DNA of 64,000 bases from Symbiodinium sp. CCMP2592 (taxonomy: Eukaryota; Sar; Dinophyceae; Suessiales; Symbiodiniaceae). Below the pieces are notes generated by a model. It was given only the letters and a program-made list of their open reading frames with translations. It was not told where the DNA came from and searched no databases. Each line of letters starts with the position of its first letter. The first letter of the stretch is position 1. Where the stretch lies: assembly GCA_905221615.1 (NCBI GenBank), contig CAJNDT010002846.1:265001-329000 (forward strand). Direction: 5' to 3'. A program made the position numbers and the translations under genes. This document shows, piece after piece, positions 1 through 64,000 of this stretch.

Positions 1-816
1 GGGAAGTGGCAGATTGCGTTGACTTTGCTGTCGCAGATGCCAGCAGCAGGGGTCCAGCCAAATGTGATTAGCTACAGTGCCAGCATCAGTGCGTGTGAGA
101 AAGGTAGTCAGTGGCAGATGGGCTTGCACTTGCTGTCGCTTATGCCTGCCGCCGATGTTCTGCCCAACCAGATCAGCTACAGCGCCGGCGTCAGCTCTTG
201 TGAGAAAGCAAGTGCGTGGGAGACAGCATTGGTGTTGCTATTGCACATGCCGGCAACCAGAGTCTTGCCGAATGAGGTTACTTTCAATGCTGGCATCAGC
301 GCAGTGGAAAAAGCTGGTGAGTGGCAGATGGCCTTGCTCCTGCTGTCTCAAATGCTGGCAGCCAGTCTTGTGCCAGATCAGATCAGCTGCGGTGCCTGCA
401 TCAGTGCTTGCGAGAAACGTGGAGAGTGGCAGATCGCCCTAGTTCTGTTTTCGTGGATGCAGGAAGCCTTCATCGTGCCAGACGTGATTAACTACAGTGC
501 TTCCATAAGTGCATGTGAGAAAGCTGGTGCGTGGCAGAAGGCGTTGCGGCTGTTTTCATTGCTGATGACTACCAGCATAGATCCGAATGAGATTAGCTTC
601 AATGCCACCATCAGCGCATGTCAGAGAGGTGGAGAGTGGCAGATGGCACTGCTCCTGTTCGCAGGCATGCCGATAACCAGAGTTGTGCCAAACCGGATCA
701 GCTTCAGCTGTGCTACCAGTGCATGCGAGACCTGTGGCGAGTGCGGCTTTGCAAGGAAAGAGTCTGGATACAACTTCACCCGAGGCTGTCAGTTCGATCA
801 GAAGATGTTCCAGTAG
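1..816 (+). CDS. PPR protein, C-terminal part (cut by window start)
   Basis: The frame is open from base 1 and ends at TAG 814-816, giving about 271 residues. It holds seven or more tandem 35-residue PPR units with the local consensus ISxxAxISACEKxGEWQMAL. P-class PPR proteins are helical-hairpin arrays that bind organellar or other RNA one base per repeat, but no organelle signal can be judged because the N-terminus is missing. The last unit degenerates to SACETCGECGFA followed by a short non-repeat tail. The same kind of ending (SACETCDVCGFA) is seen in the gene ending at 8788, so the stop is probably genuine. No intron is needed in the visible part. Family assignment is secure; target and function are unknown. 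Confidence 0.88.
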   Translation, partial: GKWQIALTLLSQMPAAGVQPNVISYSASISACEKGSQWQMGLHLLSLMPAADVLPNQISYSAGVSSCEKASAWETALVLLLHMPATRVLPNEVTFNAGISAVEKAGEWQMALLLLSQMLAASLVPDQISCGACISACEKRGEWQIALVLFSWMQEAFIVPDVINYSASISACEKAGAWQKALRLFSLLMTTSIDPNEISFNATISACQRGGEWQMALLLFAGMPITRVVPNRISFSCATSACETCGECGFARKESGYNFTRGCQFDQKMFQ

Positions 817-1397
817 CGGAAGAGACATGTCCGATCATGTTTCCGGAAGCAAACAAAGCTCTTTTTTCAAGTACTCAGATGGTAAATCAGTGGCGGCAGT
901 GCAGTGCTCGCATTTCCGACCTCCTGTCTATGGTCGCTGGCACAGGACCTTAGCTTGCCATAATTGGGATACATCGTGAATAGCATGTCTTCCTTATTGG
1001 GGTATCTCGAATCTCAAGTTAAGTCGGCTTCTTGGAATTATGCATGCGGTCTGACCTGTGAGGAGCTGGAACACAGCGGCTCTGCAAGAGCCACCGTGAC
1101 TCAACCGTGCATGCTCATGACACTGCTGGGAGTTTCTGATTTCTCTCGTGTGCAAAGCTCTCCTACAGGCCCGTGGTGAGTTGCTCGCAGGTCGTCTACG
1201 TGAAAACGGCCAGCGGATGCCAGGACCTTGCAGGCTATGTCAGGCGTGATGGTCTCTCGAACGATGTGGAAACACGACACATGCAAAACATTGACTTGGT
1301 ACTTGTCTGCCAGCGCTGTCACCTCCACCAGTGCTGTGATGGAGCCCACTATGCTCAGAATACATGAAGCGTAGGAACATCTCAACAGCACTGAGCC

Positions 1398-1460
1398 ACT
1401 CGGCATCGCTGTCAGAGCCGACCCTTTAAAAAAGTGTTGGCACTGACAGCGATGCCGAGT
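1398..1460. repeat. 18-bp perfect hairpin
   Basis: The arm actcggcatcgctgtcag at 1398-1415 is exactly complementary to 1443-1460, with a 27-nt loop. Related cagcact(g/a)agcc words flank both arms. It could be a small mobile hairpin or a structured 3' RNA element; nothing decides between them. Confidence 0.7.
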
Positions 1461-1482
1461 CGCACAGCACTAAGCCACGAGG

Positions 1483-1583
1483 TTCCCCGGTAGTGCCCTT
1501 TGCCCTTTCTCTTTCGGGGTCTCCTTATCGAAACCGAATACTAGGAAAAGGGCACCCTTCTTCTTTAGGGGCTGCTGGGGAGC
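1483..1583. mobile_element. Diverged hairpin element, CTAGG-type (family 7)
   Basis: The ends ccccggtagtgccc and ggggctgctgggga are imperfect inverted repeats, and the internal AAAGGG/CCCTTT spacing resembles the family-7 copies at 2293, 10084 and 16096. It abuts the element at 1584. Confidence 0.45.
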
Positions 1584-1698
1584 CTACGTGGAGGTTCATG
1601 GGTAGTTATAAGTGGGGTTATAAGTCCCCTAATATGGGTCATAATTATAGTTACCCTACTAATCACTCCACTTTATCTACCCATGAACCTCCAAGTAG
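1584..1698. mobile_element. Hairpin MITE, family 1
   Basis: Terminal inverted repeats of about 22 bp (ctacNtggaggttcatgg and its complement) enclose a further palindromic core. The other copies are at 15003-15117, 16811-17035 (interrupted), 26899-27014 and 48991-49105. There is no coding capacity, so it is presumably non-autonomous. Confidence 0.8.
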
Positions 1699-1745
1699 AG
1701 CACGATCTGTGAGGAGCTGAGCCATGGCTTAGCTTGGAGCAGCTG

Positions 1746-1941
1746 CAGCTCCCCAGAGATCCCAATATCCCTGAATTAAGGAATATACCTAAGGGTTCCT
1801 TAAAGGGCTCCTTAAAGGGATCTATAAGGCTCCTATAAGGGAATTCATGAATACGTTTCAAGCAAGGAATATACCTCAAGCTATAGGGGGCTTAATATCT
1901 TTTAGGTATATTCCTTGATTCAGGGGTATTGGGATCAGCTC
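1746..1941. mobile_element. Hairpin element, family 9, with nested insert
   Basis: Arms of about 35 bp (core ttaaggaatatacc) lie at 1750-1786 and 1900-1937. The middle is filled by a ccttaaaggg-type repeat that looks like a later insertion. Relatives are at 3735-3883 and 58239-58332. Confidence 0.65.
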
Positions 1942-2118
1942 CTCGCAGATCGCCTTCATCCGGAAAGTAGCCTTGTCGGGAAAAGGAAGGGTGCTCTTGT
2001 CCGTGGGGTTGAACAATTTCGAAGCAGTTCACACAGCGACAAAGTTTAGTCCCCACCAACTTATACCATGAAAAATGCTCAAATGCATACTCCACAGTGC
2101 TTGGTGCTCAAATTTTCC

Positions 2119-2210
2119 ACCTTGACCCTGAAGAACGTACCTTTCTGAGGAGTTATATAAGGAAATCATAGTAGGGAACCCTAAACAGGTAGGTTATTCA
2201 GGGTTCAGGT
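2119..2210. mobile_element. Hairpin element, family 11
   Basis: The ends accttgaccctgaa and ttcagggttcaggt are near-complementary. The internal aaggaaatcat word is shared with the copies at 18037-18128, about 27880-28018 and about 55375-55470. Confidence 0.6.
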
Positions 2211-2292
2211 AAACCCTGTACCCTCGGCAGTGCTGAGCTAGCCGAAGCGCGGCCCAGGTCGCCTTACCGTCGGCCTTCCTACGATTTCTTAG

Positions 2293-2401
2293 GATGCTCA
2301 GTAGTACCCTTATTCCATTTTTGTAGTCCTGGCTTCCTTATTAAGTTGCCGAATACCAAAATGGGAGCCCTTTTCATTCCTAGGTTACTGGGCATCCTAG
2401 T
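2293..2401. mobile_element. Hairpin element, family 7 (CTAGG termini)
   Basis: It starts ttaggatgctcagtagta and ends ttactgggcatcctag, with the internal words ccttattcc and ccaaaa shared with 10084-10194 and 16096-16208. The same termini border an intron of the PPR gene at 18970-21256. Confidence 0.75.
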
Positions 2402-3392
2402 TTCAGGTTAATGGGTCTCGGGTTTCGGGCTCTGGGCTTTAGGAGCCTAGGGTCTGAAGGTTGAGGGTTTGGGATCTTGCCGCTTGGGGTTCCGGTCGGG
2501 GCTGAGGGGGGCACTGCGACTGGGGTTGCGGGGAGGGGGGCTTGCTGAGTGTGTCGGTAATAGAAGACTTACAGGTACCCTTACAGGGGTCTCAATTGCG
2601 GTTCTACGATACATAAGAGTCTATCAACCAGCAACTATCTACTCAGTCCCCCGACCCTTCAAGTTTAAACCAAAGCCCTAAGCCTTTGTCTGGCCTTGGG
2701 GGAACCGCCTTCCTGCCACCCGGTTTGGGGCCGGTTCGGGGTTGTAGCGTCTCAAGAATTGGAATTAGAAAAGGGCTTTGTGGTTCCTTGAGGTTTCTTT
2801 ACGGGATCTTTACAGCTATTGATGAGGTTCTACAGCAAATGACAACAGGGTTTAGGGGTATATCAAAGCATAGCTATATAGGGACTACAAGGAAACACAC
2901 TATAATTAGTTACTCCGACCCATTTGGGAGTAATGGATGCTATTCGAGCTTTGGCTCAGGTAATGTTTAGGGGGCTGCAGTGATTTCAGGGTCTCTGGGA
3001 TCTTTAGGTGTAATGTTTCAGGGTTTGCAGTTTCGGGCTCAGAGGTGACGAGTCAGTATTCTGGGTCACAGGGTCCAGGGTTGAGGGCTTAGGGGCACGG
3101 TTGAAGCATGCAGACTGCTAGCGGTGACACTGAGATCAGAGTCCGTGCCTGATTCCGCCTTTGTCGATGCTGCTTAGTTTAGGGGTCTTCACAACTAGTA
3201 AGTACTTCACCCTTAGAGCTTCTGTAGAACTATACTAGCATGCCTGCAAACCGTAGTCTAGCCGCCTCTAATTGTAAAGGCCCCGTTTTAAGCCCTCGTA
3301 ATCACCCTCATAGTGACATAGTGATCCTCAAAGGAAACCTGTAACGGAACCGTATTCTGCCTGTGAAGGCCCCTCCTAAATCATGTGGAGAT

Positions 3393-6300
3393 ATGCCGAC
3401 GATGGCGACGCTGCCAAGCTCTGCGCAGCTGGCGCGAGATCGGGAGCTTGCAGTTCACGTAGCACAAAGACTGCCAGAAAGTGGCAACCAGAAAGCTTCT
3501 CGAGCCCGCCTTACTACCCGTTGGTCTTTGTATTTGGGGTTTAGGGGTTTCTGAGTAAAAATGAATGCTAGAAAACGGGGTAGCCTGCAATTATTCAGGT
3601 GATACTAGCCCAAAGGGTCCTATGTATTGTTATGGGGAATACTTCTCCAAATCATAATAGTAATTCCTAGTATAGAAAACCCTACATTCTACTATATCGG
3701 TACTTTGGACCCTTTGGGTAGGGAGCTAGGGACCCAGAGACTCCAATAGCCCTTAATTAAGGAATATACCTTAAATTATATTAGGGATCCTACTATAATT
3801 TAAGGTATATTCCTTAATTAAGGGGGATCCTACTATAATTTAAGGTATATTCCTTAATTAAGGGCTATTGGAGTCTCTGGGGAGCCCAGGCTTCATGCCA
3901 AGCGATCGTCGCCTGCGGGAGAGCCGCACAGTGGCAGGCGGCACTCCGAGAACTGTCTGGCATCTTCGCATCCCGCGCAGCTCAGATTGTCTACAGCTTC
4001 AGCGCTGCAATCACAGCCTGCGGGAAGGGCTTGAAGTGGCAGATTGCAGTAGCTCTCTTGGCGAAGATGGCATCAGCTCAGACGCTGCCAAATGTGGTCA
4101 GCTACAGTGCCGCTATCAGCGCATGCGAGAAAGGTGGGGAATGGCAGGCGGCACTCCAAGTACTGTCGGGCATTTTCGCATCCCGCACAGCTCCCGATGT
4201 TTACAGCTTCAGCGCTGCAATCACGGCCTGCGAAAAGGGCTTGAAGTGGCAGATTGCAGTAGATCTCTTACAGCAGATGGCATCAGTGCAGACTCTGCCA
4301 AATGTGGTCAGCTACAGTGCCGCTATCAGCGCATGCGAGAAAGGTGGGGAATGGCAGATGGCCTTGTCCTTGCTTTTCAGAATGGCTGCATCTAGACATT
4401 TGCCAAACACCATCAGCTTCAGTGCTGCGATCAGTGCGTGCGAGAAGGGTGGTGAGTGGCAGATTGCGTTGACTTTGCTGTCGCAGATGCCGACAGCCGA
4501 AGCTGCACCAAATGAGGTCAGCTTCAACGCAAGCATAAGTGCTTGTGAGAAAGCTGGTCAGTGGCAGATGGCGTTGGTGTTGCTGTCGCTGATGCCTGCA
4601 GCCAGCGTTGTGCCAAACCACATCAGCTTCAATGCCACCATCAGCGCATCTGAGAAAGCAAGTAAATGGCAAATGGCACTGTTTCTCCTATCTTTTATGC
4701 CCGCGGCCAACGTTTTGCCAGATAAAATCAGCTTCAACGCCAGCATGAGCGCTTGTGAAAAAGCTGGTGAGTGGCGGATGGCATTGCATTTGCTGTCGCA
4801 AATGCCAGCAGCTAGTGCGGCATCGAATGAGATCAGTTTCAATGCTGCCATCAGTGCTTGTGAGAAAGGTGGGTGGTTGTCAAAATTAGGGTCCCTTTTT
4901 GGGTACCCTAAATATTAGGTGCCGCATTATTATAATGAGCCAAAAAGGGACCCTATTTTTGACAACCACCCAGGTGATGGTTTCGGAAAACAGGTGGTCT
5001 CTAGCCGCTCCTCTCCCTTGGATAGTAGCATCCTCCTGCATGACACGGACCACTAGATGGGATACCTCGAACTTCAAGAGCCCACACAAAATCATATAAA
5101 GTCCTTATAAAACGTATAAAACCCGACTATATAGGGCCGAAATAATTTCCAATCCTATTCTGGTGTTTCCTTATTTGAAACGCTGCGCGTCGTCCGCCTC
5201 GGCCCGGCTGTACGCGCATGCGGCGAGTGGCTACTATCTGCAGCAAGCTCTTGTAGGAAAAAAGTAACAGTTGGAATCGCACTTATAGTAAAAGTAATGT
5301 TCATAGCAACACGAAGCAGGATGATTGTGAGTAGTATTAGTAGTGGTAGTATCAGTACGAATTTTGGTGTCGTCATTCCGAAACACTGGATACCAAGACT
5401 CTCGCAAGCGGCGGGATGCCTTAAGTATGGGCCGTTGAGGCTGTGGATTTCGTGGGCGTCTTGACCCTTTTCAACGTTCCTCCGCCTATCCCAAAAGGGC
5501 GTCTAAAACAAGCCTTGCAGTCCCGTGTCGGAAGGGGGAAGGGGGGGGAGGGGGGAGGGAAGGGACGCGAGGAAAACTGGGTGGGACTGCCTACAGACTG
5601 CCAAAATCCGTTGGAGGGGGCGAGAATTCACCACCACACCTTGGGGCTAGTCGACACGTTTCCATTTTAAAGGGGGGGGGGGTCAGCGGGCCCCGTTTTT
5701 GGGGGTGGGGTCACTGGGGAGGGGATTAAGAGGTGGGGAATAGGAGAATCCGAATAGGAACCTCTGACCGCTTCGGCCGGGGCCGAGGCGAATTATGATT
5801 ATAGTAATACCATACCTCAAAACCCTGTTCCAATTATGAAGGCCCTTCTACTACATAACCACCCTTGAAAAGCCCTGCAGGGGGTGCCTGGGAGTTGGCG
5901 TTGCTGCTGTTTTGTCAAATGCCAACAGTGCGATCCGTGCCGAGTGAGATCAGCTACAGCGCCGTGATGAGCGCTTGTGAGAAACTCATATGATTTAGGA
6001 CTGTGGGTTTAGGGTTTAGGTGTGAGAGACTCATATGATTTAGGACTGAGGGTGTCGGGTTGAGGACTTGTAAGTGAGAAGGCTGTATAAGTACCTCTAT
6101 CAGTTTGAGATATTCATGGAGCAAGCAGTCTTGAACCAGCAAGCTGGACAAGTAAGGAAAGGTGGCGAGTGGCAGATGGCGCTGTTCTTGCTGTCGCAGA
6201 TGCCGGAGGCCACCGTTGTGCCAAACAAGATCACCTACAGTGCCGGCATGAGCGCCTGTGAAAAAGCTGGCAGGTGGCAGGAGGCGCTCCTTTTGTTCAC

Positions 6301-6691
6301 ACATCTGCAGAAATGCGCCGTAGCACCAGATGTGATCAACTTCGGTGCCAGCATCAGTGCATGTGCAAGAGTTGCAGAGTGGCAGATGGCATTAGGCTTG
6401 CTTGCGTTTATGCCTGTAGCCAGAGTCTTGCCCGGCGAGATCATCTACAATGCCAGCATAAGCGCCTGCGAGAAGGCTTGTGAGTGGAAGATGGCCCTGC
6501 TTTTGCTTTCGCAGATGCTCTCAGCTGGTGTTGTGCCCAGTCGGATCAGCTTGAGTTTCCTTGTCAGTGCATGCGAGCTTTGTGGTGAGCGCAGCACGGC
6601 ATGGACAATCTCTGGATGCCGAAGTATGCAGAATGTTCTGCATGCATCCAGCCTGCGGTCTTGCCGTCCTCACAAGTATAGAGTTCAGTAA
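3393..6691 (+). CDS. PPR protein, four-exon gene
   Basis: Exons 3393-3494, 3890-4868, 5881-5980 and 6157-6691 add up to 1,716 nt, that is 571 codons plus a TAA. Each junction falls inside the PPR consensus and keeps phase. Exon 1 (ATG 3393) has the same 34-codon length as exon 1 of the gene at 7096 and ends at the same site. Introns are GC-AG (3495-3889), GT-AG (4869-5880) and GA-AG (5981-6156). Exon 2 contains an internal duplication of the first PPR pair (VYSFSAAITAC occurs twice). About fifteen 35-residue repeats are present. An alternative acceptor at 4972-4973 would remove only the 101-bp hairpin and end the protein at TAG 5054. The likely role is sequence-specific RNA binding, by family; the target is unknown. 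Confidence 0.78.
3495..3889 (+). mobile_element. Intron 1 (GC-AG) containing hairpin elements
   Basis: GCTTC occurs at both borders (3495-3499 and 3890-3894). Removing one copy plus the insert restores K-A-S-C-Q-A-I-V. Inside are one element with arms ctagcccaaagggtcc (3607-3725) and a family-9 element with arms of more than 30 bp (3735-3883). The donor is GC and the acceptor lies in gagcccAG. Confidence 0.7.
4867..4975 (+). mobile_element. Family-2 MITE with AGGT target duplication, at an exon end
   Basis: The element at 4871-4971 has termini GGGTGGTTGTC / GACAACCACCC and is flanked by AGGT on both sides (4867-4870, 4972-4975). Because the duplicated target is AG|GT, the element is bounded by a GT donor (4869) and an AG acceptor (4973), so it is by itself a formally spliceable intron. 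Other copies: 11277-11378, 16826-16927, 23292-23391, 51149-51230. Confidence 0.8.
5100..5880. other. Intronic or intergenic stretch with poly-G tract
   Basis: This is the remainder of the long intron 4869-5880 if exon 3 is used. It contains an extremely purine-rich G tract at about 5530-5575 and a second G run at 5671-5682. Nothing in it looks coding. Confidence 0.5.
5981..6156 (+). other. Intron 3 (GA-AG) of PPR gene
   Basis: The exon ends TGTGA, the intron starts GAaact, and it ends gtaAG before GAAAGG, giving C-E-K-G-G-E-W. The 24-nt sequence at its start recurs within it about 50 nt downstream (ctcatatgatttagg twice). No terminal inverted repeat was seen. Confidence 0.65.
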
Positions 6692-7095
6692 GGGTTCCAG
6701 GTTCAGGGTTTCGGTTTATATAGGTTTCAGGGTTCAGCGTGCTCAGGGTTCTCGGGCTTTCGGGTGTTGGGCATTTGGAGTGTGAGTGGGGTTCGTGTTT
6801 GAGGTTTTCGGGGTTACTGTGTGGATGAACTAAACGAGAGGCAGCAGCGATTGCTCGGTTTAGGACTTCGTTATCTAACGCACATGGCAGGTGCAGCTAT
6901 CCAGATTGCCTGCAGACATATTGAGCTCACAGGCTTGCCAACAATGCAGTCAGCTCCCCAAATTAAAATGCCCTCAACCTTGAACCCTACATTCCCAAAC
7001 CCTACAACCTAAATGGACGCCACAAAGTTCCTTTACGGGTTTCTTGAGGGGACAGTCATAAGGGTTGCTGCACCCTAAACCCAACATCAGCCACC
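6692..7095. other. Intergenic region between PPR genes
   Basis: Degenerate ggtttagggt-like words; nothing else recognised. Confidence 0.5.
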
Positions 7096-8788
7096 ATGCC
7101 GGTGTCGGTATTGGGAGTTGCATCGAGCAACGGAATCCGAGACTGGCAGCTTGCAGTGCGCCGGGCGCAGCAGGGATCTGGAGGCGGGAGCCAGAAAGCT
7201 TCTAGGTCATAATATTCCGAAACGTTCCTGATCACACTGGCAAAGTAATTCAAGTATAGTTTCAGTCTAATCTTGGTCGACCTTAGCCCTTTGCTCTTTT
7301 CCAGTTGGGGTTTCCTTGGAAATATGGCTTGAACCGTGAACCATATTCGAAAGATCTCAACAGGGTGCCCTTCACCATTCTTGGATTTTTTTGAGGTATT
7401 GGGGAGCCCAGGCTTCATGCAAAGCGATCGTCGCATGTGGAAGAGCCACAGAGTGGCAGTCGGCACTGCTAATATTGTCGGGAATCTTTGCATCCCGCGC
7501 AGCTCCGGATGTCTACAGCTTCAGCGCTGCAATCACGGCCTGCGAAAAGGGGTTGAAGTGGCAGATTGCAGTAGATCTCTTACAGCAGATGGCGTCAGTG
7601 CAGACTCTGCCAAATGTGGTGAGTTACAATGCTGGCATCAGCGCATGTGAAAAGGGAAGTGAGTGGCAAATAGCATTGCTCCTCTTCTTGCAAATGCCAA
7701 CTGACGACGTTGCGCCAAGTGAGATCAGCTACAATGCCAGCATCAGCGCGTGTGAGAAAGGGAGCGTCTGGCAGATGGCCCTGCATTTGTTGTCGCAGAT
7801 GCCGGAGGCCAGAATTGTGTCAAGTGAGATAAGTTTCAATGCCAGTATCAGTGCCTGCGAGAAAGGCAGACAATGGCAGATGGCGTTGTTTCTGCTGTCG
7901 CAGATGCCGGTAGCCAGTGTGCTGCCAGATAGGATCAGTTTCAATGCCAGCATCAGTGCATGTGAAAAGGGTGGCAATTGGCGGATGGCATTACATTTGT
8001 TGTCGCAGATGCCGGTAGCAAGGGCGGTGCCCAGTGAAATTAGTTACAATGCTGGCATAAGTGCATGTGAGAAAGGCGGAGAGTGGCAGACAGCATTGTT
8101 TCTGCTGTCAAAGATGTTTGCGGCCAGTGTTCTGCCGGGCGTGATTAGCTTCAACGCCAGCATCAGCGCATGTGGGGACATTGGCGGGTGGGAGACGGCG
8201 CTGCACCTGTTGTTGCAGATGCCGGAAGCCAGTCTTGTGCCGACTGGGATCAGTTACAATTCCGTCATTAGTGCCTGTGAGAAAGGCGGCGAATGGCAGA
8301 TGGCGTTGTTTGTGCTGTCACAGATGCCAGCAAACAGTCTTGTGCCAAACGAGATCAGCTACAGTGCCAGCATCAGCGCCTGCCAGAAGAGTGGTGAGTG
8401 GCAGGCAGCGTTGCATTTGCTTTCGCAGATGCCGAAAGCCACAGTTACTCCAAATCAGGTTAGCTACAGTGCCAGCATTAGTGCCTGTGAAGCAGCGGGA
8501 CAGTGGCGGATGGCGCTGGAACTGTTCTCAGAGATGCAGCATGCAAAAATCGCCCCAGATGTGATCAGCTTCAATGCCAGCATCAGTGCATGTAAGACAG
8601 CTAGTGAGTGGCAGACGGCTTTGCATTTGTTTTCTGAGCTGCTGAAAGCTGGACTTTTGCCAAATGAGATCAGCTGCAGTTCCGTCATCAGCGCTTGCGA
8701 GACATGCGATGTGTGCGGTTTCGCTTGGGCAGGGCTCGGATGTAGCTCCGTCCGAAGCCTGAAATCCACGGATTCTGGAGTAATATAG
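7096..8788 (+). CDS. PPR protein, two-exon gene
   Basis: Exon 1 7096-7197 begins at ATG in a ccaccATGcc context and is exactly 34 codons. Exon 2 is 7412-8788. The sum is 1,479 nt (492 residues). The GC-AG intron (7198-7411) sits at the same codon as intron 1 of the upstream gene. After a short N-terminal segment (DWQLAVRRAQ), which has no clear transit-peptide character, there are about eleven complete 35-residue PPR units and a degenerate last one (SACETCDVCGFA). The TAG stop (8786-8788) lies inside the terminal repeat of a hairpin element, so the true C-terminus may have differed before that insertion. RNA-binding by family; the tentative code reading is given in the findings. Confidence 0.85.
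7198..7411 (+). mobile_element. Intron 1 (GC-AG) flanked by GCTTC duplication
   Basis: GCTTC lies at 7198-7202 and again at 7412-7416. The insert begins taggtcataat and ends ggagcccAG, resembling the ends of the intron at 3495-3889. Excision restores K-A-S-C-K-A-I-V. Confidence 0.7.
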
Positions 8789-8891
8789 GGGCCTCGAGAA
8801 TTAGAATACGGTTTTTGGGGGCCCATTATGCTAGAGTTTTGATAAGGAGCCCCCAAAATATTGTGGGTAATTACTAAGGCCCCTATATTAC
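8780..8891. mobile_element. Hairpin MITE, family 6
   Basis: Perfect 15-bp ends gtaatataggggcct / aggcccctatattac. The internal gggccc..attatg core is shared with 26635-26738, 27603-27708 and the element split by the LINE (34642-34676 plus 48094-48176). It carries the stop codon of the PPR gene just upstream. Confidence 0.8.
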
Positions 8892-9513
8892 ATTGTTTCA
8901 CCCTGCCTTACGAGGCATGGCCGGGAAAGCTGCTGGAAACTGGAACCTCTCTTGAGGCGCATGGTCACTCCTGGGTTCAGGCACAACGCCTTGTGGCTGC
9001 TTGGTGGACCGCAAGCTTTGCTGTTGACCAGGCAACTGCTAGCCTTGTACCTGGACAAAGAAGTGGCCATAACCTTACAAACTTTATGCGCTTGCACAAG
9101 CTTCTGAAACCGTTTAAGCCCTCTGAACAGGGCGCAAGGCATCCCACATCATCATGCGGCCGTTGACAGCGGCTGGATTCAACAGTGCATCTTCTGAGAC
9201 GTGCTTCTTCTTGCTTCATTTGAGCGATCTTCGTTTGAACCCGCTCAGACGCGCTGAGACTTCAGCAGCCCTAAACCCTATAAGGCCCTAATAACCCCAA
9301 ACCCTAAACCGATAAGGCCCTAATAACCAAAAAAAATCCAGTCGGAATCGAGGCAAGGGTTCTGAGCCTCGAGCCGCACCTATGGAATGCCAATGCTTCT
9401 CCGAAGACGCTGCTGCAAAGACCGGGCAGGAGCTTCGCTCTCATGGTTCCTATAGGTGGTATGAGGGAGATCCCTTACAGGGGGACCCTTCTTAACCCTT
9501 ATGGCTCTTTGAA

Positions 9514-9637
9514 CTGTACCTGTAGGCTCATACCCAACCCTACCCTTTTTAGGGTACCCACGTTTCTACACAACAGATCCCAACCGTCAAGCTAGGTATC
9601 CTAAAACAAGGGGTAGGGTATGAGCCCCTAGGTACAG
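9514..9637. mobile_element. Inverted-repeat element, unclassified
   Basis: The arms ctgtacctgtaggctcatac and gtatgagcccctaggtacag are near-complementary, followed inward by ccctaccc/gggtaggg. Only one copy was seen. Confidence 0.65.
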
Positions 9638-10083
9638 GGACGGACCACGAAGACGTTCCTTAAGGATGAAATGTAACCTGACGGGGTTATACGAGGTTTA
9701 ACACAATAATCGGGGTTCATGGTGTCCGGGTACAGGGCCCCCTACTTTTTGGCGTCGTTTTGTCCGCAAGGTTCGGCGATTTAGACGTCACGGCTTGAGA
9801 CTCACGGTCTTGACTTTGAGGGTCAGGGTTGAGGGCATCTTTGCACTTGCGTGGCTCAACATACCGCAAACGCTGATGCGGGCCCGGAAACAGACCTGAA
9901 GATGCGCACCCCACACACGAGGCCCCCTGTAAACCGAAATCCTACCCTAAACCCTAAGCCTCTAGAACCCCCAAGACCTGAACACCGAACGCCGTAAACC
10001 CTAAAGCCTAAACCGCAACACCCAAGCCTCCAACTCTGGAGCATGTAGCCAATCCGAAGAACCGAATCGGGCTTAAGCATAAT

Positions 10084-10194
10084 CTAGGATGCCCAGTAGT
10101 ATCCTTATTCCATGTTTGTAGTCCTAGGTTCCTACAAGAGTTACCCGATACCAAAAGGGAGCCCTTTTTATTCCTAGGTTCCTGGGCGTCCTAG
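10084..10194. mobile_element. Hairpin element, family 7
   Basis: It starts ctaggatgcccagtagta and ends cctgggcgtcctag; the interior is nearly the same as the 2293 and 16096 copies. Confidence 0.8.
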
Positions 10195-10808
10195 TACTAG
10201 GTGGTTGTAGGGTTGGAGGATCGAGGGTCTAGGGTTTAGTCCCAAAGTCCTCACTTATCTCACAAGGGGTTCTCACGAAGTAGCTTCGAAGTAAAGACAA
10301 ATCCAAAACCCAAAGCCCTAAACCCTAAACCGCAAAACAGCTATAGTATAATGTTCCCAAAAGCCTTGATATATTTAGCTACTTAATATGTGAAGATCCC
10401 TTGTTCAGGAAACTCAACATCCTCAACGATGAATCCGCAAAACAACCAAGTTCAAGACACCCCATCAAGTACTGATACAATCTGACAAAAGTCTAAGACG
10501 TGATATTCCTTGCTTCGGCTTGCGGGCCCTTTTGCTTTCGCGGCCTAGGGCCTAGGGGCCTTTCCGACGTTCCTGCGCCCTAAACCCTAAACCCTATGCC
10601 TCCAAAGACCTTATTATGGGGTCCTTAAGGGGTCTCGGGCCCTAACTATGAGGTCCTTGGAGGGATAGGGTAAACTGTAGGGTCCAGGCGTTGAGGGGTT
10701 CGGCTCTTGGAGTCTAGGTTCGAGGCTTTGCGGATCGGGGGCTCCGTCTTTAAGATTTTCGGGGTTGGAGGTTTAGCTTGGAAGTTTTGGGGTGAGGGCC
10801 TGAGGGTT

Positions 10809-10853
10809 TGGGTTTAGGGTTTAGGGTTTAGGGTTTAGGGTTTAGGGTTTAGG
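10809..10853 (+). repeat. Interstitial TTTAGGG array
   Basis: Six consecutive perfect gggttta heptamers, the plant/dinoflagellate-type telomere repeat, lying far from any visible end. Confidence 0.85.
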
Positions 10854-11272
10854 CAGGGCTGCTATCTTTCCAGAGGTTTCAGAGGTAAGATCATGGCAGT
10901 GGAAGGCAGATAGTAGACTTCTTGCTGTTGACAGCGGTGTTGCTGCATAACTTTGTAGCAGCATATGCAAACGGGAGTTGTTGGGCTATATCCCCCTCAC
11001 GAAACTGAAGTTTACTAAATATTGCGGTAGCTTACTGGGAAGCGATCATGTTTCTTCACTTGTAGAAGAGATCGTGTTGGAGTTGACAGCCCGCAGGAGA
11101 AGTTAATCTAGAAGCCTGAGCATCTACTAATACTATTCCTCGCGGTTCCTTGTTCTCATCATACGAATAAGATGCCGCAACACTACAAGATACCCCAAGC
11201 CCATATTCCCTCTATTTTACATTTTGTTTCTCAGGGCTCCTGGGTACAATCATACCTCCAGATACCCCAAGT

Positions 11273-11382
11273 ATATTGGTGGTTGTCAAAATTATGGTCC
11301 CTCTCTGGGTCCCCATTATAATACGGCACCTAATTTTTAAGGTTCCCAAAAAAGGGACCCTAATTTTGACAATCACCCATAT
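11273..11382. mobile_element. Family-2 MITE with ATAT target duplication
   Basis: The element at 11277-11378 ends tGGTGGTTGTC / GACAATCACCC and is flanked by ATAT at 11273-11276 and 11379-11382. The internal cctaattttt and ggcacc words match the other copies. Confidence 0.78.
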
Positions 11383-11438
11383 GAGAAGTATAGGCACTTG
11401 GACGCGTAGGGAAAGTGGTGTGGCCCGGCCGGGTCCCT

Positions 11439-11540
11439 CGGTTGATGATAAAACTCCTGCATTACCCATAATAAGGAATAGACCATAATTCCCCATAGTC
11501 TAGGCTCCTGAAGGTAATGCAGGATTTTGATCATCAACCG
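11439..11540. mobile_element. Hairpin element, family 12
   Basis: Arms cggttgatgataaaactcct / ggattttgatcatcaaccg plus inner tgcattacc/ggtaatgca. A second copy at 27129-27278 has TTTAGGG words in its middle. Confidence 0.7.
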
Positions 11541-11863
11541 CTCCATTTGCTTTGCGCCGGTTACTTGAAAGTCCGTGGCTTTTGGAAACTTCGGAAGTCG
11601 CAAAGCTCTGAACCCGAAACGCTAAGTGAGCACTGACCCTCCGCATAGAGTGGAATTGAATTGAAACCTCAATCCCTGGACCCGACACTCTCTGAAGCCT
11701 GTGCCCTAAGCCCTTAAACTCTGAACCCCCCCCCTCTTCCCTTCCCTTAACCCTAAACCCTAACCCCTAAACCCTAAACTCTCCACTCTCTGAACCCGTA
11801 AGCCTTGAACCCGAGCTTGTTGAGCTGAAGCCGTGGAGCTGAAAAACCGAAAGTCCATATCCC

Positions 11864-11971
11864 ATATGGGAGTTTCCGAAAATAGGGGTACCCTATTTTG
11901 GGGCCCTTATAATAAGGACCCTACTATTTAGGGTACTACATTAGGGTCCCCTATTTTCGAAAACTCCTATA
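11864..11971. mobile_element. Hairpin element, family 3
   Basis: Arms gggagtttccgaaaatag and ctattttcgaaaactcc. Relatives: 16627-16727, about 21940-22220 (interrupted) and the intron at 32947-33039. Confidence 0.75.
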
Positions 11972-12294
11972 TCCTGGGTGCGAGATCTGAGTTTCAGGAG
12001 GTACGGAGCCCCAATTTTTACCTTGGGTGTAGGGTTTAGGGATATTTAGGGTTGATCAGACCCTGAACCCTAAAGCCTTCAGGGCCTAGGGCTTATAGGG
12101 CAGTTTTAAGAAGTTCTGGTCGTTCGTTGATGTACATATCAGGGCGGTCTGAGCTCAGTAGTGACAAAGTGACAATGGGGAGACAGTGCAGTTTAGGCAC
12201 ATAGCAATCCTTTCGGGTCTAGGGTTCTTTGATTCAGGACTTGTTGGGGTTTCGGGCGCTAGGGTTTGTAGGATTCAACACCTGGTGTTCGGGG

Positions 12295-14342
12295 ATGTGG
12301 GACAGCAATGTGTCGCGCTGCTGGGGCGCCAGTGAGCAGGTTAGTCAAGATTGGCAGCTTGCAGTTTACCTGGCGCAGACTCTTCCAGCAAGCGGGAGCG
12401 ACAAAGCTTTCCGCCAAGCGATTGTCGCTTCTGGCAGGGCCAAGCGTTGGCAAGCTGCACTCCAACTACTGCCAAGCCTTCTGGCGTCTAGGGCAGCTCC
12501 AACAGTATACAGCTTCAGTGCGGCGATAATGGCCTGTCAGAAAGGATTCAAATGGCAGCATGCGATAGCACTGTTGGTTCAAATGGTATCGGTGCAAATT
12601 CTGCCAAACGTGGTCAGCTACAATGCTGGCATCAGTGCGTGTGAGAAGGGCCGTCAATGGGAGATGGCGCTGCTGTTGTTTGTACAGATGTCGACAGCCT
12701 GGGTTGTTCCAGACGAGATCAGCTTCAATGCCACCATCAGCGCATGTGAGAAAGGGGGCGAATGGCAGATAGCTCTGTTTCTGCTGTCGCAGATGCCGGC
12801 GGCCTATGTTTTGCAAGATGCAATAAGCTTCAATGCCGGCATCAGTGCGTGTGAGAAAGGTGGTGAGTGGCAGTTAGCACTATTTCTGCTGCGGCAGATG
12901 CCCGCATCTGATGTAGCTCCAGATGACATCAGTTTCAATGCCGCCATCAGTGCTTGTGGACGAGCTGGGGAGTGGCAGATGGCGTTGTTGTTGCTATCAC
13001 AGATGCCTCCAAACGAAGTTACCCCGGATGCGATAAGTTTCAATGCCAGCATCAGCTCGTGTGAGAAAGCGGGTGCATGGCAAATGGCATTGGTTTTGTT
13101 TTCGCAGATGACACAAGGTTGGGTTGCTCCAAACACGATCAGTTTCAATGCAAGCATAAGTGCTTGTGAGAAAGCTGGTGTATGGCGGATGGCATTGGTG
13201 TTCCTATCGCGGATGCCCGTGGTTAGTGTTGCGCCGAATCGGATCAGCTTCAATGCTAGCATCAGTGCATGCGAGAAAGGGGGTGAATGGCAGATGGCAT
13301 TGCGTTTGCTTTCGCAGATGCCACAAGCTAAACTTGATGCAGATGTGATCGGTTACAGTGGGAGCATCAGTGCATGTGCGAAATGCAGTCAGTGGCAGAT
13401 GGCATTATTTCTCATGTCACAAATGCCAATGGCCAAGGTTTTGCCAGATGGGATCACCTACAGTGCTGGCCTCAGTGCATGTGAGAAAGGTGTTCAGTGG
13501 CAGATGGCGCTGTTGTTGTTTGAACAGATGTCGGAAGCGAACTTTGTGCCAGACACGATCAGCTACAGCGCCGGCATCAGCGCATGCCAGAAAGGTGGCG
13601 AATGGCAGATGGCACTAACGTTGCTGTCCCTGATGCCATTGGCCAGTGTTTTGCTAGATCAAATATGCTTCAATGCCGGCATCAGCGCCTTTGAGACAAG
13701 AGGGGAGTGGCAGATGGCATCTTAGGGGTACTTAGAAATATTTTTAAATTTTTGGTTGTTCTAATCCCCAAGAAACAGCTAAAATTATTTTTTTTGCTAG
13801 GGTTCTAAGTTCAGTATAGGCATTGTTGCTGCTGCAGCAGATGCGGACAGCCGAAGTTGTACCGGATGAAATCAGCTACAATGCCAGCATCAGTGCATGC
13901 GAGAAAGGTGGGGAGTGGCAGATGGCGTTGTTTTTGTTGTCGCAGATGCCGACAGACCGCGTTGCGCCTGATGTGATCAGCTTTAACGCCGGCATCAGTG
14001 CATCTAGGTGGAGCTTTGGGTTACTTTTCAATTGCCCCTATGGTTCTATAGAGGTACCTTTTCATAAATACTTTTGGGAGCCCTCAAAGTACAACCCAGG
14101 CATGTGAGAAAAGTGGGGAGTGGGAGAGGGCCCTCGACCTGCTAGCAAAGATGCCAACAGCCAGAGTTGTGCCAGATGAGATCAGCTTCCTAGATCCCCA
14201 ATACCCAACCTTTAAACTTTTGGGGTTCTTATCGTTTAGTAGGAGTCGGAAAAATTTAACCTTTTGTTTCTGTGGTTGATTGGGGGAGTAAGGTTTCAAT
14301 GCTGGAATCAGTGCATGTGAGAAGGCAGTAGCTGGAACGTGA
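12295..14342 (+). CDS. PPR protein, four-exon gene with fourteen clear repeats
   Basis: Exons 12295-13716, 13820-13999, 14100-14184 and 14293-14342 total 1,737 nt (578 residues). All three introns are 100-108 nt with GC donors and AG acceptors, and every splice restores the PPR consensus. ATG 12295 is the first in-frame ATG; an earlier exon cannot be excluded. Residues ~1-45 are a short N-terminal region (QDWQLAVYLAQTLPASG), followed by an introductory helix pair and fourteen complete 35-residue PPR units. The N-terminal site that carries an intron in the genes at 3393 and 7096 is uninterrupted here (DKAFRQAIV). The final unit is truncated to ISACEKAVAGT. The role is RNA binding by family; the organelle is unknown. 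Confidence 0.85.
13717..13819 (+). mobile_element. Introner-like intron (GC-AG), GCAT duplication
   Basis: GCAT occurs at the donor (13717-13720) and immediately after the acceptor (13820-13823). Excision gives W-Q-M-A-L-L-L-L. The AT-rich 103-nt intron carries ggggtac/gttctaat-type partially complementary ends. Confidence 0.75.
14000..14099 (+). mobile_element. Introner-like intron (GC-AG), GCAT duplication
   Basis: GCAT at 14000-14003 and 14100-14103. The intron starts GCatctaggtggagctttgg and ends cccAG. The intron at 20583-20701 in another PPR gene shares its first 20 nt and much of its interior (aggtaccttttca, acttttggga) and sits at the equivalent I-S-A-C codon. Confidence 0.8.
14185..14292 (+). 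mobile_element. Intron (GC-AG)
   Basis: Donor a|GCttcctag, acceptor gagtaAG|gtttc; joining gives I-S-F-N-A-G. The flanks GCTTC and GTTTC look like a diverged duplication. Confidence 0.65.
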
Positions 14343-15002
14343 CACTTGCAAACTCATCCGTTTCGAAGCTGCGCGTCTTTGAACGAGCTTAGAGACGGCC
14401 TCATCTGTTCTCCGACGAAGTGAGCAAGGAGGAGAGTGGCTGTCGGCTTGTCCTTCTTGTTACTACTCCTGCAGTTATTCTTCTGACTGCTCATTTCCCT
14501 AGTTGTAGAGTAGGTAAGCTTTAACCACTTTGGGTTAGTACTCATCTTTAGATAACCCGAATATACTCCCAAAGGTTAGCCTTTATGTAGTTCCCCAGGA
14601 TACCGGACACGTAGGCTTCTGTTGCCTATGACCATTCGTTAATTTGTGTCTTGTTGCATGGGGTTGACAACAGCTTTTGGTTTGGGGTTTCAACTGGCCT
14701 AGGTGAGTATGTCGGTGAAACTTACCCAAACGATTAGCACTCCCTCTGTGGCAACCCCACTTTCACGATTACCTAGTCGTAGAGTAGGTAACCTTTGACC
14801 TTTTTGTAAAAATAACTCTACTTTCCCACGTAGGATGCCTTGTAACACCCTAAACCCCGAAACCCCTAAAGCTCAACGTCTAAACCCAAAACCCCAAGCC
14901 TTAAACCCTGAACCCTAAACCCCCAAACCTTAAACCCTATTCCCTAAACCCCAAGCCTTAAGCCCTAAAAGCTGAACCCCAAAACCCCTAAACCCTAAAC
15001 CC

Positions 15003-15117
15003 CACTTGGAGGTTCATGGGTAGTTATAAGTGGAGTCATAAGTCCCCTAATATGGGTTATATTTATAGTTACCCTACTTATAACTCCACTTACAACTACC
15101 CATGAACCTCCAAGTAG
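15003..15117. mobile_element. Hairpin MITE, family 1
   Basis: Best-preserved copy: arms acttggaggttcatgggtag and complement, inner ttataagtgga/tccacttaca and accctacttataact words. Confidence 0.85.
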
Positions 15118-16095
15118 ACCCCAAACCCTGCAAGCCCTATACCCGTATAGAATCCCTAGAGATCCCTTTAAAGGGACCCTTAAAGGAAGCCATAAACCCC
15201 TAAGCCCTAAACCCCAGGGTCATCGCAAGATCGGGCCGCTGGCTGGGGACTTTCGCTGTACGATCTGCGAAGCGCTGGGGCGCGGCGGCTCGTTTGAGGT
15301 TTATGGTTTCCTTGGGGTTTAGGGGGCTTAGGCTTTGGGATTTAGGGTTTAGGGTTTGGGGTTTAGGGTTTAGGGTTTCCTTACGGTTAAGGGGGCTTGG
15401 GCTTCGGAGTGTATGGGGCTCGGGTGTAGAGATTCATTTGCCAGTCAGGGAACGGAGTTCTGTTGCCTACCGGTCGGAATAGTTTCAATCACTATCCCCT
15501 TTATGGCCCCTTTAAATGAAAAAACTATAAGAACCCCCCACACCAGATTCTGATCATCACGACCCCTCCATCTAGTAGGGTGTGGAGGGCTTCTGGCTCT
15601 CGGTGTCGTTTCAGGGTGTTTGGGGTTTGAGTTTAGCGTCTTTTTTTTGGGGTTCAGGTTCTAAGGTTCAGAGCCGGGTGTTTCGGTAGATCGCAAAAGA
15701 GATGCCCAGACGCCGTGGATCCCGGCTTTTGGGAGCCCGAAAGCTTTGAACCCGAAGCGCCTGGCCATGAGCCTCACACCTTCAACCCTAAAATCCTAAG
15801 TCCTAAACCCTCAACCCTAAATTAACTCTAAACCCTAAAATCGCAAGCCCAGAAAGAAGCCATTGCGCACAAACCGAAAGCTACTAACGCATAAGCACTC
15901 AGCTGTAAGTTTTACACACTAAACTTCTTAGCCCTATGCCGTGCGATTCTGCTAAACAAGTGGATGATGTTTAGGGTTGAGGGGTTCATATAGAAGCCTA
16001 GATAATTAACCATAGTATTCATGAGGCGTGCTTATTGTAACTGGACTGCAAGGAAGCCCACAACCCTACGCTAGGTATTACGGCCCCTACAATAG

Positions 16096-16208
16096 CCTAG
16101 GATGCCCAGTAGTACCCTTATTCCCTTTTTGTAGTCCTAGGTTCCTTCTAAAGTTACCCAACACCAAAAAGAGAGGCCTTTTTATTCAAAGGTTACTGGG
16201 TATCCTTA
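16096..16208. mobile_element. Hairpin element, family 7
   Basis: Begins cctaggatgcccagtagta and ends ttactgggtatcctta; interior as in 10084-10194. Immediately followed by a CCCTAAA array. Confidence 0.8.
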
Positions 16209-16303
16209 ACCCCTAAGCCCGAAACCTTAAACCCTAAACCCTAACCCCTAAACCCTAAACCCTAACCCCTAAACCCTAAAACCCTAAACCCTAAACCCCT
16301 TAG
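16209..16303 (+). repeat. Interstitial CCCTAAA array
   Basis: About thirteen CCCTAAA-type words with occasional extra C or A. Confidence 0.75.
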
Positions 16304-16626
16304 CATGTCATGGCATGTCAGGTCCTGGAGCCGGCACGCCGAGGGCTACGCTGGGCAAGCTCACCTTGAAAGTCCCAAGCCTTTAGGGTTTAGGGTTTAG
16401 GGTTTAGGGGTAAACTTCCTAACCATTGATATTGGAGGAGCTAAGGAGCCAGGGATGATGATAGTCCCTAATGAACAAGGAGCTAAAGAGCCAAGGAAAC
16501 CCCAAAACCACAGGTTAGCTTCGCAGCCCCAGAACCCAGAGACTCTCAAGACTTTGCCCTAAGGGTCCACAGGACTCAATAATAAGGTACTTGGGCTTAG
16601 GAAAGTAGCTATGTAGGTTCATATTT

Positions 16627-16727
16627 GGGAGTTTCCGAAAATAGGGGACCCTAATATAGTACCCTAAATAGTAGGATCCTTATCATAGGGACCCCAAAGT
16701 AAGGTACCCCTCGTCTTCGGAAACTCC
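16627..16727. mobile_element. Hairpin element, family 3
   Basis: Arms gggagtttccgaaaatag / cgtcttcggaaactcc with inner ggggaccctaa/aaggtacccc. Confidence 0.75.
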
Positions 16728-16810
16728 ATTTTGGGAGAGTTTTCTGATCATTAGGTGCCGGGACTTGGACCGTTAGGGTTCGGGCTCTAGAGTCCCTGGC
16801 TTAGAAGGGC

Positions 16811-17035
16811 TACTTGGAGGTTCATGGGTAGTTGTCAAAGCTTTGGTTCCTTTTTGGGGTCCCTAATGTAGTACGGCACCTAATAATTAGAGTGCCCAAC
16901 CAGGGACCACAATTTTGACAACCACCCACATGGGTAGTTATAAGTGGAGTTATGAGTAGGGTAACTATATGTATAACCCAAATTAGGGGACTCATAACCC
17001 CACTTATAACTAACTACCCATGAACCTCCAAGTAG
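16811..17035. mobile_element. Family-1 MITE interrupted by a family-2 MITE
   Basis: The outer arms tacttggaggttcat and catgaacctccaagtag belong to family 1. The family-2 element occupies 16826-16927 with ends GGGTAGTTGTC / GACAACCACCC, flanked by TCAT and ACAT. Family 2 therefore moved after this family-1 copy had landed. Confidence 0.82.
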
Positions 17036-17420
17036 GGATTTAGGATTTAGGGTTCCAGGGTTTGGGGTTTCAGGGGTCAGGGTTCAGGGTTCTTGGGGTT
17101 AATGTTTTAGGGTTCAGGGGTTAGGGTCGGGGAGTTGTGACCAGTATCCCTTGATGAAGGACTCCGTATGACGATGAAGGGTGAGTGCGTACTACAATTC
17201 CGTTCCTGACTATGTGTCAGATAGGATCGCGACCTGTACCACAATTTGCGAATATTCCTTCATGAAGGGGTGCTTGGTTTGGGGTTTTGTCGTTCTTGTG
17301 TGCGATGCGGGGTTTGGGGTTTAGCTTTTTCTGGATTTAGGGTTTGAGGGTGTGGGTGCAAGGTTTAAATTGTGGGGTTTCGGGAGTCAAACTGAATTCA
17401 ACTTTTGGGTAGTTCTTGTG

Positions 17421-17507
17421 GGTAGTTCTCTTAATCAGGGTTTTTTTTAGGGTCCCATTTTTGTACGGGACTTAGCAGCTAGCGACGGACCATAATTTAG
17501 AGAACTA
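17421..17507. mobile_element. Hairpin element, unclassified
   Basis: Arms gggtagttctcttaa and ttagagaactaccc with an inner agggtccc word. Confidence 0.6.
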
Positions 17508-18036
17508 CCCTGTTGCAGGGAGTGGAGTTTGGCAACCTTTTTGGGAGGGGGTCTTAGAGTTTGTGCCGATCGTTTCCCCGCTTGTTCTCATGGATTTGCT
17601 CTGTCATGCTTTCAATCGTGTTCGCATGTGTCATCATGGGTCCATAGATTGCAGTATCTCAAACAAAGCCTAGACTATATACGACAATCTTTGAGCATGT
17701 TCATGGTTTAGGCTTGCTGATCTGTTGCAGAATCCAGAACCCGAAACCCCAAACCCTAACCCTAAACCATGCTAAACCCTAAACCGGGACTGAGTCCCAC
17801 ACACAAGTTTGAGTCTCTGCTTCGCAAGCATCAAACTCCAAACCCGAAGATTTTGCAAAGCCACCCTCAATCCCGCGAAAACGAAGTCTTACACTCTGAA
17901 ACCAGAAACTGGTTTCACCAGCAGCAGCCTTGTGCCCTTTTTCTCTCTGGTTCCTTTATTAAAGCCAAATTGTAGGAACAAGGTTCGAAAATCCTACCTG
18001 CACCTCGACCCCAATCTCAAGAGAATCCTAAACCCT

Positions 18037-18128
18037 ACCTTAACCCTGAAGAACATATCTTTGCAAGGACTTGTACAAGGAAATCATAATAGGGAACCCT
18101 GAAGAAGTAGGTTATTCAGGGTTAAGGT
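18037..18128. mobile_element. Hairpin element, family 11
   Basis: Arms accttaaccctgaagaa / ttattcagggttaaggt; interior aaggaaatcataatagggaa as in 2119-2210. Confidence 0.75.
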
Positions 18129-18969
18129 AAACCCTACACCCTAAGCCAATTGTTACGGCCCAAGCTTCCCAGAAGCCCCGGCCCCTCGGCAAGTGAACAT
18201 GGAAATCATCGAAATTTCCTGAAACTGTCCAGGGCTCTGGAACTTTACGGTGTATACGATAGCATTGGTTTTGTCGTACGTGATACTACACGACACCATA
18301 CTCTGTCATGATTTCATACACTATTCTGTTGCATCGCATCGGGGTGTTGTCGGGCCAAAAGTAAGGTTGTGAGGTCATGGTGCTGAGGTGTCTATTGTTT
18401 TTGATTGGGTTGTGGGCTGCTGGCCCCCAGTGTAGCACAGAGGAATGTAAAAGGTTCAGACCCATAAGGATCGGAAGGGTAATATGGTTCAGGATTTAGG
18501 GCGTAGGGTCTAGGAAAGACTTAGGATCAGAACGGTACCCTCACAGAGCGGAATATACCTTAGATCTTTTTGTTGCGGGGGCGATATTGAATTGTTATTC
18601 CAGGTCTATTCCTAAACTAAGGGGTAACGAAGGGGTATTCGGCTCTATGGGTAATATACGGGTCGGAAGACTGTGTCATGGTGCTCCTTCCTAGTGACAA
18701 ATACAGCTACACTGTAGTTTACTCCCCAGATTGTCATTCAAGGAACCTGCACCACCAAAACCCCGAAAGTAACCCATATAGTAAACCCCGCATAAAATTA
18801 TAAAGGCTTTACCTTCAGGGCACCCTAAACTCAGTGCCAAAGCTTTGGCTCCTCAGAGTCTGTGTATGCACGACCAGAAGGCTCAAGAGCAAAGCATTTC
18901 TGCGTTGGAATCTACAGGCTGGCGCTTACCTGGCGATGCCCCGCCATCCTGATCATCGGTTTCGCGTTG

Positions 18970-21256
18970 ATGGTGGGGGCAGGCAGCGAAAGACAAGCTT
19001 TGGATGGGATCGAGATTGCCGGCTGCAAGGCGATCGTTGCACATGGAAAATGCATACAGTGGCAGGCCTCCCTTCAGATACTTTCAAGCATCTTTGCTTC
19101 AAGACCACCGCCCTGCGTCTACAGCTTCAGTGCCGCCATAACCGGGTGCGACAAGAGCTTGAAATGGCAGCTGGCACAAGAACTGCTGTTAAGGATGAAA
19201 TCAACCAAGACGACACCGAACGTCATCAGCTACAATGCCGCTATAAGTGCAAGTGCAAGGGGAGCTGCGTGGCAGACAGGCGTAAGCCTACTTTGGGAGA
19301 TGCCTGCAGCTCTACAGGCAGTGAGTGTGATCAGCTTCAGTTCCGGCATCACTGCATGCGAGAAGGGTGGCGAATGGCAGATGGCCCTGCGCTTGCTGTC
19401 GCAAATGCCGCAAGGCAGAGTTGTTGCAAACTTGATCAGCTACAGCGGGGCTATGAGTGCCTGTGCGAAGTGCGGTGAGTGGGAGTTGGCTGTGCATTTG
19501 CTATCGCAGATGCCCGCGGCCAAGCTTCTGCCGAACGTAATCAGTTTCAGCGCAGGCATCAGCGCTTGTGAAAAAGGCGGTGAATGGCAGACGGCCTTGC
19601 TCCTGCTTTCGCAGATGATACAAGGCAGAGTTGTGCCAGATGTGATTGGCTTCAATGCTGGAATCAGCTCCTGTGAAAAGCAAGGTGAGTGGCGGTCAGC
19701 GCTGTGTCTTCTTACCGAGAAGCTAGGTTGCCCAGTAGTATCCTTTTGCTCTTTCTGCTTTAGGATTTGCCCGAATACTGGGAAAACGGTACCCTCATTA
19801 CTAAGTAGCTGGGGAACCCTAAACCCGAAAGCCCTTGTACACTCCTCCCTAAACCCTATACCCTTACCCCTAAACTCTAAACCCCTTAACCCCGAAACCC
19901 CAAAGTCCCTAAACCACTATCCCTAAAATCTAAACCCTGATTAACCCTAAGACTCCAAATAGCCCAAAGTAGGTACCATTTATAGACTTTAGACCCCAAA
20001 GTAGGTACTATTTGTATACTTGGAGTCTTAGGGTAAGGGGCTACTGGGGAACCCAGGATGCCTTCAGCTAGAGTTGCGCCTGACGTGATCAGCTTCAGTG
20101 CCGCCATCAGCGCCTGCGAGAAAAGCGGCGAATGGCAGATACTTAGTAGCTGAAGAAGTAAACTTCATACTTTTGGGGATCAAAAACTTTTTGGGATAAT
20201 GTGTTTGTTGAAATCATATAGTTTGGTGGTTTATATTGTCGCCATAGACCCGGACGTTGACATTTCTCTGGGCCTATGATCTCAGCAACTGAGGGTAGCA
20301 TTGTTTTTGCTGTCGCAGATGCCGGAAGCCCACGTGTTGCCGAACGTGATCAGTTTTAGCGCGGGCATCAGCGCCTGTGAGAAGGTTGGCAAATGGCAAA
20401 TGGCCATGACGTTGTTATCTCAGATGCCAGCTGCTCACATCGAGCCTACCAGGATCGCCTTCAATGCGGGAATCAGTGCTTGTGAGAAAGGCGGACAGTG
20501 GCAGATGGCATTGGAGATGTTTTGGCAGATGGTTTCAGCTCAGGAAACACCAAACGTCATCAGCTTTAGCGCTGGCATCAGCGCATCTAGGTGGAGCTTT
20601 GGGATACCTTTAAATTCCCTTTATGGTTCTTTTGAGGTACCTTTTCAGAAGTACTTTTGGGATGGCCCGCGCAACCCTAAACCCTAAACTGTATAGACCA
20701 GGCATGTGAGAAGAGCGGGGCATGGCAAATGGCGCTGCAATTGCTGTCGCAAATGCCGGAAGCTGAAGTTGTGCCAGATGTGATAAGTTTGAGTGCGGGT
20801 GTCAGTGCATGTGAGAAGGCCGGTGAGTGGCAGATCGCTCTGCTTCTGTTGTCGCAAATGCCAGAAGCCAGAGTTGTGCCAGATGCGATTAGTTTCAATG
20901 CAGCCATTAGTGCCTGCGAGAAAAGTGACGAGTGGCAGATGGCACTGCAAGTATTCGAGCGGATGCCGGTGGCCAGAATCGTGCCAAACTCGATCAGCTT
21001 CAGTGCCAGTATAGGCGTGTGTCAAAGATGCTACGAATGGCGACTGGCCCTAAGTTTATTGTCGCAGATGCCGAGAATCCGTGTGATACCAGACGTGATC
21101 TCTTGCAGCTCCGGCATCAATGCATGTGAGACTGGTGGTGAGTGGCAGACAGCTCTGCGACACCGTCATCAGGACTTTTGTCAACTCTTTAGTAAGCTGA
21201 GTAAGGAAGCATGCGTGTGCTTTGATATCTGCCTGAAGCTGCTGTTCTTGACGTAA
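18970..21256 (+). CDS. PPR protein, multi-exon gene with one unresolved junction
   Basis: Clear exons: 18970-19721, 20057-20138, about 20297-20582 and 20702-21256 (stop TAA-type at 21254-21256). The first in-frame ATG, 18970, leaves 19 residues before the conserved CKAIVAHGK segment, similar to the other family members. The introns 19722-20056 and 20583-20701 are GC-AG and join in phase. The interval of about 158 nt from 20139 separates tggcag from gcattg (expected W-Q-x-A-L) but does not fit an AG acceptor, so it is either non-canonical or damaged. About thirteen PPR units are visible. Its C-terminus (LRHRHQDFC...) differs from the other genes. An RNA-binding PPR protein by family. Confidence 0.72.
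19722..20056 (+). mobile_element. Intron (GC-AG) made of a family-7 element with nested hairpin
   Basis: Starts aGCtaggttgcccagtagta and ends ctactggggaacccAG, the family-7 termini. Removing it joins gag-aa to g-atg (T-E-K-M-P-S). A second inverted repeat (ccctaagactccaaatag ... cttggagtcttaggg, 19944-20034) lies inside it, together with CCCTAAA words. Confidence 0.78.
20583..20701 (+). mobile_element. Introner-like intron (GC-AG), same family as 14000-14099
   Basis: Starts GCatctaggtggagctttgg, ends agaccAG, with GCAT duplicated at 20702. It contains an extra CCCTAAACCC word absent from the copy at 14000. Confidence 0.8.
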
Positions 21257-21616
21257 CATAACACTTGTTGCTAGCAGCTAGCTAGCATACAGCAACAGCT
21301 ACGCTAGCCAGTCTCTGCTTCTATTCAATCACAAGACAGGAGAACATTCTATGATTCTACAACCAACTGACCTCAAAAGCACAGCCACATCGGAAGCTTC
21401 ATGAACGGTGCTTCGAGGGTCCCATAGGGATTAATGACTGCAGACTTGTCGTGCGCAGGCTGAAATTCAGGTGTGGTTTCACGAAGCCTTTAGCTACTTC
21501 ACGTTGTATTCAGGGTGAGTGTAGGACCAACATAGCACCATGCCCTAAGCTAGGAAACACCTAAAGCCGTTTCCTCACAACTGCGCCTCAATAATTTTGC
21601 GTGGGTGTGGTCTGAG

Positions 21617-21682
21617 GAGCTGCTAGCGGAGGCGATGGACATCGCAGCCCGAAACTTGCAGCGCCGCAGAAGACACTGCTGA
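21617..21682 (+). other. Conserved 22-codon segment downstream of PPR gene (possible terminal exon)
   Basis: It follows an AG (tctgAG) and reads EELLAEAMDIAARNLQRR.. to a TGA. Very similar 22- and 26-codon segments, each preceded by AG, occur at 26751-26816 and 31396-31473, again downstream of PPR genes. It is either an unrecognised last exon or a conserved 3' element. Confidence 0.45.
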
Positions 21683-21939
21683 GTTGATGTCCACATGGAG
21701 GAAATAATCTACGGACCTTTCTATTGGGCCCCTAAACCCGAAACCCTAAACCCTAAACCCGAAAACCCCAAACCCCTAAAGCCCTAAACCCTAAACCCTA
21801 AACCCGCAAACCCCAAACCCCTAAACCCTAAACCCTAAACCCCTAAACCCTAAACCCCTAAACCCCTAAAACCTTAAAGCCCAGGCCCAAGCTGAAGCTC
21901 CTTCAAAGTGACGATTTGGGACGCCCCCCAAATGGGAGT

Positions 21940-22220
21940 TTCCGAGAACAAGGGGTACCTTACAGGCTTCCTAAACGGGTTCCTTTAAAGGGGCTCTGTA
22001 AGGGTTTCGAGTTTCCGCAAATTAGGGGTACCGTATTTTTTTCATGAGGATCCGACTATTTAGGGTTACTTTTTTAGGGTTCCCTATCCTGAAGGACCAA
22101 ATGACCCTGAGAAGTAGGGGCCCTATACCCATATACTATGAATCATATGATCATATGGTTATATGAACCTTAAATCCTTTTAGGTTCATTTCGTCCTTAA
22201 GGATGTTCGTAAACTCCCAA
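21940..22220. mobile_element. Nested hairpin elements (families 3 and 14)
   Basis: Outer ends gggagtttccgagaa and gttcgtaaactccc are family 3. Inside is a family-14 element (cctgaaggaccaaatgaccc ... gttcatttcgtccttaagg) also found at 59637-59750. Confidence 0.6.
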
Positions 22221-23189
22221 ATGGGGTCATCCGCAAGGGGCCCAGGGGTAGCCCAGCTCATGATCCGCCAGAAAGCAGCCGACCTTCCCGACCCGTGTTC
22301 ATGAGGACGTTTAGGGGGGTAGGGGGTTTAGGGGTTTAGGGGTTTAGGGTTTAGGGGTTTAGGGGTTTGGGGCTTAGGGATAGTAAGGATCTATAAGGCC
22401 TATTTAAGGAAGTATAGTCCCCTACCCCTCCGCCTACCCCCCTAAGGCTCCCAGTGACGTATTGCAAAGAGCCCTACGTACACTCAACACTGCAACCCCA
22501 AGCCAAAACATAGGACCGATGCTCGTGAACCACGAACCCTGAACATTTTTAGTTTTTAACCCTAAACCGCCTGAGCCCATACATCCTACGCCCTATAAGC
22601 CCAACCCGGTGAGGGTTGAAAAAGCAGGTCTCCGGGTTCTAAAAATGTTTTAGAATCCCACCTTTTAGAGAAATTGGGCTGAGGGTTTAGGGTTTAGGGT
22701 TGTGGGAATCAGGGGTCAGGATATTCGGGTTTGGAGCTTTAGGGTTTATTTTAAGTTGAAGGGTCTAGGGCCTAGGGTTTAGACTGCAAGCTTGGGGTTT
22801 TGGGGTTATCGGGCTTCAGAGCTTGTTATGACATCCGTCAGCTTCACATACAAATGCTCAGCAAAGTTCTGGAAGAGCATCCTCGCTGAATTGAAGGCTC
22901 ATGCGCAGTTACGCACAAGGTAATATATGTACCCCGACTGCATTCATAGCTACAGTCGTTTTGCGTCTAGCAGTGAGGGGACCTAACCTAGGTTGGAGGA
23001 TTTTGGGACAATTTTTATTTTCCTTCTTTGGGTTTATAGGAGACCCTATATATAAATATTTTTCAGGGTGTTTAAAGGCCAACCCAGTAACAGCTGACTT
23101 TCCTGGCGATTGCAGCCCTTTGTGGTGTGCCCTTACAGCCCGAAGAAGTGCCTTTAGCGAGGAGCTAGGGCTAACGGACTTCAATAAAG

Positions 23190-23290
23190 GGAACTCCAGA
23201 AAGTTGGAATATGGTTTCAGGGTAGGATACCCTATAATTTACCATAAAGGGTTTAGGATAATCATATTCCAATTTTCTGGCTTTTACTGT
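23190..23290. mobile_element. Hairpin element, family 5
   Basis: Arms ccagaaagttggaatatggt / atcatattccaattttctgg. A nearly identical copy lies inverted at 31487-31589 and a diverged one at 28156-28267. Confidence 0.8.
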
Positions 23291-23291
23291 A

Positions 23292-23391
23292 GGGTGGTTG
23301 GCAAAACTGTGGTCCCTTTTTGGGTCCCTGTTATAATACGGCACCTAATATTTAGGGTTCCCAAATGGGACCATAGTTTGACAACTACGCA
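23292..23391. mobile_element. Family-2 MITE, diverged
   Basis: Ends GGGTGGTTGGC / GACAACTACGC with the typical aatacggcacctaatattta centre. No clear target duplication. It abuts the family-5 element on its left. Confidence 0.7.
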
Positions 23392-23472
23392 ACGGTCTAA
23401 CAAACCTTGAAAGTGCAGGATGTGTAAGGCAGTGCTTACGACAGCCTGGGTCTCGAGCCTGGTGGGCCCAAT

Positions 23473-23568
23473 GTAGGAATCTGATTAAGAAACCTTGGGC
23501 CTTGTATTATGAATCCTGCTATTTTGGGGGTTATAGGCCCAGGGTTTCTTAATCAGGTTCCTACATGA
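23473..23568. mobile_element. Hairpin element, family 13
   Basis: Arms tgtaggaatctgattaagaa / ttcttaatcaggttcctaca. A second copy is at 62152-62255. Confidence 0.8.
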
Positions 23569-23603
23569 ACTAAACCTGAAGTCCCCTAAACCCTAAGCCC
23601 TAA

Positions 23604-23672
23604 ACCCCAAACCCCAAAACCCCAAAACCCCAAAACCCCAAAACCCCAAAACCCCAAAACCCTAAACCCTAA
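23604..23672 (+). repeat. CCCCAAAA array
   Basis: About seven consecutive CCCCAAAA octamers, grading into CCCTAAA words. On the other strand this is GGGGTTTT, the telomere unit known from hypotrich ciliates, here interstitial. Confidence 0.8.
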
Positions 23673-23853
23673 AACCCCAAAACCCTAAACTCTAAACCCG
23701 AAACACCAAAACCCAAAACCTTAAACTGAAGGATCCTCAAATCAGACACACCGCAGCCTCCCCCATCTTGGGCTTCGGCGTTTGCGTGCGCTTCAGCTGT
23801 CTGCCCGACGATCCCAAAGAAGGTCGGCGTTTTTGGTTAGGGGCCGCAACCAC

Positions 23854-25113
23854 GTTGGGGCAGAACCGCGCAATGCCAGGGCTTGAACGAGGGATTCGGT
23901 GCGATGGCCGTAGCCGCGCAGTCTACAGGCCACTTGGATGTAGGGACCGATCAGGCTTGCTGCAAGTCGATCACTGCCTTTGGGAGAGCCAAAAGGTGGC
24001 AAGCTGCGCTCGACGTACTCTCAGACATCTTCGCATCCAGGGAAACTCCGGGCGTCTGGAGCTTCAGCGCCGCCATATCGGCATGCGACAAAGGCTTGAA
24101 GTGGCAGTTCGCGCTGGAACTGTTGGCGAAGATGACATCTGTCCACACCACGCCAGACGTCATCAGCTACAATGCTGCAATCAGCTCCTGTGCCAAAGGT
24201 GGCGCCTGGCAGATGGCCCTAAGTCTGCTCTTCCGCATGGCAGCTTCCAGGCAGGTGCCAAACATGATCAGCTTCAGTGCCGGCATCAGTGCATGTGAGA
24301 AGGGTGCTGAATGGCAGATTGCCTTGTGCTTGCTTTCCCTGATGCCGGAAGCCAGAGTTGTTCCAGATGTGATCAGCTACAGTGCTGCTGTCAGTGCCTG
24401 TGAAAAAGAAGGTGCATGGCAGATGGCATTGCGTCTGCTGTTTAAGATGCCAACGGCCAACGTTGTGCCGAATGTGATCAGCTTCAGTGCTGGCATCAGC
24501 GCATGTGAGAAGGGCAGTGCGTGGCAGATGGCACTGCTTGCATTCTCAGAGATGGAGAACACCACGATTGTTCCTGACAGGATCAGCTTCAATGCCGGCA
24601 TCAGTGCATGTGAGAAAGGTGGTGAATGGCAGTTTGCGTTGGCATTGTTCTCGCAGATGGCGGAAGCAAGACTTACTCCTAACGACATCAGCTTCAACGC
24701 GGGCATCAGCGCCTGCGAGAAAGGTGGTGAGTGGCAAAGGGCGCTGCTTCTGCTGGCGCAGATGACAGCAGCCGGGGTGGTACCAAACGCGATCAGCTAC
24801 AGCGGTGCCATCAGTGCCTGCGAAAAGCGCGGCGAATGGCAGAGGGCCTTGGGCCTGTTTTCTCAGATGCCGGCCGTCAGTGTTGTTCCAGATGAAATCA
24901 ACTTTAATGCTGGCATCAGCGCATGTGAGAAGGGCGGTGCATGGCAGATTGCAGTGCTACTGTTGGCTCAGATGCAGAAGGCGAGGATAGTGCCAAGTGA
25001 TGTCAGCTTCAATGCCGGCATCAGTGCTTGCGAGAAGGCTGGTGAGTGGCAGATGGCGTTGCTGCTGTTTGCAGAGATGCCAGCACTCAGAGCTGCTCCA
25101 GATGTGATCAGCT
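23854..25113 (+). repeat. Duplicated block, copy 1
   Basis: It matches 29027-30286 at a constant offset of 5,173 with no gaps and, by eye, about a dozen substitutions. It begins about 50 bp upstream of the PPR start codon and stops abruptly inside a PPR unit. Confidence 0.85.
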
Positions 25114-25361
25114 ACAGTTCCTCGATTATTGCTTGTGAGCAAGGCTGTGAGTGGCAGATGGCATTGTTTCTGCTGTTCGAGATGCCAGCGGCTTTAGCTG
25201 TGCCAAATATGGTCAGCTTCAATGCTGGAGCCAGCGCTTGCGAGAAAGGTGGCCAGCGGCGACTACATCAGGACTCTCGGCAAGATGTTGGCAATGTTTG
25301 CTGTTGCACTAGGATCAGTGTCATCAGCAGCACCTGGGGCGACATGATTCATTATTCGTAA
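23904..25361 (+). CDS. PPR protein, intronless; truncated paralogue
   Basis: ATG 23904 (gtgcgATGG) is the first in-frame ATG; 485 residues with TAA at 25359-25361. Residues 1-23 are a short N-terminal segment, followed by CCKSITAFGRAKRWQ and about eleven complete 35-residue PPR units. Through base 25113 the gene is nearly identical to the one at 29077. Afterwards the sequences differ and this copy ends early: its last unit breaks at EKGGQRRLHQD, with a tail that runs into CAC repeats. The intron found at the CKAIVA site in the genes at 3393 and 7096 is absent here. It may be a 3'-truncated paralogue. An RNA-binding protein by family. Confidence 0.83.
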   Translation: MAVAAQSTGHLDVGTDQACCKSITAFGRAKRWQAALDVLSDIFASRETPGVWSFSAAISACDKGLKWQFALELLAKMTSVHTTPDVISYNAAISSCAKGGAWQMALSLLFRMAASRQVPNMISFSAGISACEKGAEWQIALCLLSLMPEARVVPDVISYSAAVSACEKEGAWQMALRLLFKMPTANVVPNVISFSAGISACEKGSAWQMALLAFSEMENTTIVPDRISFNAGISACEKGGEWQFALALFSQMAEARLTPNDISFNAGISACEKGGEWQRALLLLAQMTAAGVVPNAISYSGAISACEKRGEWQRALGLFSQMPAVSVVPDEINFNAGISACEKGGAWQIAVLLLAQMQKARIVPSDVSFNAGISACEKAGEWQMALLLFAEMPALRAAPDVISYSSSIIACEQGCEWQMALFLLFEMPAALAVPNMVSFNAGASACEKGGQRRLHQDSRQDVGNVCCCTRISVISSTWGDMIHYS

Positions 25362-26005
25362 CCACCAACAGCACCACCAGCACCAACACACCAGCAGCAC
25401 CACCAGCAGCATCAGCACCATCAGCACCATCGAGACCACCACCGCCCACCGCCACCGCCCACCGCCACCACCAAGACGGCCTCCACCAAGACCACCACCA
25501 GCAAGACCACCACCACCATCGCCCCCGCCCCCGCCCCGCCAGCGCCACCACCACCACCACCACCCACCACCCACCACCCACCACCCACCACCCACCACCC
25601 ACCACCCACCACCCACCACCCACCACCCACCACCCACCACCCACCACCCACCCCCCACCACCCACCACCCACCACCCACCACCCACCACCCACCACCCAC
25701 CACCCACCACCCACCACCCACCACCCACCACCCACCACCCACCACCCACCACCCACCACCCACCACCCACCACCACCACCCACCACCACCACCCACCACC
25801 ACCACCCACCCACCACCCACCACCACCACCCACCACCACCCACCACCACACCACCACCACACCACCACCACCCACCACCACACCACCACCCACCCACCAC
25901 CACCCACCACCACCCACCACCACCACCACCACCACCACCACCACCACCACCACCACCACCACCACCACCACCACCACCACCACCACCACCACCACCACCA
26001 CCGTC
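25362..26005. repeat. CAC/ACCACCC low-complexity array
   Basis: It grades from CAC/CAG trinucleotides (25360-25550) into a long run of the 7-mer ACCACCC (about 25560-25770), then into pure CAC triplets (25915-26002). The minus strand is (GGGTGGT)n, a G-rich strand capable of quadruplex formation. Confidence 0.92.
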
Positions 26006-26634
26006 ATCATACATGTCATACCCTTTGTCGTGTCGTCATCTTTATCACCGTATCAGCATCAACAGCATCATCTAAGCCTAAGCATTTGTTGTAATCAGTC
26101 GGCACCTGTTACATGACCGTCATCACCATCCCACCATCCCCGTCCTCCTCGTCATCTAGTTCACGATCCACAACACCGTGGTCATCGTTCTGATGGCAAT
26201 CGCCATCGCTGCCAACATCGTGATACTTGTACCGTTATTGCTGCACATCTGCCGTCAGCGCCATCTATGTTTTGTGCATCGCAAGAAACCTTATCACTAT
26301 ATTGTAATGCTTTGTTCTTGGATAGTCATTGCCTCTGCTACTGATGGCTTGTGTTTTGGGTTTGCATGTTTTATTTGGACTTGCTGCGACATCCTATACA
26401 CTATCGGATGTTTCTTTGTAAAACCTTTCTAATCCCCACGTCCAAACAGACAACCCAAGCTATTCAAGCACCCTCCCACCTTCGAATGGTGTCCTTCGAT
26501 TGTGCATAGCGGTTTAGGGTTTAAGGGCTCATGGTTGAGGATTGGGCTTAAGGTTTAGGGTTTAAACCTCACGGCCCAGAGTTCAGAGCTTAGGACTCGT
26601 AACGTTAGACTTCGAGAAAGCTCTCGTAAACACA

Positions 26635-26738
26635 ATATGGGGGCCTTGATAATTACCTATACCATTTTGGGGGTTCCCTGTTGTAATTATCGTATAATGG
26701 GCCCCAAAACCTTATTCGAATTCTTAAGGCCCCTATAT
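26635..26738. mobile_element. Hairpin MITE, family 6
   Basis: Ends atatgggggccttgataatt and ttcttaaggcccctatat; core ttgggggttccc/gggccccaaaa. It is the best guide to the structure of the copy split by the LINE. Confidence 0.8.
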
Positions 26739-26750
26739 TCGTCCTCCCAG

Positions 26751-26816
26751 GAGCTGTTGGCGGAGGCCATGGCTCTCGCGACCCACGACTTGCAGCGCTG
26801 CAGAAGACGGTGCTGA
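26751..26816 (+). other. Conserved 22-codon segment (possible terminal exon)
   Basis: Preceded by cccAG. It reads ELLAEAMALATHDLQRCRRR.. to a TGA, with the same length and frame as 21617-21682. It lies 1.4 kb after the PPR gene ending at 25361. Confidence 0.45.
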
Positions 26817-26898
26817 GCTTGGGTTGGTGTAGGGTTTACGGGTTTAGGGTTTAGGGCTTCAGGGTTTATGGTATCCATGCAAGCTACGGGGTCCGGGT

Positions 26899-27014
26899 AC
26901 TTGGAGCTTCATGGGAAGATAAAAGTGGTGGTTGTAAGTAGGGTAGCCGTAATTCTAGCCCATGCTTGGGGACTCCTAAACCGGGTTTTGTAACTTTGCA
27001 TGAACCTCCAAGTA
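26899..27014. mobile_element. Hairpin MITE, family 1, diverged
   Basis: Arms tacttggagcttcatgg and catgaacctccaagta; interior eroded. Confidence 0.65.
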
Positions 27015-27128
27015 AGCCCTGAACCCTAAACCTTTAAAGCCCCAATTTTTTTTTAAAATCTAAGCTCTGAAACCCCAAAGTCCTCCACATCCTCGGAGGC
27101 TCGGGTAAGTTACTCGTAGCAAGAGTTG

Positions 27129-27278
27129 CGGTTGATGACATGATACTTAGGGTTTAGGGTTTTAGGGGTAGGGTTTAGGGTTTTAGGGGTTTAGGGTTTA
27201 GGGCTTTAGGGGTTTAGGGTTCAGGGTTTAGGGGTTGATGACATGAAGGTATTGCAGGATTGATATCATCAACCGTAT
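27129..27278. mobile_element. Hairpin element, family 12, with TTTAGGG centre
   Basis: Ends cggttgatgacatga and gatatcatcaaccg; the middle 27145-27240 is a TTTAGGG/TTTTAGGGG run. Confidence 0.6.
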
Positions 27279-27334
27279 GAGCCAGATGAGCGTAATGACT
27301 GTACTCAGAAATCTGACTGCGAGCCTAAACCCTC

Positions 27335-27482
27335 GAGGCTTCATAGGGATCCTTAGGGGTGTAGGGGGGAGGGGTGTAGGGGACTATATTTCCTCAAATA
27401 GGCCTTATTAGTCCTTATTATGGGCCTTAAGGCCCCCTACCCCCCCTCCCCCTACACTCTTAAGGATCCCTATGAAGGCTCA
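27335..27482. mobile_element. Inverted-repeat element with G/C-run arms
   Basis: gaggcttcatagggatcctt and aaggatccctatgaaggctc form the outer arms; a ggggggaggggtgtagggg / ccccctaccccccc inner arm follows. A related inner arm occurs at about 22310-22445. Confidence 0.7.
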
Positions 27483-27602
27483 AGTAAATCCCTGAAGCCC
27501 CAACTCTCTGAACCCTCAAAGTCGAAGTTCCGTGAAGTAGACCGCAGCATGCAGCCTCACAGGAGCCCCGTAATCTAGAAGCCTAAATGGGGTTGGGGTA
27601 GA

Positions 27603-27708
27603 GGCTATAGGGTATGGGGTTTAGGATTATTCCTATAGGGTTCCTTATATTGTTATTACACTATAATATGTACCCCAAAACCTATTCTAATTATCAAGGC
27701 CCCATATT
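27603..27708. mobile_element. Hairpin MITE, family 6, diverged
   Basis: Ends ctatagggtatgggg and aaggccccatat with the gttcc..ttgtta / taatatg core. Confidence 0.6.
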
Positions 27709-28155
27709 GAAGCCGTATCAGACTTTACAGCCCGTGCAACAACCGATAATTAACACGGGTGCTACCCCAACCCTAAACCTCGCAAGCCTAACAACACATC
27801 AACAAACGCTGAAGCTCATGCCGGAGCCCTCAACCCTAAACCCTCAACCGACCCTTTTGGTGGAAGGCTTACCTTAACCTACCAGAACCTACTTTTTGCG
27901 GTTTGGGTATTTTGCGGAAAACACTAGCCCCTAAACACCAAGACTCTAAACCCAAGGAAATCATATCAAAAAACCCTAACGAGGTAGGTTTTTGAGGGTC
28001 CCGGTAAATAACAGACCATGGTTCGGTTATGGTAGGGTTACGGTATTCTATACTTACTTCAAGAACCATTACAGGAGCCTTTCAGGGACCCTTACCTAGA
28101 ACCCCGGGAGGATCCAGAAAGTAAATCCCCTAATTTGGGGGCCCCATACTACTAC

Positions 28156-28267
28156 AGTAGAAGCCAGAAAGTTGGAACATGGCTTTAGGAGGAGTAGTGC
28201 TAGGATCCCTTATACTTTACCTTAAGGGCATGAGGAGTCTGATGTTCCAACTTTCTGGCTTCTACTA
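28156..28267. mobile_element. Hairpin element, family 5, diverged
   Basis: Arms agaagccagaaagttggaac / gttccaactttctggcttct. Confidence 0.75.
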
Positions 28268-29026
28268 TAAGGGTACTTTATCGGAACTCCCATTGAGGGA
28301 TCTACTTTTTGGATTTTTTTTCGGGAGTCTGGGTAAAGGACCCCTTTAGAGAGCCACTTAACCTATACCCTAAGCCTACAAACCCTTCAGATCAGGTGGC
28401 TCTTCGATTGAAGGGTTTGGGCCAGTGGTTTGGGACTTAGGGGTTTAGGGTTTAGGGTTTAGCGGTTTAGGGGGTTAGGACTCAGGGGTTTAGGGGAAAG
28501 TTTAGGGGTTTAGGGGGTTAGGACTTAGAGGTTTAGGGGGCCTTTTCTTCCGTCTTGTGGTTTAAGGTCCCTTATAATACAAGTACCCAATACCAAGAAG
28601 GGAGCTCTTTTTATTCCTAGGTTACGGGGGGATCCCAGCTCCTTTTTCAGCATCAAGAGTGACAAGGTGCTCGGAATGTGTGGCTTTTGCCCTCTAACAC
28701 CTGCGACTCCTCAACCCTACAAGGGTGTGACGGTCAGACTGCCGCAAGACTTCAAAACGACCTGAATGCTTGGAGGTCCCCTTCCGGTCTGTCTTGCTGA
28801 ACAGTGTCCTTCGGGTTAAAAGCTTGGCTTTCCGTTCCTACTTGGGAATTCCACCGGCGTTTGGCCAACATAGTAGCCTACAGACAGCAACCCTTACAGC
28901 AAACCTTAGAGACCCTAAGCCCAAATCCCGATAGTTACTACGCCTCTCTTGAGCTTCAGCATTTGTGCTCGAAGACCCAACAGGGGGTCTGCGTTTTGAT
29001 TTTAGGGCGGGAGAATCCGCGATCGC

Positions 29027-30286
29027 GTTGGGGCAGAACCGCGTAATGCCACGGCTTGAGCAAGGGATACGGTGCGATGGCCGTAGCCGCGCAGTCTACA
29101 GGCCACTTGGATGTAGGGACCGATCAGGCTTGCTGCAAGTCGATCACTGCCTTTGGGAGAGCCAAAAGGTGGCAAGCTGCGCTCAACGTACTCTCAGACA
29201 TCTTCGCATCCAGGGAAACTCCGGGCGTCTGGAGCTTCAGCGCGGCCATATCGGCATGCGACAAAGGCTTGAAGTGGCAGTTCGCGCTGGAACTGTTGGC
29301 GAAGATGACATCTGTCCACACCACGCCAGACGTCATCAGCTACAATGCTGCAATCAGCTCCTGTGCCAAAGGTGGCGCCTGGCAGATGGCCCTAAGTCTG
29401 CTCTTCCGCATGGCAGCTTCCAGGCAGGTGCCAAACATGATCAGCTTCAGTGCCGGCATCAGTGCATGTGAGAAGGGTGCTGAATGGCAGATGGCCTTGT
29501 GCTTGCTTTCCCTGATGCCGGAAGCCAGAGTTGTTCCAGATGTGATCAGCTACAGTGCTGCTGTCAGTGCCTGTGAAAAAGAAGGTGCATGGCAGATGGC
29601 ATTGCGTCTGCTGTTTAAGATGCCAACTGCCAACGTTGTGCCGAATGTGATCAGCGTCAGTGCTGGCATCAGCGCATGTGAGAAGGGCAGTGCGTGGCAG
29701 ATGGCACTGCTTGCATTCTCAGAGATGGAGAACACCAGGATTGTTCCTGACAGGATCAGCTTCAATGCCGGCATCAGTGCATGTGAGAAAGGTGGTGAAT
29801 GGCAGTTTGCGTTGGCATTGTTCTCGCAGATGGCGGAAGCAAGACTTACTCCTAACGACATCAGCTTCAACGCGGGCATCAGCGCCTGCGAGAAAGGTGG
29901 TGAGTGGCAAAGGGCGCTGCTTCTGCTGGCGCAGATGACAGCAGCCGGGGTGGTACCAAACGCGATCAGCTACAGCGGTGCCATCAGTGCCTGCGAAAAG
30001 CGCGGCGAATGGCAGAGGGCCTTGGGCCTGTTTTCTCAGATGCCGGCCGTCAGTGTTGTTCCAGATGAGATCAACTTTAATGCTGGCATCAGCGCATGTG
30101 AGAAGGGCGGTGCATGGCAGATTGCAGTGCTACTGTTGGCTCAGATGCAGAAGGCGAGGATAGTGCCAAGTGATGTCAGCTTCAATGCCGGCATCAGTGC
30201 TTGCGAGAAGGCTGGTGAGTGGCAGATGGCGTTGCTGCTGTTTGCAGAGATGCCAGCACTCAGAGCTGCTCCAGATGTGATCAGCT
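29027..30286 (+). repeat. Duplicated block, copy 2
   Basis: Partner of 23854-25113, constant 5,173-bp offset. Upstream and downstream sequences of the two copies are unrelated at the base level, apart from ordinary PPR similarity downstream. Confidence 0.85.
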
Positions 30287-30705
30287 GCAGTGCCACCATC
30301 AGTGCGTGTGAGAAAGGCTGTGAGTGGCAGATGGCGTTGTTTCTGCTTTTTGGCATGCCTGCAGCCGGCGTAACTCCAAATGTGATTAGTTTCAATGCTG
30401 GAATCAGCGCATGTGAGAAGGGCGACGAGTGGCAAATGGCTTTGCATGTTTTCTCACAGGTACCAAAAGCCAGACTTTTGCCAAACTCGGTTAGCTTCAG
30501 TGCGAGCATCAGCGTGTGCCAGAGAAGCGATCAGTGGCACGTGGCTCTCGAGCTGCTTTCGCAGATGCCTTCCACTAGTGCTGTGCCAGATGTGATAACC
30601 TGTTGTGCTGGTGTCAGTGCTTGCGAGATGGGTGGGGAGTGGCAACGAGCTCTACGATGCGGTCATCAAGAAGCCTGTCCAAATTTCATCAGAGCCTTCC
30701 AGTAG
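29077..30705 (+). CDS. PPR protein, intronless
   Basis: ATG 29077 (gtgcgATGG) to TAG 30703-30705, 542 residues. After a 23-residue N-terminal segment come thirteen complete 35-residue PPR units and a partial last one (SACEMGGEWQRAL), then a short tail (RCGHQEACPNF). The tail resembles that of the gene ending at 21256 (LRHRHQDFCQLF), suggesting a shared original C-terminus. Differences from the paralogue at 23904 include A-L-N-V for A-L-D-V, I-S-V-S for I-S-F-S and N-T-R-I for N-T-T-I. No introns. RNA-binding protein by family; target tentative, see findings. Confidence 0.87.
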   Translation: MAVAAQSTGHLDVGTDQACCKSITAFGRAKRWQAALNVLSDIFASRETPGVWSFSAAISACDKGLKWQFALELLAKMTSVHTTPDVISYNAAISSCAKGGAWQMALSLLFRMAASRQVPNMISFSAGISACEKGAEWQMALCLLSLMPEARVVPDVISYSAAVSACEKEGAWQMALRLLFKMPTANVVPNVISVSAGISACEKGSAWQMALLAFSEMENTRIVPDRISFNAGISACEKGGEWQFALALFSQMAEARLTPNDISFNAGISACEKGGEWQRALLLLAQMTAAGVVPNAISYSGAISACEKRGEWQRALGLFSQMPAVSVVPDEINFNAGISACEKGGAWQIAVLLLAQMQKARIVPSDVSFNAGISACEKAGEWQMALLLFAEMPALRAAPDVISCSATISACEKGCEWQMALFLLFGMPAAGVTPNVISFNAGISACEKGDEWQMALHVFSQVPKARLLPNSVSFSASISVCQRSDQWHVALELLSQMPSTSAVPDVITCCAGVSACEMGGEWQRALRCGHQEACPNFIRAFQ

Positions 30706-30711
30706 CCATGA

Positions 30712-31330
30712 GTGATTGCGTTCACGACGGCCATTATGATCTTTGCAATCGCCATGGTCATCATGGCCGTTCTCTTAGTCTTCGTCACAACGGTTTGCCG
30801 CCACTGCCCTCATCAACATCGTCTTCGTCATCATCAACATCCTGGTTGTTGCTTTCTTTGTGGGCATCGCCGTCGTCGCTCTAATCTTCGTCATGGTCAT
30901 CGGCGTCATCATGGTTATCATCACGGCACCAGCATCATGATATCATCCGCTCAGCCTCCTCAAACTCCTGCTCTTTCTGCCTCCTCTTCCTGGTGCCTCT
31001 GCTTCCTTATCATCATTTTCTCCTTCATCCCCATCGTCATTATTATGTGGTTGAGTGTTATTCCAATACTGCTGCGACTGCTGCTGCAACGACGACGACA
31101 ACTCCTCTTTCGACTCCTACTCCAACTCCCACTCCCCACTCCTATTGCTTCTGCCTCGTACTACTACTCCTACTCTACTGCTGCTGCTGCTGCTACTGCT
31201 ACTGCTACTGCTGATGCTACTACTACTACTACAACTACTACTACCACCACTACTGTACTACTACAACTACTACCACTACTGCTAATTACCACCACCAAGA
31301 CCACCGCCGCCGCCGCCGCCGCCATGTGCC
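30712..31330. repeat. Trinucleotide-rich low-complexity region
   Basis: Runs of atc/gtc, ctg/cta, act and gcc triplets (for example 31180-31320). Open frames through it have repeat-driven composition, so I do not call a gene. It occupies the same place after its PPR gene as the CAC array does after the paralogue. Confidence 0.75.
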
Positions 31331-31395
31331 ACCCTAAACCCTAAACCCTGAACCGTAAACCCTAAACCCTACACCCCAACGGCCAACAGCCTCAG

Positions 31396-31473
31396 GAGCT
31401 GCTGGCCGAAATCATGGCAATCGCGACCCGAAGTCTGCAAAAGCAACCCGAGAGACGATGGCCGAGTCTTTAG
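31396..31473 (+). other. Conserved 26-codon segment (possible terminal exon)
   Basis: Preceded by ctcAG. It reads ELLAEIMAIATRSLQKQ.. to a TAG. Third copy of the segment at 21617 and 26751. Confidence 0.42.
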
Positions 31474-31486
31474 GATTCATTATGGT

Positions 31487-31589
31487 AAAAGCCAGAAAGT
31501 TGGAATATGATTATCCTAAACCCTTTATGGTAAATTATGAGGTATCCTACCCTGAAACCATATTCCAACTCTCTGGAGTTCCCTTTAAG
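31487..31589. mobile_element. Hairpin element, family 5 (inverted relative to 23190)
   Basis: Arms agccagaaagttggaatatg / catattccaactctctgg; the interior is the reverse complement of the 23190 copy with very few changes. Confidence 0.8.
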
Positions 31590-32345
31590 GGATTTGCGGG
31601 TTTAGGGTTTAGGGTTTCGGCTCGAAAGCCTTGAACCCGTAACCCTCAAACCGTCGAACATCATTTCTCTGCCCACTTGTGGGGAAGGGCTTCGTCTTCG
31701 TTCTCATTTCACCATCCTTCTACTGTAAGCCTTTCTAAGCACTTCAGGAGACTCAGCCATTTGGGGTTTAAGGCATAGAGTTTAGGGTTTAGAGCTTAGG
31801 GCTTAGGGTTTTGAATTGTCAGGGTTTGGGGTTTTGTGGGTGTTTTGAGGGGCCCCCTGGCAACTGCCCAGGCCCTGCTCGTATTTTGGCAATCTGCAAA
31901 CCTCCTACCCCCTGCTCTTCCCTGAGGCCCTACTTGGAGGGTCGGGGGACTTAGTAAGTAGCTAAGTTAGTCTTATAAGCACCCTAAAAGGGGGCGTAAT
32001 TGGGGTTATGATACGGCCCTACTCATGGAGCCCCGAAAGCCTTAAACCCAATACCAGCCTGAACCAAAACCCCAAGTGCCATAGCCCCCTAAACCCTAAA
32101 CTCAAAACCCTAAGCTCTAAACCCCAAGCCCCGAAAGCACCAAAGCCAAAAGCCTCTAAACCCCAAGCTCTAAACCCCAAACCCCTAAAGCCCTAAAGCC
32201 TAAAACCTCTCAACCCCTAAACCCCCAAACCCCTCAAGACCTAAACCAGAGCGCTCCCAGCTAGAGCTTACCGTTTAGGGTCTTAGGTTTCAGGTCTTCT
32301 GATCCTCGAAATCCTATAGTTGGAAGCCCTTCAGACTGCAGCACT

Positions 32346-32457
32346 CCTTGGAGGGGCAGGGGACTTAGTAAGTAGGTTATAAGTACCCTAAATGGAGTTA
32401 CCACAATTATAACCCTACTTATGAACGACTTACTATGTCCCCTGCCCCTCCAAGTGA
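32346..32457. mobile_element. Hairpin MITE, family 4
   Basis: Arms ccttggaggggcaggggact / agtcccctgcccctccaag (one mismatch); core ttataagtaccctaaatgga. Other copies at 60071-60194 and 61162-61286; a one-sided remnant at 31929-32030. Confidence 0.8.
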
Positions 32458-32736
32458 TACAGGTAGGTGCGACTTCAAGTCCAGACACAACAGCAAAGAA
32501 CCCCCCTACACCCTAAACCATACACCCTAAACCGAAGAGTCCACTGTGATCTGCCGCAGCTCTTCAAAGGCAAAGAGCCGTCTGAAAAGGGGCCAAATCT
32601 CGGGTAATTTCTCTGGAGCGATTAGTTCTCGGACTAGCCAAGGTCTGGGTAAATCTGTGATTCTGCAGTACCTTGCAGACTCTCTATCTTTGTGCCTTTG
32701 GCCCTTCATACCAGCCACCATACCGTCAACACCACA

Positions 32737-34091
32737 ATGAAACCTGATGCTATCAGCATCGGCAATCGCATCCGCGGCTGCGCCCGCGAGGGAGATTGGC
32801 CAAAAGCCGTCCACCTCTTCGGCGAGGCTTCGGCGGCCCGGATGGCGCGGACCCTCATCACCTTCAGCGCCTGCATGAGTGCCTGTGTGAAGGGTGAGCA
32901 GTGGCAGCGAGCTCTGCACCTCTTTGCCGAGATGCCCGGTTCAGAGGTGGGTGTTCCGAAAATCAGGATCCTACTATATAGGTTCGAGGTTCTATATTAG
33001 GGTCCCCTATTAAGCCCCCTATGTTCGGAAACCCTTGAGGTGGTGCCAGATGTGGTCAGCTACAACACAAGCATCAGCGCTTGTGGCAAAGGCGGCCAAT
33101 GGCAGCTGTCTGTGCAGCTTCTTTCAGACCTGCAGACAGCCAGGCTCACACCCGACGTTATCACTTTTACTGCCATCGCCTCTGCCCGCGAGAGCGCCGA
33201 AGACTGGCAGAGAGCCCTCGGTTCTCTGTCTGCCATATCCCAAAGAGAGCTGCAGCCAAGTGTCGTTACCTACAGTACCTGCATCACCGCCTGTGAGAAG
33301 CTGGGTTCTTGTTCAGGAATGTAGTTTAAGTTACCATAAATAGGGATCTATAGTAAATTGATATGGTTTCCTTTCTATGGCAACTTCAATTAGAATTCCC
33401 GAAACAAGAACACAGGAAAAGCTCTCACTGGCATTTGGGGCTCCAGCTGCTCTCCGAGATGCTTCGGGCAGGAACCCGGCCGAACGTGGTCACCATCAGT
33501 GCTTGCATGAGCGCCTGCGCCAAGGGTGAAAGTTGGGAAGCAGCCCTGTCCCTTCTTTGGGAGATGCCTGCAAGAAGGCTCCAGAGCAACATCATCAGCT
33601 TTAACTCTGGCCTTAGTGCATGTGAAAGCGCTTCGCAATGGTCTGTCACGCTGGAGGTGTTGAAGTCCATTCCTCAGGCTCACCTCACTCCCGATCTCAT
33701 CACTTTCAACACATCTATGAGCTCCTGTTCGGGAGGTGAAGCGTGGCAGAAGGCCCTGCAACTCTTCTCGGAGCTTCCTGGTCAGGAGCTTGAGCCCGAC
33801 ATCTTCACCTTTGCCGCGGCAGCGAGCTCCTGCGAGAAGGGTGCTTCATGGCAGGCGGCATTCGTGGTGCTCGCAGACATGTCCAGTGCTCGCATCGCAC
33901 CGGAGATATTCAGCCTGAACTCCGCGATCAGTGCGTGCGAGAAGTGTGCCCAGTGGCAAGTGGCGCTGCACCTCCTTTGGCAGATGCCTTCTCTTGGGAT
34001 CTCGCCAGACATCATCAGCTTCAGTGCCACTGCCAGTGCCTGCGAGAAGGCAGGAGAGTGGCAGAGGACCCTTTATGATTCTTACTCTTAG
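32737..34091 (+). CDS. PPR protein, three-exon gene
   Basis: ATG 32737 (cacaATGaaa). Exons 32737-32946, 33040-33296 and 33416-34091 total 1,143 nt (380 residues). Intron 1 is a family-3 hairpin with GT-AG ends; intron 2 is GA-AG and also hairpin-like. The repeats are more diverged than in the other genes here (SACVKGEQWQRAL, SSCSGGEAWQKAL), so this is probably a separate subfamily. About nine 35-residue units are visible. The frame ends shortly after AGEWQRTL. A near copy of gagtggcggaggacgct recurs at about 34201, so the gene may once have continued through a further insertion into the relics at 34201-34290 and 34517-34640. RNA binding by family. Confidence 0.8.
32947..33039 (+). mobile_element. 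Intron 1 (GT-AG) formed by a family-3 hairpin, AGGT borders
   Basis: The word AGGTG spans both junctions (32945-32949 and 33038-33042). Inner ends GGGTGTTCCGAAAAT / ATGTTCGGAAACCC are family-3 termini. Excision gives G-S-E-V-V-P-D. A spliceable transposon whose duplicated target is the AG|GT proto-splice site. Confidence 0.8.
33297..33415 (+). mobile_element. Intron 2 (GA-AG), hairpin-like
   Basis: tgtga|GAagctggg ... aacacAG|gaaaagc restores C-E-K-S-S-H-W. The ends contain gttcttgttcaggaat and attcccgaaacaagaac, imperfect inverted repeats of about 16 bp. Confidence 0.75.
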
Positions 34092-34200
34092 ATATACGTA
34101 TGGTATAGTATGCACCGACCCTATGCCCTTTTACTAGTGTTCATAGTTTATAGAGCCCGTTAAGGAACCCTTGAAGGAACCCTGCTGTAAATTATTGTTT

Positions 34201-34640
34201 GAGTGGCGGAGGACGCTCCAACTCCTGGAGCAAATGTCGGCGAGCAGGACTTCTCACTACCAGACGATTCAATGCTCGTCATGTTCGATTTCTGTTGCAA
34301 CTTAGACCTTGTCATGAAATGAACCCGCGGTTTATTCAGCAAGCCCTGTAGTGTCTGGTTGATAGATGAAGCTAGTAGCACTCGAGGGTCTTCTAGCCCG
34401 AGAATCTGCAAATGTTTGTCTCTTGCGTTCCAACAGACGCCCAGCTAGCAGCTCACCCTGAACCCTTAATCTGGTTCCTGCTAGGACCCTGGAGCCCGAA
34501 ACCCTGAACCCTGCTTGCAGGATACCGGCTTCAGTGGTGACCTACAACGCCTGTATCAGCGCCTGCGGGTGTGCGGCGCAGTGGCAGGTGGCATTCAAGC
34601 TTCTTGCAGACATGCCGGTAGCTTGGCTGTTCAAGTCGAA
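34201..34640 (+). pseudogene. PPR exon relics
   Basis: 34201-34260 encodes EWRRTLQLLEQMSA, and 34517-34640 encodes VVTYNACISACGCAAQWQVAFKLLADMPVA, both clear PPR pieces in different frames. The second runs directly into the family-6 hairpin element that hosts the LINE. They are probably 3' exons of the gene at 32737, now cut off. Confidence 0.65.
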
Positions 34641-34641
34641 C

Positions 34642-34676
34642 ATAGGGGCCTGAAGTAGTTACCTATACTATTGTGG
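34642..34676. mobile_element. Left half of a family-6 MITE split by the LINE
   Basis: ggggcctgaagtagttacc plus tatactattgtgg aligns with the first third of the copy at 26635-26738. The remaining part resumes at 48107. Confidence 0.8.
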
Positions 34677-34925
34677 AGGGTTTCGGATCGAGCTTGGCCT
34701 AGCATTGCCGATTCCCCAGTGGGCTGTTGACCCACGACTTGTACCACGGTGCGACAAAGTCCGTCGTGGCACCGCTCTCAGCGTCGCCGCCGCCATAAGG
34801 CAAGGTTGCGCCTCCGTTCTGCGCGTTCTTTCGGCGCCAGACCTTGGCGTCGAGACTTGGTGCTGCTGGCCAGGCACCACAGTGCTCCCGTTTTTCGAGA
34901 GCTTTTTACCGGCAAGGCTCCCTCC

Positions 34926-36164
34926 ATGGGCAAGAAGCCTTACTACCCGCAGTACGGTGCAGAATGGTGGAAGGACGACGAAAGCTACAATCGCCAGCCC
35001 GCCGGTGGCAAAGGTTGGCATGTGTGGCCGGGTGCATATGCCTCCTCGCCCAATGCTGCCAATGCCAAAGGCCGCGGGAAGCCCCTTCGCTACGACCAGA
35101 TCCCTCTACCGGACAGCCGGAATGTCTCCAAGGACTTCCCAGAGGAGGAGATCACCGAGAGCCTAGGGGGCGTTATGGTTCGCGATGTGCAGAGGGCACT
35201 TACGACAGCCAAGAAAGCGGATCAGAAGGTCAGAAAACTCAAACAAGAGATTCTGACGAGAAGGGAGCAATGGGCTCTCTACGAGAAGCAAATGAAAGCA
35301 GACTATACGGCGCAGAAACGTCTGTTCCAGCAGGACCAAGAAAGACTCGACAAGGACTTGGAGGCGGCCATCTCTGCTGGCAAGCAAGCAGCTGGATCTG
35401 TGAAGCACTCCATCGACAATGTCCAAAGGGTAGCCTCGGAGGGCAATTCCTGGGAGGAATTGCTGCACAATGCACCCCACATGGAGGTGGAGCCGAGGGG
35501 ATTCTTCGACGAGGCCCTGAACTTGGTCCAGCAGGCAGCCAGCCGGAGGCAAGCCCAATGTCCTCCGCTTTCTGCCGCAGATGCCCAGCTCGGTCAGGCC
35601 TTGCGAGCACACCTACAGGCAACTGGGAGCATCGAGGGTTTTGGTCAGGTCAATACGCCTCCCCAGGAGCCACTCCCCGAGCGTGGGCCTCCACCGGGAT
35701 TTGCTGGCCCACATCCTGGTGCTCTGTATACCACTTCCCCTCCGTCGGATCCTTATCAACTTACAGCAGAGGGGGGTCGTCCGGCTGGAGGCTATGGCCC
35801 TACGACCTCACAACGAGCCGCGGAACGACGCTTTTCTCCACTACATCCGGGTGGGCGCTCTGTCGAGCCTGGCCTGTCTGCAGAACTTCCTTTGGCCTCT
35901 GGCGAGGCCCTTACTGTGGGACAGAAGCTGGACATGAAGCAGGCCGCCGCCATCGCTGCTGCGTTTCGGGCAGCCGCGGCAAACGATGGCAATGGCAGCA
36001 CCTCATCGGTGCCTGCCAGTGGTCGTGCTATGCACCCATTCGGGGTGCCTCCTACTGGTCCACCTCCGCCTGCTCCAGGTGGCTCTGCTGCTTCGGGTGC
36101 AGAGGGTGCAGTGGATCTGGATGGAATGGACGACACTTCCCACCATGCAGAAGAGCCCACGTGA
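34926..36164 (+). CDS. LINE ORF1: coiled-coil, proline-rich protein
   Basis: The first in-frame ATG (ccctccATGG) starts a 412-residue protein. Residues ~1-60 are rich in Tyr/Trp/Gly (YYPQYGAEWWKDD). Residues ~85-165 are charged and Gln-rich (KKADQKVRKLKQEIL, QQDQERLDKDLEA) and look like a coiled coil. The last ~180 residues are rich in Pro, Gly and Ala. The protein occupies the position of a gag-like ORF1, which in LINEs binds element RNA, but I see no CCHC knuckle or RRM. The frame upstream of the ATG is also open but has no good start. Function by position only. Confidence 0.6.
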   Translation: MGKKPYYPQYGAEWWKDDESYNRQPAGGKGWHVWPGAYASSPNAANAKGRGKPLRYDQIPLPDSRNVSKDFPEEEITESLGGVMVRDVQRALTTAKKADQKVRKLKQEILTRREQWALYEKQMKADYTAQKRLFQQDQERLDKDLEAAISAGKQAAGSVKHSIDNVQRVASEGNSWEELLHNAPHMEVEPRGFFDEALNLVQQAASRRQAQCPPLSAADAQLGQALRAHLQATGSIEGFGQVNTPPQEPLPERGPPPGFAGPHPGALYTTSPPSDPYQLTAEGGRPAGGYGPTTSQRAAERRFSPLHPGGRSVEPGLSAELPLASGEALTVGQKLDMKQAAAIAAAFRAAAANDGNGSTSSVPASGRAMHPFGVPPTGPPPPAPGGSAASGAEGAVDLDGMDDTSHHAEEPT

Positions 36165-36592
36165 GCAGTAGGCCCTTTTGTCGTAGCCCGCCACATTGGA
36201 GTTGCTCGACTGGTTCCCTGGCCGGCCCGCATCTTGTGAGTTCCTTTTGGAATTCCTCGACGCAGTGCTCGTTCGGGTGCTACCTTTTGAGCGATGCCTC
36301 TGTGGCGGTCTATGGCGGCACTGGGCGGTCTCACACCCCTATTGTGAGTAGTTTGGACGTAGGTGGTTTTCTCGCGGTACACCCTACTGCCCTGCTTTCG
36401 CGCGGCCAGCCTTGTCATTCTCTGCAGGTTTTGTCTTCACTTCTGCAGCCTTTGTCTTTCGCCTATGTCGCCCTCTCATGGAATCCTTGGGTTTTGGATT
36501 TCCATGGAAGGGTTGACGTCTCTTCCTCTGCAAGCTGCGATGTCCTTTGTCTTGAGGATGTTCGGCAACTTGCCTCGCCATGTGCACTCCAG

Positions 36593-38905
36593 ATGGGTTT
36601 TGCATTATCAATTCTTCCTTTTGAGAGAGCGCCTAACAGCTACATCGGTGGCGCTGGGGTAGCGGCCTCTCACCCTCCTTCTTTACATGGCCACATCACT
36701 GTCTTGCCGGATGTTTGCTCATGTGCGATTTCCCGGCCGCCTCGGGTCTCTTTGACTCGCTTTCCCTCTGCTTCCCCCGCCCGCTCTTCTGTGGCTGCGG
36801 TGGGGTGTTGCCCCGGTGCTTCGAGCTTTGGCTCCCTTCTTCCGCTCCGGGCATATCTTCCTTCCGATCGGGGTATACTCTGCTTTCTTCTGCAGAGTAT
36901 TGCGACGTGGCTTCTTCCATTGTGTCGGGCCCTTTTCGCAATCCTTGGTCTTGCTTTGTGTGGGGTTTTGTGCAACACGCTTCCCACCAGGGACTCTCCC
37001 CTTAGCACCCTCATTAGGCTGCCTTTTAAGGGTTCTCAGACACGGGTCCTCCTTCCTTTGGCTGCCGTTGCTTCGCCTTCTCAGGCTGCACTGTTGTGGT
37101 CGGCTCCGACCAAGCATACGACCGGTAAGACAAAGAGACCCTCGGGAGGTATCTCCTCTATCTGGCGCCGAGCTCTCTTTGCCTCTGCCCTTTTTACCCT
37201 GCCTGTTCCGATTTGGTGCGCTCCTACGCCCGAATGGACTGCAGCCGTTCACACGGCCAACCAGCTCTCGGAGGCTCGTCCTGATCCCTTGCCGGATCTT
37301 CCAACAGTCAGGGTCCCCTCGATCCACCCGGCTACAGCAGGACCAATCGATAACGACTCTCAGCGGGTAGCCCTTGTTCTTGCGCCGGGTTACCGTGGTG
37401 CGAAGGTGCTTTTGCCTCCTGGTCAGCTGCCCGATGCCGAGGTCCTGCTTGCACAGGTTGCCGAACTTATCCCCAATGCACTCATCCCCGCGCCCTTCCG
37501 ATTGGTGCCAGCCTTCCCACAGACAGCCAACGGCTATGCAGTTTTTGCACAGGTGCCACTTTGGCTCCCTGCAGCCCATAGACGGGTCATCGTTATTGAT
37601 GTGACCCCCTGTGAGGGCCCGCTTTTTGCTTTGTTCGGGGATAGTAGGCTTGATTTCTCTGATCTCGAGTACCTAGCCTCCGAGCATCTTGGTGTGCCCT
37701 GGGATGCCTATCTGGGAACCGATACCAATCCCCTCCGGTCCTCTTCTAGGCCTTCGGTTGAGGATGGATATGTTGTCCAGTTTAGGCCCATCCATAACTC
37801 ACCCCCGCCATGGCAGCCCCGTTTCCTTGACATGCTGGTTGAGGAGGAACTTTGGCGAGATGCGCCATATGTCTACGGCGACGGGGATCAACCCACTCGA
37901 TGGGCGGTGCTGCATGAGAGGTCGATCGTCTTTATCACACATGATGGTGTTCTTGACGACGCACTACGCCAGATTATTGCATCCCGTCTACGTTCTCATG
38001 CGGAGCTTCTCACCATTGAGCCTGCTCCGCGTGCCCTCAGCGACTCGGTTGCCTATGCTGGTCAAGCAGTGCATGGCTTGCTCGCTGTTGCGCTCAGATC
38101 AGAACTGGTGGCGTTTGAACCTCCACGGGATGTTCCTCGCTTCTTGGATCTGCGCCCAACTGGCCGTGATGTCACACACATGTTCACTAACACCGCACCC
38201 TTGTCTTCCGACGTCGTTCTGGAGGTTGCTGATACTAGGCCCCCGGATGGTTTTGCCCCTAGGGTTCTTTCTCCTAGTACCGTTGGTGGCCACTTGTCCT
38301 CTTCCTTTTCCGGTGCCATTGTTGTCGGTTACAGCACACACGCTGTGCCTACTGCAGCAGACTCGCCGGAGCATGCCCCCGGTACAGCGACCGATGAGCT
38401 GCCGCGCGGCGTGTCTTCTCCTGCCCTTGCACCCGAGGAAGACGAATCCCCTTACACGGGGCCCGACTCTTCGGCCTCGGATCCTGTCCCTTTTGTTCTC
38501 CTGACACCGGACTGCATCCCTGAAGTGCATTGGCTTGACCTCTCCTTTCCACTTTCGGTGCAAGAATCCCTCCGGGTTCTCAGGACTTTCAGGGTTGGAC
38601 CATGGGACGCCAGCACAGATCTCCTGGTCCCAGTGTTCCCGCAGCCCGACAAAGAGTTTGCCACCCTGCTTGCTTTGCCGCCTTGGGCAGAAGGATGCAA
38701 TTGCGTCTTGGTTGACTCACGTCAACTGCTTGGCAAATTTTATGCTGCCGTCGTTGATAATTGGACACAATGGTCAGTCTTCCTGTCCCGTCTCGGATAT
38801 GAGCTAACAGATCACCATTTTTGTGCGTGGCATACCGCTTACGCCCGGCAGACCGGTGATGCTTTCCCAGGGCGATGTTGTCACGGTGCTATCTGCCTCT
38901 GCTGA
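36593..38905 (+). CDS. LINE middle ORF, first part: membrane-like segment and composite-domain copies 1-2
   Basis: The open frame actually extends further upstream, overlapping ORF1; 36593 is the first ATG after ORF1, so the start is arbitrary. A strongly hydrophobic stretch (LLPLCRALFAILGLALCGVL) lies near 36910-36975. Copy 1 of the composite domain covers 37367-38190 and ends FLDLRPTGRDV. An acidic linker (EEDESPYTGPDSSASDP) precedes copy 2, which begins at 38518 and breaks where this frame stops at 38905; the downstream half of copy 2 continues in the frame of 38823-39950. The switch is either a mutation or a frameshift site. No recognised enzymatic motif. Such a segment between ORF1 and the enzymatic part is unusual for a LINE. 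Confidence 0.5.
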   Translation: MGFALSILPFERAPNSYIGGAGVAASHPPSLHGHITVLPDVCSCAISRPPRVSLTRFPSASPARSSVAAVGCCPGASSFGSLLPLRAYLPSDRGILCFLLQSIATWLLPLCRALFAILGLALCGVLCNTLPTRDSPLSTLIRLPFKGSQTRVLLPLAAVASPSQAALLWSAPTKHTTGKTKRPSGGISSIWRRALFASALFTLPVPIWCAPTPEWTAAVHTANQLSEARPDPLPDLPTVRVPSIHPATAGPIDNDSQRVALVLAPGYRGAKVLLPPGQLPDAEVLLAQVAELIPNALIPAPFRLVPAFPQTANGYAVFAQVPLWLPAAHRRVIVIDVTPCEGPLFALFGDSRLDFSDLEYLASEHLGVPWDAYLGTDTNPLRSSSRPSVEDGYVVQFRPIHNSPPPWQPRFLDMLVEEELWRDAPYVYGDGDQPTRWAVLHERSIVFITHDGVLDDALRQIIASRLRSHAELLTIEPAPRALSDSVAYAGQAVHGLLAVALRSELVAFEPPRDVPRFLDLRPTGRDVTHMFTNTAPLSSDVVLEVADTRPPDGFAPRVLSPSTVGGHLSSSFSGAIVVGYSTHAVPTAADSPEHAPGTATDELPRGVSSPALAPEEDESPYTGPDSSASDPVPFVLLTPDCIPEVHWLDLSFPLSVQESLRVLRTFRVGPWDASTDLLVPVFPQPDKEFATLLALPPWAEGCNCVLVDSRQLLGKFYAAVVDNWTQWSVFLSRLGYELTDHHFCAWHTAYARQTGDAFPGRCCHGAICLC

Positions 38906-41900
38906 GATTGCGCCACTGCTCACCCTGGATTCCATGCTCCTGTCGCGCTCGACCTGGCGGTCTTCCCTTGCGCTTTCTGTTACCCCTCCTCGTTGGGTCT
39001 ACCACGTTCTCACTGATGGCATGCCGATTGTCCTCGAGATTGAACGTCGTACCATTCAGTGCGAACTTGATTTCCGTCACCTTGTGTGTGCCAGGTTGCT
39101 GGGTCAGGTTCATCGCACTTCAGTACATACACCTAGCCCCCGTATCGGTAACAGTGCACCTGGAGGACGTCCATGCCATGCTGTGCTTGTTGTCACGGAG
39201 ACTCTGCCTGCAGTACCTGTGCCTCCAGGACGTGTTCCCAGACTGCAAGGCGTCGTCTTCTTAGATCTTCGCCTTATTTTTAAGGGTATGTCCTGGCAAG
39301 TTGTTGAGGGGAACCACGTCAGCCTTTCTCGTTTAGAGAGGGAGTTCGGCGTTGACGTGCCAGCGGGCTATCGGGTCAGTGTCCTGGGTGGTTCGGCTGA
39401 ACTTATCGGTGATCAGACTATGCTGAGGGTTGAGCATAGATCCACGCTCACTGTTGAATACGTGCCCTCTGAGCCTCCACCTCCACCTTCTTCCACTTCC
39501 CCTGCTTCGGATGGTCCATCGCATGATGGCCCCGACGGTGATCATGGAAACGGCGATGAGGATGACGATTCATCATCTTCCAGTTCAAGCTCGTCACCGT
39601 CTCCCCCAGCGAGACCCAATAAGCGACGGCGCAACCGATTGCCGACCGGCTCTTCGCGCACAGCAGCACATGCTCACGGCACCCCTGGTGCCACAATATG
39701 CCTCCTTGTTGCGACAGTGCCTTGTGCAGCTCACGTCGGGACTTCTGGTCAATTTGAGCATACTGCGCCAGGACGAAAGTTCGTCGCATCCGGTAGGTCT
39801 GCTAACAGATACTTGCAAACCCCTTTCCCCCATAGACTCCTTCACGAAATCGCGATGTCAGGCAAGGACGTCACTAATTCCTCCGTCGGAACAAAAAACA
39901 GTGTATGTTTATTTTGGCATGGAAATTCCTCCGCTAGCCAGGCCACGTAACATGCACTTCTTCGTACTCCGAGTCCTCCGCCAAGCGAAGACATCTTAGT
40001 GCGACAAAACTTTCATCCTGCTGATGTATGCCCATCTCTGACGGCTCCTTGTCATTCCCTTCCCCCTTCGGGTTTAGCCCTGCCTTTTGCCTCTCTCTGC
40101 TGCTCCCCAAGGAGCCCTGGCCTTCCTACTTCTCGCCTCGTTTGACATGGCCTTCGGGTTTAGATTACAGTAACCCCTGCTGCCATCCTGTTCATCGGTG
40201 CGAGCCTCATGGCCACAAGCTTTCTCAGGAGCCTACTGATACGACTGTGACCGGGCAAAGGCTCATCTCCGACTTGCGCCGTGCCACACGAGTGCTTGGG
40301 GGGACTTGGCCAGTGCTTACTCCTGACGGCACAAGGACTGATGAGTTGGGCTCGCATTCCTCGGATTCCGACCCGGAGGACCTCCGAACACAGTGGATTG
40401 CGACGGTCATCTTAGCGCCGTTGTATGCCCCAGAAGTGTTGTCCATCGCCTTACAGTTGCCGGCTACGGTCGGCCAGTGTATTGCTGCTGCACAGACAGC
40501 TCGCCATCCCACAGCACTTCAGCGTTTTCCCTGCCTGGTGCCATTGCACCCCCAACCAATTTATGGTGCCGCATCCTTTCTTGCTGTGCCGGACTGGCCC
40601 ACTCTCAAGGTTCTGGTTTGCGCTGATATGCGTGCCATTGATGGTCGCCTTCTGGCCATTGAAGCTCCCGCCTATGTGGACAGATCTCAACTCCTTCAGC
40701 TGGTCACACTTCCGGTTGAGCGCTCAATTGAGGTTTGTGTTGGGCCTCTCTCAGATTCCCTAGGCCCTGATGCCTCTGTCCATCTGCGTTCTGGAGATGT
40801 GATCTCCTACAGGCCACTCTCCGAGCCGCCACGTGTCTCTTCTACCCTTGAAATTCTCCTCAGAGTTTCCAGGGAGTGGCTTGAGCGCATCGAGCTGCCA
40901 TCGGTTTTTGGAACACCCGCCTACTGCCTGGTTACGCCTGAGGCCATGGTCCTCTTTCAGACCGATTTTGCGCAACCGACGCAATATAGGAATCACATTG
41001 CCAACGCGCTGGGCTACTCTTTGCGTCATCTGCGGCTCCAACCAGCACGGCCCCAGGTTCGTGATGCCTTTTTGGACGGACATTTCTGCCACGCTGTCAT
41101 TGCGGTGTCTGATGCAGCTGCGTCCAATCATGACGCACATGTGCTTCTGGATTGCCGCTCTCTCCTTGCAGGATGGCGCATGTATTGTGCCAGGGATGGT
41201 ATGTTGGACATTCAAGTGGTATTAGCCTCGCACATCAGTGCTTCTTTCTTTGTGTTTTCACGCGACTATGCCCCTGAGCATGTTGAGGTTAGGACTCCTT
41301 TGCCAGTCACTGTGCATCGCGCCCTGGAACAAGTCTCTGCGTGTCGGCATCCTTTACACCGTCTCAGATTCCCGCGACTGCTCCCATGCGTCCCCCAAAC
41401 AGTCCCGGGCCTGGCTACACTTGTCTCGATCCCAGTATGGACCAACCAAGTTTGTGTCCTCATTGACAGCAGGCTCTTGAACGATCGGCTCTTTGCTATA
41501 ACGCTACCAGCTCGGCAGTCAAGAGACGACCTGCTCCGCGTTGCCTCAATCACAGAGGCCGATGGCACTTTGGTCTTTGTTGGGACTCTGCCCTGGCCAG
41601 TGCCAGACCTGCAGTGGGCAACACTTAGGGACGGTGATACAGTACATTCAGTACATTTTTTACCTCCTGATCACATCCCCTTCGCTGTAGTCGAGCTTTC
41701 TGACATGCTCCAAGACCCAGATGCCTGGCATGCAGAACCACATCTGCCGTCCGACCGCCATGACTTTATCTGGGTCATGTCCGCACAGTCGAACTTTGAA
41801 TATCTTGTCCCGCCCGGCCGGCGACAGGAACTGCGTGCGGACATTGCTGCTGTTCTCCACAGCAGCCCTGCGGCACTGGATCTGAGGCCTGCCCTTCTCA

Positions 41901-42050
41901 ATGATGCCGATTTCTATCGAGATGGACATGCCATGCGAGCTGTTCTCGCAATCCTTACAGGGCACCGACGCTCTGTTCCCAGAGACAGGCCACCTGTCTG
42001 TTTTCTGGATCTGCGACCTATTCTGCTTGGGATGTCGTGGATTACTGTGG
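37367..42050 (+). repeat. Four copies of a ~260-residue composite protein domain
   Basis: Copies at about 37367-38190, 38518-39310, 40430-41190 and 41275-42050. Shared landmarks in order: a Leu/Pro-rich lead (LPxTVxxxL); RLVPxxPQ; AxxxxVPxW; VLVDSRxL; a GDV/GDT turn; HAVxAV; and LDLRPIL-G-SW. Copies 2 and 4 are followed by a further shared ~60-residue tail (FKGMSW / LLGMSW, then VPAGYRVSV / CPPGHTVAV) and an acidic Ser-rich linker, so the arrangement is two tandem pairs. I do not recognise the fold. Confidence 0.7.
38823..39950 (+). CDS. LINE middle ORF, second part: rest of composite copy 2
   Basis: The frame is open from 38823 but continues the domain of the preceding frame only from about 38850 (LSQGDVVTVLSA). 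HAVLVVTE and VVFLDLRLIFKGMSW mark the end of copy 2. Then follow a tail (VPAGYRVSVLGGSAEL), an acidic Ser/Asp run (DEDDDSSSSSSSSSPSP) and a basic KRRRNR patch that could be a nuclear-localisation signal. After about 39600 the alternative frame ending at 39999 looks more natural (VPQYASLLRQCLVQL), suggesting another frame change. No start codon of its own is credible; probably part of one long polyprotein. Confidence 0.45.
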   Translation: MRGIPLTPGRPVMLSQGDVVTVLSASAEIAPLLTLDSMLLSRSTWRSSLALSVTPPRWVYHVLTDGMPIVLEIERRTIQCELDFRHLVCARLLGQVHRTSVHTPSPRIGNSAPGGRPCHAVLVVTETLPAVPVPPGRVPRLQGVVFLDLRLIFKGMSWQVVEGNHVSLSRLEREFGVDVPAGYRVSVLGGSAELIGDQTMLRVEHRSTLTVEYVPSEPPPPPSSTSPASDGPSHDGPDGDHGNGDEDDDSSSSSSSSSPSPPARPNKRRRNRLPTGSSRTAAHAHGTPGATICLLVATVPCAAHVGTSGQFEHTAPGRKFVASGRSANRYLQTPFPHRLLHEIAMSGKDVTNSSVGTKNSVCLFWHGNSSASQAT

Positions 42051-42448
42051 CTGAGGGGCGTGTTGACCACCAAAGGCTCCTACTGCGCTTCCAGCCTCGG
42101 TGCCCTCCTGGACACACCGTTGCAGTATCTACCCATGACCAGTTTCCTGCGCCTCTATCAGCCGACATAGTCATTGCCGATGGGCAGGTTTTGGTCGTTG
42201 ATTTTGTCCTAGCTGACTTCGCAGCCAACGGTTGGATCCCGGTCACTGTCAGTCGTGGGTCAGATCCGGAAGAGCCGTCTGATTCTTCCTCTTCTGCCCC
42301 GCTTCCGGGCTCCATTGTCACAGCCGGGCTTCGCAGCCCTGATGCGGGTACCGGGGGCTCCTCCACTGCAGCCTTCGGTGCCACCACCCGGACAGCCTTT
42401 GCGTGTGAGCCACGTGCTGCACCCACCCTTGTCATGTCAGTCGAGTAG
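40028..42448 (+). CDS. LINE middle ORF, third part: composite copies 3-4
   Basis: An 805-residue open frame from ATG 40028 to TAG 42446-42448; the real beginning may lie in the previous frame. Residues ~120-390 are copy 3 (FLAVPDW, VLVCADMRAIDG, LRSGDVISY, HAVIAVSD, VLLDCRSLLAGW) and ~415-675 are copy 4 (LVSIPVW, VCVLIDSRLL, LRDGDTVHS, HAMRAVLAI, VCFLDLRPILLGMSW). The two are joined by a short stretch around FVFSRDYAPEHVEVR. An acidic Ser-rich tail follows (SDPEEPSDSSSSAP), as after copy 2. Intact over 2.4 kb, which argues the region is protein-coding rather than spurious. No catalytic motif seen. Confidence 0.6.
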   Translation: MPISDGSLSFPSPFGFSPAFCLSLLLPKEPWPSYFSPRLTWPSGLDYSNPCCHPVHRCEPHGHKLSQEPTDTTVTGQRLISDLRRATRVLGGTWPVLTPDGTRTDELGSHSSDSDPEDLRTQWIATVILAPLYAPEVLSIALQLPATVGQCIAAAQTARHPTALQRFPCLVPLHPQPIYGAASFLAVPDWPTLKVLVCADMRAIDGRLLAIEAPAYVDRSQLLQLVTLPVERSIEVCVGPLSDSLGPDASVHLRSGDVISYRPLSEPPRVSSTLEILLRVSREWLERIELPSVFGTPAYCLVTPEAMVLFQTDFAQPTQYRNHIANALGYSLRHLRLQPARPQVRDAFLDGHFCHAVIAVSDAAASNHDAHVLLDCRSLLAGWRMYCARDGMLDIQVVLASHISASFFVFSRDYAPEHVEVRTPLPVTVHRALEQVSACRHPLHRLRFPRLLPCVPQTVPGLATLVSIPVWTNQVCVLIDSRLLNDRLFAITLPARQSRDDLLRVASITEADGTLVFVGTLPWPVPDLQWATLRDGDTVHSVHFLPPDHIPFAVVELSDMLQDPDAWHAEPHLPSDRHDFIWVMSAQSNFEYLVPPGRRQELRADIAAVLHSSPAALDLRPALLNDADFYRDGHAMRAVLAILTGHRRSVPRDRPPVCFLDLRPILLGMSWITVAEGRVDHQRLLLRFQPRCPPGHTVAVSTHDQFPAPLSADIVIADGQVLVVDFVLADFAANGWIPVTVSRGSDPEEPSDSSSSAPLPGSIVTAGLRSPDAGTGGSSTAAFGATTRTAFACEPRAAPTLVMSVE

Positions 42449-42474
42449 TTAAGTGTCAACAGCCTTGCTGTCTG

Positions 42475-43797
42475 GTGCTCACCTCTATCCTCCTGCATGT
42501 TGTGCCACCCCTCACTTCGTCACCTCCGCATCTCCTTGTTGGGCGCTCCCGTAGTCTGTGCCCTGTGTGCATTGCTTGCTGCCATCCCTTGGCGCTTTCG
42601 GGTGTTAACTGCAGAATCGCTCTGTGGCGGCAGCTTTTCGCTCTTCTTGGCCCAATGTTCACCGCCTTCTTTCTGAGGAGTGCCGTTGCGATGATATGGC
42701 TGAGTTGCCTCCCGATCGCAATTTTGTCTGCTGCTGCCCGCGTTTTTGGCGCGATTACGAGCCTTATTTGCTGTGCTGGCTGCATACTGCCTCGGGGACT
42801 ATCTGCGAACAGACCCTTGTTCTTGTGGATCTTCCTTGTCGCTCTTCTCTGCACTCTTCCAGCGGTCGCTGCGGCACCGCCGGAAACCAGCGGGCCTCTG
42901 TCTCGTGGACTTTCTCCTGCTGAGATCGCTGCTGCCCTCACCGCCGGTAGCGCTGTTCGATCTGTTGCCACGCCCTGTCGCAGGCGTCTCGGTCACATTC
43001 CCAGCCCTGCAGATACTGGCCACCATGCAATTCCCCTTGCGACTGACCTGCTAAGACCCCGGCCACAGGCTGCCTCTTCTGCGGATCCGCCCCTGCCGGG
43101 ATCTAGTCGCATCTCACTTGCTGACACAGTGCCGGTTACCTCCTACCAAGCATCTTGCCTGGGGTTGCAGTCCTGCTTGCCCAGTCATGGCTTCGGCTAC
43201 GATCCTGACCTGGATTGGCTGGACAATGATCTTTGCAGCCTGGTGGAGTCAGGTCGTGTGAAGGAGCCTGTCCTGGGCGCTGTCCTGCGTACTGTCTGCT
43301 GGCATGATGCTGGGCAGCCAGCCCCGGACTCCCTTGCCATATATACTGACGGGTCGGCCCCAAGAGATCCCTTGGATCCTAGTCCCTGTGCTTGGTCCTT
43401 CAATGTTTGGGCCCTCTGTGGCGGTGCTCGTTACTTTGTTGGACACTCCGAAGCGGTCGCGACGCACTTGGGCACCCCATGGTACCTCGGGGAATGCCGG
43501 CACGATGCGTTGACTGCCGAACTTATGGCTCTTTGTTGGGCTTTGGCATGGCTGATCGAGGTCGGCCACCGATTTGCCGTTCCGGCCACCCTCTTCTATG
43601 ACGCATGCAGCGCAGGAGGTGGTGCTTTTGGATCCTCCAAATCGCCTGTGGGAGCAGATAAAGAATACCAACAGCTTTCCAGTCTTGCGGGTTCTTTGCG
43701 GCATCTTGCCGCAGCGCTTCTTCCGCTACATCACCAGCAGTCTGGGCAACGAGCTTGCGGATCTCTTCTCGAAATGGGTACGGTGCCTCTCGGATGA
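42475..43797 (+). CDS. LINE RNase H region (N-terminal to the endonuclease)
   Basis: The frame is open from about 42450. Two hydrophobic stretches lie near the start (MIWLSCLPIAILSAAARV, FLWIFLVALLCTLPAVAAA). From about 43320 it shows type-I RNase H landmarks: LAIYTDGSAP (first Asp), LTAELMALCWALAWL (Glu) and TLFYDACSAGG (second Asp). The last motif (GNELADLF, final Asp) is found in the +1-shifted frame at about 43742-43768, so a single-base shift lies near 43.7 kb. In RNase H-bearing LINE clades known to me the domain follows the RT; here it precedes EN and RT. It would degrade the RNA strand of the cDNA hybrid. Confidence 0.68.
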   Translation: MLTSILLHVVPPLTSSPPHLLVGRSRSLCPVCIACCHPLALSGVNCRIALWRQLFALLGPMFTAFFLRSAVAMIWLSCLPIAILSAAARVFGAITSLICCAGCILPRGLSANRPLFLWIFLVALLCTLPAVAAAPPETSGPLSRGLSPAEIAAALTAGSAVRSVATPCRRRLGHIPSPADTGHHAIPLATDLLRPRPQAASSADPPLPGSSRISLADTVPVTSYQASCLGLQSCLPSHGFGYDPDLDWLDNDLCSLVESGRVKEPVLGAVLRTVCWHDAGQPAPDSLAIYTDGSAPRDPLDPSPCAWSFNVWALCGGARYFVGHSEAVATHLGTPWYLGECRHDALTAELMALCWALAWLIEVGHRFAVPATLFYDACSAGGGAFGSSKSPVGADKEYQQLSSLAGSLRHLAAALLPLHHQQSGQRACGSLLEMGTVPLG

Positions 43798-45418
43798 TCC
43801 ATGGCAGCGCTGTCTGCCACAATGGGTCTCTGCCTTCGCTGCCCACGATCTCCGCCAATGGGCTTGGACGTTCTTCTGTTCTGGCCCCGACATGTTGTCG
43901 TGCTACACCTTTGAGTCTGAAGCTCGACGCCTCCAATCGCACCGTGCCCTGCCTGCTGTTGCGCCCATGCAGGGCATTCGGACCACCACGCGCCCGGCTG
44001 AGGATGTTAGATGTGACCTCCGTGTGGTGTCGTTCAATGTCCTTACCATGCGTGACCCTACCCTCCCTGGCCACGGAGCTGTCACTACCACGCTTAGCAA
44101 TGATGTGGGCTTTCGCCTCTTTGGCCGCAAACATGTCTTGCAGCGCTCTCTGGAAGAGTACAGCCCGAACATAGTCGGATTCCAGGAGACCCGTCTTCCA
44201 GATGACATCACCCAGCATGATGACTCCTACTATATCTTTCAGTCTCGGGCCAACGACCAAGGTGTTGGAGGGTGCGCCTTGTGGCTTTCGCGGCGCATTC
44301 CTTACGCCACTCAGGGCTCTGAAAGCCTTGTCTTCCACCCATCTCATGTCACTGTCGTTGGTTTCTCATATCGACATCTGATAGTGCAGATTTCCGCACC
44401 CCGCCTTCAGCTTATGGTTGCTGTGCTGCATGCTCCGTCACTGTCGAAGCACCCCTATGCCGAAGTTTCCTCCTTCTGGGACCAACGCTGCCGCGAGATA
44501 TCCCGACGCCCCGACGGATCTGACTTCTTGATCTTAGTTGACGCCAATGCGCGTCTTGGAAGCGCAGTTTCAGATAGTGTGGGAGATCATGATGGTGAGG
44601 AGGAACAGGAAGCGGGTTCCCTGTTCCACACATTCGTCATTCAGCTGGGAGGATATGTCCCAGCAACTTTCAGCGCACACCATCAGGGGCCCTCCACCAC
44701 GTGGCGGTCTGCCCTGGGCGGCCGTCATAGGATAGATTACATCGTTACCCCGCAAGCCTGGTCTACATATGGTCTCACCACCTCGGTTTTGCAGAACTTC
44801 GAGGCCCTACAGCTCCGAGAGGACCATAAGCCGGTTGCCCTAAGCTGTGCTTTCGGGTATAAGGGTAAGCCCACCTCTTACACTGACAGCCGTCGTCGTG
44901 CGATCCGCCCTGGCCTCCCCCGTACCACTACAGAGTCTGCACGTGTCTCTGGTGCCTTTGCCCACATTCCCTGCTTGCCTTGGTCCCTTGATGTGGACCT
45001 GCACTGTCAGGTTCTCTCCCAGTCCTGGTGTGCTGCCGGCACGCAGCTTCTTGATGATGCTGCGATTGCTCCGCGTGCTCCTTATGTGCCCCCTGAGGCC
45101 CTCCCGATTATCCAACGTCGCCGGGCTCTCTGTGTCTATCTCCGGCAGGAGGAGAAAGAGACCTGCCGTCGGCGTCTTCTCATCGGTTTTGCCGCCTTCC
45201 GGCTGGCATGTTCCGGTGGACGGTTTACAGCTGCTGCTAGGGCCACTGCGGATCATTGGATCGCGGCCATGGACCACAGCATTGCTGTTGCATGGGCCTA
45301 TTTCCGTGATCACGGGTTGCAGTTGCGCCGCCTTGTCTCTCAAGGTAGGCGACGATACCTTCAAGGCCTTGTCTCCACTGCCTCAAGCATCGACACCCGG
45401 AATCCCAAAGAACTTTAG
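43574..45418 (+). CDS. LINE endonuclease (APE type) plus linker
   Basis: The real content of this frame begins near 43720 with the RNase H end (GNELADLFSKW). The endonuclease follows: VVSFNVLTMRD (Asn), IVGFQETRL (Glu), LILVDANARLG (Asp/Asn), GRHRIDYIV (Asp) and REDHKPVALS (His), the standard series of exonuclease-endonuclease-phosphatase LINE nucleases that nick target DNA. About 170 residues of linker run to a TAG at 45416-45418. Translation beyond that TAG continues in the same frame into the RT, so the stop is a single in-frame interruption, either mutational or read through. No independent start codon is apparent. Confidence 0.78.
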   Translation: MPFRPPSSMTHAAQEVVLLDPPNRLWEQIKNTNSFPVLRVLCGILPQRFFRYITSSLGNELADLFSKWVRCLSDDPWQRCLPQWVSAFAAHDLRQWAWTFFCSGPDMLSCYTFESEARRLQSHRALPAVAPMQGIRTTTRPAEDVRCDLRVVSFNVLTMRDPTLPGHGAVTTTLSNDVGFRLFGRKHVLQRSLEEYSPNIVGFQETRLPDDITQHDDSYYIFQSRANDQGVGGCALWLSRRIPYATQGSESLVFHPSHVTVVGFSYRHLIVQISAPRLQLMVAVLHAPSLSKHPYAEVSSFWDQRCREISRRPDGSDFLILVDANARLGSAVSDSVGDHDGEEEQEAGSLFHTFVIQLGGYVPATFSAHHQGPSTTWRSALGGRHRIDYIVTPQAWSTYGLTTSVLQNFEALQLREDHKPVALSCAFGYKGKPTSYTDSRRRAIRPGLPRTTTESARVSGAFAHIPCLPWSLDVDLHCQVLSQSWCAAGTQLLDDAAIAPRAPYVPPEALPIIQRRRALCVYLRQEEKETCRRRLLIGFAAFRLACSGGRFTAAARATADHWIAAMDHSIAVAWAYFRDHGLQLRRLVSQGRRRYLQGLVSTASSIDTRNPKEL

Positions 45419-47011
45419 GCAGCCATTCGCCGGGCATTTCCCGCTGCCCGGTCCGCTAAGAGATCCGGCACTTGCCCTCTTCCAGCCCTGGAACTTCCCT
45501 CCGGTGAACTTGCAACTACTGCATCTGAACGTGCGGCTTGTTGGAGGAACCATTTCGCGGATCAGGAGGCAGGCGTTGAGGTCACACCCTCTGAGTATGT
45601 TGCTGCCTTCCAGCAGTATCATAGGCCATGTGAGCACTTTGTCTTCGATGCTTCTGTTCTTCCTGGTCTGCTCCAAACGGAGTCCATAATCCTTTCATTG
45701 AAGAACGGCAAGGCGTGTGGGCCCGACGGTGTCACGGCTGAGATTCTGAAACTCCGTCCTGCCTTGTCGGCTAGGGAACTTCTCCCTCTGATGCTGAAAT
45801 CTTCCCTCTCCATCCGCGAGCCAGTCGCGTGGCGAGGTGGCGACTTGGTTTTGGTTGCCAAAAAAGCCGGCGTTGCACTCACCTGCTCTCACTACCGCTC
45901 AGTCCTGGTTGCCAATGTTATGGGGAAGGTCTACCATCGTGGCATACGCTCCCATCTCACCCCTCTTCTCGAAGAGAGTCAGCCTCCCTTGATGGCTGGT
46001 GCCACCGCCGGAGCTGGCATTGAGATTCCGGTCCTTGCCATCAAAAGCTTTCAGCTTTTGATGGGCGCACAACGTCGCCCCTGGGCGGTTGTCTTTTTTG
46101 ACTTGCAAACTGCATACTACGCGGTTCTCCGCCAAACGATAGCTGGCAATGTGGAGTCTGATGCTTCCTTGTTGCAGCTTCTGCACAAGCTTCGTCTTCC
46201 CCCGCAAGCTCTCACGGAACTGAAAGACAAGCTTCATCTCCTTGCAGAGCTCCCGACTCTTGGAGCGTCTGAACACCTCCACTCCCTGGTGCGTGACCTA
46301 TTTACAGGAACATGGTTTAGAGTCAGCGGGGACGCTGTTCTCACGCTTACGAAGCGGGGATCTCGCCCTGGAGACCCGCTTGCCGATGCTTTGTTTGCTG
46401 TCACCCTGTCGGCCTACCTCAAGTCGGTGTCGCAGGCCCTTGGGGAGGCGGACATGCTCCCCGATTTGCCGCACTGCCGGAACCGCCCCCTGTGGGCGGA
46501 CGACGACTCTGCGTCATGTCTCGGAAGTCCAGCATGGGCAGATGATTTCACGCTCCCACAAACTGGGACCTCACATACAGACCTTGTAGTGAGAGTTGCT
46601 CGCTGCACCCAGCTAGTGGTGACCCACGGGCGTTCCCTGGGGATGACGATTAAGTTCGGAGTGGATAAGACCGCCGCCTTGTGCTGCTCCTCGGTGGAAC
46701 GGTTTGCCATGCCTCAGTTTCAGGTTAACGACGAAGGCCTTCACCTGTTGCCCGTGCCCGACCCGCTCGGGGAAGGCCTTGTTCATCTGCCTATCTTACC
46801 GCCATCTCGGGGGTATTGTCGTCTCGAATTGTGCAACTGCCCCGGATTTGCACTTTCGTTACTCTCGTGCTGCGGGGCTGGCTCGTTCTCTCCGGCGCAG
46901 GCTGTTTTCTTCTCCGGCTTTCGATTTGGCCACCAGGCGTGTTCTTCTGCGTTCCTTGGTGGTGTCGAAGTTTGTTCACACAAGTGCTTCACTTGTGTTG
47001 CGCACTGCTGA
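45419..47011 (+). CDS. LINE reverse transcriptase
   Basis: Same frame as the endonuclease, directly after the TAG. RT landmarks: NGKACGPDGVTAEILK (template grip), YRSVLVANVMGKVYHR, AVVFFDLQTAYYAVLR (motif A, Asp), TKRGSRPGDPLADALFAV (motif B) and SPAWADDFTLP (motif C, Asp-Asp at about 46537-46542), then GMTIKFGVDKTA. A partly duplicated WADDD appears 17 residues upstream of the catalytic WADD. The thumb motif YRHLGGIVV is in the next frame (from about 46780), so a frameshift lies near 46.77 kb and the last ~80 residues of this frame are not genuine. Target-primed reverse transcription by family. Confidence 0.82.
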   Translation, partial: AAIRRAFPAARSAKRSGTCPLPALELPSGELATTASERAACWRNHFADQEAGVEVTPSEYVAAFQQYHRPCEHFVFDASVLPGLLQTESIILSLKNGKACGPDGVTAEILKLRPALSARELLPLMLKSSLSIREPVAWRGGDLVLVAKKAGVALTCSHYRSVLVANVMGKVYHRGIRSHLTPLLEESQPPLMAGATAGAGIEIPVLAIKSFQLLMGAQRRPWAVVFFDLQTAYYAVLRQTIAGNVESDASLLQLLHKLRLPPQALTELKDKLHLLAELPTLGASEHLHSLVRDLFTGTWFRVSGDAVLTLTKRGSRPGDPLADALFAVTLSAYLKSVSQALGEADMLPDLPHCRNRPLWADDDSASCLGSPAWADDFTLPQTGTSHTDLVVRVARCTQLVVTHGRSLGMTIKFGVDKTAALCCSSVERFAMPQFQVNDEGLHLLPVPDPLGEGLVHLPILPPSRGYCRLELCNCPGFALSLLSCCGAGSFSPAQAVFFSGFRFGHQACSSAFLGGVEVCSHKCFTCVAHC

Positions 47012-48035
47012 GAGCAACCGCCTCTGGGAAAGGTACTATGTTGCGCTCTTGCGTAACCTTCTCAAGCGTGTCTCCGCAGAGAAGCAGGCACATTCCTACG
47101 AAGTACTTCGTACTGCCAGGGCTGCTTCTCCGCCGCTTGCTTTGGCTAAGGCGCGCGCACAGTTCCTTGTCCGGCTCTTCCGGAATGGACCGCTAGCGCT
47201 GAGGGTTTTCCTTCATGATCACTGGGTCACGCATCCTGCCTCGTCCTGGTTAGGACAGCTTGAGTCCGACGTTCGCTGTGTCGGTGCTTTCGTGCCCACG
47301 GCTCTTACCTTTTTTCGGCCACAGCACCTTGTTGCTGATCTGCTTGAAGCCACCTTTGAACGGCCCAAGTGGTGGCTGCAGCAGGTGACCGCCGCTGAAA
47401 GGGCCTTCCTTTTGGACCTCGAGGCTTGGCGTGTCCAGCGGTTGCACAGTGTCGCCGACCGGCGCCCAACTGTCCCTCGTCCTTTCATCTGCGATACATG
47501 CGGTGATGGATTTGTGCTCCGCAAACATCTGCATGCACATATGGCCCGATCACACCGGCAATTTGCCCCTGCCCGCCATTATGCCGTATCCGATACCTGC
47601 ATTTCTTGCATAAAGTGGTTTCGGAACGTGACTCAGGTCCAGATGCATCTCCGACACGCTCCTGAGTGCCTTAGGCGCGCCAGTCGCCTCATCCCCCCGC
47701 TGTCGATCGAGGATGTGCGTCGACTGGAGGCGCCAGACAAGCAACGACAGAAGCTCATCGCGGCTGGCCGTTGGCAAGCCTTCCAGGCGCTCCCAGGTCC
47801 TCGTCCGGCGCCCGTGACCTTCGGACCACGCCTGCCAACCGCGGCTGAACGCAGGCCGGACAATTACCTCTCCGAGGATGTGGATCTCGCTTCCCTGGTG
47901 GTTCGATTTGAGCCCCGCGAGAGCGACATAGCCTGGGTCGATCGCCACATCGCCTCGGCTAGTGTGGAGGGTGTCCGCGAGTCTGCGTGTCGTTTCTGGC
48001 TGAAAAAGCCCTCTTTGTCTCACCAGAATTCCTAG
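46704..48035 (+). CDS. LINE RT thumb and C-terminal zinc-finger domain
   Basis: Genuine from about 46780 (YRHLGGIVVSN) to TAG 48033-48035. A long helical thumb/connection region (AKARAQFLVRLFRNGPLAL) leads to one C2H2-type finger (FICDTCGDGFVLRKHLHAHM, then ARSH) at about 47486-47557 and a second Cys/His cluster (CISCIKWF ... MHLRH) at about 47597-47660. C-terminal Cys/His motifs after RT are common in LINEs and are thought to help bind element RNA or target DNA. The 3' untranslated region is only about 58 nt. Confidence 0.75.
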   Translation: MPCLSFRLTTKAFTCCPCPTRSGKALFICLSYRHLGGIVVSNCATAPDLHFRYSRAAGLARSLRRRLFSSPAFDLATRRVLLRSLVVSKFVHTSASLVLRTAESNRLWERYYVALLRNLLKRVSAEKQAHSYEVLRTARAASPPLALAKARAQFLVRLFRNGPLALRVFLHDHWVTHPASSWLGQLESDVRCVGAFVPTALTFFRPQHLVADLLEATFERPKWWLQQVTAAERAFLLDLEAWRVQRLHSVADRRPTVPRPFICDTCGDGFVLRKHLHAHMARSHRQFAPARHYAVSDTCISCIKWFRNVTQVQMHLRHAPECLRRASRLIPPLSIEDVRRLEAPDKQRQKLIAAGRWQAFQALPGPRPAPVTFGPRLPTAAERRPDNYLSEDVDLASLVVRFEPRESDIAWVDRHIASASVEGVRESACRFWLKKPSLSHQNS

Positions 48036-48093
48036 CATGTAGTTTTGGGACGCGCCGTAATCACGGCTCTACTGTCCGCAAGAAGAAGAAGAT

Positions 48094-48176
48094 ATACTAT
48101 TGTGGGAGTTCCTAGTATAATTAGAGTATAATGGGCTCCAAAACTCTATTCTAACTATTAAGGCCCCTATAGTAGC
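48094..48176. mobile_element. Right part of the family-6 MITE split by the LINE, beginning with the LINE's target duplication
   Basis: tatactattgtgg (48094-48106) repeats 34664-34676. It continues gagttcctagtataa ... gggctccaaaactctattc ... aaggcccctatag, completing the family-6 hairpin started at 34642. Confidence 0.82.
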
Positions 48177-48990
48177 TCAAAGCGCTCGTGGGCCACAGGA
48201 AGACAATGAGCTGCCATAAGAGTGGTCCTGCTACTGTTTTTCTTGATCGCTTGATTCTTGGTGTTGTGTTGTTTGCTATGTCGTTATTGCTGCCGTTGCC
48301 CGTCTTTTTCTTCGACGCAAAGCTGTGATCCTTTAGCCTAGACGGTTCGCAGTGGTTCTCACTGATCTTATGCCTTGGTATTGAACCGTACTTGGGCCTT
48401 TTCGTGCCCTTTGGTTACCCTCATAGATGCCGTTGTAGTAAGCCTGATGGTGAAAGTCCGAAAAATTCCCTTGCATTTTTTTACGGCCGTCTACTGACTC
48501 AGAATCCTGAGCCTTGGACCCTGCAAGCGTTGGGTTCAGGGTGTAGGGTGTAGCGTATTGGGTATAGAGGTTTTGGGGCTTCGGGTATGGGCGGATTTGG
48601 GTTTTCGCTTTAGGGTTTAGGGCTTGGGGCTTCAGGGTTCAGCGTTCAGGTGTCAAAGCCTTGCGCCTCAAAGCCATAGTTTGGCCCCACATCCATGAAA
48701 TCTCTGCATCCTCACGTGTACCCCGAAAAAAACCCTAAACTCTACACTCCAAACCCTGCAAATAAGGCCTACACCCCAAATCACTCAGACTGAAAGCCGC
48801 AGACCTTGAACCACAGTGGGCGACGGTGCTCAGAGCAGCTTTGGTGGCTTTGGCATCGGGGCTCCAAGCTCAAAAACTCCGAAATTCGGCCCGAAGCAGG
48901 AAGGCAGAAGCCCCCAACAGCGGTTTAGGGTAGGGCTTGGGGGCTTCGACATCCCTAAACTCCGAGCCCTTACGCCCGGACTCTTGACCC

Positions 48991-49105
48991 TACTTGGAGG
49001 CTCATGGGTAGTTAGAAGTGGAGTTATAAGTCCCCTAATATGGGTTATACATATAGGTAGCCTACTTATAACTCCACTTATAACTCTGCATGAACCTCCA
49101 AGTAG
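48991..49105. mobile_element. Hairpin MITE, family 1
   Basis: Arms tacttggaggctcatgggta / tgcatgaacctccaagtag; core as in 15003-15117. Confidence 0.82.
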
Positions 49106-49189
49106 ACCCTAAACCCTATACCCTTATAGAATCCCGAAAGATCCCTTGAAAGGGACCCTTAAAGGAACCCTTATAACTACCCCTCCAAG

Positions 49190-49276
49190 GCTGTGCTGCT
49201 TGCGCCGAGTGTGGTGAGCTTCAGCGCGGCGGCGGGCGCCTGCGACAGGGCTTTGGAGTGGCAGCGTGCGAACCAC
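49190..49276 (+). pseudogene. PPR exon relic
   Basis: Encodes KAVLLAPSVVSFSAAAGAC followed by DRALEWQRAN, a recognisable half PPR unit between two repeat tracts. It may be an early exon of the broken gene at 50577-51818. Confidence 0.55.
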
Positions 49277-51144
49277 GGCCCATGGAGTACACTAAAGGGT
49301 TCCTTTAGAGGGCTCCTTTAAAGGGTGCTATAAGGGAACCAGGCATATAAGACATGAAGGGTTCTATACTGAGGGTTTGGGATGAAACTGAAACCCTTCG
49401 GCTCTAAGGACTCATATTTTAAGCCTTTTGGGCCCGGGCTAGTTTGAGCCTTAGGGTAAGCCCTGCACCGGAAAGCCTGAACTAATAAGTTCCCCCGCTC
49501 ACCCTCAACCCTATACCCTCAACCCCAAACTCCAAACCACACATCAGCAAACCATGAACCCTCAACCATGTACCCTCAACGCTAAAGCCCAAGCTTTAAC
49601 AAAGCCCGAACTAGGCCCAAACTTTAAACCCAAAACCCCAAGCCCTAAGCCGCCTAATCCTTGGACTCCATATCTTTGACTCCGGACCCGCCCTCAAAGC
49701 GGATGCAGGGGAAGGGTGTCTGTGGGGCGGTAACCTAATTCTCTATACCCCAAATTGCCAGTCTGGGGGCACTAGTTGTCACTCTGGGGTTTTCCCCCTA
49801 AACCCTAAACCCCCAAGCTGTTGCAACCCCTAAACCCTGAGTCCAAAACCCCAAAAGCCCTTAAAGCATAAATCCCACAGAACATCCACAAAGTCAAACT
49901 TCAGGGTCCTTCTTTGCCCGAGGATATCGCTGCTCGCTTCCATGAAGTTGGCCCGGGTGCGACCGAACGTCATCACGAACCTCGGCCGCAGCATGTGCTC
50001 TAGAGTTTTGGGTTTGTGGGTTCGGGGTTGAGGCCTTAGGGTTAAGGGTTTAGAGTGTAGTTTTTGAAGCCGAAACGCTGAATCACCTGGCAACCCTAGG
50101 ATGGCCCCCACCCGTCTAAGCCCAAGAAGGGGGTACCTTCCTGGCCTCCTGTCCGAAAATCTTGGGCCCTTTGGGATTCCATGTGAAGATCGGCAGCAAG
50201 TGCCGTAAAAAACAGGGGTAGTAAGCATGATTTATCGTGATAGCTAGCACACACAAGAGCAGGACAGATGGCAATGCTTAAAGTTATACTACGTATATGA
50301 TGCTGTCGATGCTAAAAGCCACCGAACCTCCAAGGCAAAAACAACACCCGAAGCCCTAAGGACTCGCAATTTAAAACACCCGAAGCCCTAAAGAGGGCTC
50401 GCAATATCAGCACTCGTCTAGAAACCAAAATCCCGAAGAGCCCCAAACCCGACCCAAATGTTGAGCCTCAGACAGGCAACACCCTTGTGAAAACCATACA
50501 CAACTCTTTTAGAACCTTCGCAAAAAGCCTATGAAACCCTTCTACAGAGCCCTGATAAAGACTATGTACGACTCCAGAGGTTCAACGCAGTCATCAGCGC
50601 TACCGCCCAGCGGGGATTCTGGCAGCTGGCTTTCGAACTGCTTGCCGAATCATGTCTTACATGGTGTCATAACGGTTTAGGGTTTGGGGTTTACGGTTTT
50701 GGGCCGGTTTCGGATATAGGGTTTAGGGTTGGTGTGGGGAGTTAATGGATCAGGGTTGAGGGTTGGTTTAGGGTTTAGGATTATAGAATCTTATTGGGGG
50801 GTTTAGGGTTCGGGGTAGAAGCTTTGGGTTGAGGGTTCAGTAATGTAAGACGGGTCTGAACAGTCGGCAAAGCTAAGCATCTTGAGTTGGCTTACGAGGT
50901 TTTTGACTGAGGTTTTGAAGTGCCCAGGAGGGGTGGTCGGTTTGTTAGTACTAATGTTCGGCTAAACCCTAAACCCTAAACCCTAAACCGTTTTGCGGCA
51001 ATTGGATTCCGGGTTCGGTTCAGGAGGATTAGGTTTGAGCCCTCCTAAACCAGAAACTGAAAGCTCTCAACAGTTCACCCTCAACGCCGAACCATCGACC
51101 CAAGCCCTAGCACGCCGTAGTGGCCCTTGTGGAAGCCTTAAAGG

Positions 51145-51234
51145 AACTGGGTGGTTGTCAAAGTTAAGGTATAGTACGGCACCTAATATTTCGGGTACCC
51201 AAAAAGGGACCCTAATTTTGACAACCACCCAACT
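51145..51234. mobile_element. Family-2 MITE with AACT target duplication
   Basis: Element 51149-51230 (GGGTGGTTGTC / GACAACCACCC), flanked by AACT on both sides. It lies inside the intron 50647-51272. Confidence 0.82.
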
Positions 51235-51309
51235 CTGAAAGGAAAGGAGCCCTAAACCCAAGCCTTGCAAAGGACATGTCCGCGGCCGGCGTTTTGCCCT
51301 CCGTCGTCA

Positions 51310-51736
51310 GCTTCTAGGTTCCTGAGTAGTACCCTTTCAAAGGGTTCCTTAAAGGGCTCGTTAAGGGTTCTAGAAGGGAGCTATACTATGGGGGTTTAGG
51401 GTCCTGAGTAGTACCCTTCTGCCGTTTTTTTTGTTAAGGTCCTCTAATTCAAAGCAAACAATAGGAACAAGGGTGCCCTTATTCATGAAGGGGCTACTCA
51501 GAAAACCTAGGCTTATATTTAAGTTACCAGAATAAGGAACCATCTTATTCACTATAGATCCCAACAGTGGTAAGTTACATTAAGTTCTTAAGAAGAACTA
51601 AACCCTTATAGTACCCTTATTGATCAAAATCTAGTATAGTAGCCCCTATAAACACTAAACCCCTATAGTACCCTTATAGATCCCTTTAAAGGAGCCCTTG
51701 TAGATCCTCGTTAACAGAGGCTACTCAAGAACCCAG
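51310..51736 (+). mobile_element. Intron (GC-AG) made of CTAGG-type elements, one nested in another
   Basis: Ends aGCttctaggttcctgagtag and ctactcaagaacccAG; the 16-bp termini match at 14 positions. GCTT is duplicated at the acceptor side. A second CTGAGTAG...CTACTCAG copy (about 51402-51508) is nested within, together with ccttaaaggg repeats. Confidence 0.75.
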
Positions 51737-51821
51737 GCTTTAGCGTCGCCCTGCGAGCCTGCGAAGAGACGGGCCAGTGGGCAGCAGCTCTGGCCCTCCT
51801 CTCCGAAGCTCGGTTTAGGGT

Positions 51822-51991
51822 TGACTGGGCTATTGTCGTTCGAGCGGTGGAATGTTCTCTGGCTTTTCGTCTAGCGTGAGACACAGGACATGCAGTTGAG
51901 GTTCAACTGTCTCGCTGCTTTTCTTCCTGTGTCAAGCTCTCACTTCAGGCCGAAATGTAGTCACCGGGGCATGGAAAGGTGCCGAGGCACC
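51822..51991 (+). repeat. Split direct repeat A1
   Basis: 170 bp starting tgactgggctattg; repeated at 54861-55030. It contains the ATG (51890) of the RT frame. Confidence 0.9.
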
Positions 51992-54265
51992 AATGTGCTC
52001 CCCGCTGTGGGTGGGTTTGTTTCGTCTGCTGCTGTCCTTGCCGCCCAAAGGGAAAGGATTAATATGGCCTGCACCAGCCGGAGTTCACCTGCTCGACAGG
52101 CGAGAAACAAATGGAGGGCAATCAAGCATTGCCTGATCAGAAAGCTCTCCACAGTGTTAAAGCCGACAGCGCGTACCTGTGCTCCCGCGGTGAAGGCTGC
52201 AAGAGCTTCTACCACTTACTGCAGTACCCTCAAAGCGCTGCTCGAGCAACAGCACTCCACCGTCAGCCGCTTTTGCTGCGACTGGTTGAGAAGTGCTCCA
52301 GCGCTGGAAAGGCCGCGGAGCCGGGAGCTGCTGCCACTGCCTGTTTTGCAGCAGTGGCCGCAGGATGTTGTCGTCGAGCACTTCGAAACTGCTGCCTGCC
52401 TCCAGGTCAGCAACATGTGCATCGCTGCACTGAACTGCTTGAATGCTGGTGTCAAGGAATACAATCCTCAGTTCCCGACTTCAAGACGTCCTACACTTGC
52501 GCAAACTGAAGCACACAGACACATTTGTCGGCAGGTTGTGCGGTTTTTGTGCCGTCTGGATGTAGGCCTGCCGATGGGACTCGCTTGGCCTGGAGCCTTC
52601 AGTGCTTGCGAGGCTTCCACTTCACTTAACTGCGAAAAGATCCGCAGCGAAGACGTGGACTTGCCGGCAGAAGCCGGGACGTGCGACCCCTGCTCCTTGA
52701 TATCGGCTGACCTGGTTGAAAACATTTCCGATGCAGCTAGAATCTTTCCGGGTGCAGCTGCTTTGGACAATGATAGTGCGGCCGTCAACCAAGCAGACAG
52801 GCACGAGTATGTCCGCCTTTGCATCCGTGAGCTGAGATGCCGGAAACTTCGACTGCTCCCTGAGGCCAAAGCGGTTGGAAGCATTTTTGCTGTTTCCAAG
52901 CCAAACGGCGCGCAGCGTAAAGTCTGGGATGGATCCAGGCTGTCTGACTGGGCTGCTAAACCACCTAAACCGCGCCGCCTGGCTAGTCCAACGTCGTTTC
53001 TGGACCTTGAGATCGAGCCCCACTCCGAGGTGTTCTTCTCCAAACGCGACGCCTCCACCTACTTTGATACTCTCGAGGTGCCAGGAGCGCTGCGACCATG
53101 GTTCTGCCAGCCGCCCATTCAAGTGAGCGAACTGCAGTCCCGGGGAGTCACCCGGGAGGAGCTGCTTGGTTTCTGCGATGGTGTGGAGGCCTCCCAGCTC
53201 AGACCAAAGAAGAAGCTCTTCCCTGCGCACCGCATTTGGCCCATGGGTTTCTCTTGGTCATCAGCAGTCGCGCAAGACTCCATGATCGCCATCTGCCAGC
53301 ATGCTGGGATCCTGGAGGAAAGCATATTATCGCTGGATCACGACAGCCCAGGTAATCAAAAGGAAACCTGCTTCGTGGCTACAGACGACGTGGTGCTGGT
53401 GCACAGAAGCAGGCAAACGGGCGTTGCAACCCTGCAGCGGTTGGATGCTTCCTTTGAGGACCACCACGTGCTCAGAAACGCAAAGAAGGACGTTTCTTTG
53501 GCTTCTAGCGTGACGGCTCTCGGCTGCGACCTTTCGAACAATCCAGTTAAGGTGGAGCCCAACGTGACGAAGCTGACAACGTCTGTTTGCAAAACTTTGG
53601 ACCTTCTACACAGGCGTAAAGCTTCTCCTCGTGCTCTTCATGCCTGCCTGGGAGTGTGGGAATGGTTCGCTCTCATGCAGAGACCTTTGTTCAGCATCTA
53701 CGACTCCATTTATGGCTTTGTCCGCAGTCAGCCTGCCGGTCAGGTCCGCGATGTTCCAAGCAAGGTTCAGGACGAGATGCTGCTCACGCTGTTGCTCGCG
53801 CCGCTTTTGTCCATCAGGCTGGATCGGGCCCCTCTGCCCCTTTTGGTTGCCACCGATGCCTCCAAAGACTTCGGCTTCGGGGTGTCGGTAAGCAAGTGCA
53901 ACGTTTCCGAGGCGGCTGAGGTATGCAGGCTTGCCGAGCGACGTGGTGACTACGTTCGTCTTACAGCTGATCCTGATGACCCCGGGGAGTTGCCAAGGCT
54001 GGGCAAGCCTCATCGCTTGCTGCTTTCAAAGCATGACTTTCGCACTGTTATCTCTGCGAAATCAAAGTGGAAAGCGCATTCGGGCGTGCTGGAGGCGCAT
54101 GGCTACCTGTTAGGGCTGAAATGGGTATGCCGACATGCTGGCAAACACCATTCCAAGATCCCTTTTCTCGTGGATGCCAAAGCCATTGTGGGTGCAGCGT
54201 CCAAGGGGCGTAGCTCTGCTCGGGCGCTTCGCACGCAGTCCTGCGCTCAGTGGCCGCGCACGTGA
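51890..54265 (+). CDS. DIRS-type reverse transcriptase-RNase H (frameshifted at 3' end)
   Basis: ATG 51890 lies within repeat A1. Residues ~1-310 have no recognised domain. RT: VGSIFAVSKPNGAQRKVWDG (fingers), FFSKRDASTYFDTLEVP (motif A), IWPMGFSWSSAVAQDSM (motif B) and CFVATDDVVLVHR (motif C; TDD instead of the more usual xxDD with aromatic residue). RNase H: LPLLVATDASKDFGFGVSV, SGVLEAHGYLLGLKW and PFLVDAKAIVGAA. The RNase H end (IPSESNPADNPSRG, 54299-54340) is in another frame, so a one-base shift lies near 54.22-54.24 kb and the annotated stop (TGA 54263-54265) is not the original one. RT/RH of this type copies RNA into a circular or linear DNA intermediate. Confidence 0.8.
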   Translation: MQLRFNCLAAFLPVSSSHFRPKCSHRGMERCRGTNVLPAVGGFVSSAAVLAAQRERINMACTSRSSPARQARNKWRAIKHCLIRKLSTVLKPTARTCAPAVKAARASTTYCSTLKALLEQQHSTVSRFCCDWLRSAPALERPRSRELLPLPVLQQWPQDVVVEHFETAACLQVSNMCIAALNCLNAGVKEYNPQFPTSRRPTLAQTEAHRHICRQVVRFLCRLDVGLPMGLAWPGAFSACEASTSLNCEKIRSEDVDLPAEAGTCDPCSLISADLVENISDAARIFPGAAALDNDSAAVNQADRHEYVRLCIRELRCRKLRLLPEAKAVGSIFAVSKPNGAQRKVWDGSRLSDWAAKPPKPRRLASPTSFLDLEIEPHSEVFFSKRDASTYFDTLEVPGALRPWFCQPPIQVSELQSRGVTREELLGFCDGVEASQLRPKKKLFPAHRIWPMGFSWSSAVAQDSMIAICQHAGILEESILSLDHDSPGNQKETCFVATDDVVLVHRSRQTGVATLQRLDASFEDHHVLRNAKKDVSLASSVTALGCDLSNNPVKVEPNVTKLTTSVCKTLDLLHRRKASPRALHACLGVWEWFALMQRPLFSIYDSIYGFVRSQPAGQVRDVPSKVQDEMLLTLLLAPLLSIRLDRAPLPLLVATDASKDFGFGVSVSKCNVSEAAEVCRLAERRGDYVRLTADPDDPGELPRLGKPHRLLLSKHDFRTVISAKSKWKAHSGVLEAHGYLLGLKWVCRHAGKHHSKIPFLVDAKAIVGAASKGRSSARALRTQSCAQWPRT

Positions 54266-54664
54266 TGGCTGCCGACATCCTGCCTAGAATCGTGTACATC
54301 CCCAGCGAATCCAATCCTGCTGACAACCCCTCGCGAGGCAAACACTCCCGGAGGTGCACCGTGCGCAAGACAAAGCGCACTGAGAGAAAGCGGACCTGCT
54401 GAGAGTCTTCGTTTCACCTTTCCTTTCGTCAAGCACTGGCGCCCACTGTCGCCTACCTGTGCGTCACCGGGCATGCAGTGGCGTCGGCTGTCCTCATCGG
54501 CAAGGGCTGTGTCGCCAACCGGCTGCAGGAGAGGCCGTGTTGCTGTTTCGCGCAGGCAAGGCTCGCGAGCTGCTCCACTCGCGATTTCTGGCTTTTCTGA
54601 TATTGTTACTTCTGCGCTGCGCTGGATTCTTCGTCTGCGGCACTTCGTGCCAGTGCGGGGTGAT

Positions 54665-54863
54665 CGGCTTTGAAGCTGCTCTGGCCTGGCAGTGACAGCT
54701 TCCTGCTGTGCTGTGCCATAAGCCACAAGCAATCTTTTCTGAGCTGATCTCTAACCCGCAGTGGCCGCCAGTGGAAAGTTTCTGAGTGCAGCTTTTTGTG
54801 TGTGCGGGGTTAACAGCTTCCAACACGTCAGAGCCTCAGCGGAGAGCGGTGAAGAGACAATGA
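54665..54863 (+). repeat. Split direct repeat B1
   Basis: 199 bp from cggctttgaagctgctc to gagacaatga; the same length as B2 at 55053-55251. Confidence 0.9.
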
Positions 54864-55030
54864 CTGGGCTATTGTCGTTCGAGCGGTGGAATGTTCTCTG
54901 GCTTTTCGTCTAGCGTGAGACACAGGACATGCAGTTGAGGTTCAACTGTCTCGCTGCTTTTCCTCCTGTGTCAAGCTCTCACTTCAGGCCGAAATGTAGT
55001 CACCGGGGCATGGAAAGGTGCCGAGGCACC
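54861..55030 (+). repeat. Split direct repeat A2
   Basis: 170 bp, directly after B1. It differs from A1 at ttttcttcc versus ttttcctcc. Confidence 0.9.
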
Positions 55031-55052
55031 CCGCCCAACCCACCCTTTTAAC

Positions 55053-55251
55053 CGGCTTTGAAGCTGCTCTGGCCTGGCAGTGACAGCTTCCTGCTGTGCT
55101 GTGCCATAAGCCACAAGCAATCTTTTCTGAGCTGATCTCTAACCCGCAGTGGCCGCCAGTGGAAAGTTTCTGAGTGCAGCTTTTTGTGTGTGCGGGGTTA
55201 ACAGCTTCCAACACGTCAGAGCCTCAGCGGAGAGCGGTGAAGAGACAATGA
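55053..55251 (+). repeat. Split direct repeat B2
   Basis: 199 bp, separated from A2 by a 22-bp C-rich spacer. It ends gagacaatga, followed by a TTTAGGG run. Confidence 0.9.
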
Positions 55252-56872
55252 GGGTTTAGGGTTTAGGGTTTGGGTTTAGGGTTTAGGGTTTAGGGTCTAG
55301 CTAGGGTTAGGGTTTAGGGAAACGGGGCTCGAAGAGTTTAGGGGGTTTAGGGTTTAGGGTTGCTAACAGGGCTTACCTTAACCCCGAAGAACCTACCGTT
55401 TAAGGACTTATTTAAAGAAGTCATAGAAAGGAACCCTAAAATGATAGGCGTCTTAGGGCCCAGGTAGAGAGTTTAGATTCAGGGTTTTGGGGGAGTTGAG
55501 GTTTAGGGTTCAGGGTTTGGGGGGAGTTTGGGTTCAGGATCAGGGGTTTGGACTTGGGGTTCAGAGTTGTTGGGGTTTGAGTTTGGGTTCAGGATTGTTG
55601 CTCAGGACGCGCAGCTTGGCACCCCGACCACGTTTACCAAATGCCTTCCAAACCTTGCCTTAAACGCTATACCCTAAAAGCAGCGAAAGCCCGACCTGAA
55701 CGGCTTAGGGTTTGGGGTTTAGGGTTTAGGGTTTCCGTCAAACAGTCATGTTCGGGCTTCCCGTTGACTTGCGAGATTTCTTGGGCCTCCCCAAGCCCTC
55801 CAAACGACGCCGACATGTGTAGATTTTTCGAGTTTGGGGTGGTTGTCTTGTCGCTGTCGTTGGCACCCTAAACCCGAAGCCGCCTTTCAGTTTCATGGCT
55901 GCCGGCTGTGTGCAACGAAGGATCTTCAAGCCTCCGAGCTCAGCGCCAACATCGTCACCTACAACGCGTGCATCGGGAGCCTCGGGAAAGGCCAGTTTTT
56001 AAGTTTTGGTTTGGGGTTTAGGGGTTCAGGGTTGAGGGTTTTGGGTTTTGGGGCGGTTTAGGATTTAAGGGGGCGTTTAGGGTTCAGGGTTTTGGGGTCT
56101 AGGTTTTAGGGTTGAGGGCTGAGGGGTTGAGTCGGCTCTTTCGTTTCGGCAGGCTAGACGCTTTCGGACTAAGAGGCTGACTGGATGAGTGTGGGTTGGG
56201 ACTTACGATCTGAACTTCGAGGCTACACGCAATCAATAACACCACAGCAGTTCTTACAAGACCCAAAGCCGCATAGGGAACTGGAGCAGTAGGGTTTACG
56301 TTTCAGGGCACAGGCATGAGGTGCATGTGCGAAGTTAACAGCAAGGCGTCGAATCTTGGAAGCATGTCACTCCCCCCCACGACAGGCACGCCCTCGCCCG
56401 CCACAACACATACGCCTCACCCGCCACTCCGCGACACTGTTGCAAGTTGTCATGCAGGTCTTCTCCGAATGAGCGATGGGCTTACTGATGCACTGACCAC
56501 TCGGTGTTTTAAGGGTCAACGCCGTGAGATCTTCATGGCATAAACTTAAACCCTAAAACCCAAAACCCCTAAACCGCTCAACCCTCATTCACTGAACCTG
56601 AACCCTAAGCCTCCCGATTGTCCCTAGAGTGCGAATTCGAGTGAAAGCGACAGGCTTTTCAAAGAATTGAAACTCAGATCTTCCAACTTCCCCTAGTCAA
56701 AGACTATACTCCTTAAAACATATCAGGGGTTCATTTACTCCTTAAAAAACATATCAGGGGTTCTACCATAATTCCGTAATTCAGCGATATTGCAGGATTT
56801 GGGCCCTAAGCCCTAATACCCGACTGAACTTTGAGCCTTCAATAGAACCCTTGTAAATCCCGGAACCCCCCT
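55252..56872. other. Intergenic region, TTTAGGG-like words and a PPR relic
   Basis: TTTAGGG run at 55252-55300, a family-11 hairpin at about 55375-55470, degenerate ggttcagggtt-like text to 55600 and again 56000-56130, and the PPR exon at 55915. No gene otherwise. Confidence 0.5.
55915..55994 (+). pseudogene. Orphan PPR exon
   Basis: TKDLQASELSANIVTYNACI then GSLGKGQ is an unmistakable PPR unit of a more ordinary (non ISACEK) type. It stops at a run of T and TTTAGGG-like sequence. No partner exon was found nearby. Confidence 0.6.
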
Positions 56873-57690
56873 AAACCCTAAAACCTAAACCCTAAACCTA
56901 AACCCTACACCCTAAAATTCCCTAAAACCTAACACCTAAAGCCTAAAACCTAACACCTAAACCCTAAACTTGAACCCTACACCCGAAAATTCCCTAAAGC
57001 CTAACACCTAAAGCCTAAAACCTAACACCTAAACCCTAAACTTAAACCCTACACCCTAAAATTCCCTAAAACCTAACACCTAAAGCCTAAAACCTAACAC
57101 CTAAACCCTAAACTTGAACCCTACACCCTAAAATTCCCTAAAGCCTAACACCTAAAGCCTAAAACCTAACACCTAAACCCTAAACTTAAACCCTACACCC
57201 TAAAATTCCCTAAAACCTAACACCTAAAGCCTAAAACCTAACACCTAAACCCTAAACTTGAACCCTACACCCTAAAATTCCCTAAAGCCTAACACCTAAA
57301 GCCTAAAACCTAACACCTAAACCCTAAACTTAAACCCTACACCCTAAAATTCCCTAAAACCTAACACCTAAAGCCTAAAACCTAACACCTAAACCCTAAA
57401 CTTGAACCCTACACCCTAAAATTCCCTAAAACCTAACACCTAAAGCCTAAAACCTAACACCTAAACCCTAAACTTAAACCCTACACCCTAAAATTCCCTA
57501 AAACCTAACACCTAAAGCCTAAAACCTAACACCTAAACCCTAAACTTAAACCCTACACCCTAAAATTCCCTAAAACCTAACACCTAAACCCTAAACCCTA
57601 AACCCTAAACTTAAACCCTACACCCTAAAATTCCCTAAAACCTAACACCTAAACCCTAAACCCTAAACCCTAAAACCTAACACCTAAACC
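56873..57690. repeat. 72-bp satellite with 144-bp higher-order period
   Basis: About eleven tandem units. The word aaactt recurs at exact 72-bp steps (56969, 57041, 57113 ... 57473). Successive units alternate cttgaaccc and cttaaaccc, and mostly also ctaaagcc and ctaaaacc, giving a 144-bp dimer period until about 57400. Each unit is itself a string of diverged CCTAAA/CCCTAAA words. The 3' units are shortened. Confidence 0.92.
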
Positions 57691-58238
57691 CTAAACCCTG
57701 ATTCCCCGAAGCCCCGAAGGTGCACCCTGGCCACTTGTCCTCGCAATCTTTGCCTCGATGGCTTCCCAGCGAGTTTCTCCGGACCTGCGGACGCCGGTCC
57801 AGTTTGGGGTTTAGGGTTTGAGGGTTTAGGGTTTAGGGTTTGAGGGTTTAGGGTTCAGGGTTTAGGGTTTAAAAGGGTTTAGGGAATAAGATTGAGGGTT
57901 TAGGGTTTAGGGCTTAAAGGTTTAGGGAATAGGATTTAGGGTTTAGGGTTGGAGGTAGCCAATAGCTATTGAAAGGGTTCTGAAAGGGTCTTGTCAGTTT
58001 CGAGAAGGCTCTGATAACGCTTTACGGGGTTGTAGGATGACTTTAGAAGTGGGTTCGTACATCCGGGTTGACCCTGCAACCTTACCACGGAGTTTATCAG
58101 AACAGGGACCGTGGTCACTAGATGCCACAAGCTGGAAGAATCAGGTACGTAGAGTGGTAGGTAATTGAGCGCACGCAGCTCCGTCCAGTTGCTCATGAAC
58201 TCTACATTGCCTCTGGCGCTTCCGGAGTTGGACACTCC

Positions 58239-58332
58239 TATCCAGAGACTCCAGTATCATCCCTTAATTCAGGGATATTCCTCAAGTCATATTAGGGATC
58301 TTACTTAAACTAAGGGGTTTTGGAGTCTCTGG
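58239..58332. mobile_element. Hairpin element, family 9
   Basis: Outer arms ccagagactccagta / ttttggagtctctgg; inner ttaattcagggatattcc. Confidence 0.7.
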
Positions 58333-59636
58333 GTATCTTGAAGACGGATGTCCCAGGCTGAAATCATACACACCGAGCCCAAAACCATCCCAACCCGTGC
58401 GGCCAGACTCGAAGGAACCCCTGAGAGGAGGCTTATGGAGTTTTCGACTCTGGGCTTAGGGTTTCCGGTTTTGGGAAGTGTTTGAGGTTTTTAACCCCGA
58501 TGTCTTTGCTACCCCAACTGCCCCAAGCTAAGTCGATGCGAACCGCTGAGGGCTTTCAATGCTGGGCTGTGGGCATGTGCACGCGTTCCCCTGGCTGCAA
58601 GCAGAAGAATTTCGAGCTTCTTAGCGTTCAGGATCTACACAAAAAAAGTCATGATGTAATGACTTTGTGTCATTTAACAAGTGGCTCTTTCAGGATTCAT
58701 GGTCATGAGTCTCTGGTCTGGAGTTCAGGGTCTGGGGTGTATGAGGTTTCGAACTTAGCGGCTTTGGGACAACACTCCCAACATTTGTAGAACGTGTATT
58801 ACATCCCAAGCAGAATAACTTGGTGTTTGCCAAGACCTCCTGATCACGTAGAAGTTGAATCCTGTTTCGGAAGCCCCAAGCCCTACCTGTCGAAATTCTA
58901 AGTTACGGGTGCTACGAACTGAAAAACTAAAACCCTGAATCCTAAACCCGACAGTTAATCGACACTTTACTAGGTCTCGGCTTGTACTAGTTTTTAGCTT
59001 CCTTTATTGCTTAATACAGAGCCCCAATTGCAAATAGTTTTGGGGAGTGTTGACGTCGACACCTGGTTTAACAAACCCGAAGCCCTGAAGCTCGAAACCC
59101 TCCGACACTTGAGTCCGCGGTCAGATTAGCACGGAATCAGCGACGGGATCTCCACGACAGTCCCTCCAGGCCCCTCATGGTAGTTCCTATGAAACCCTAA
59201 ACCCTAGACCCTAAACCGTAAACCGTAAACCGAAACCCTAAACCCTGAACCCCCCAAAAACAACAATTCCGCCTTTCTTTACATCGAAGGCCGTGACATG
59301 GCCAACTTCGCAGCATCTTCTCTGCGCTCTACGCGAGGACCTTTCGTAAGCTTAGGGTTGAGGGTGTAGGGATTTGGAGGGCTGGGGTTCAGGGTGTAAA
59401 GGTGTTCTGGGCGTCCCAGATCTAGGAGTGCAGGGGTGGTGTTTCTCGTTTTTGGGGTTGAGCGTTGAGGATTTAAGGTCTACGATTTATAGGGTTCAAG
59501 GCTGAGGGTTTAAGGTTTAGGGTTTATAGGGTTCAAGGGTTCAAGGTTGAGGGCTTCCGTGCCGGCAGAAGGTGGTGGTTTTAGGATTTGCGGCGCCGTG
59601 AAACTTCAAGCCCACAGGACTCTTGGTTCCTGAAGG

Positions 59637-59750
59637 ACCAAATGACCCTGAAAAGTAAGGGCCCTATACCCATATACAATGAATCCCTATATGGTATATG
59701 AACCTTATACCCTTTTAGGGTTCATTTCGTGCTTAAGGTTCATAGCCTCT
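59637..59750. mobile_element. Hairpin element, family 14
   Basis: cctgaaggaccaaatgaccc ... gggttcatttcgtgcttaagg; the same element is nested at 22090-22205. Confidence 0.7.
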
Positions 59751-60070
59751 CGAATCTAGACTAGACCTGCAGCCCTACGCCCTAGACCGTAAAGCTTTCA
59801 ACAAAAGGAACCCTAAACCTTAAACCCCCGCACCAAAACAAGGAACCCTAAACCCCAACCGCCCCCCCCCCCCAACAACAAAAGCAGCAGGGTGGAAACC
59901 TTCAGCAAAAAAACAAGAAGACAGAGAAGCCTAAAGTCGCGAGCCCTGAAACCCTAAACCCTAAACCCTAAAAAGGAAGAGCTAGAACCCGATTCCTTCA
60001 GCCTCAGCGCGGCTCTTGCGGCGGCTTGGATTCAGAGTTGAGGCTCGGGTTTGGGGTTCAGGGTGAGGGC

Positions 60071-60194
60071 TACTTGAGGGGCAGGGGGCTTAGTCAGTCG
60101 TTTATAAGTAGGGTTATTCTTGGGGTAACTCCATGTAGGGTACTTATAGCTCTACTTATAACCTACTTACTAAGTCCCCTGCCCCTCCAAGTAG
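60071..60194. mobile_element. Hairpin MITE, family 4
   Basis: Arms tacttgaggggcagggggct / agtcccctgcccctccaagta, with inner ttataagtagggtta / agctctacttataa. Confidence 0.82.
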
Positions 60195-60917
60195 GGTTTA
60201 GGCAGTTTGGGCTTTGGGGTTTGGGGGAAAGGATTACTTAGTCGGCTGAGAACCTCCACCGTCCCTTGTCAAAGGATTCTTCCTAAAGGAAAATTCTGTT
60301 CATTCAGGGTTTACCTGACCTAAGTTTGGTCGCCGGGAGTCCTCTAATTATTGTAATGGTGAGAACTCTTCCGACAGGTTTTCGGGTCTAGGGTGGTGTA
60401 AACCCCCAATTCCAGACCCCATGCTGTTACCGCTAACGGGCCCTGAGCCCGAACCCCTTGAAGCCACGGCCCGAACAGCCCAAAGGGGTCTTTCGTGTAG
60501 AGCTTATTTATTCCTGAATTTCCAAATTCAAATCCCCAAAACCCAAAGCCCCCAAACCCAAAGGCCCAAAGCATGTCCCCCCTCACAGGATCACTTGTTT
60601 TGCACTAGTTGCAGTGACCGACATCCCAACAGCCTTAGCCCGCGGTAGGAGTGCTTGCAGGTTTTTTTCTGTGCGGGTTTAGGGTTCAGGGTGTAGCGGT
60701 TTAGGAGTTTCGAGTTTCGGTTTCAATGCAATTAGCCGGGTTACCCGGGTTACTAAACCCTAAACCCCAAACCCCACACCTGAACCCGAAGCCCTAAACC
60801 ATAAACCCCTACTTTCGCTCCGGAATCTTGATCTGTCGACTATACGGCCATAGGGCTGACGAGGATCCTGCAGTACCTCATGTACCTAAGCAATGGGTGG
60901 GAATAATTTTAACGCTA

Positions 60918-61005
60918 CGCGGCCCCGGGGGGGGGGTGGGAGGGAGGGGGGAGGGAAGAGGGGGATGGGAGGGGGGGAGGCCTGGAGGGGGCAGGTAAAA
61001 TGAAG
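60918..61005 (+). repeat. G-rich purine tract
   Basis: About 85 bp of G runs broken by single A or T. It is similar in composition to 5530-5575 and a quadruplex-prone sequence. Confidence 0.8.
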
Positions 61006-61161
61006 GGAAGCCGGACAAGGGGGTGGCAAACGAACGCAAAAAACGGGTGTCCCCAACTCTGGCCTCGGCGGATTACGGCGTATTCCTTTGTAACTAAGCA
61101 TCTACGGTACGAGATGCCAGTTCTAAGAGACATAGTTTTATGTTCTCGCTTTTTTGTGCCT

Positions 61162-61286
61162 TACTTGGAAGGGCAGGGGACTTAGTAAGTAGGCTATAAG
61201 TAGAGTTATAAGTACCCTAAATGGAGTTACCCCAATTATAACTCTACTTATAACCTACTTACTAAGTCCCCTGCCCCTCCAAGTAG
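61162..61286. mobile_element. Hairpin MITE, family 4
   Basis: Arms tacttggaagggcagggg / cccctgcccctccaagta. With its inner words (acttagtaagtaggctataa) the hairpin is almost perfect, so it is probably a young copy. Confidence 0.85.
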
Positions 61287-62151
61287 TCTCGAGTAGTGCA
61301 GAATGTGTCCTGTTCATCAGCCAATATAGTGCCAGAGAGATACTCGAAAACCTAAACCCGAAACCCTTTACCGTACCCTAAACCCTTAGTCATGAAACCC
61401 TGGAGCTGTTCCAAGGCCTATGAAACAGGAGCAGGCACGGTTGAGCGTGGTTTCAGGAAGGGAGTGGCTTGGGGGTGGGACTCTGATTTCGCATCGCTTC
61501 TTTGGCTTGACGTTTACAGGAAGCCCCTAAAACCTAAGCCCTAAACCCTAAGGCTCCAAATTCTAAACCCTGGGCCCTAACCCCAAACCCCAAAGAGGTT
61601 TGGGTGTTTGCGGCTTGAGGCCAACTTAGTAGGACCGAAGGAGGTAGGTCGTGCGCAATATTGAGATGTTACTTTCGACAATGACCCGGAGGTAACAGCG
61701 CCCAGAATGATCGGTTATAGGATCCCCCTACTGCCCCACCCTGGGCTCCAAGGACTCATATACTAAGGCTTTTGAGCCCAAAGACCATACTATATACGGC
61801 TTTTGGGCTATTTTGATGCCCAGGAGGAAAGAAAGTGGTCGCTGTAAAGTGGATCCCCCAAACTCCATCCTTCAACCCGGCTTCCTCCCTGATGCTTTCT
61901 GGGCCTGAGCATACGGCTTCCGAGTTTTCTGGGCCTAAGTGTTCGTCAATTCAGGCGCTTCAGATTCGGGATCTTCAGGGCTCAGTTCCACGGATTAGGG
62001 TCAAGATCTGATGTTGATCGCCCAGATCCTGACGCACCAAACCCACATGTCCTGAACCCAAAACCGTCGACTTCAAACCCTAAAACCCTAAACTCTCAAC
62101 CCTAGGCCCTGAAGCCTAAACCCTGAACACTATCACTAAAACCCTAATGTA

Positions 62152-62255
62152 GGAACGTGATTAAGAAACCCTGGGCCAACAACCCCAAAATAGTAGGGTT
62201 CATATAAGGAACCCTAATAAAGGTCCAAGGTTTCTTAATCGTCTTCCTACATTAT
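62152..62255. mobile_element. Hairpin element, family 13
   Basis: Arms aatgtaggaacgtgattaag / cttaatcgtcttcctacatt; pair of 23473-23568. Confidence 0.78.
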
Positions 62256-62973
62256 CATTAACACCTAAACCTGAGACCCTGACAGGCTCCGCGCGCCCGG
62301 TGTTCCATCGCCTCCTTGGGGAACTTGCCCAGACTGCCTGCCATGGCCTCGCAGAAAAGTTGTCGTTGGGGTTTTATGGTGAGGGATTAGGGTTAAGTTC
62401 AGGGTCCAGGGTTTCGGGTTTAGGGTTTGGGGATTAGAACAGATTTCAGGAGGTAGTGTTTTGGGTTCAGGGCTTAGAGTCTAGGATTTAGGGATAACAG
62501 GGAGTAAGGGAGCACGGGTTTTGGGGTTTAGGGTTCAGGGGTTTATAGGGCTTATAATCCCCAAAACCTCGAACCGAAATCCTAACCCGCAATCCTGGAC
62601 CCGGGTCCTATAGGGTTTATAGGGTTTCCTATAAACCACCAAAAAGATGCGAAAGAATACACTTGCTATTAAGAGGCAGCCGGGAACCCTAGTAGAGCTT
62701 AGGCCTCAAACTCTGGGTTTTGGAGGTTTTAGGCCCTTTCCCCCTTCCGGAGCTTGTTGCCTCAGCCCTAATGCGTTGCCGTGCAAGCCCCGCACCGTAG
62801 ATTTCGGCATTCTTGGCTGCCCATATCCAGAGATGGCCCATGTAGATGCTTTCAGTGGAAAACCTTACACTCCAAAGCCCCAAAGACCCAAACACGCTAA
62901 ATCCCTAAACCCTTGAACCCTACATAAACCCTAAACCCTAAACTCTAAAGCCCTTTCAACCTGATACGATGCT

Positions 62974-63066
62974 ATGGCTTCCGACTTGGCCGATGTGGTG
63001 AGCGCTGTGACATTTAATGCCAGCGCTGGTGCTTCCGCAAGAGGCGCTACGTCCCTGCATGTTTGA
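62974..63066 (+). pseudogene. Possible PPR exon relic
   Basis: DVVSAVTFNASAGASARGAT resembles the start of a PPR unit (V-V-x-F-N-A-x-x-x-A) and ends at a TGA. Short and diverged, so weak. Confidence 0.35.
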
Positions 63067-63162
63067 GGGTTGTGCTACAGGGGCCTAAATAATGCTTCAT
63101 GTTGCAAGCGTGCACTCTTGTGATGCGAAAGCTCGAGGCGCTGTACTTCCTTAATGAAAGGC

Positions 63163-63172
63163 TTGGCTCAAG
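63163..63172 (+). promoter_or_regulatory. Possible spliced-leader remnant
   Basis: ttggctcaag equals the last ten bases of the dinoflagellate trans-spliced leader as I recall it and lies 48 nt before the ATG at 63221. Such relics mark genes re-inserted from processed mRNA. A chance 10-nt match somewhere in the window is not negligible, but the position is right. Confidence 0.4.
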
Positions 63173-63220
63173 GCAACACGTCGAATCCAGACACAAATAT
63201 ACAAGAAGGCCTCTTGCGAT

Positions 63221-64000
63221 ATGGCAGCCATGCGCTTCATGCTTCTGGCCTTCATGGTCGCAGGTGCTGAGGCAGGGGCTTGCACCCCCGTGGACTCCTG
63301 TCCAAAGCTTTCTGACGGCCTCTATTGTCCTGTCAACGACGTCACGGAACACGCCGACATCAATCGGGATGTTAAGCTGATTAAAGAGTACTTGGCTGAG
63401 ACCCCCTTGAACTATGCAATGGCCAAGCAGGTTTACACCGCAGGAAACTTCTCTTCCAAAGGGCTGGGGAACATGCGAACTCTGCAAGACCTGGCGCAGA
63501 AGGACATGACCGTGGATGGCAAGTACACCAATGTCCCCTTGCAGCATCGCAAAGGGGCCATAATGACCACAATGATCTCCCCCCAAAAGGTTAAATGTTG
63601 ACTAAATGTTGTTCTTTGTTGTGTTTGTGTTTTATAGGGCATAGGGTGCATGATCCTTTCTTGAAAGATCTGCACCCCGAGACGTGAGGTTTTCTACAGC
63701 GGTGCCGTCAGCTTGTATGGCTCAACGAATGCCGTATGGCACGACTACATCATCGCGTGCTTGGACGGGACAGGTGTGTGCGAGGGGAAGACGGACTCGT
63801 TCCGGCAGTACGTCATCAACAAGGGACTCATTGGAGTTGTCACCGCCTACGCCACCTACGAGTTTGGTGCAGCTGTTTGGAAAGGTGAGAATGGAGAGAC
63901 GGCAGACACTCAAGCAGCCTATGCTTGGGACGAAGGCGCCGCCTTCTACATCGGCAACATCGATCCAGTCATTGGCGATGGCTACACAGGTTCTGCCCCC
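63221..64000 (+). CDS. Secreted protein, FEA1/H43-like iron-assimilation family (partial)
   Basis: Exon 1 63221-63589 (123 codons) and exon 2 63689-64000 join through a 99-nt GT-AG intron (K|V-F-Y-S-G); the gene runs off the window. Residues 1-18 (MRFMLLAFMVAGAEA) form a signal peptide, so the product should enter the secretory route or the surface. The mature start is Cys-rich (CTPVDSCPKL). Landmarks that recall algal FEA1/H43 proteins are NYAMAKQVYTAGNFS, a DGTG segment, then GLIGVVTAYATYEFGAAVWK and AYAWDEGAAFYIGN. Those proteins are iron-responsive periplasmic factors in green algae, with homologues in dinoflagellates and diatoms. The assignment is from memory of motif style only. The strand matches all upstream genes. 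Confidence 0.6.
63590..63688 (+). other. GT-AG intron of the FEA1-like gene
   Basis: aaaag|GTtaaatg ... gacgtgAG|gttttc, phase 0, 99 nt. GGTT occurs at both junctions. No inverted repeat was seen. Confidence 0.75.

Follow-up and report, generated by a model that had tools for sequence, protein, structure and literature searches.

In a large, multi-copy LINE family of Symbiodinium sp. CCMP2592, the N-terminal half of the main polyprotein is an array of tandem, acidic and nearly lysine-free repeat units, predicted to be built at least in part of ubiquitin-like modules. The array was followed up from the analyzed 64,000-nucleotide stretch of contig CAJNDT010002846.1 (hereafter the window), for which a first-pass annotation had proposed four copies of an unrecognized domain of about 260 residues. 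BLASTP among the translated frames of the window matched copies 4 and 3 to copy 1 (E 5e-10 and 6e-8, respectively), the N-terminal part of copy 2 to copies 3 and 4 (E 3e-7 and 4e-5), and its C-terminal part to copy 4 (E 5e-6). A hidden Markov model (HMM) built from 41 units at other loci, without window sequence, found exactly the same four units (E 3e-24 to 2e-88) among 807 six-frame window segments of at least 40 amino acids; it found no fifth unit in these segments, the sole additional row having an E of 77. The four-copy repeat was confirmed, but the length had been underestimated: a unit comprises about 320 to 380 residues and starts well upstream of the RLVPxxPQ landmark. The window copy is damaged, with a frame change in unit 2 between positions 38803 and 38808 and, relative to copies that retain them (L003 and L004), a loss of the unit 3 tail and the spacer that follows, about 108 codons having been deleted in frame. 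All four units of intact elements carry a tail. The earlier description of a duplicated pair was correct as to the order of pair, spacer, and pair, whereas the tail that had seemed special to copies 2 and 4 mostly reflects the decay of copy 3.

The units recur across the family. Searching the genome (1.1 Gb, 5,383 contigs) with window unit 4 gave at least 134 matches (the best 134 of 1,152 candidates scored); among those listed, 107 fell in frames of 1,500 codons or more and 29 in frames of 4,000 or more, the longest having 5,233. Ten long-frame elements were fetched, each as two adjoining 10-kb stretches, and every one encoded four units (five in L009) within one frame running on toward the enzymes, the units lying upstream of RNase H, endonuclease, and reverse transcriptase (RT); the frame of one element (L015/L016) is broken within the RT. 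In the other direction, a search with the RT of a relative, L014, listed 103 matches (one element, in C2691, is counted twice); for 42 of them, a unit 4 match is listed 4.0 to 8.0 kb upstream in the same orientation (median, 4.2 kb). The 61 others do not imply that units are absent, and all 6 of the 61 that were opened did contain units. It is virtually certain that the region is the repeat array of a LINE, and the suggestion that a modular accessory protein separates ORF1 from the LINE enzymes is supported, with units in 10 of 10 fetched long-frame elements and in 6 of 6 opened RT loci. Unit number varies: in one of these six loci (L030, G000:C2:1532500-1537499) only two were seen in the 5 kb covered, compared with the five in L009.

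The layout of the array appears to be old, and its sequence is maintained. A tree of 44 units (the 41 from other loci and three from the window, the split unit 2 being omitted) placed units 1, 3, and 4 each in one clade of 11 (support, 0.95, 0.91, and 0.98, respectively); seven of ten unit 2 copies formed one clade (0.83), the remaining three fell with unit 3, and the fifth unit of L009 stood apart. The unit layout therefore arose before these elements spread, and position 2 has seen some reshuffling. Across 20 comparisons of matching units, drawn from five chosen pairs that cover seven of the ten elements, synonymous divergence was near saturation (pS 0.70 to 0.83) and nonsynonymous divergence well below it (pN 0.15 to 0.46), which indicates purifying selection at all four unit positions in the units compared.

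The window LINE lies on the plus strand between about 34.7 and 48.0 kb (Table 1). Its APE-like endonuclease, the hallmark of an APE-type LINE, clears the Pfam cut-off (PF03372, E 2.7e-7); in L014, the RNase H (PF00075, E 2.4e-4) and the RT (PF00078, E 6e-4) are below their cut-offs, and the motifs of the RT are present. RNase H precedes both the endonuclease and the RT, toward the N terminus, at 43342 to 45415 of the window and in each of the ten elements, an order recognized by motif pattern in eight elements and by eye in L010 and L020; in the LINEs that PMC5348765 describes, RNase H sits at the C-terminal end of ORF2. Hydrophobic stretches resembling membrane segments bracket the array: 10 of 10 other elements have one ahead of unit 1, and 9 of 10 have one ahead of RNase H. 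In L009 to L028 their distance is 75 to 185 residues from unit 1 and up to about 400 from RNase H. Some of the frame 5' of unit 1 may be non-coding.

Table 1. Features of the window LINE and of the sequence upstream of it
Feature	Position in window	Strand	Basis
PPR-repeat frames (seven)	3839-4918, 7340-8788, 12223-13725, 18829-19926, 23841-25361, 29047-30705, 33357-34091		Pfam matches
ORF1-like frame, 477 aa, coiled-coil-like, upstream of array	34731..36161	+	Open frame; Pfam rows weak, below cut-off
Hydrophobic segment directly 5' of unit 1	37169..37225	+	Located in window sequence
Unit 1	37241..38287	+	HMM E 2.5e-46
Module B of unit 1	37553..37813	+	
Module D of unit 1	38126..38350	+	
Unit 2, N-terminal piece, 5' of frameshift	38342..38788	+	HMM E 3.3e-24
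Unit 2, C-terminal piece, 3' of frameshift	38814..39443	+	HMM E 5.1e-41
Module D of unit 2	39240..39476	+	
Pro/Ser/acid-rich spacer after unit 2, basic patch at its end	39477..39641	+	Sequence
Unit 3, module D tail deleted in window copy	40226..41227	+	HMM E 7.4e-74; deletion relative to L003/L004
Module B of unit 3	40586..40837	+	
Unit 4	41231..42190	+	HMM E 2e-88
Module B of unit 4, predicted ubiquitin-like beta-grasp	41432..41683	+	AlphaFold2 pLDDT 81.1, pTM 0.66; PDB matches
Module D of unit 4	41984..42220	+	B-D profile match
Hydrophobic segment before RNase H	42814..42879	+	Located in window sequence
RNase H-like region (YTDGS to GNELAD), split over two frames	43342..43777	+	Motifs
APE-type endonuclease region and linker to RT	44027..45415	+	PF03372 E 2.7e-7; motifs
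Reverse transcriptase	45419..47008	+	PF00078 E 0.041, below cut-off; motifs; matched by L014 RT
C2H2-like zinc finger near C terminus	47490..47555	+	Motif; PF13894 E 0.11, below cut-off

The surroundings of the LINE hold repeats of other kinds. Upstream lie the PPR-repeat frames, and positions 23787-25260 and 28950-30433 are 95% identical in DNA, a recent duplication. Downstream, at 51822-55251, a 796-amino-acid frame has RT-like motifs by eye and no Pfam row; direct repeats flank it (170 nt, 99%, at 51822/54861; 199 nt, 100%, at 54665/55053), an arrangement that we take to be reminiscent of DIRS-like elements. Long tandem arrays occupy 25361-26002 and 56870-57699 (ACC-type repeats; a 72-bp unit in 11.6 copies, 94%). 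The size of the genome, its PPR arrays, and the type of LINE are in keeping with a dinoflagellate.

Each unit, as cut here, consists of four modules (A, B, C, and D), and sequence profiles disclose a second level of repetition: judged by profile comparison, B is homologous to D, the two matching over 66 columns (probability 91, P 1e-6) with a score of 31.7, where the best of 60 column shuffles reached 12.1. None of the other five module pairs, which include B or D against A and C, beat its shuffles, and the comparison gave no match between A and C. Three residues never vary across the 44 units: the Q of the PxPQ motif, one G in module C, and, in module D, the D of LDxR. All 38 of 38 B rows keep the W preceding B and the G of its GD loop, and D-x-R is retained in 38 of 39 D rows.

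As to sequence, the domain was rightly called unrecognized. Pfam and NCBIfam gave no meaningful match to the units, the best rows being a PANTS-like one (E 0.042; 1 of 44 members) and one at E 0.33, and the PDB held no significant row by sequence; its best rows, an antifreeze-protein repeat (E 0.014) and protein S (E 0.041), were taken as chance. Short-pattern scans of IMG/VR viral contigs and GTDB genome contigs, which catch mainly close relatives, found none. As to predicted fold, the description no longer applies, since module B modeled alone with AlphaFold2 was a ubiquitin-like beta-grasp (beta-beta-alpha-beta-beta; pLDDT 81.1, pTM 0.66). The best Foldseek row for B was a bacterial multi-ubiquitin protein, and proteins of this kind showed 12 to 16% identity over the aligned part. 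The fold searches covered PDB and BFVD, a scope that makes the lack of a retrotransposon protein among their rows uninformative.

Might the prediction mislead and the repeats have a new fold? The input alignments were shallow (5 and 6 window sequences), Foldseek E values were never below 1e-3, and confidence was low beyond B (pLDDT 48 for the whole unit, about 50 to 58 for D, low for A and C). Even so, we regard a new fold as unlikely: two predictions concur on B, its structural matches are nearly all of one fold, and its profile, run against the PDB, listed two ThiS/MoaD-type chains at the expected place, albeit at nonsignificant E values (0.63 and 1.6) that leave membership in ThiS/MoaD by sequence unproven. 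B and D are very likely ubiquitin-fold modules. A and C may share the same ubiquitin-like fold, although it is slightly less likely than not that all four modules do so.

If ubiquitin-like, the modules would not be of the conjugated or processed type. No conserved C-terminal GG was found in B or D, any GG near the module end being confined to 7 of 38 rows for B and 5 of 39 for D; because of this, the arm that the array forms would be neither conjugated nor clipped in the manner of ubiquitin. The same counts make it highly improbable that the modules are cleavable spacers after which host deubiquitinases cut the polyprotein, even though such an arrangement would suit a polyprotein of at least 4,000 codons with predicted ubiquitin-like modules and has a parallel among the BFVD matches, which include ubiquitin inserts in viral polyproteins.

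The units are acidic, with a mean net charge of -10.4 and a positive charge in only 1 of 44, unlike the separate, basic ORF1. Lysine makes up 96 of 13,918 residues in the units (0.7%), versus 421 of 15,159 (2.8%) in the part of the same frames from RNase H to the end (Fisher 1.8e-44), and was rarer in the units in all nine elements counted (L015/L016, with its broken 3' half, was left out). Arginine stands at 6.9% in units versus 7.7% in the enzyme part, and asparagine, which also has AA-type codons, at 1.5% versus 1.3%. Base composition predicts 1.4% lysine in the units and 0.5% was observed (17 of the 41 units), compared with 1.5% expected and 2.6% observed in the enzyme parts (2 of the 10); asparagine was under expectation in both alike. 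Elsewhere in the window, lysine reaches 3.0 to 3.6% in four PPR frames and 4.6% in ORF1. The depletion extends past the units, being intermediate in the spacers (30/2,378) and as marked in the 380 residues preceding RNase H (21/3,420; P = 0.73 versus units), which speaks against a tight link between low lysine and the ubiquitin fold.

These properties bear on the first-pass suggestion of nucleic-acid binding. Ubiquitin-like domains can bind RNA, SF3A1 being an example, and the units might bind nucleic acid or serve as an RNA chaperone domain, in the way of the ORF1 protein in other LINEs. Since they are acidic and poor in lysine, and since a separate basic ORF1 is present, this role is disfavored and we consider it quite unlikely.

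We lean instead toward the array being a nonconjugatable, ubiquitin-like docking or scaffold arm. The polyprotein normally runs from four tandem units, grouped in two pairs on either side of a Ser/acid-rich spacer, through RNase H, APE endonuclease, and RT to the zinc finger. The arm, which would consist at least in part of ubiquitin-fold modules, would offer a protein-docking surface or scaffold to the retrotransposition complex; its low lysine might shield an arm operating near the host ubiquitin machinery from ubiquitylation. Lysine deserts have been described in proteasome shuttles with UBL domains and in E3 ligases, where added lysines led to more ubiquitylation (PMC10169902). A docking or scaffold role of some kind is probable, while its being tied to the host ubiquitin system is a tentative suggestion. 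More speculative still, and unlikely as it stands, is that these LINEs carry a built-in, nearly lysine-free, uncleavable mimic of poly-ubiquitin, with 8 to 16 modules per protein, that recruits or evades host ubiquitin receptors such as the proteasome or Cdc48-type factors.

Self-assembly is a close rival to the docking arm, if an unlikely one: the units would polymerize into a gag-like or filament-like particle without any link to host ubiquitin. Such a role would fit the retention of tandem units in pairs, and the structural matches include bacterial multi-ubiquitin proteins, one of which is described as a filament in its entry (9d5b, 9cd2); self-assembly alone, however, does not account for the low lysine. 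A conserved array of repeats with a predicted ubiquitin fold, maintained by purifying selection in frames as long as 5,233 codons, would represent a new type of retrotransposon accessory protein. It would suggest that protist retrotransposons exploit either the ubiquitin system or protein self-assembly, an idea that the lysine depletion opens to testing.

To our knowledge, the accessory domains of LINEs are few and mostly single enzymes, and the part of the open-licence literature covered yielded no account of a LINE with ubiquitin-fold repeats. SymbioLINE-Dnmt elements, Symbiodinium LINEs with a DNA methyltransferase, likewise have an accessory domain upstream of the RT, but in the account of PMC5890265 it resides in ORF1, whereas the array is part of the enzyme frame; Pfam listed no DNA methyltransferase row for ORF1 in the window, in L013, or in L027. 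TRAS and Jockey LINEs with a viral-type helicase domain also have an extra domain in a LINE protein, described in PMC6338049 as a single enzyme domain, unlike the repeated, nonenzymatic-looking units here. Outside LINEs, bacterial multi-ubiquitin proteins (PDB 9cd2, 9d5a, 9d5b, 8u38) resemble the array as it is predicted to be in joining tandem ubiquitin-fold modules in one chain, yet going by these entries they are short and bacterial, with no sign of shared descent. ThiS, MoaD, and ubiquitin have in common with module B the predicted beta-grasp fold, with a GD loop ahead of the last strand, from which B differs in lacking a significant sequence match and the conserved C-terminal GG. RAD23A and UBQLN1, UBL proteasome shuttles with lysine deserts, similarly combine a ubiquitin-like module with a lysine-poor protein; in the examples given in PMC10169902, these are host proteins whose deserts are largely disordered, whereas in the LINE the folded units are depleted too.
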